IMG/VR virus record: IMGVR_UViG_3300005253_002442
Location: 1-28,135 of that record
From: a virus
Length of the DNA stretch: 28,135 bases
Reading direction: 5' to 3' (one strand)
Of this stretch, positions 1-28,135 are shown piece after piece. The notes below the pieces were generated by a model. It saw only the letters and a program-made list of their open reading frames with translations, did not search any database and was not told where the DNA came from. Made by a program: the position numbers and the translations under genes. Within the stretch, counting starts at the first letter, position 1. Each line of letters begins with the position of its first letter.

Positions 1-152
1 TGGGCTTTACGTATTTTAACTTCAAATCCCTGTATATCTTTTATTATTTCCTTTGGGTTTTTACTAAGCTTCTTTTTCTTGTGCCATTCATAAATTAAAC
101 TATATTTCCCAGTTTTTTGGCTCTTTACTTTACTTTTTTTCTTTTCAGACAT
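1..152 (-). CDS. Partial lysine-rich small protein, C-terminus beyond window
   Basis: An open frame starts at an ATG at 152 and runs off the left edge after 50 codons with no stop. It begins MSEKKKSKVKSQKTGKYS and is very rich in Lys, with the segment YEWHKKKKLSKNPKE near residues 21-35. A purine-rich stretch (AGAGA) lies about 8 bases upstream of the ATG. An exact TATAAATA lies on the same strand at 197-190, about 40 bases upstream. I recognise no family. The basic composition would suit a nucleic-acid-binding protein, but that is only inference. Confidence 0.5.
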   Translation of the reverse strand, partial: MSEKKKSKVKSQKTGKYSLIYEWHKKKKLSKNPKEIIKDIQGFEVKIRKA

Positions 153-189
153 TTTTTAATTCTCTTATTTTTATTTTTAATTAATTTTT

Positions 190-197
190 TATTTATA
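190..197 (-). promoter_or_regulatory. TATAAATA box upstream of the partial gene
   Basis: The minus strand reads TATAAATA at 197-190, about 38-45 bases ahead of the ATG at 152. The octamer equals the T4-type late promoter -10 element and is also close to a sigma-70 -10 box. The DNA is so AT-rich that chance occurrence is possible. The same octamer precedes the parB-like gene and the 3567 gene at similar distances. Confidence 0.3.
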
Positions 198-229
198 TTT
201 ATTATAAATTTTATAACTTTATAAATATT

Positions 230-1213
230 TTAGTTATTAAATAATAACAACCTACTAACATTATAAACTTCTCCTATATTATTCATCTTTTCCTTACAAG
301 TTAAACAATAAATTTTATTTATATAATCATTATTATTATGTCTATATAACAAACAATAAATTTTACTTTTATCTTTTAATTCAACACCACATTGTAAACA
401 TTTCCAATTTTGATATATCAAAATATATTCTATTAATTGCATTATATCAAATTCTGTATATTTTTTTCTCTTTTTAAACATTTTAACAATTTTTCCCAAA
501 CGTTGAGTTGTTACATAACTATTACTATACCCACCAAAATCATTTACTATAAAATTAGAACAATTTTGTGTAATATTATTTCCCAAATACATTGCTAAAC
601 CAACCACAATAGTTGATTTTTTAAACATATGTTGTTGCCATAACCTTTTCTCAATCTCTTGTATAATTTTCTTAGTTTTCTCGAAATCTATATTTGGGTA
701 TTTATTTGTAATTTGTTTTAATAACTCAACTGATGGACGACAAGATACTAACATACACGCTTCAACAGAATTTAATTCTTTTTTCTCCGTATTCAATAAA
801 GATTTCCTTATTTTTCTTATTGTCTGCATAGTTAACGTTTGTTTTTCTTCATTAAATTTCCCATATAAACCTCCTCTTTTTATATTATATCCTTTCTTTG
901 GATTTATAGTATCCCAAACTACAATAAAATAATCCTCAAAAAAATCAAGATCATCTTTACTACAACATTTTAATAATATTTTAGATTTAAAATTATTCAC
1001 TCCATATTTCTTCATAGAACTTATTAAATGTTGATTATAACTCGCATTTTCTGCACCTTTCAAAGTACCATCCCATCTACCTTTCATTTTTTTAGTAGTT
1101 TGTCCTACATATTTCTTATTATCAATTAAATTTATTATAACATAAATTACACCATATGTATTGTAGTTTATATTATAATAATCAAGAAATAAATTTTTAA
1201 TTATTCTACTCAT
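230..1213 (-). CDS. GIY-YIG endonuclease, free-standing homing endonuclease type
   Basis: This 327-residue protein probably cleaves DNA as a site-specific homing-type nuclease. The N-terminal GIY-YIG domain is visible: YGVIYVI at about residues 20-26, KYVGQT at 34-39, a candidate catalytic Arg in KGRWDG, and the later FFEDYFIVVWDT...KKGYNIKRGG block with the expected Glu and the GYN..GG turn. The C-terminal part has CLQCG and CLTC pairs, a likely zinc-binding element that could aid DNA recognition. I chose the ATG at 1213; a TTG two codons upstream (1219) is possible. The gene lies downstream of the parB-like pair on the same strand. Such genes are usually mobile and need not serve replication. 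The domain call is firm, but the target site is unknown. Confidence 0.85.
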   Translation of the reverse strand: MSRIIKNLFLDYYNINYNTYGVIYVIINLIDNKKYVGQTTKKMKGRWDGTLKGAENASYNQHLISSMKKYGVNNFKSKILLKCCSKDDLDFFEDYFIVVWDTINPKKGYNIKRGGLYGKFNEEKQTLTMQTIRKIRKSLLNTEKKELNSVEACMLVSCRPSVELLKQITNKYPNIDFEKTKKIIQEIEKRLWQQHMFKKSTIVVGLAMYLGNNITQNCSNFIVNDFGGYSNSYVTTQRLGKIVKMFKKRKKYTEFDIMQLIEYILIYQNWKCLQCGVELKDKSKIYCLLYRHNNNDYINKIYCLTCKEKMNNIGEVYNVSRLLLFNN

Positions 1214-1251
1214 TTTCAATTAACTTCTAAAAATTTATAAATATAAAAAAA

Positions 1252-2067
1252 TTATTCGTTGTTTTTATTTTCATTGTTCTCTGGATTAGGTTCCCATTCA
1301 CACGAAGCTATACCATCAATCGCACTAAATTTAGCAATTGTTTGTACACTCCTTCCTATTTGACATGTACGAACACCAGTAAATGAAGCATGACAAACAT
1401 GACGAGTATATCTTTCGACATGGTCAATATTTAAAACAAATTTTCCCATTTCATATTGTTCCTTTTCCTTAGCTATATTACCAGGTATACTACCTTTACC
1501 AAATTTATATTTCCCAGTTCTTTTATCTATCGTAACAACATATATCATAACCGCATCAAGCGGTTCAACCTGCAATCCCTTTAATAATCTACCAAATTCA
1601 CTTTGTTTACTTATTTTCCTTTCTTTATTAAACTTAATAGCAATTAAAGATTTATTTGAAATAGAACCTTTATCCAAAATAAATAATCTACTTGGATAAA
1701 TATCCATTGAATAATCATGCTTCATTTCTAAAAGATCTTTCTCTAACTCATCAAAGGCGTCAATTAAATCTATTGTAGTATACTTTTCATCAAATTTTAT
1801 CGTTGTTCTGGGAATGTTCGTATCATTAGTAAATTTTATCTTTAACCTTCTTTTTTTTCCATAAAATTTTACCATAGGATTATCAGCTTGAATACTTCCT
1901 TCAAAAGTAAGACTTAGTAATGAAACATGTTTTTTTTCTTCTTCCCTATGTATCTTTTTAAGCAACTCATAAACAGAAAGGGTAGGATTAATAGATACTA
2001 CAGGAACAGGTATAATATCCACCGTTTTATCTTTTTTTAATGTTTTAATAACAGATTCTTTAGGCAT
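1252..2067 (-). CDS. Unknown protein translationally coupled to the ParB-like gene
   Basis: A 271-residue protein I cannot assign. It begins MPKESVIKTLKKDK and has a basic segment KFYGKKRRLKIKF around residues 68-80, an acidic helical stretch (IDAFDELEKDLLEMKHD) near 100-120, and a C-terminal half with scattered Cys and His (YTRHVCHASF, VRTCQIGRS, ASCEWEP). No membrane segment or signal peptide is seen. Its ATG at 2067 overlaps the end of the parB-like gene by 8 bases, so the two are probably cotranslated and may work together, for instance as a partition or regulatory partner. No Walker motif is present, so it is not a ParA-type ATPase. Confidence 0.7.
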   Translation of the reverse strand: MPKESVIKTLKKDKTVDIIPVPVVSINPTLSVYELLKKIHREEEKKHVSLLSLTFEGSIQADNPMVKFYGKKRRLKIKFTNDTNIPRTTIKFDEKYTTIDLIDAFDELEKDLLEMKHDYSMDIYPSRLFILDKGSISNKSLIAIKFNKERKISKQSEFGRLLKGLQVEPLDAVMIYVVTIDKRTGKYKFGKGSIPGNIAKEKEQYEMGKFVLNIDHVERYTRHVCHASFTGVRTCQIGRSVQTIAKFSAIDGIASCEWEPNPENNENKNNE

Positions 2068-3370
2068 TTTCTAATCCATCCAATTCTTTATTAAATTTAT
2101 TAAACCATTCTTCTTTCGATTCAACACCCTTTAGATACTTTCGCACATCCTTAATAGAATCGCTAACAAAACCAGACATCCCTGCCAGTTGTGTTCTCCG
2201 TATCTTTAATTCATCTAATTCCTCTTTATGAATTAACTTTTTTTCATTTATTGCTTTCGTTTTAATACCAGAATAACAGAAAGGACATTCTACAATATGC
2301 TTCTCTTTTACTCTATTAAACAATATCTGAATATCATCAATTTTATTTTCTAATTCGGTTATTTTCATTGATATATTTTCATATTCTTTATTATCAGCAT
2401 ATTCATTCTCAGTTTCCCGTAAGAATTCCAAAATACTCTCTCCATCACCAACTACATTACTTCTCTCATCTTCAGTTAAATTTTCCTTATCACCAAAAAT
2501 AAATTCCTTTATTTTATATCTAGAAAAATCAACCTCTTTAAAACTCTTTTCATTAATAACATTGATTAAACTTTTTGATAATTTCAATAGAATTTGATCT
2601 AAACTTTTATTAGTTTCTTTTATTTTTTTATTAATCTCCTTAACTCTCTCTTCTACTATCCCTTCTTGCTCCTTTTCATTTCTGTTATAGTTATCAATCT
2701 TATTTTTTACTCGCTTCTTTAATTCACCTATACTCATAGTATCTTGTTCAACCAAATAATCATCATATATTTCTTTCATATATTCCTGAGCTATTTTTGT
2801 ATCTTTGATTTGGCGTAATCTTGATATTTCCTCAGCAACCTGTAACTCTAATTCTCCAAGATGGATGGCATTTCGAATATTTTCTGGAAGTGAGAGTAAA
2901 CATAATCTACCATGCATTGTCCATTTACTTTTTGAATATTTCTTTACAATTGGTTTATAAATATCCGATTGGGGTCTTGGAAAATATTGGGAATTCCCAA
3001 TATTTTTTTTCTTCACATACTCCCGATATTCCGGTTCAAGTTTCAGACGAGTCAAATACATTCTTGCTTCTTCAATTGGACTTAAATCTTCCCGTTGTAA
3101 GTTTTCAATAAATGATATATCAACAGCTTCAATATCTTTTAAATTTAGAACATTACACTCAACTTCGTCGATTTCCAAATCGCCAAGTGCATAGTATCTA
3201 CGCATCCCACATACAACTTCATATTTTTCACTTTTAAGTTTTCTTACCACTAAAGGTTCAATAAGACCAACCTGTTTAATGGATAACTTAAGTTCCTCCA
3301 TAGCAGCATCTTTAAATAACTTTCGTGGATTATAATTATTTGGTACTAATTGATTAAATTTTATTTTCAC
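2060..3370 (-). CDS. ParB/Spo0J-like DNA-binding protein with CxxC in C-terminal coiled region
   Basis: This 436-residue protein has an N-terminal ParB/Spo0J nuclease-like domain. Visible motifs are NNYNPRK near residue 11, the box CGMRRYYA at 55-61 (GxRRxxA, the phosphate-binding loop of ParB CTPases), and ENLQREDLSPIEEA at 89-102. A central helical region around 150-190 could hold the helix-turn-helix. The rest is mostly charged helix, with one CPFC at 362-365 between two helical arms. The family binds specific palindromic DNA for partition, or regulates transcription; phage homologues do either. The start is GTG at 3370, with AGAGG about 8 bases upstream; the next ATG would delete conserved sequence. 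No parA lies in the window. The gene holds a perfect 26-bp palindrome at 2981-3006. Confidence 0.85.
   Translation of the reverse strand: MKIKFNQLVPNNYNPRKLFKDAAMEELKLSIKQVGLIEPLVVRKLKSEKYEVVCGMRRYYALGDLEIDEVECNVLNLKDIEAVDISFIENLQREDLSPIEEARMYLTRLKLEPEYREYVKKKNIGNSQYFPRPQSDIYKPIVKKYSKSKWTMHGRLCLLSLPENIRNAIHLGELELQVAEEISRLRQIKDTKIAQEYMKEIYDDYLVEQDTMSIGELKKRVKNKIDNYNRNEKEQEGIVEERVKEINKKIKETNKSLDQILLKLSKSLINVINEKSFKEVDFSRYKIKEFIFGDKENLTEDERSNVVGDGESILEFLRETENEYADNKEYENISMKITELENKIDDIQILFNRVKEKHIVECPFCYSGIKTKAINEKKLIHKEELDELKIRRTQLAGMSGFVSDSIKDVRKYLKGVESKEEWFNKFNKELDGLENA
2981..3006. repeat. Perfect 26-bp palindrome inside the ParB-like gene
   Basis: The two 13-base arms are AAAATATTGGGAA and its exact reverse complement, centred on a GAATTC at 2991-2996. 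It codes for part of NIGNSQYF in the ParB-like protein. On the plus strand it is followed directly by a T run, so it has the shape of an intrinsic terminator for plus-strand transcripts, though no plus-strand gene is nearby. It could instead be a binding site for the ParB-like protein or another dimeric regulator. Confidence 0.8.
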
Positions 3371-3420
3371 AATTTTTTCCTCTTTATATTAATTTTTTGT
3401 TATTTATTTAAAATTTTTTA

Positions 3421-3428
3421 TATTTATA
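3421..3428 (-). promoter_or_regulatory. TATAAATA box upstream of the ParB-like gene
   Basis: The minus strand reads TATAAATA at 3428-3421, about 50 bases ahead of the GTG start at 3370. It sits at the outer end of the left arm of the 30-bp inverted repeat. A promoter role is inferred only from the motif and its position. Confidence 0.35.
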
Positions 3429-3500
3429 AAATTTTTAGTTATCGTTTAATAACTACTTATTAAATATTATTTATTAAACAATAACTAAAAATTTTATAAA
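3423..3500. repeat. 30-bp inverted repeat between two divergent operons
   Basis: The left arm (3423-3452) begins TTTATAAAATTTTTAGTTAT. The right arm (3471-3500) is its reverse complement with one mismatch in 30 positions. The spacer is 18 bases. It lies in the 196-base AT-rich gap between the parB-like operon (leftward) and the clamp-loader operon (rightward). Such a place suits a replication origin, a partition site or a shared operator. No DnaA-type boxes or iteron arrays were recognised. In DNA this AT-rich short repeats arise by chance, but 29 of 30 matches is well beyond that. Confidence 0.75.
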
Positions 3501-3520
3501 TTAATAAAACTAATAATATT

Positions 3521-3528
3521 TATAAATA
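3521..3528 (+). promoter_or_regulatory. TATAAATA box upstream of the clamp-loader operon
   Basis: An exact TATAAATA lies on the plus strand about 40 bases ahead of the TTG start at 3567. It matches the T4-type late -10 element and the general -10 pattern. No clear -35 element was identified. Confidence 0.35.
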
Positions 3529-3566
3529 AAAATTTACATCAAAATACCGTTAATACACGTACAGTT

Positions 3567-4346
3567 TTGATATACCTAACTAATTTTGATATGGATCAAA
3601 ATAATATAAACGATCTAATTAAAAATAAAAATAATATCATAATAGATTGCCTAAGTAGTAGTATAAAAAAGATGAAATTCCTAATATATAATACAATAAC
3701 CAGCACAACAAGCATCCTATCACATGGAAAACAATATATACTAATAAGAGACGCATACAAACTTGATAACGAACTATTAAACTTTATTTTCAAAAATTCA
3801 CGAAATAAAGATATATATTTAATTAATATAAATACAAACCAGGAAAGATTTATATATAAAAACCATAGGAATAAATATCAATATTATAAATGTAAATACG
3901 ACCCAACAAAGAATAATTTCTTTATTTATTTAAAAAAATTAATTTTTCAAAATGAGAATAGAGAAAACTTATTGGACGAATTTAATAACCTAAATATGGG
4001 TACAATACTAAATTTTATAGGATATAATCTTTCCATGTCTAACCTTAATAAAATAAGTTTATATGATAATTATAGAATAATAAATAGATTATATAAATAC
4101 AAATATAAGATTAAACGAAAACATATCATGAATATTATTACTAAAGTATTAAAAATTCCATCTTTCGGTGTAGCGATTAACTTCCCCCCACAAATAAAAA
4201 AAAATAAAGATAAAAAAGTTAAAGATAAAAAAGAATCTAGCAAAGACCTTCAATTATTAGCATCGAAAAAGATGGTTAATTATTTTAAAAATAAAGAAAA
4301 TAATTTTAATAATAAAACCGTAAAAGTAGAAGGAGGATTATTTTAA
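3567..4346 (+). CDS. Putative clamp-loader delta-like subunit
   Basis: This 259-residue protein resembles the N-terminal domain of DNA polymerase III delta (HolA) in outline. It opens MIYLTNF, where HolA proteins often open MIYL.YG. Residues about 55-80 (GKQYILIRDAYKLDNELLNFI) follow the delta pattern of a beta strand, then 'rdA.kL...ll', then a second strand (DIYLININ). I see no Walker A, as expected for delta, which opens the clamp but does not hydrolyse ATP. The C-terminus is Lys-rich. Its stop overlaps the start of the RFC-like ATPase gene (TAATG), which supports a joint complex, as for T4 gp62 with gp44. The start is a TTG without an obvious Shine-Dalgarno; ATG at 3591 is the alternative. 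The similarity is weak and was judged by eye. Confidence 0.5.
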   Translation: MIYLTNFDMDQNNINDLIKNKNNIIIDCLSSSIKKMKFLIYNTITSTTSILSHGKQYILIRDAYKLDNELLNFIFKNSRNKDIYLININTNQERFIYKNHRNKYQYYKCKYDPTKNNFFIYLKKLIFQNENRENLLDEFNNLNMGTILNFIGYNLSMSNLNKISLYDNYRIINRLYKYKYKIKRKHIMNIITKVLKIPSFGVAINFPPQIKKNKDKKVKDKKESSKDLQLLASKKMVNYFKNKENNFNNKTVKVEGGLF

Positions 4347-5278
4347 TGTCAATTGATGATAGTAATTTATTAGTTGAAAAATTCAGGCCACAGGAATTAG
4401 ATGATGTAGATGGCAACGAAGAAATAATAGAAAGTTGTGAAAAATTCATCGAAATGGGAAGAATACCACATCTTATCTTTTCCGGTCCAGCGGGAGTGGG
4501 TAAAACAACAATTGCGGAAATACTCGCAAGAAAAATTGCTGGAATAGGTAATACTAAAATATTAAATGCAAGTGATAAAAGAGGTGTAGCGGAAGCTAAA
4601 GGTCCAGTCAAAGAATTTGCACAAACTGATGGTCAATTTATGGATAGACTTAAGATAATTATACTTGATGAGGCCGATCATTCAACCGATGACTTTCAAG
4701 CAGCAATAAGAAAAATAATGGAAGATGAATCAGCATATTGTAGATTTATTTGGATTTGTAACAAATCTCATAAAATTATAGACCCAATAAAATCAAGATG
4801 TGTAGAATTCAAATTTAAAAAAATCAATAAAAAATCAATTCTAAAAAGATTAATGTACATTTGTAAAAAGGAACATATAGATTTAACGATAAAACAATTA
4901 GCAAAAATTATAAACGTGCATCAGGGTGATATGCGTAAATGTATAAATATTATTGATGCAATTAAGACTGGTGCCAAGCTCGATGCCGTGATTAGTGATA
5001 TCAATCCAAAATTATACTTAAAATTAGTACTAAAGAACGATTTAAAGGGAATAAGAACATATATCGATAATAATATATTTAGTAATGATGATATGAAATA
5101 TCTAATTAACAGATGTATTGATATAATAATGTCAACTGACGGATTAATAGGTAAAATTAAATCGAATTTGTTACTTTTAAATCTAACCGAAGCGGATTAT
5201 AGATTGGCAATGGGTACTAATTATTATTCTATAGCATTTTGGCTTCCTTTAAGTGTACACTGTCTTTTAGACGATTAA
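4346..5278 (+). CDS. Sliding-clamp loader ATPase, RFC small subunit / T4 gp44-like
   Basis: A 310-residue AAA+ ATPase, close to the usual size of RFC small subunits and T4 gp44. It loads the ring-shaped processivity clamp onto primed DNA. Visible motifs: LVEKFRP at 9-15 (the 'W.EKYRP' motif of RFC), Walker A GPAGVGKTT at 47-55, NASDKRG at 74-80 (RFC box 'NASD.RG'), Walker B IIILDEAD at 104-111, sensor-1 region FIWICNKSHKI near 134-144, and the SRC arginine-finger motif at 150-152. An AGGAGG stands about 9 bases before the ATG, and the start overlaps the upstream stop. The NASD and SRC boxes point to the archaeal/eukaryotic/T4 branch rather than bacterial DnaX. Confidence 0.93.
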   Translation: MSIDDSNLLVEKFRPQELDDVDGNEEIIESCEKFIEMGRIPHLIFSGPAGVGKTTIAEILARKIAGIGNTKILNASDKRGVAEAKGPVKEFAQTDGQFMDRLKIIILDEADHSTDDFQAAIRKIMEDESAYCRFIWICNKSHKIIDPIKSRCVEFKFKKINKKSILKRLMYICKKEHIDLTIKQLAKIINVHQGDMRKCINIIDAIKTGAKLDAVISDINPKLYLKLVLKNDLKGIRTYIDNNIFSNDDMKYLINRCIDIIMSTDGLIGKIKSNLLLLNLTEADYRLAMGTNYYSIAFWLPLSVHCLLDD

Positions 5279-5292
5279 AAAGGAGAAATAGA

Positions 5293-6198
5293 ATGTATAT
5301 TAATAACTACATCGATGATATAAAAGAAATTAAAAAAAAGTTCAAAACGTCCCTTAAGTATCTAAAATATATTGAAAGTTTAAAAGATAAAGAAGATACA
5401 AATAAAATACCCGAAAACCTTTCATGTTTTCTAAATAAATTAAAATATACTAAAGATTATAATCTTAAATATTATTTGGAACAAATAGCATATTTAAAAA
5501 ATGATATAAATTTTAACTTTTTAAAACGTTTAAAAACCGAAAACTGTCCTAACCTTTCAATTGTAATTATGTTTAATGAAATTCCTGAACGGTGGATTTG
5601 GAAACAAGAAAAAATATTACCAAGTATATGTAATGAATGGGAACAGGAATTTATGATTTCAATATATAATAGATATAGAAAACAAACAAATAGAACTCCC
5701 AAACAAAATACTATTATTAAAAAGCTCCAACGTAAAAGTAGATTGGATAAGATTCCTGATAAAATACCAGAACAAGTAGAATTAAAAAAAAAATTAAATA
5801 TTAATAATCCTACTCATAAGGAATCTGTAAAAATAATAGTAGAATTGGTTGAAGGATGTGGGAAAGACTGGGATTCATACACAAAATCAGAACAAAAATT
5901 TATAGAAGTTATATCAGTAAAAATACAAAAATCGGGAACAAAATTAAACGAAGAAGAAATTAAAAAAATTGAAAAAATTTATAATAAAGATAGAAATTAC
6001 TGGTTTGATAGATTTATTAATAGACAGTTAAGGGAATGGATAACTAAAGAACTTACAGGTTCATCTAATAATACATTAAAAATTGTAGCTGTAAAGGAGA
6101 TGAGAATATTATCTATCCTATGTGATATAGTAAACATTAAAAAATATAATAAAGAATTAATGTTTAATAAATGGATACCAATTAGACAAATATTTTAG
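5293..6198 (+). CDS. Unknown protein in the replication operon
   Basis: A 301-residue, Lys- and Ile-rich soluble protein. The ATG at 5293 is chosen because AGGAG ends 7 bases upstream and the previous gene stops at 5278; a longer frame reaching back to 5239 would overlap that gene. I recognise no domain. A segment near residues 200-240 (KDWDSYTKSEQKFIEVISVKIQ, then LNEEEIKKIEKIYNK) resembles a short helical motif in various phage replication proteins ('FL.SI..Q...G..LTEKQ...L.KI'), but the match is loose. Its place between the clamp loader and a large P-loop ATPase suggests a replication or loader accessory role. Confidence 0.7.
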   Translation: MYINNYIDDIKEIKKKFKTSLKYLKYIESLKDKEDTNKIPENLSCFLNKLKYTKDYNLKYYLEQIAYLKNDINFNFLKRLKTENCPNLSIVIMFNEIPERWIWKQEKILPSICNEWEQEFMISIYNRYRKQTNRTPKQNTIIKKLQRKSRLDKIPDKIPEQVELKKKLNINNPTHKESVKIIVELVEGCGKDWDSYTKSEQKFIEVISVKIQKSGTKLNEEEIKKIEKIYNKDRNYWFDRFINRQLREWITKELTGSSNNTLKIVAVKEMRILSILCDIVNIKKYNKELMFNKWIPIRQIF

Positions 6199-6210
6199 GA
6201 GAAAGGAGAT

Positions 6211-8412
6211 TTGGTAGAAGAGGAAGAAACTGAAATAGAAATTGTAATATACGATACCTTAGAGGACTTTAAAGAATTATTAGATGAATTAAATAAAGAG
6301 GATTATAATACATCAATTGAACAAATTGCTAATATTTTCCAAAAAATACCAGAGATAAATTCAGTCCTGATATTACAATTACGAAACGAAATTAAAATTA
6401 GAACTGGAATATTACTTAAAGATATTGACGTTATTATTAAAGAGTGGAAAACAGAAAAAAAGAAAGAAGAACAAGGAAGTCAAACTAACCAAACTACAAA
6501 TATCCAAACAGAAACAAGTGTTTTAGATTCAAATACAGAAACAATACCGTTTGATGATAATGAAATAGTAATTACTCCTAATAAAGTTTATTTATTTAAT
6601 AATCAAAAACAACATACTATATGTAATTTTAAAATCGATATATTAAATAAAATATTAGACGAGAGAAAGGGAGAACATCTTTACACCTTCAAAATAGGGG
6701 GCATTATATATCCCAGTTATACATTAAATGGTATTATAAGAGAACTTGGAAATAATATTCTAAGGGGAACTATCGGAAAAGATGTAATATCTTACCTTAT
6801 TGTTGAAAAATCTAAAGATTTACCTGTAAGAATGGGCAAATATATTCCCGGATGGGATGATGGCTGGTGGCTTCCCATGAACGAGAAAGAAAAGAATTTT
6901 GGAATTGTTTGTTATTCGGAAGAACAACGAACCGTATATAATAATTGTAAGAAAATATACAAAAAATACAATACCACTGAAAAAAAAGAGTTAAAAATTA
7001 AATTACAAGAATTTGTTAAGCTAACCGATATGCCCGAGGCATATAAAACCATAATTATTAGTATTTGTATTATAAATCCCTTCCGATTATATTTTATCAA
7101 AAATTTTGGGATATTTCCCCATTTAGCTTTATATGGAAGAACAACCGCCGGTAAGACTCATATGCTCGATTTCTGGAGTACAGACTTCTATAAAAATCGA
7201 TTACATCACATGTCTGGCAAAACGGCATCATCTCCAACCCGAATTGAAGGTGCAATAACAGGTTCTACCTTCCCAACTATGGTTGACGATTATAAAGAAA
7301 CAAATACCTATAATACCGCCCAGATGGAAATGATTTTGAAAGACTGTGCAACAGGAATGCCTTTTTGGAAGAGATTACATAGAGATGGTATTAGATTTCG
7401 TGCCAGAGAAATAATATCATCGGTCTTAACTACCTCTCAAGCCCTTGGCGAGTTAATGAATGATTCCGCTCTAAATGCCAGGACCATTAGTCTACACTAC
7501 AATGAACCAATAGTAAGTAATGATAATTGGATTAAATTAGAATTAGAGTTAAAAAAAGAAAAGTTGTTCTCATTATTATATAATGCCACAAAAAATTGGT
7601 CTAATAAACATTTGAATAAATTAATGAAAGCAATTAATAAAGAATATAAAGAAAAATTAGAATATATAAATCCCAGAATTACCGATTTAAATTATCCTAA
7701 ACTCCTAAAAATTTATAAAATTATTTTAGCGGGTTGTTTCTTAACTGAAAAAATATACGGAATTAAATTGGATGTTGGGGACGTATGGGAGGTATTAGTT
7801 AAGGCAAGGAGAACAACTGTAAGTACATTTTTAGATATTTTCCTTAGTTATTGCGAATTTGCTAGACGTCTTGATCCGGAACACCCCATTCCTAGAAGAT
7901 TAAATTATATATTAGAATATGATGTAAAAAATAAGGTATATGTATTTCAAACACCACAATTGGGTGATTTTAATATCTTTTATTCAGGATACATTAATGA
8001 AAGGTTCAAATTTAATTTAAATTCATTATTTGAAAGAATAAGTGACGCATTAAAACATAAAGAACTAATTAAGTTAAGTAGATTGTATTATAATGGCAAA
8101 AAAAATAAAACAATTCAAATAAATCCAGTGTTGATACAAAGTGGAGATACTGAGCCAACAGAGGGTATGGAAAGGATGTCTAATATCATATCTATTAATA
8201 CATCGATAGAACCCGAATATAGGGAAGATGCAATACGGGGAATCACACCACAAGATGTAAAAATTGAATTTGAAAATATGGGAGAGACCTTCGAAATTCC
8301 TGACCATAATAGTAGTACCGGAGAAAGTAAGGAACTTGATGAAGAATTAAAAAATTTGGAAGAAATTGATAATTTTGGTATTCCAGATGAGGAGGAATTT
8401 AAGGATTTATAA
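6211..8412 (+). CDS. Large P-loop ATPase, putative replicative helicase
   Basis: A 733-residue protein. An acidic N-terminus and a polar linker (about 75-115) precede a domain of unclear type (about 120-290). The ATPase core follows: Walker A GRTTAGKTH at 309-317, a likely Walker B TMVDDYKE at 356-363, and a later segment SVLTTSQALGEL...ALNARTISL that fits sensor and Arg-finger positions of hexameric AAA+ helicases. The layout recalls DUF927- or D5-like phage and plasmid helicases, but I could not confirm either. The C-terminus is strongly acidic (from about 690). The start is a TTG at 6211 with AGGAG 9 bases upstream. It is the last gene of the clamp-loader operon, which supports a helicase role at the replication fork. 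Confidence 0.75.
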   Translation: MVEEEETEIEIVIYDTLEDFKELLDELNKEDYNTSIEQIANIFQKIPEINSVLILQLRNEIKIRTGILLKDIDVIIKEWKTEKKKEEQGSQTNQTTNIQTETSVLDSNTETIPFDDNEIVITPNKVYLFNNQKQHTICNFKIDILNKILDERKGEHLYTFKIGGIIYPSYTLNGIIRELGNNILRGTIGKDVISYLIVEKSKDLPVRMGKYIPGWDDGWWLPMNEKEKNFGIVCYSEEQRTVYNNCKKIYKKYNTTEKKELKIKLQEFVKLTDMPEAYKTIIISICIINPFRLYFIKNFGIFPHLALYGRTTAGKTHMLDFWSTDFYKNRLHHMSGKTASSPTRIEGAITGSTFPTMVDDYKETNTYNTAQMEMILKDCATGMPFWKRLHRDGIRFRAREIISSVLTTSQALGELMNDSALNARTISLHYNEPIVSNDNWIKLELELKKEKLFSLLYNATKNWSNKHLNKLMKAINKEYKEKLEYINPRITDLNYPKLLKIYKIILAGCFLTEKIYGIKLDVGDVWEVLVKARRTTVSTFLDIFLSYCEFARRLDPEHPIPRRLNYILEYDVKNKVYVFQTPQLGDFNIFYSGYINERFKFNLNSLFERISDALKHKELIKLSRLYYNGKKNKTIQINPVLIQSGDTEPTEGMERMSNIISINTSIEPEYREDAIRGITPQDVKIEFENMGETFEIPDHNSSTGESKELDEELKNLEEIDNFGIPDEEEFKDL

Positions 8413-8770
8413 ATTTTTGTTTTTTAAATTTCTAAAAATTTAGCCCTTAATCCCTGTTAGTCGTCCCTTCTTTAAATAGCCATTATTTCAAAATTAGAGA
8501 TATTTTAAATGCCCAACCACTGACTATTTTTTTTGAAAAAAAATTAAGAAAAAAAAAACATAAGTACACTATATAGAATAATAAAAATTTTATTTTTTAT
8601 TAAATAATTTAATTTTATTTTTTCTTATATGATACTTATGATTTCTCATTCTAATAATATTTATATTATTATTATTATTATAACTGGACATATGTAAACT
8701 CCCTAAGAATCTAGAAATTTCTGTTTCTGCTGACCTTACTAATTTATTTTTCTCTTTTTTCATCTTCAAC
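8413..8770. other. AT-rich stretch without a convincing gene
   Basis: About 360 bases of very AT-rich DNA follow the putative helicase gene. An AAATTTTT/AAAAATTT pair at 8411-8441 could be a weak hairpin at the operon end. A minus-strand open frame at 8590-8811 is low in complexity (runs of Asn and Lys) and I do not accept it. I see no RNA gene or clear promoter. The stretch ends at a nine-A run (8771-8779), where base composition changes. Confidence 0.6.
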
Positions 8771-8771
8771 A

Positions 8772-9032
8772 AAAAAAAATGGCTATGAGGCTTATTCGGC
8801 CTCTTTGGCATCTGCTAAGAATTTTTGTTTTTCTGTTAAACAAATAATCAAAAAAGAGCTTAGCATAAACCCAAACCTATATACTCGTAAGGTTAATAAG
8901 ATAACAACAGAGCTTTCGTTCGGAGGCAATCGCCAGGTCTATAAGTTTATGGAATGGCTATACAAAGACGCCACGATTTATATTCAACGCAAATACGATA
9001 AGTTCATAGAATTAAAACAGTCTTTCAAATAG
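8772..9032 (+). pseudogene. C-terminal remnant of a homing endonuclease
   Basis: The plus-strand frame reads ...NGYEAYSASLASAKNF, then a stretch around FSVKQIIKKEL, and ends with GGNRQVYKFMEWLYKDA and IQRKYDKFIEL. The last part is the typical C-terminal signature of bacterial and phage LAGLIDADG-type homing endonucleases ('GN.Q....L.WLYKDA..YL.RKY..F'). The LAGLIDADG motifs that should lie upstream are absent. The frame continues back through a nine-A run into AT-rich, low-complexity DNA and has no good start; only a TTG at 8805 is available, without a Shine-Dalgarno. I read it as a decayed gene cut off near 8771-8781. It stops at 9032, just before a terminator for the opposite strand. Confidence 0.65.
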
Positions 9033-9060
9033 AAAAGCCCCGGAAAATATTCCCGAGGCT
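9033..9060 (-). terminator. Intrinsic terminator of the virion operon
   Basis: On the minus strand a G+C-rich hairpin, AGCC(T)CGG...CCG(G)GGCT with a TATT-like loop (9060-9036), is followed by TTTTCT. It lies about 20 bases beyond the stop of the last virion-operon gene (9081). The plus-strand side lacks a T run, so it mainly serves the leftward operon. Confidence 0.7.
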
Positions 9061-9080
9061 CGATAATGATTGTTTATTTT

Positions 9081-9467
9081 TTATTTATTTAGTAAGGCTC
9101 TTAGATCTTTTAGTTCTTGTTGGCTCAGCTGTGCTTGACTGCCTTCTGAACACTGGGCACAATCTTCAGCCATACATGCGTCTTGGCTATGACCGTCATC
9201 TGCATTAAATACCCAACCTTTTTGCTCTAGGTTTTTAAGCATTTTCTCGCTGGTTAAGTCCTTCATAGCATCTTCAGAAACCATTACTACACATTCTGCC
9301 TCTTTGCGCAAGCCTGCTCTGGCTAAAGCTAAAGCGGCACGCTTAAGATAAGCCTGCACATCAGATACACGATTGCTTTTTAAGTCATCTTCGAATGAAT
9401 GCTGCTTATGGAGATTGCTTTCTAATGAAGCAAAAAACTCTTCTTCTGAAGTTTTATCTAGAAACAT
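9081..9467 (-). CDS. Small virion-operon protein with the shared helical-hairpin module
   Basis: A 128-residue protein, last in the leftward operon. The segment at about 36-70 (DVQAYLKRAALALARAGLRK, then EAECVVMVSEDAMKD) matches the 'L..AA..L...G..K.AE.....' hairpin seen in the three genes before it. A tail follows with Cys residues (ACMAEDCAQCSEG near 97-109) and a final helix QQELKDLRALLNK. AGGA stands 7 bases before the ATG at 9467, and the start overlaps the previous gene by 14 bases. I cannot assign a function; a minor head, scaffold or decoration role is possible from context only. Confidence 0.75.
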   Translation of the reverse strand: MFLDKTSEEEFFASLESNLHKQHSFEDDLKSNRVSDVQAYLKRAALALARAGLRKEAECVVMVSEDAMKDLTSEKMLKNLEQKGWVFNADDGHSQDACMAEDCAQCSEGSQAQLSQQELKDLRALLNK

Positions 9468-9786
9468 TTCTTGGTCCTAAAAGCGCTTGAAGCATTTCTT
9501 CATTTAGTTGCTGTTGGTTTTGTTCATCTGCCGATGCTTCTTTTACAAAATCAATATTTACCTGAGTATTTTCGGCCGTATGTACTGCAGTCGGAATATG
9601 CTCCATCATCTTTGTAATAACTTCAGACGCACCAAATTTGCCCATAGCATCTAGTAGTTCAGCCGCCTTATTTAAGTTTTGAAGCGCTTCATCCACTGCG
9701 TTATTATTGGCATTTTTCGTAATCTTGTTAGGATTAAGATATTGATCCATTGCCGCAGCATAGTCATATGGTTCGTTATTATTCAT
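9454..9786 (-). CDS. Small virion-operon protein with the shared helical-hairpin module
   Basis: A 110-residue acidic protein from the ATG at 9786, beginning MNNNEPYDYAAAMDQYLNP. The N-terminal AAAMDQYL resembles AAAMEEVL in the gene starting at 11390. Residues 31-64 (VDEALQNLNKAAELLDAMGK, then FGASEVITKMMEHI) carry the shared hairpin. The ATG overlaps the stop of the preceding gene by 8 bases, suggesting translational coupling; an in-frame start further upstream at 9822 would give a longer overlap and I think it less likely. No enzyme motif is seen. Confidence 0.72.
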   Translation of the reverse strand: MNNNEPYDYAAAMDQYLNPNKITKNANNNAVDEALQNLNKAAELLDAMGKFGASEVITKMMEHIPTAVHTAENTQVNIDFVKEASADEQNQQQLNEEMLQALLGPRNVSR

Positions 9787-10816
9787 CTTCAAATGAGCCA
9801 TCCAACTCCGAAAGATATGCATCGATCAAATTCACATCAACACCATCTTCAACGGTTAATAAGTCTTTCAAGTCTAAGTCAAGTGCAAGCTCTGGGTTCA
9901 TCGGATCGTCAAATCTGTGTACCACATTAGCATTCTTCTCAAGCCATGCATCAAGTTCAGAGTGCACATTCTCAAGCTCTCCAAGTCCTAATCCTTCAGG
10001 AGCGCCTTCTGGTGCATTACCAGTCATCGGTTCATGTACACCCATCTCCTCTTCTGTTAAGTCTTCTACAGGTGGTGGTGGTATATCATCATCTTCTTCC
10101 CAAAGAGTAGATAGAGTTTCCATCATCTTATCGGCTTCTCTATATTTTCCACCCTGCAATAGGGCATGAATTTTATCAATTAATTCATCAACCGTCTCTG
10201 CTCCAATGTCTTCAAGATCCATTTGAGGTCCTGTTTCTGTTTCATCGGATACAATGCCCCTTATTCCCTCATGAGGAACTGGGTCTGGTTCGGGCAATGG
10301 TAGCTGTAACTCTTCTATCGGCTCGGAAATGCCTAATGGATCTGCCTCGGAAATTAGCCCATCAAGCGCACGCATTACTGCAATGGATGATTTTACATAT
10401 CCAGCATCATCCAGGTCTGCGGAAACCTTGCTCAAAGTATAAGATAGATCTTGTAAAGCTTCAGCTTTCTTAGCGCATTTACATTTGCACTCACATTCAT
10501 CTTTCCCTTCACAAGTACATTTGTCACAACCTTTTGTACAACACTTACATTTTGCGGCGGCCTTTTTCTCTACCTTAACGCACGGACATTTACCTTTAGT
10601 CTCGGTACAGTCACATTTATCACAGCCTTTGGGACATTTGCATTTCTTCTTATCACAGGGGCATGCGCCTTCACACTTACCATCCTGTTTGCATGCGCAA
10701 TTCTTCGGACAATCACATTTATCTGCAGCTTGTTTATAAAATAAATGATTATGAGCGTCGCTGCTCAAAATTTCTTCCATTTCAAGAGCTACTGATGTGC
10801 CTAGTTTGCTGAACAT
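9779..10816 (-). CDS. Metallothionein-like Cys-rich protein with helical and acidic domains
   Basis: A 345-residue protein of unusual make-up. Residues 1-30 form an N-terminal helix (ALEMEEILSSD) like those of its neighbours. Residues 34-114 hold 24 cysteines in CxC, CxxC and CC spacing, with repeated units CKCPKGCDKCDC and CCTKGCDKCTC, rich in Lys and without aromatic residues. That is the composition of metallothionein-type metal binders. The shared helical hairpin follows at about 118-158, and a second copy at 209-240 (ELIDKIHALLQGGKYREADK). The rest is acidic and Pro-rich. The Shine-Dalgarno TAGGA precedes the ATG at 10816. It lies between the poly-Asp gene and the 110-residue gene. Binding of Zn, Cd or Cu ions is inferred from composition; how this serves a virion operon is unknown. 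Confidence 0.82.
   Translation of the reverse strand: MFSKLGTSVALEMEEILSSDAHNHLFYKQAADKCDCPKNCACKQDGKCEGACPCDKKKCKCPKGCDKCDCTETKGKCPCVKVEKKAAAKCKCCTKGCDKCTCEGKDECECKCKCAKKAEALQDLSYTLSKVSADLDDAGYVKSSIAVMRALDGLISEADPLGISEPIEELQLPLPEPDPVPHEGIRGIVSDETETGPQMDLEDIGAETVDELIDKIHALLQGGKYREADKMMETLSTLWEEDDDIPPPPVEDLTEEEMGVHEPMTGNAPEGAPEGLGLGELENVHSELDAWLEKNANVVHRFDDPMNPELALDLDLKDLLTVEDGVDVNLIDAYLSELDGSFEDE
10475..10717 (-). other. 24-cysteine metallothionein-like segment
   Basis: This codes for residues 34-114 of the preceding entry. Cysteines fall at 34, 36, 40, 42, 48, 52, 54, 59, 61, 65, 68, 70, 77, 79, 90, 92, 93, 97, 100, 102, 108, 110, 112 and 114. Two units of the form C.K.C.KGCDKC.C are visible, so the segment probably grew by internal duplication. 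Confidence 0.85.
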
Positions 10817-10832
10817 AAATTCCTACGTTGAC

Positions 10833-11390
<558 letters not shown>

Positions 11391-11412
11391 GTAAATCCTT
11401 CACATAAAGTTT

Positions 11413-11432
11413 GGGGCAAGTTAACTTGCCCC
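11413..11432 (-). terminator. Perfect 20-base palindrome in the gap after the protease-like gene
   Basis: GGGGCAAGTTAACTTGCCCC can form an 8-bp stem with a TTAA loop. It lies between the stop of the 1178-residue polyprotein gene (11454) and the next start (11390). No T run follows on the coding strand, so it is a poor classical terminator. It may be a partial terminator, an mRNA-processing or 3'-end stability hairpin that sets the ratio of the downstream small proteins, or an operator. Confidence 0.5.
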
Positions 11433-11453
11433 ATTATTAGTTTTTCTGGGAAT

Positions 11454-14400
11454 TTAGAAGCTCATCCTTCGTGACACATTATCACCAGACCACAATCCGG
11501 CAAGTTCGTCTGCTAGATCATTCTGAGTACCTGGTGGTGCTGGAAGAGTGACGTTATTAGCATCTAGGATGCCAACACGCGGCATTGATGCCTGCTTTGC
11601 CACTGCTTGACGCTCAACAAAACGCTTCATGCTCTCAAAACCATTATCATCGAAACTCATGATCTCTTTAACCTGCTCACTTACAGCAGAGCGCTCACCC
11701 GAAATCATACCACGGCTAACCATGTCATATGCTAATTCGTATGATCTAGAGATCTTTACTTCGTATGCCTGCTGATCAACAGCAGCCTTCTTTGCGTGAT
11801 GCTCTTTGACAAGCTCAGCAGCGAACTGTGAGGAGTCAGAGTCACCCTGTGCATAATACTGCTTCCAGTACTTAACTGCATCAGAATCTAGACCATTTGC
11901 AATAAGCGCATCAAAGTCAGTTTCAGGATCGATACGACCAGAAACAACAAGTCTATGAATCTCTTCTGCTGCCTGACGAACCTTTGGAGGAGCTGTTGCT
12001 ACATCCATATGGGTTTTATGGGCCTCTTCAAGAGTCTCAACCTTGGCAAGATCCTTTTGTGGCTTATTATCAAGCTGAGTGGTCTCGCCACCACCTGGAT
12101 GTGCTTCCTGCAGCATTGGGCTAAACTTAAGTCCCTTCTGTGCTAGCTTCTCACGATATGCCGCACGTCCTTCTTTTGTGGAAAGATTAGGAGCAGTAGC
12201 CTCGGACTCTACAGTAAGTTCATTAACTATACTTGCCAAAGCGCCACCTGCAAGCTCTTCCTTGGATAGGGTTAGACTGCCATCCTGTCCGATCTCTGCA
12301 TAGTTCGTATCATCAGCGGATGGTGGCTCCATCTCTAATGGTGGTAGATCTTCCGGCATTTCTGGAACCATATCGCCTACAACATCTCTAGCCAGCTCTT
12401 CGCGTGACTTTGGCGCTGCCTTTTCAGGAGCATCATATGTCACTCCCTCTCCCGCTCCCGGTGGAACAGGTAGCGGTGCCATCCTAGCGACAGGACCCTT
12501 TGATGTTACACTGTCTGGTCGCTCTTGTAGCATCTCCTGGAAAGTTACAGGCTCTTCTTCTGTGCTGCCCAATCCACCATATTCCAGTACTTCCTGGGAA
12601 GGTGTGGTCTCAACATCCACAGGTACTCCTGCGCCAGGTCCGCCAGCTCCTACATCTGGATCAGATAGCATTGGCTGCGCGCGCTTAAGTAGGGCCTTTG
12701 TTCCATTAGCGTACTTCACAAACGCCTCCATTAGTTTGTAACAATTAGCAAGTGTCTGCTTGGTCTCTTCGCAAGCGTCAACAGTTAACTTGTCAACATA
12801 ATTAAGTTTTTCTGCGGATACCTTTTCACTATTATCATAAATATGCTTAGACATACGAAGCTCTTCGACATGATCGGTAAGCTCCTTAACGGCATTCTTC
12901 ATACCTACAGTAATGGCTCCGCCAACCTTCTTTTGGAAGGTTAATAGCTCTTTTGCCTTAGTGGGCATTTCTTCTGCCAACTCATCGAAGCCCTCAAGCT
13001 CTTCGCTTGGCTCTTCGATTAGGGCATCAACTGCCCTACGAATATCGGCAAGAACATTCTCTGCCTGAGTTAGAAGCTCAGGAAGCTGCTCTTTTGGATC
13101 TCCTGATCCGCCTGCATCTACTTCTGGCTCACCAGCCATAGGCGCTTCTGGCATTGCTTCTGGCATAGGTGCTTCTGGCATAGGTGCTTCTGGCGGCGCG
13201 CCTTGCGCACCTTTAAGTATACCCTTAACCTTGTCAAAGCTATCTGTACGAAGCATACCAAGAATCTTCTTGCCAAAGACCTTGCTTGCTACAGAGTCAT
13301 AATGAAGATCAGACCTACCATTGGTAAGTTCATCTACAGTTGCGGTGAGGATAAGCTTATCGGCGGCATAAACCTGCCAACGACATTGGCCTAAATTATC
13401 AGTTCCATCAGGATGAGCAGACTTAATGAACTTTGCAGTAAGTGTAGCGCGGGATAGCTTTTCCTTGGTTTCTTTATCGCCAGGATATAGACCATCAACC
13501 GGACCAACATCTGGAAAAGGCTTGGCGCCTACCATCTGCTTATCATTCTTATCACGATTAGTCTGGTAATCCTCTTTCTCGTAAGGAAGAGTTGAAGGAT
13601 CGTTTACACCACCACCACCTTGATGATAAGCAGTCTTTGCTCGATCAACAGCCTGCTTACGACGAAGAGCACGATCCTCAGCCATACGCTGTAGTCTCTT
13701 TTTACGTGCTTCCTCGGTTTCTCCATAACTGGAGTAGCCTAGATGCATGCCATCGACGGGACCAGTATTATCTACGCCCTGACCAACCATTTGCTTATCG
13801 TTCTTGTCACGGTTAGTCTGGTAGTCTTCCTTCTCGTAAGGAAGAGTTGAAGGATCGTTTACCCCTCCACCACCTTGATGATAAGCTTTTGATTTCATAG
13901 TCATATTTGTTTCCTCACTATTTGCTAGTTGGTCCACATTATTTTGTAGTCTGCTCAACTGTTGTGAAATACTAGCAAGTTTTATATTGATCTCGTTCTT
14001 AAATGCCTCTTTATCGCCAGATAATTCTTTATATTCATCTGGTTCTTCGCCACTTACTTCGGCTTCTTCATGTTCTTCAACTTCTTCTACAGTTTCTGCA
14101 AGAGCTTTTAGTCTTTCCACCGCACTCTCTAAGTCCTTTTTAATGGCAGAAATGGTCGATTCAGAAGTAATTTCGTGTAATACGAGCTTAGAAACTTCTT
14201 TTTCCTTATCAGCAACATAGCCTGCTATACTATCTGCGGCCGAAGCAACAATATGTCTAATTCTAGCATTAGGATCTGCTCCGTTGACTACAATTGACAA
14301 TTCAATAGGCTTTAAATCTACATTTATTTCGCCATAACAGCTCTTATTGCGCATATGATCGCAGAAATCCATCTCGGCCCTTGCAACATTACCACAATCA

Positions 14401-14990
14401 GTACAGATTGCTCTGCCAACGGCAGTCCCCATAGAAACAGACGTTGCATACTTAGAGGAGACCTTCCGGGCTAAATCTGGATAAGTAATCTTATCAAGAG
14501 CACATAATGCAACCACACGTCTACGTGGCCAGTCATAATATGTATCTACAACGACGCCTCGTATCATGTCAACAGAATTTGATTTATGATCCAGACATAA
14601 TGGTTTTCCAACCCAATCTTTATGAGCCTTAACCAGTTCTTCCTCGGGGAAGATATCATTATTTGAATTTTTGTATGGTAGAATGTTTATATCTGAACAG
14701 ACCCATTTCCATGAATCATTTTCTTTTGTCCAGCTTGCGACAAGCACATCGCCATTTGCGTCTTTTCTAAGAACCCCACTATCATCCAGCAATGCAGCCT
14801 CTGCGGCGTGCATCATTACTGCTGAAAAATATAAAAAGTCTTTAGCTTTGGGAGCGATGGTTTTTAACTCCTCAGCAATCTTAGTAAATCTCTCTTCAAC
14901 AATATTAAATTGGGCTGGTAGAATTGCGCTTAAGGGGCGTAAATCTTCCGGGGAAACCACTAATGCTTCGCCTATTTTTCTAAAAGACAT
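11454..14990 (-). CDS. Prohead-protease-like polyprotein with long C-terminal extension
   Basis: A 1178-residue protein from the ATG at 14990 (GGTGA upstream; a TTG at 15002 is less likely). The N-terminal 250 residues look like a phage head-maturation serine protease. They contain VGKPLCLDHKSNSVDMIRG with a candidate catalytic His at about 135, SVSMGTAV with a candidate Ser at 184-186, and a zinc-type cluster CTDCGN...DFCDH at about 196-212. A coiled region follows (about 265-360), then two copies of a Gly/Asp/Lys segment starting AYHQGGGGVNDPSTLP, a small folded-looking domain (about 480-575), PEAPM repeats (about 585-610), a long helical part, and Pro/Glu-rich and helical C-terminal parts. 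Such proteases are usually 200-300 residues, so the extension may be a fused scaffold or head-core protein. It lies six genes downstream of portal. The protease call is moderate. Confidence 0.65.
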   Translation of the reverse strand: MSFRKIGEALVVSPEDLRPLSAILPAQFNIVEERFTKIAEELKTIAPKAKDFLYFSAVMMHAAEAALLDDSGVLRKDANGDVLVASWTKENDSWKWVCSDINILPYKNSNNDIFPEEELVKAHKDWVGKPLCLDHKSNSVDMIRGVVVDTYYDWPRRRVVALCALDKITYPDLARKVSSKYATSVSMGTAVGRAICTDCGNVARAEMDFCDHMRNKSCYGEINVDLKPIELSIVVNGADPNARIRHIVASAADSIAGYVADKEKEVSKLVLHEITSESTISAIKKDLESAVERLKALAETVEEVEEHEEAEVSGEEPDEYKELSGDKEAFKNEINIKLASISQQLSRLQNNVDQLANSEETNMTMKSKAYHQGGGGVNDPSTLPYEKEDYQTNRDKNDKQMVGQGVDNTGPVDGMHLGYSSYGETEEARKKRLQRMAEDRALRRKQAVDRAKTAYHQGGGGVNDPSTLPYEKEDYQTNRDKNDKQMVGAKPFPDVGPVDGLYPGDKETKEKLSRATLTAKFIKSAHPDGTDNLGQCRWQVYAADKLILTATVDELTNGRSDLHYDSVASKVFGKKILGMLRTDSFDKVKGILKGAQGAPPEAPMPEAPMPEAMPEAPMAGEPEVDAGGSGDPKEQLPELLTQAENVLADIRRAVDALIEEPSEELEGFDELAEEMPTKAKELLTFQKKVGGAITVGMKNAVKELTDHVEELRMSKHIYDNSEKVSAEKLNYVDKLTVDACEETKQTLANCYKLMEAFVKYANGTKALLKRAQPMLSDPDVGAGGPGAGVPVDVETTPSQEVLEYGGLGSTEEEPVTFQEMLQERPDSVTSKGPVARMAPLPVPPGAGEGVTYDAPEKAAPKSREELARDVVGDMVPEMPEDLPPLEMEPPSADDTNYAEIGQDGSLTLSKEELAGGALASIVNELTVESEATAPNLSTKEGRAAYREKLAQKGLKFSPMLQEAHPGGGETTQLDNKPQKDLAKVETLEEAHKTHMDVATAPPKVRQAAEEIHRLVVSGRIDPETDFDALIANGLDSDAVKYWKQYYAQGDSDSSQFAAELVKEHHAKKAAVDQQAYEVKISRSYELAYDMVSRGMISGERSAVSEQVKEIMSFDDNGFESMKRFVERQAVAKQASMPRVGILDANNVTLPAPPGTQNDLADELAGLWSGDNVSRRMSF
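13531..13631 (-). repeat. 101-base direct repeat, copy 2 in coding order
   Basis: This copy and the one at 13786-13886 have equal length and differ at a modest number of mostly third-codon positions. Both encode the segment that begins AYHQGGGGVNDPSTLP and ends NRDKNDKQMVG. The period is 255 bases (85 residues). Confidence 0.85.
13786..13886 (-). repeat. 101-base direct repeat, copy 1 in coding order
   Basis: The partner of 13531-13631, inside the protease-like polyprotein gene. Mainly synonymous differences between the copies indicate an old duplication kept by selection on the protein. Confidence 0.85.
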
Positions 14991-15068
14991 ATTTGTCACC
15001 AAACCTAGACTGATTCTTTATTAGATAAAGTTTTATTACCAGGAAATTGTTGGAATTTATAGTACACA

Positions 15069-15215
15069 CTATTTTAGTTCCTTACCATCTTTGCCAATAT
15101 TTTTAGCAGCTTGCTGAGCTGCCTTAAGGGCTTTTTTGGTTTTTTCGTCATCAGCTTCTTCTGCGCCGCTGACTATATCAAGTATCTCGCCTTCGCCATA
15201 TTTAACTATTGCCAT
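15069..15215 (-). CDS. 48-residue virion-operon protein
   Basis: A small protein starting MAIVKYGEGEILDIVSG, followed by an acidic then Lys/Ala-rich helix (KTKKALKAAQQAAKNIGKD). The ATG at 15215 has GGAG 7 bases upstream and follows the previous stop by one base, so I prefer it to a longer frame from 15284 that would run into that gene. I do not recognise a family. Its position between two structural-type genes suggests a small virion or assembly factor. Confidence 0.65.
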   Translation of the reverse strand: MAIVKYGEGEILDIVSGAEEADDEKTKKALKAAQQAAKNIGKDGKELK

Positions 15216-15216
15216 T

Positions 15217-15969
15217 TTATTCTCCAAAGTTTCCCATATTTGTATCTCCAGGCATTCGATTAGGATAAAGCATTCGTTGAGCATCGCTCATATTTAATGA
15301 TTGTCCTGGTGCCTCAGGTGCTGGAAATGCGTCTGGGTTCAGTGCCTTTTCTCTCTCTTCACGCAACCGTGTAACTAGCGGTAGTTCGGTCTTATTTATA
15401 TCAATAGACAATTCATCACCAGTTTCATTCATCCAAGTCTTTGTTAAAAAATCCCTATCTATATGTTCAATTATTGTATCATATATAAATTCATCTAATT
15501 CTGCTGCTTGCTTTTTTATTTGATCAATCGTACTAATAACCTTATCTCTAAAATCAGAAGACTGAATGTCGTTCTTTAATGTATTGAGAAATGCCTCTAC
15601 AAAACCCTCTACATCTCCAATGCTATCAACAAAAGTATTGATAAGTTCTCTTACAACATTATCACCGGTGGTGAATTTATTTAGCTTTCTAATGCCCATC
15701 AATGCATGAGTCTTTACCTCGTTAAAATTATCTTTAACTCTGGTGCTATACCTTCCTTGTAATACACCCCTGTTATTTACAACAGATTCTGTAGAGATAT
15801 CTGTTTGCGCGACAAAAGGATCATAAATATGATCTAAATGTTCCACTGCCACGTTTAAAGCTTTTGCAGCCGCCTCAAACTGCATCTTGGCCTGTAAAAC
15901 ATCTTCCTTTTCGTTATCCGGTATATCACAAGACATTTGTATATCATTTGCTATGCGTCTAAACATCAT
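15217..15969 (-). CDS. Unknown helical virion-operon protein
   Basis: A 250-residue, mostly helical soluble protein with no signal or membrane segment. The N-terminal half includes KMQFEAAAKALNVAVEHLDH (about 28-47), and the middle has several amphipathic helices (ELINTFVDSIGDVEGFVEAF, TIDQIKKQAAELDEFIYD). The C-terminus is Pro/Met/Asn-rich (APEAPGQSLNMSD, YPNRMPGDTNMGNFGE). It lies between the phosphatase-like gene and a 48-residue gene in the leftward operon. No function can be read from the sequence. Confidence 0.75.
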   Translation of the reverse strand: MMFRRIANDIQMSCDIPDNEKEDVLQAKMQFEAAAKALNVAVEHLDHIYDPFVAQTDISTESVVNNRGVLQGRYSTRVKDNFNEVKTHALMGIRKLNKFTTGDNVVRELINTFVDSIGDVEGFVEAFLNTLKNDIQSSDFRDKVISTIDQIKKQAAELDEFIYDTIIEHIDRDFLTKTWMNETGDELSIDINKTELPLVTRLREEREKALNPDAFPAPEAPGQSLNMSDAQRMLYPNRMPGDTNMGNFGE

Positions 15970-16037
15970 AATATCTCACAAGTTACATCTACTTGAAATG
16001 GTTATCTATTAGTAGTTCTTATTATCCCCTGCGTACA

Positions 16038-16883
16038 TTAAAGATTGCTAGACCCGCCAGTTCCTGAAGGCCCCACGCCTCCCGGCAATCCGCCACCTTC
16101 ATCATAAGAAAATCCACCAGTATTTTCATCATCACCAGCAAGTGGTCCAGCACCACGTATTCCTTCAAAATTATCATACTGACCAACTTGAGGGGCCATG
16201 TTGGCTGCTAACTCTTCTAATAATAGCGCCCTTAACTTTCGAACCCTTTTTTCTTTCTCAGATGCGGGATGTTGCATCTTTAAATTAAATGCGTTTGGAT
16301 CTCTAAATGCAGGAGGAGTATCTTCAATGGGAGTGTTTTCAATAGGAACCTCAGGAGCAAACGACTGCTGAAGAGAAAAAGAAGAAGCGGGAGGAACTCT
16401 GCCCATATCAAAATGATCCCTCATCTGATCAACACTACTTTGAGCTTCTTTTGTTATAATCTTCCTATAAAGCGCTTCTGTGTTGTTATCTAATTTATTG
16501 CCAAACCCATATGTTTCAGCTTCACTCAGTGCCTTATCAACACTCCAACCATCATGGTCAGTACGATAAAGAGCGATAGCCATTCCTGTTCTGTCACTGC
16601 CATGCCGGCAATGCACATAAATAGGCTGATGTCTATTTAGTATAGATACAATATGATTTTGTAAATACTTCATTAAGCTAAATGAGTCACTTCCGCTAAT
16701 TGGTATTACAATATGACGCATACCAAGTTCTTTTACTTTAGACGAAATATTAGATGCAATACTCCCATCAAGACTTAAAATAGTCTTCATGTTAAAAACA
16801 TCAGACAATAATTCAAGATCGCTATCACTAGGAGCGCCTCCCCTATAAATCTCGCCCGAAACTCTATCAAATCTATCTATCAT
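16038..16883 (-). CDS. Dual-specificity / tyrosine phosphatase-like protein with disordered C-terminal tail
   Basis: A 281-residue protein. Residues 1-150 match the cysteine phosphatase fold: IYRGGAPS near the N-terminus (as in DSP-type 'vyRGgqP'), the strand TILSLDG, and the active-site loop VHCRHGSDRTG with His91, Cys92 and Arg98 (HCx5R). Asp66 in SGSDSF could be the general acid. The substrate may be a phosphoprotein, an inositol phosphate or an RNA 5' end; the sequence does not decide. Residues 150-281 are Pro-, Gly- and Ser-rich with one basic helix (KEKRVRKLRALLLEELAA) and resemble tails of neighbouring virion proteins. It starts 2 bases after the previous stop. A phosphatase among portal-adjacent genes is unusual; it could be packaged and delivered into the host. 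Confidence 0.82.
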   Translation of the reverse strand: MIDRFDRVSGEIYRGGAPSDSDLELLSDVFNMKTILSLDGSIASNISSKVKELGMRHIVIPISGSDSFSLMKYLQNHIVSILNRHQPIYVHCRHGSDRTGMAIALYRTDHDGWSVDKALSEAETYGFGNKLDNNTEALYRKIITKEAQSSVDQMRDHFDMGRVPPASSFSLQQSFAPEVPIENTPIEDTPPAFRDPNAFNLKMQHPASEKEKRVRKLRALLLEELAANMAPQVGQYDNFEGIRGAGPLAGDDENTGGFSYDEGGGLPGGVGPSGTGGSSNL

Positions 16884-16885
16884 AT

Positions 16886-17401
16886 CTACAAATTGTTAGA
16901 AGCACTTACTAGTACTTGTTGTACAAACTCTGCTGCGTACCCGCTTAGAAGAGTTTTGATTAGTGTTAACGCTTGGCCATATGCTGCAGTATCAGGCAAT
17001 GTGGTTCCAGATATTTCTGCAACATTCATGCTAAGAATTTTTTTTCTCATAGTGTCGTAAGTTATGTCTTTTTCCTGCGGCACTCTTGCTAGTATAACCC
17101 TTACGATTTCAGCAACGGTTTTTCCAACCTCATTTGGATTGTTACTTGTTCCTACCGCTGCTTGTGCTAATTTTACAAAACGTGAATGATATGATGCTCT
17201 AGCCTCTTCAAGCGCAATGTCCTGATGATTATCTTCTAATCCTTGATCTAATACATTATCAAAAGCATCTTTGAATTTTTTCATGAATAGCTGGATCTTT
17301 TTAGGATCATTCTTATTTAATTCTCGCATGGTGGAAGAATAGGTATCCACAGATTCTTCAGTAGATGCTAGAATTGTTAGAAGTTCACTTTTTCTATCCA
17401 T
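16886..17401 (-). CDS. Unknown 171-residue virion-operon protein
   Basis: A helical protein beginning MDRKSELLTILASTEES, with a charged middle (KKIQLFMKKFKDAFDNVLDQ near 35-54) and a more hydrophobic C-terminal region (YGQALTLIKTLLSGYAAEFV). Its ATG overlaps the stop of the previous gene by one base (TAATG), so translation is probably coupled. No motif was recognised. Confidence 0.75.
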   Translation of the reverse strand: MDRKSELLTILASTEESVDTYSSTMRELNKNDPKKIQLFMKKFKDAFDNVLDQGLEDNHQDIALEEARASYHSRFVKLAQAAVGTSNNPNEVGKTVAEIVRVILARVPQEKDITYDTMRKKILSMNVAEISGTTLPDTAAYGQALTLIKTLLSGYAAEFVQQVLVSASNNL

Positions 17402-17739
17402 TATTTATTCTGTCTTTTCAGATTGCGAATATTGTTTCTCTCTTTATACTCATCAATATAAATATCGCTAATATTGCCCTTGCCCTGAAGTTCCATAATA
17501 GACACAACCGACCAGGCATTTATTAGAACTTGCTGTTTATGACTGCCAACATTACATTCAATAACAATACCATCACCAATAACCTCTCTAAGATGACCAC
17601 GGATAACATGTTTTTGCCCAACAGTATGATCAGCAAACTGAAGAGAAGTTGCGACCTCACCGGTGTTTATTTCGACAAGCTTATCCTTATACATCTCTAA
17701 TGCGGCTGCCGCAAAACCGTTAGCCTTAGCCTTAGCCAT
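17401..17739 (-). CDS. Small beta-rich virion-operon protein
   Basis: A 112-residue protein. Residues about 18-85 alternate short strands (KLVEINTGEVATSLQF, HVIRGHLREVIGDGIVIECN, QQVLINAWSVVSIMEL) in a way that recalls a small SH3- or Sm-like barrel, followed by a basic tail (KERNNIRNLKRQNK). The start overlaps the end of the hydrolase gene by 8 bases. A head-tail connector or a nucleic-acid-binding role would fit a small barrel, but this is inference. Confidence 0.7.
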   Translation of the reverse strand: MAKAKANGFAAAALEMYKDKLVEINTGEVATSLQFADHTVGQKHVIRGHLREVIGDGIVIECNVGSHKQQVLINAWSVVSIMELQGKGNISDIYIDEYKERNNIRNLKRQNK

Positions 17740-18829
17740 GTAGTATCCTGTTCATATTAAAATGTTTACGATTTTTTATAAGCACACTATCTTTAATACA
17801 ACTATACTTAGATAATAAGCCGGGCAACATAATTACTGAAATCTTAGATTGTACCCGCTTATTCATTTCATTAGCAATAAGCTTACATAATTCCTCGGTA
17901 GCCCCAGTTAGGGTTTTTTCATTACCAACTGCTGAGCACTGAATCTCTACCTCATTATTCTCGCCACAGACAGAAACATCTGCATCTATAAAGCGCTTCA
18001 AAATGCTGGCGGTTACTCTTGCATATTCAAGTTTATTATAATTACAATCTCCGCTAACACAAACTAAGACATCGCTTATTGGAAGCTTTTCGCGTAATAT
18101 GCTATTCTTTACTATTTTAGTAAGTTTATTCTTTGCATATAATCGCCGAGTTAACATATCAACGTCGTTTGAGGGATTTTGGTTTATAGTCATCTTTTCT
18201 TCGTCAGAATAGTCACTAGCCAAATTCTTAATGGCTAGTTTTTCTCCAGGAGCCGCGACGGGATTTGACTTTAAATTGGCCATTTTAGGGGCCACATTTT
18301 TCATAAAGCGCCCATATAGATCATTAGAGCGTTTGGCATAGCTTTTAATACTAGCCGTGTAATAACTATTTACACCTAATACTACAGATGCGCTTTCGGG
18401 GTCTCCTGCAGCCATCCAATCAAGCGCTCCGCTATATCTCTGCCCATTAAGGAACGACCAATATCCGGCTGCCCCTTGAACTAGAGTTGGATAAGATCTC
18501 CATTTAGTCCCCGCCTCTATATACTTTTTGCCCCCACGAGTAAACTCAACGGTATCTTTAACAAAATAGTTATTTGATTGCATCCAGCCTTTAGCTGCCT
18601 TAATGTTTCCAATGTTGTTATTTGGAATCTCGACTGGCCAGCCACTTTCGTGCACAGCCTGCGCCCAACCACCCGCTAACACTTCAGCCGAAGGATCTTC
18701 TTTAAAAACCAGATTATAACTTTCTCTCATGGCTTCGGCCAGTTTCAAATCGGACACTACAACTTTGTTACGGGGCACCATATTGGCACCTTTTAGTAAA
18801 GTAGAATATTTTCTAAGAGCATTAGTCAT
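17732..18829 (-). CDS. Peptidoglycan hydrolase, GH73-like glucosaminidase domain with C-terminal extension
   Basis: A 365-residue protein whose N-terminal part (about 25-185) resembles GH73/FlgJ-type N-acetylglucosaminidases. It has GGWAQAVHESGWPV with a candidate catalytic Glu71, NNIGNIKA near 81-88, KWRSYPTLVQGAAGYWSFL, and the Tyr-rich SYYTASIKSYAKRSNDLY near 155-172. Such enzymes cut the glycan backbone of peptidoglycan. There is no signal peptide and no holin next to it; it lies inside the structural operon, so it is more likely a virion-associated lysin for entry than the lysis endolysin. The C-terminal 180 residues are unassigned and carry Cys residues (VCVSGDCNYNK, VSVCGENNEVEIQC). 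It starts 2 bases past the preceding stop. Confidence 0.78.
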   Translation of the reverse strand: MTNALRKYSTLLKGANMVPRNKVVVSDLKLAEAMRESYNLVFKEDPSAEVLAGGWAQAVHESGWPVEIPNNNIGNIKAAKGWMQSNNYFVKDTVEFTRGGKKYIEAGTKWRSYPTLVQGAAGYWSFLNGQRYSGALDWMAAGDPESASVVLGVNSYYTASIKSYAKRSNDLYGRFMKNVAPKMANLKSNPVAAPGEKLAIKNLASDYSDEEKMTINQNPSNDVDMLTRRLYAKNKLTKIVKNSILREKLPISDVLVCVSGDCNYNKLEYARVTASILKRFIDADVSVCGENNEVEIQCSAVGNEKTLTGATEELCKLIANEMNKRVQSKISVIMLPGLLSKYSCIKDSVLIKNRKHFNMNRILHG

Positions 18830-18831
18830 GA

Positions 18832-19962
18832 TTAGTTTTCTTCCAAAATTCCTTCTGTAATAGCAATAAGCCTAAGGCTGCTTTCTGGATCATTTTCTTC
18901 AATCTGTCCAGAATACTTGGCAATCATTGCCGCTAACAAATATGGGTCATTCATTGATGAAGCCTTTTTAAGCTCATCAACAAATCGCATATGTTGCAAT
19001 TTAAGCATTGCATATCTTAATTCCTCTGTTCCTGATTCAGGATCTATTTTCCATTCCACTTCTTTTCTCCCTGGTCGAGGGGTTGTGTCACCACCACCAA
19101 CACCATATGGGGTGCGCTGCGTTTGTGGTGCCGGCTCTTCTTCCTCTATTGGCTCTTCCGCAAGAGGTCGCTCAAGCAGTATCGGCTCTGACGATTTTTC
19201 TGGTTTATCTATCTCTGTATCTATCTCTGTATCTATCTCTGTATCTATCGTTTCTGGTTCTTTTTCTATATCTGGAACAAGATCTGCTATATATGCTTTA
19301 TATACCTTTTTAAACGAATGCTCAAAACCTTGTTGACTTAATCCGATCATCTTCAGTGTATTAATATATGTTACAATATCATTCTCATTTCTAGCTTTTT
19401 TTAGCTTCTCAACCATATGAGTGACAATTTTCGCGGTTGCCGTCGCTGAATTATATAGTGAAATTATAGCGCGGAGCCTCTCTTCCTTTTCTGCCGGCTC
19501 CAAGTTGGCAGAATGCCAAGCTTCATGAAAATTCGATAAAAACTCGGTTTGATCCGCCGTAGATATTTTAAGAGGTGGCGTGTTTTTATTAAACTCATCA
19601 AGTTCAACATCATATTTTTCATCTAGCTCTTTACCGGCATCAACAATACCACTTAATGCTTCATAGATCTCATTCAGAAACATTACAACTTTAAGCTGTA
19701 TATCGTCAGAGGCTATATCGCGGCGGTCCAATAATTTCTCAATAGCGCCAACCATACTGTTTAGACGCTCTGCAAAGTCATGAATCTTAATATCAATATT
19801 ATCGTTTATAAAGTTAAGCAATTCTAAATCAGAAGAATCAGCTATTTTAGCATTAAGAAAAGACCCCAAGGTCCATTTGTTCACAGAAATAACCTTCCTA
19901 GACCATAGATATGGACTTTCCTCAATAATTACAGCAATGTCGTCAAACACATTATTTTGCAT
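18832..19962 (-). CDS. Unknown helical virion-operon protein with a TEID repeat linker
   Basis: A 376-residue protein directly downstream of portal. The N-terminal 235 residues are helical and acidic (for example HDFAERLNSMVGAIEKLLDR). An acidic linker (about 235-300) holds TEID in tandem (IDTEIDTEIDTEID), then EEPIEEEEPAPQTQRT and a Gly-rich turn. A C-terminal helical region follows (EELRYAMLKLQHMRFVDELKK, then DPYLLAAMIAKYSGQI). GGAG lies 7 bases ahead of the ATG. No family was recognised. Its place between portal and hydrolase suggests a portal-linked or internal head protein. Confidence 0.75.
   Translation of the reverse strand: MQNNVFDDIAVIIEESPYLWSRKVISVNKWTLGSFLNAKIADSSDLELLNFINDNIDIKIHDFAERLNSMVGAIEKLLDRRDIASDDIQLKVVMFLNEIYEALSGIVDAGKELDEKYDVELDEFNKNTPPLKISTADQTEFLSNFHEAWHSANLEPAEKEERLRAIISLYNSATATAKIVTHMVEKLKKARNENDIVTYINTLKMIGLSQQGFEHSFKKVYKAYIADLVPDIEKEPETIDTEIDTEIDTEIDKPEKSSEPILLERPLAEEPIEEEEPAPQTQRTPYGVGGGDTTPRPGRKEVEWKIDPESGTEELRYAMLKLQHMRFVDELKKASSMNDPYLLAAMIAKYSGQIEENDPESSLRLIAITEGILEEN
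19207..19250. repeat. 12-base tandem repeat encoding TEID units
   Basis: Three perfect copies of ATCTATCTCTGT plus a partial fourth. The 12-base period keeps the reading frame and encodes the TEID repeats in the acidic linker. Confidence 0.9.
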
Positions 19963-20025
19963 ACCAAATCTCCACCCTTAGAGCGCTACTATAGATTCAG
20001 TAATATATTGTAATATGCCTGTCAA

Positions 20026-23000
20026 TTATGGCCCAGCCGGCGGTCCTGCCTCCGGTAATTCGCCCTCAGGCGGGGCTCCACCCGGAGGTCCACCTAGACC
20101 ACCTGGAGGTGGTCCTAATCCTGGCAGCTCTGGAAGCTCAGGACCGCCTTCACCTGCACCTTCTTCGGTTTCACCTGGAAGTAGACCCTCATCTGGCTCA
20201 TCAATGGCATCATCAGGCCCCAAAGAACGAAGCTCATTAAGAGGAATTTTAGCTAGCGCAACCTTCTCTCTGTCATTAATAGCGTCTTGAATAGCTTCAA
20301 CCTTCATCTTTCTTACTTCATCTTCCCAATCAAGACCAAGAGATCGATAAACCGTTTGAGTGGCCACTCTCTTATCTGGCCCCTGCCCTTGAGATAGCTG
20401 TACTAATGTCTGAATATGATCTCCGGCATCAAATAATGACATATGATTCCATTCAACCTCAGGAACGATAAGTACCTTCTCGCCTTCCTTTCGTTCATAG
20501 AAATCATTAATCTTTGATATTGGGGCAAATACTTTTCTTCTAAGCCAAGAGCCGAGCATATTTCTAAACTGTAAATATCTCTGCTTTAGAACATCTAGTG
20601 TTACTCCACCATTCGCATAGGTTACATCCGCACCGCCATCCATTAATACCTGAGGAATCATTAGCCCTATATAAATCTCTTTAAGAAGCTGTGTGATATC
20701 ATTAGCAATATCAATGATTCCGGCATTATGGCCTACACGTTCAACTGTAACGGCCTCATGAGTGAAGATCTTGAAATCTTTATCATATTGAGAATTCCCC
20801 TGTATTGTTATTTTCCCATTTCGTCTTGTTATGAATAAACCTGTTGGCACAGTAAAACACCATACTTTCCCCTGATACGGAACCTTAGAAACTATTTCTT
20901 TTTTCTCTTTTGTTCTAGGGTCTATACTGTATTTGTTAACAAATGGTTTATTGCCAATGTTAGAATTGGACCATTGTACAGTATATAGTTCATGGTGATG
21001 ATGATTTTCACTTTCACGCGAGAACATGGTAGGAACAAAGCCGATCTTATAAACCATCTCATATACATCGTCAGCTAATTGCTTCGAAGATGTATAATAG
21101 AAAAAGCCATTCAAATCTTTGTTTTTTGGCCTTACATAATTGCTTCCATCACCGACCACCATAGCGGCTAACAATATTTTCAATAATCGCGGACTCAAGT
21201 TTAAAACCCATTTAGGAATTATTTTATTATAAGATTTATAACCCTCATCACTACCTATTTCATTCACAAAATGATTAAATAATTCTCTACCACAAAAAGT
21301 AATGTCCCAACCCTTTGCCCCGTCTCTCTTAAAAAACCTTTCAGAAAACGTCTTATCTATAATTACAGCAAAATCATGAGCACATTTTCGCATGGTCTCA
21401 AAATGCGGATTTTTAGAACCGTCTTTGTTTGTTATATTTTGACAAACGCCTATTGTGTTTTGTGATTTATTATTCGTATATAGGCAACCTTCACTTATCA
21501 TGTACCCAAGTAGCTCTAAATATAATTCTATAGGAACATTCTTTTGATTTACATTAACCTCCTTAATAGAATCATTTCCTTTCCATTTAATTTGCGATCT
21601 AAATCTACGATCCCAAAACTTCATATCCTTAATTCGAACTTTGTCCCAATTATCCCACTTCCAGGTACGGCCTTTTCCTGTTCCGGTAAACTTCTTATGT
21701 TGTACCCACATTTTATGATTAGGAGTAACTTTTATATCCATCTTATTATTATGTATGTGATACATTTCTCCATCATAATCATAAATATGAGCGGCAGAAG
21801 GCGCATGATACTCTAACTGTTCATTATCGGAATTAAAACAAGCAATCTTAAAACCTGTTCTCGTTCTAGCCCCAACGGAATGAAATGATCCAGTTGTACC
21901 ATCTGCTACCATAATTTCTTCAATTACTTCATCATATTTTTTAAACCCTTTATCTGTTAAAACTTCAGTTTCTTCATCATGACATTCCTCAAAGATTTGA
22001 CGCCATGCCTCAAGATCTACTGGTGTGGGCTTATAATTCTCACCAGCCCCGCCAATCTTAACGAGTGTTAGTGGATTAATCATATTATCTGCTTGTGCAA
22101 ACTTCGAATTCCCATGTATAGAAATTTTATCATTCCGCCTAGTAATAAATGCACCAGTAGGGACTGTGAAACACCAAACGACTCCATCATAATCTACTTC
22201 ATTTACAGTTGCTCCGCCACCATTGTTATTAGCCTTTTTAACACCCGTATAAACGAGAGGCTCTCTGCCATAGTTAGTTGTAGACCAGCATACAATATAC
22301 TCGGTTACAACTCTACCATCAGTCTTTTTCGCAACACTTGTACATATAGTTGGAACGTGGCCTAATTTAAATGCAAGCTCATAAACATCATCAGCAAGGT
22401 GTTTAGATACAGTTGAATATTTAAAAAGTTTAGACTTTGTTCCATATTTACTAGTTACAGTCGTTCCGTCTCCTTGCATCATTGATTGAAGCAAAATAAG
22501 TAATAATTCAGAATGTAGACCAAAAACCCAACGAGGCAATCTCTTTTCATAAGAACCGGCCTTCTCTCCATTGCCAATCTCATTCAAAAAATGCTCTACG
22601 ATTTCTTTACCATGAATTATTCCCTCCCACTTTTCTTTGGGGGCATTCTTTGAATAACCAGAACCCTTTATTCCAACATAGTGGCCACATTTTCTATTAA
22701 GACATGATGCAAATTTATTAAATGTTTCACGCATCTCTTCATAGCATCTATTGCTAGTAAGCTGGCTTGTAATTATCTTTGCATCATATCTTCCCTTTTT
22801 ATAGTTTTTATAAACGCAACCTTCGGACGCCATATAACCAAGGACCTTTAAATACAAACCAATTGGCACTTTATGTCCAGCTACATCAATGTCCTCTAAA
22901 CGCTGCTCGCCATTCCACTTGGCATGAGACTTAAACTTATAATAAGTTTTCTTTTCTAAAAGTTCTGACGCCCTGCGTAAACTAAAATCTGTCCACCCTT

Positions 23001-24261
23001 CACCTTTACTCTCTTTTACTAAAAGCTTATGATTGGGAGTTACAAGAGTATCTACCTTTTTCCCTTTAAAATGTAACATCTTGCCTTTATAATAAGACAT
23101 ATGAAATTCTTCAGGAATGTGATATTCAATCTCGCCAGTCTCTTGATTAAAACAGGCTATTTCTACATTATCTTTAAGCGTAAGAAGTTTTAAATTGCCA
23201 TTATCATCCGCGACAGCACCACTGACATAATTAGGACTTATATCCAAATTATCAGTTGTAGTAATTAAATCAGTGATTTTTTTGAAACCGTCTTTAGTTA
23301 AAACCTCGCAATCAGTCGAATAGCATTCGCGGAGTTTATCGAACAACATCAGATGTCTGAAACAACATACTACCAAACCTGTGCCCCTTGTTTCATATGG
23401 GCTAATTCGTCTAGCTAGGTGTGAAGCGTAAAAATTGCTTAATGGGATATTTTCGCCACGCTTTACATGTTCAATAATGCTTTGGTCAAGTCTCTGGCGC
23501 TGCTGTACGTCTGATGGTCTATTTGAAGTTACTATGGTCTTTAAATTTTCATCAGGGCGCAAGCTTAGAATTGGCTCACCAGCTACTACGCTATGTTTAA
23601 CAACCATGTAGTCTGGATTTTGAATTAAGAATCTACTCCACTTAGCAGATCGCTCATCAAGCTCACCATATACAAATGTTTCACCAAGAAGCCAATACTC
23701 CTGAGCCATCTGCACACAAATGTTCATTAGATCGGTTTCTTCTACCATGTCCTCAAAAAAGGCTTGAATCTTTGGATCTTTACATTTAATGTTTAATTTG
23801 GAAATTGGATATGTTGAATGTAAAGAAATAGCATTATGTACAACAGGGTTCAAGGCAAAAAACGCTCTGCTCCACGCATTTATAGTGGCTCTATCTCTTG
23901 GTAGATTAAGATTGCTATTTAGCCAAAGAGGGCTATAAATTTCTGGAATCTGTCGTAAAGACCCTCCAGACCCTCTATAGGATCCTGCGCCCGCACCAGT
24001 ACCAGAGCCTGGGCTTACTTGGGCGTCCTTTCTAAACCCTGAATAGTTCGAAAGCACATTGCCGGCCGAGGTTTTAATATTATCTTCATACCCCCTTGGC
24101 AGGTCATACCCGGTACTTCCCTTTTCTCTAAAATCGCCTCTGAACACTTCGTCTTGCATTACTTCTCGTCGATATTGAGAAACTACCTTAGACATATGAT
24201 TGGAGGCTACATTGGTAGTGCCCCTATTGCTTAAAAATTTTTCTATTCCAGTTTTTGACAT
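20026..24261 (-). CDS. Portal protein precursor interrupted by two inteins
   Basis: The frame encodes 1411 residues. After removal of two inteins (residues 313-718 and 760-1156) the exteins of 312, 41 and 255 residues give a 608-residue protein, a normal size for a large phage portal. Portal-like features are INAWSRAFFALNPVVHNAI (about 126-144), MAQEYWLLGETFVYGE, and, after the second intein, IIDIANDITQLLKEIYIGLMIPQVLM and RYLQFRNMLGSWLRRKVFAPI, followed by a Pro/Gly/Glu-rich tail. The portal forms the ring through which DNA enters and leaves the head. AGGAA stands just upstream of the ATG at 24261. It is the first gene of the leftward virion operon. The intein calls are stronger than the portal call. 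Confidence 0.82.
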   Translation of the reverse strand: MSKTGIEKFLSNRGTTNVASNHMSKVVSQYRREVMQDEVFRGDFREKGSTGYDLPRGYEDNIKTSAGNVLSNYSGFRKDAQVSPGSGTGAGAGSYRGSGGSLRQIPEIYSPLWLNSNLNLPRDRATINAWSRAFFALNPVVHNAISLHSTYPISKLNIKCKDPKIQAFFEDMVEETDLMNICVQMAQEYWLLGETFVYGELDERSAKWSRFLIQNPDYMVVKHSVVAGEPILSLRPDENLKTIVTSNRPSDVQQRQRLDQSIIEHVKRGENIPLSNFYASHLARRISPYETRGTGLVVCCFRHLMLFDKLRECYSTDCEVLTKDGFKKITDLITTTDNLDISPNYVSGAVADDNGNLKLLTLKDNVEIACFNQETGEIEYHIPEEFHMSYYKGKMLHFKGKKVDTLVTPNHKLLVKESKGEGWTDFSLRRASELLEKKTYYKFKSHAKWNGEQRLEDIDVAGHKVPIGLYLKVLGYMASEGCVYKNYKKGRYDAKIITSQLTSNRCYEEMRETFNKFASCLNRKCGHYVGIKGSGYSKNAPKEKWEGIIHGKEIVEHFLNEIGNGEKAGSYEKRLPRWVFGLHSELLLILLQSMMQGDGTTVTSKYGTKSKLFKYSTVSKHLADDVYELAFKLGHVPTICTSVAKKTDGRVVTEYIVCWSTTNYGREPLVYTGVKKANNNGGGATVNEVDYDGVVWCFTVPTGAFITRRNDKISIHGNSKFAQADNMINPLTLVKIGGAGENYKPTPVDLEAWRQIFEECHDEETEVLTDKGFKKYDEVIEEIMVADGTTGSFHSVGARTRTGFKIACFNSDNEQLEYHAPSAAHIYDYDGEMYHIHNNKMDIKVTPNHKMWVQHKKFTGTGKGRTWKWDNWDKVRIKDMKFWDRRFRSQIKWKGNDSIKEVNVNQKNVPIELYLELLGYMISEGCLYTNNKSQNTIGVCQNITNKDGSKNPHFETMRKCAHDFAVIIDKTFSERFFKRDGAKGWDITFCGRELFNHFVNEIGSDEGYKSYNKIIPKWVLNLSPRLLKILLAAMVVGDGSNYVRPKNKDLNGFFYYTSSKQLADDVYEMVYKIGFVPTMFSRESENHHHHELYTVQWSNSNIGNKPFVNKYSIDPRTKEKKEIVSKVPYQGKVWCFTVPTGLFITRRNGKITIQGNSQYDKDFKIFTHEAVTVERVGHNAGIIDIANDITQLLKEIYIGLMIPQVLMDGGADVTYANGGVTLDVLKQRYLQFRNMLGSWLRRKVFAPISKINDFYERKEGEKVLIVPEVEWNHMSLFDAGDHIQTLVQLSQGQGPDKRVATQTVYRSLGLDWEDEVRKMKVEAIQDAINDREKVALAKIPLNELRSLGPDDAIDEPDEGLLPGETEEGAGEGGPELPELPGLGPPPGGLGGPPGGAPPEGELPEAGPPAGP
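20794..21984 (-). mobile_element. Portal intein 2 (397 residues, LAGLIDADG type)
   Basis: This intein begins at Cys760 (CHDEETEVLTDKGFKKYDEV) and ends TIQGN before Ser1157. Splicing block B has VTPNH at intein residues 86-90. LAGLIDADG motifs stand at 158-167 (LLGYMISEGC) and 272-281 (LAAMVVGDGS). The C-terminal block is VWCFTVPTGLFITRRNGKITIQGN. The expected mechanism is class 1: Cys1, terminal Asn, +1 Ser. The penultimate residue is Gly where most inteins have His. The extein join would be FEE|SQY. Confidence 0.93.
22108..23325 (-). mobile_element. Portal intein 1 (406 residues, LAGLIDADG type)
   Basis: This intein begins at Cys313 (CYSTDCEVLTKDGFKKITDL) and ends SIHGN before Ser719. VTPNH is at intein residues 95-99, LAGLIDADG motifs at 161-170 (VLGYMASEGC) and 279-288 (LQSMMQGDGT), and the C-terminal block reads VWCFTVPTGAFITRRNDKIS. 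It shares its whole layout and many residues with portal intein 2, only 41 extein residues further on. The extein join would be LRE|SKF. Confidence 0.93.
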
Positions 24262-24463
24262 CGGTTCCTATTTGAAAAAACTCAACAATCTTCGTAATAA
24301 GAGGTGGTTTTATTGGCATATCACAATAATTCATCTAATAAGACGGCATAATATTATAAACCTCTATAGGAAAATTATGACACAATTACAATTGAATCTT
24401 ACACATTAGAATATATAACCTCACATTATTAAGGAACCAACTATTAAAAGAGACAAAATATAA
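24262..24463. promoter_or_regulatory. Divergent intergenic region between portal and PhoH genes
   Basis: These 202 bases separate the two divergently transcribed genes and should hold promoters for both. A TTGGCA at 24313-24318, with TAATAA 17 bases on, is the best plus-strand candidate, but the second box fits poorly. No hairpin, repeat or convincing small gene was seen. Confidence 0.3.
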
Positions 24464-26794
24464 ATGGCAAAATTATACGTACTGGACACGTCCGTAATAA
24501 TCTCTAACCCATATTGCATTAATGGCTTTCCGAATGAAAATATTGTTATTCCAGCAAGCGTCTTAAATGAGCTTGATAAAATAAAAACACATTCAGGTGA
24601 CACTGGTAGAAATGCCAGAGTCTTCATACGACTATTGGATGAGCTATCCGACAAAGGCGATATAAGTAAAGGCGTTAAAACGGATAAAAATACAAACATT
24701 AAAATAGATGTGAAAAATTATGACACATCAAATTTTGGGGATGCATCATATGTAGACAATAAAATACTTGCCTGCGCAGCTCACTTGAATAATAATAATC
24801 GCGTCATCGTCTTGAGTGGCGATGTTAATATGAGAATAAGAGCTAGAGCTTTTGGCATGGGCTCTCAGGATCATAACGATGAAAATAAAGCTAGCGATGA
24901 ACTATATAGCGGAGCAAGAATAATTCATGACACAAGCCTAGGAAACAAGCTGAAAAAAAGCAAAATGCTTTGCGCAAGCTCTGAGCTAAAAGACATGGCG
25001 CCCAATGAGTGTATTCTCTTTAAAGATGAAAACGATGAAGGCATTGCGCTAGGAAGAAAAATCGGGAATAATATCAAGATTATCAATAGTCAAAAGCCAT
25101 GGGGGCTCGATTCTAAAAATATAGAGCAGGCATATGCAATGGACCTACTATTAGACCCCAAGGTGCCACTAGTAACCCTGTCAGGAAAAGCAGGAACTGG
25201 CAAGGCTCAACCGTTAACAGCTAAAATATTAACGCCAAATGGTTTTGTTTCTATGGGCAGTATACTGCCAAACGATCTTATAATAGGCCAAAATGGAAAA
25301 TGTAAAAAAATAACTTCAGTACACCCACAAGGAATTAAGAAAATCTATCGTGTCTATTTTTCCGATAAGACATTTACAGAGTGCTGTGACGATCATTTGT
25401 GGCAAACTAAAACATGTCAAGATAGGTGGAATAATAAAAACGGAACTGTAAAGTCATTAAAAGAAATACGCAAAACCTTACGATATGGTAAATATAATAA
25501 GAGAAATCATTCTATTCCAATGGTTTTACCTGTAGAATTTGCCCATAAAGAAGTTCCAATTAAACCATATTTATTAGGCGCGCTGTTAGGAGATGGCTGT
25601 TCAAGCGACGCCTTTATAGTAGAAAAATGTGCTAAATTATTACCCGAAAACATAAAGCTAATTAAAAAGCCAAATAATAAATATGATTACTATATTACAA
25701 AGGGGTACAGGTCAAATAAAGAAAATCAAATTATTACTGCATTACGAACACTAGAATTAAGTGGGTTGAAATCATATGAAAAATATATCCCACACATTTA
25801 CAAAATAAACAACATTCAGACTAGAACTGAAATTTTGCAAGGCCTAATGGACACAGATGGATTTTGTAGAAATAAAAATAAAAATAAATTCGAAAATGTT
25901 TTTTATACGACATCATCAAGATTAGCAAATGACGTACAATTCCTAGCCCAATCTTTAGGATGTAAAGCTACAATATCAAACAAGCAAACCAGTTTTGTTT
26001 ATAAAAATGAAAAAAAACAAGGCAGGCCTAGTTTTGCTGTTTATATTTCGCCGCCTCCTGGATTACAATTATTCACACTGCCTCGCAAAACAGAAAGATT
26101 TACAGAAAGGACAAAATACCTACCAACAAAATATATTGATAAAATTGAATATGCTGGAGATATGGATGCTAAATGTATTTATATAGATTCGCCAGATCAC
26201 TTATATATAACTGATAATTTTATTGTAACACACAACACGCTTTTATCTGTAGCATGTGGCCTTGAGGCCGTTATCAGTGATAAACAATATAACAATCTAA
26301 TTATTTACAGGCCAATTCAGCCTGTTGGTACTGATATGGGATATCTTCCTGGTGAGCTTGCAGATAAGCTAGAACCATGGATGTCAGCAATCCATGACAG
26401 TATGGATTACCTTGCTTCCCGCTCTAAAAAACACAGAAAAAATGGTAACGGCAATGGATACGGATGGAGATCTTCACAATATAGCGATAAAGTACGCATG
26501 GAAGCGCTGACCTATATAAGGGGAAGAAGTATTGCCAATTCATTCATATTGATGGATGAAACTCAGAACGTTTCTAAAGAAGAAATCAAAACGATCCTAA
26601 CAAGGGTTGGATACGGAACTAAGATTATATTAACAGGCGATATCGAACAAATTGATAGCAATCATTTAGACGCTATGAATAATGGATTAACTTACATAAT
26701 AAACAAGTTCAAAGACTCTCCACTGTCAGGACATATAAACCTAACACAGGGAGAGAGAAGTCCTCTTGCTACTTATGCGGCAGATATCTTATAA
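24464..26794 (+). CDS. phoH: PIN-PhoH family ATPase precursor interrupted by an intein
   Basis: The precursor is 776 residues; without the intein (residues 248-591) it is 432, normal for PhoH2-type proteins. An N-terminal PIN ribonuclease domain has LDTSVIISNP near residue 7, a conserved Glu in LNELDKIK, and SGDVNMRIRA near 125. The PhoH ATPase domain follows: Walker A GKAGTGK|TLL split by the intein, FILMDETQNVS as Walker B, and KIILTGDIEQID as the next conserved block. The family joins RNA cleavage to a helicase-like ATPase; phages often carry PhoH but its role is unclear. The Shine-Dalgarno is weak. The stop overlaps that of the converging aminotransferase gene at TTATAA. Without splicing the P-loop would be broken, so splicing is needed for ATPase activity. 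Confidence 0.93.
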   Translation: MAKLYVLDTSVIISNPYCINGFPNENIVIPASVLNELDKIKTHSGDTGRNARVFIRLLDELSDKGDISKGVKTDKNTNIKIDVKNYDTSNFGDASYVDNKILACAAHLNNNNRVIVLSGDVNMRIRARAFGMGSQDHNDENKASDELYSGARIIHDTSLGNKLKKSKMLCASSELKDMAPNECILFKDENDEGIALGRKIGNNIKIINSQKPWGLDSKNIEQAYAMDLLLDPKVPLVTLSGKAGTGKAQPLTAKILTPNGFVSMGSILPNDLIIGQNGKCKKITSVHPQGIKKIYRVYFSDKTFTECCDDHLWQTKTCQDRWNNKNGTVKSLKEIRKTLRYGKYNKRNHSIPMVLPVEFAHKEVPIKPYLLGALLGDGCSSDAFIVEKCAKLLPENIKLIKKPNNKYDYYITKGYRSNKENQIITALRTLELSGLKSYEKYIPHIYKINNIQTRTEILQGLMDTDGFCRNKNKNKFENVFYTTSSRLANDVQFLAQSLGCKATISNKQTSFVYKNEKKQGRPSFAVYISPPPGLQLFTLPRKTERFTERTKYLPTKYIDKIEYAGDMDAKCIYIDSPDHLYITDNFIVTHNTLLSVACGLEAVISDKQYNNLIIYRPIQPVGTDMGYLPGELADKLEPWMSAIHDSMDYLASRSKKHRKNGNGNGYGWRSSQYSDKVRMEALTYIRGRSIANSFILMDETQNVSKEEIKTILTRVGYGTKIILTGDIEQIDSNHLDAMNNGLTYIINKFKDSPLSGHINLTQGERSPLATYAADIL
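25205..26236 (+). mobile_element. PhoH intein (344 residues, class 3-like, LAGLIDADG type)
   Basis: This intein starts with Ala248 (AQPLTAKILTPNGF), not Cys or Ser, and ends FIVTHN before Thr592. It sits inside Walker A (GKAGTGK|T). The class 3 residue set is visible in intein numbering: Trp66 in block B (DDHLW, with His64), Cys324 in block F (DAKCIYID), and Thr342 two residues before the terminal Asn344 (VTHN). LAGLIDADG motifs stand at 123-132 (LLGALLGDGC) and 211-220 (LQGLMDTDGF). A hand count of 60 bases at 25681 gives 27% G+C against 43% at 24841 in the extein, hinting at separate origin. Confidence 0.93.
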
Positions 26795-28042
26795 GTTTTT
26801 AACCCAATCTGCAATCAAATCAATTGCTGCTATCGTTTCCTTGCAATAGCGCTGAATAAATTCTGAATTCAAAGGACCGTCATAGTTTTTGGCGGCCTTA
26901 AGGGCCGCAGCTCCATCAAAATTAACATAAGCCAATCTAATAGATAACTCATCTGAATTTCGCTCACACGCTTCACCAGAAAGGGCTGCTATCTTTAACT
27001 TTTCTAACAGTGCCTTGCAAAGACTGCTGGAACCAGTTATTCCCATATTCTCAAGTTTGCCTCTGAAATTAGCAAAGTCAACAAAAATATAAAAACCACC
27101 ATCTGGCTTTGCAGTGATAAGGCCGGCGCTCTCTAATTTGTCATAAGCGTAAAATGATAAGTCTGCAAGTATCTTTTTACATCCACTAATATATTTTTTA
27201 TCAACTTCTGTAAATGCGGTAACAGCCGCATATTGGATCGGCGTGCAAACAGATGAAAAAGATTCACTACCAACTACCACCATAGCTTTACGTAAATCCA
27301 GTTTTGATTTTGGAAATATAAATGTTCCTAAACGCCAGCCACCAGCAGCCGACCATTTTGAAAGACCTGAACTTATAATAGTCCCCTCAGGATAATATTT
27401 AACAAGAGATGAACAACTGTGATAGAAGTTCATTAGCGCATAGATTTCATCAGAAACAACAAGCATCTTATGCGAACGCATTACCTCGGATAGCGCCTGT
27501 AATTCTTTATCTGTGTAAGTCTTGCCAGTGGGATTGCTTGGAGAACTAAAAACCAAAAGAATATCACCCTCTATGCCCCTGGCCAAATCATCTAACGCTT
27601 GAGGGGCCATTTTCCACTCATCTTCAGCTCTGGTATGTAGAAGATATGGCTCTTTGCCAAAAATCCTTGATTGAGGACCATATGAAACCCAACAAGGCGT
27701 TGGCAGTATAGTTGGCCCATCCCAAATTAGATGCAATAAAAATAACAAGTTTTTAGACCCCGGACCGACCAATACCTGCTCAGGGCTTACATCTAAATCG
27801 TGATAATTCTTATAGAACTTTACAATACTATTATTTAATGCTTCTAGCCCATTAGTTGGCAAATAGACATTTACATCAGCGTTGGCCTGAAGCGCCTTAA
27901 CAGTTTGTTTAGGCAATGGAAATGGAGACTGCCCCAATCCCATGTTATAAACTTTAATTCCTTTCTGTCTTAATTTCTTGGCATTATTATTAATGACCAA
28001 AGTTGCGGACTCATTTAGGTTCACAATATTTTTATTGAGCAT
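26789..28042 (-). CDS. PLP-dependent class I/II aminotransferase
   Basis: A 417-residue protein, full length for fold-type I aminotransferases. Visible motifs: NMGLGQSPFPLP at the N-terminus, LVGPGSKNLLF (about 91-101), SSPSNPTGKTYT with the PLP-contacting Asn (about 167-177), VVSDEIYALM with Asp198, SSGLSKWSAAGGWRLG with Lys229 as the PLP Schiff-base lysine, and LSIRLAYVNFDG with the carboxylate-binding Arg near 371. All catalytic positions are intact, so it should be active on amino and keto acids; the substrate cannot be told. It follows a partial gene on the same strand by 22 bases and converges on phoH with a 6-base overlap. A complete aminotransferase beside phage genes suggests an auxiliary metabolic gene or a pathway cluster continuing to the right. 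Confidence 0.92.
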   Translation of the reverse strand: MLNKNIVNLNESATLVINNNAKKLRQKGIKVYNMGLGQSPFPLPKQTVKALQANADVNVYLPTNGLEALNNSIVKFYKNYHDLDVSPEQVLVGPGSKNLLFLLHLIWDGPTILPTPCWVSYGPQSRIFGKEPYLLHTRAEDEWKMAPQALDDLARGIEGDILLVFSSPSNPTGKTYTDKELQALSEVMRSHKMLVVSDEIYALMNFYHSCSSLVKYYPEGTIISSGLSKWSAAGGWRLGTFIFPKSKLDLRKAMVVVGSESFSSVCTPIQYAAVTAFTEVDKKYISGCKKILADLSFYAYDKLESAGLITAKPDGGFYIFVDFANFRGKLENMGITGSSSLCKALLEKLKIAALSGEACERNSDELSIRLAYVNFDGAAALKAAKNYDGPLNSEFIQRYCKETIAAIDLIADWVKNL

Positions 28043-28064
28043 ACAGAGTAATATAACTCCAAGT

Positions 28065-28135
28065 CTAGTACTCGAAAAATGAAATCATCTTTTTAGTGGA
28101 TTCATTCTCGGCACATATCCCGTCACCGCCATAAT
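28065..28135 (-). CDS. Partial CDS, C-terminal end of an upstream gene
   Basis: The minus strand is open from the right edge to a TAG at 28065 and reads YGGDGICAENESTKKMISFF then EY. The composition looks like real protein. It ends 22 bases before the aminotransferase start, so the two may form an operon. Too little is present to name it. Confidence 0.4.
   Translation of the reverse strand, partial: YGGDGICAENESTKKMISFFEY

Follow-up and report, generated by a model that had tools for sequence, protein, structure and literature searches.

Metallothioneins, those of animals and plants as well as the bacterial SmtA and BmtA proteins (PF02069), are the described systems closest in make-up to the 24-Cys segment considered here, which is about 30% Cys, rich in CxC and in Lys, and free of aromatic residues. 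Unlike a metallothionein, the segment is not a free-standing small protein, since it forms residues 34-114 of a longer protein (345 aa) that also has conserved helical regions; it also lacks His, unlike many bacterial metallothioneins. Zinc knuckles and the half-sites of zinc ribbons (CxxCG...CxC) are resembled by the motif of the homologous family, CxxC(G)x(3-9)CxC with some C..H...C variants, although the family motifs are single, short and set in a disordered linker, and are tandem and compacted in the DNA analysed here. In phage T4 the genes for core and internal proteins (gp22, gp67, gp68 and IPI-III), which are small charged paralogues, lie between the portal and protease genes and the capsid gene, and to our knowledge these proteins carry no Cys arrays. 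The locus described here is similar in that its Cys gene lies between portal/protease and capsid genes and in that several small charged paralogues share an N-terminus, but no sequence similarity to the T4 proteins was detected. The head module of the Bacillus/Lysinibacillus phage G is homologous in its gp14 portal (34%), its gp19 protease (33%) and its gp27 capsid protein (59% over 78 aa, in the related contig L084); the phage G genes next to that for the protease yielded no homologue of the Cys protein family.

The stretch of DNA that was analysed (“the window”) is a single linear IMG/VR virus record of 28,135 nt (IMGVR_UViG_3300005253_002442). Its head gene cluster sits on the minus strand and runs from the portal gene, which contains two inteins, through several small genes to the genes for a 1182-aa protease-domain protein, a 185-aa protein, the 345-aa Cys protein, and two proteins of 122 and 128 aa (Table 1). 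The small genes between portal and protease include one that resembles protein-tyrosine and dual-specificity phosphatases (16038-16883, minus strand), with homologues in 38 related loci. The protease gene contains a 101-bp repeat, 91% identical between its copies at 13531-13631 and 13786-13886, which encodes AYHQGGGGVNDPSTLPYEKEDYQTNRDKNDKQMVG twice, and in a PhoH gene on the plus strand (24464-26794) a LAGLIDADG-bearing intein interrupts the Walker A (GTGK) motif. An internal ATG just past the Cys gene is a likelier start for the 122-aa ORF than the first ATG, and the 128-aa protein is 30% identical (E=3e-6) to a 231-aa protein of L084. The second Cys motif, found in this 128-aa protein, also occurs in relatives, at L084:14663-15358 and in L093 (1173-2087), where there are three HGDDCMCSxCMD-like repeats. 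In the relatives that were examined the Cys gene comes after that of the head protease, and L084 encodes a major capsid protein, the one related to gp27, about 9.5 kb further on; the place of the Cys gene is thus between the gene for the head maturation protease and, judging by synteny, that for the major capsid protein.

Table 1. Positions of the head-cluster genes and of the parts of the Cys protein in the window
Feature	Position	Strand	Basis or remark
Portal protein with two in-frame inteins	20026..24261	-	
1182-aa protein with head maturation protease domain (phage G gp19-like)	11454..15002	-	
Paralogue, 185 aa: same N-terminal/hairpin plan, Asp/Lys-rich tail, zero Cys	10833..11390	-	
345-aa Cys-array protein, candidate head-region core/internal protein	9779..10816	-	N-terminus and hairpin homologous to 78-member family
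Conserved N-terminal helical stretch, residues 1-31, ending in YKQA (KxA)	10724..10816	-	Alignments; AlphaFold
24-Cys segment, residues 34-114	10475..10717	-	Translation; AlphaFold predicts disorder, pLDDT about 52-64
Degenerate repeat unit R1 (DKCDC...CKCPKGC), residues 32-65	10622..10723	-	
Degenerate repeat unit R2 (DKCDC...CKCCTKGC), residues 66-97	10526..10621	-	
Degenerate repeat unit R3 (DKCTC...CKCAKK), residues 98-117	10466..10525	-	
Conserved helical hairpin module, residues 113-161	10334..10480	-	HMM family; AlphaFold pLDDT 93-95
Second helical hairpin, residues 209-241	10094..10192	-	AlphaFold pLDDT 91-95
Small cluster protein, 122 aa from first ATG	9454..9822	-	Similarity of plan judged by eye
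128-aa cluster protein	9081..9467	-	Related to same-position 231-aa gene of L084
Second Cys motif CMAEDCAQC inside 128-aa protein	9150..9176	-	L197 has CAAEDCAAC
End of match between window and near-identical 44-kb contig	8758		Cuts homing-endonuclease-like ORF

A near-identical 44-kb contig (IMGVR_UViG_3300005663_002624) has the same genes, including the Cys gene, which lies within the part of the window that both contigs support. The left 8.7 kb of the window (1-8757) is probably a chimeric join, a real rearrangement being less likely, because the match between the contigs stops on an A-run in the homing-endonuclease-like ORF, the G+C content, 36-48% to the right of this point, is 22-31% to its left, and on the second contig the break is followed by the 230-aa gene that is found after this cluster in relatives. 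The RFC-like clamp loader, ParB and GIY-YIG genes carried by positions 1-8757 may belong to another virus.

The original prediction, made from the window alone, described 24 Cys in 81 residues with CxC, CxxC and CC spacing, many Lys and no aromatic residues, and the translation bears it out: the 345-aa ORF is uninterrupted, and the 81 residues of the segment include 24 Cys and 21 Lys with no Phe, Trp, Tyr or His. Composition statistics rule out chance or a frame artefact as the source of the array, the probability of at least 24 Cys in 81 residues being 3e-29 at the 0.94% Cys background of the remaining operon residues. The Cys are spaced as 11 CxC, 3 CxxC and 1 CC; the CxC spacing is in excess (11 against 6.75 expected, a number reached by 2.4% of residue shuffles) and the CC spacing is depleted (1 against 6.8 expected, with 0.1% of residue shuffles as low). 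Three degenerate units, each starting with DKC[DT]C, can be made out in the segment, and the alignment score of R1 with R2 as protein is reached by 0.1% of shuffles. The DNA alignments of the units show similarity no higher than that of codon shuffles, so a recent DNA duplication was rejected as the origin of the array, and a duplication, if that is the origin, is old. The segment is not a simple DNA repeat, since it uses both Cys codons (17 TGT and 7 TGC) and both Lys codons.

The remainder of the protein is helical. In an AlphaFold2 model built with 34 family members, from which metals are absent, the N-terminal helices (residues 3-18 and 20-31, pLDDT 75-92) and two hairpins are confident, while the Cys segment is of low confidence and is predicted to have no fold of its own in the metal-free state. 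A fold search with the model gave nothing usable, with short helical matches only and a best E of 1.4. The helical module that the segment's protein had been said to have in common with its neighbours was confirmed by a hairpin HMM seeded with ten proteins of the gene cluster, which matches the Cys protein at 1e-17 and the adjacent 185-aa protein at 9e-17, both of these being among its seeds. The 185-aa protein also contains a run of about 15 Asp, and a PPWLKK cassette recurs among these head-region proteins (the 185-aa protein, L088, L128, L199 and others), in linkers and tails rich in Lys and Asp.

Homologues were collected by reading the genes after the protease gene in 27 related contigs; in most of these, the first or second gene after the protease encodes an N-terminal stretch, a linker and a hairpin. 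A pattern scan then added loci. The resulting 78 distinct members, a few of which are paralogues that share a contig (the 185-aa neighbour is an example), come from uncultured phage contigs of up to 480 kb, and searches with the portal protein found 286 related stretches, many of them on contigs >150 kb. The 78 members follow a plan in which an N-terminal helix ending near KxA is followed by a variable disordered linker and a helical hairpin. The N-terminal stretch is SVSDFVAATMDAVLNSKEHKSLFGTQYKxA in the main group and SVALEMEEILSSDAHNHLFYKQA in the window, and the hairpin is of the AIDSLLTASAALDSVGLEKSSALSLKLASLVVEA type. No match to the family was found among 50,697 phage records, so that it has no cultured member there, and Pfam, PHROGs and NCBIfam gave no useful match; a search of bacterial genome contigs for a host gave no match, and the near-identical contig was the one close homologue of the 24-Cys form that was found. 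Some Cys-rich ORFs in other frames of related loci were set aside, as they look like shadow frames of repeat-rich genes.

In these 78 members Cys is nearly confined to the linker, where 298 of the 302 counted are found (298 of 6653 residues, or 4.5%), as against 1 of 3070 residues in the hairpin and 3 of 6501 in the C-terminus (both <0.05%). At least one Cys is present in 70 of the 78 linkers, most homologues having just 3-5, and the first lies a median of 8 residues past a Y/F-K-x-A motif, as it does in the window (YKQAADKCDC). The pattern CxxC-x(3-9)-CxC (e.g. CPKCGSDACKC) occurs in 36 of the 78 linkers, compared to 1.1 in shuffles, with one copy in 28 proteins, two in 6 and three in 2 (L104 and L119); CxxCG occurs in 27 linkers (0.9 in shuffles), C..H...C in 8 (1.2) and C..C..H..C in 6 (0.3), and the union of the zinc-knuckle-like patterns covers 48 of the 78. 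One Cys column is more than 90% conserved in 17 homologues. Divergent first proteins outside the 78 also have Cys clusters, located after a KTAA site (CKDCDCDPCEC in L201 and CKCKC in L207). Tandem ADDNDARKKKDSSS-type repeats are found in the same linker in L090, L066, L079 and others, with copy numbers that differ between phages.

These distributions bear on two alternative readings. If the linker tolerates any polar repeat, then the array could be a near-neutral, low-complexity expansion in this phage; linkers are indeed highly variable and rich in Asp, Ser and Lys (elsewhere DDNDA, KKK or SSS), and the motif comes and goes repeatedly across the tree, the nearest relatives being without it. 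Such drift is nonetheless unlikely in view of the rarity of Cys in all other parts of the family, a motif spacing about 30 times more frequent than in shuffles, the conserved Cys column, and the CxC excess and CC depletion of the window segment. It is also conceivable that the thiols, which are numerous and all lie in a single flexible part of a head-region protein, stay reduced while the head is being assembled and become disulfides once the cell has lysed, so that the internal proteins of a large head are linked to one another. This redox crosslinking is distinctly improbable, given that a spacing dominated by CxC is poor for intrachain disulfides, that Cys counts differ among close relatives, and that both the CxxCG pattern and the substitution of Cys by His favour metal ligands. 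In linkers of the CAEHGKMDSC or CGSKHGDADSC type, His replaces a ligand Cys, and its presence at the second ligand in some homologues suggests metal ligands rather than disulfides.

The proposal of a metal-thiolate segment in a head-operon protein is thus supported at the level of sequence by the confinement of the Cys, by the recurrence of CxxC...CxC and by the His variants. The search of metagenomic phages for homologues that accompanied the proposal has yielded the family described above, and non-conservation of the Cys, which was to count against it, is confined to the nearest relatives, where the segment is missing. The label “metallothionein-like” fares less evenly: the composition and CxC-rich spacing of the window member agree with it, but what the family as a whole shows is a small knuckle motif in differing numbers of copies, and comparison of the segment with Pfam and NCBIfam up to E=10 and with solved structures up to E=1 returned no metallothionein or other match. 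No profile of a zinc-binding family was matched above its cut-off either, the best being Zn_ribbon_8 on L161 (E=0.035, 14.6 bits against a cut-off of 34.4). As judged from these comparisons, the segment is not a member of any known metallothionein family, because it matches none and does not stand alone, but it may work like a metallothionein or a zinc-knuckle array. Mammalian MT2 binds seven Zn and SmtA four (PMC10612145), from which the 24 thiolates would be expected, by metallothionein analogy only, to hold very roughly 6-8 divalent ions.

A metallothionein borne in the virion would be packaged with the DNA, injected, and used to deliver or buffer Zn or Cu, or to scavenge oxidants, in the new host. 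Besides the Cys, Lys and CxC make-up and the absence of aromatics, this would draw on the position of the gene among head genes and on the shared signal-like N-terminal stretch, which by analogy with the T4 internal proteins would allow packaging. It is improbable, as no metallothionein family is matched and the 3-5 Cys of most homologues are too few for a store and closer to a structural site. The knuckle-like Cys/His motifs lie beside Lys, of which the window segment has 21, and could instead gather or organise phage DNA in the prohead, as the knuckles of retroviral nucleocapsids do with RNA. Most homologue linkers are acidic overall (Asp 23%, Lys 14%), unlike nucleic-acid-binding knuckles, and we regard this role as very doubtful.

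The relationship of the array to the family motif was considered on a tree of the 230-aa protein encoded downstream of the cluster, a quick tree with long branches. The window groups (96% SH-aLRT) with L086 and L087, whose homologues have short linkers with 0-1 Cys, and relative to these two the description of the segment as inserted is fair. The next clade is mixed, with 5 linker Cys in L088 and 0-2 in others, and further out there are 6 each in L084 and L093, 6 in L101 and 12 each in L104 and L153 (same contig); the presence of the motif switches many times across the tree. The segment appears to have been both gained and lost in the family, because the two nearest relatives lack it. Counting Cys does not separate gain from loss, but because the motif is common outside the window's clade, a new insertion is no likelier than an old motif that several lineages lost and that grew in the window. 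Expansion itself appears to be a habit of the family, since members have one, two or three copies of the motif. Rich in CxC, the window array does not show the clean CxxC...CxC spacing of the family, and its descent from the small motif is suggested by its position and its three CDKC-type units (CDKCxC) rather than by an alignment of Cys. No library has a name for the family, within which the array seems to be no isolated oddity but, of the cases found, the extreme one of a metal-binding linker that can expand.

The explanation that we favour, and to which we give about an even chance, is that the protein is a fast-evolving internal or core prohead protein whose flexible linker owes its local folding to Zn-thiolate knuckles, which in the window would have expanded until the Cys are about as dense as in a metallothionein. 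A protein of the core or interior, comparable to the T4 internal proteins, is favoured because of the place of the gene in the head module, the tandem paralogues, which share the N-terminal/hairpin plan, and the enrichment of KxA[SAGDEQ]. In the first 60 residues of many L086-L113 proteins this site clusters at residues 21-40, and it occurs at residues 16-60 in 84 of 175 cluster proteins as against 26.5 in shuffles, related proteins being counted repeatedly; it is a suggestive candidate for a prohead-protease processing signal or a targeting signal. Zn-thiolate knuckles are favoured because of the linker position, the exchange of Cys and His, and the CxxCG pattern. An uncultured large-phage lineage, with a head module distantly related to that of phage G, would thus encode a prohead core or internal protein in which an N-terminal helix ending near KxA serves as a targeting or protease-processing signal, the helical hairpin serves as an assembly interface, and a disordered linker lies between the two. 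This linker opens, in most family members, with a tetra-Cys (or Cys/His) motif, which in the reducing cytoplasm would form a knuckle around one Zn2+; at the same place in the window, the segment would have grown to three degenerate units. Such knuckles could compact or stiffen the linker, or link copies of the protein, during head assembly. A structural role is the most likely one for the putative metal site, although the function of the segment seems to be dispensable in the window's clade, because the L086 and L087 homologues have almost no linker Cys, and this counts against the explanation.

The literature searched, which included few subscription papers and is weak evidence of absence, contains no phage metallothionein or metallothionein-like Cys array in a phage head protein, and a 2026 review of jumbo phages makes no mention of metallothionein, cysteine or zinc. 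In the homologous head-region proteins of giant phages, one site holds 0, 1, 2 or 3 Cys units, with the 24-Cys form as the extreme, and this natural series makes it directly testable whether metal ions help to build or load very large heads. There is a slim chance that the lineage packages and injects a metal store of metallothionein grade, which would set the availability of zinc or copper in the host or quench oxidants, with the copy number of the Cys units tuned between phages. If the protein is injected, it would offer a route by which phages alter the metal balance of their hosts.
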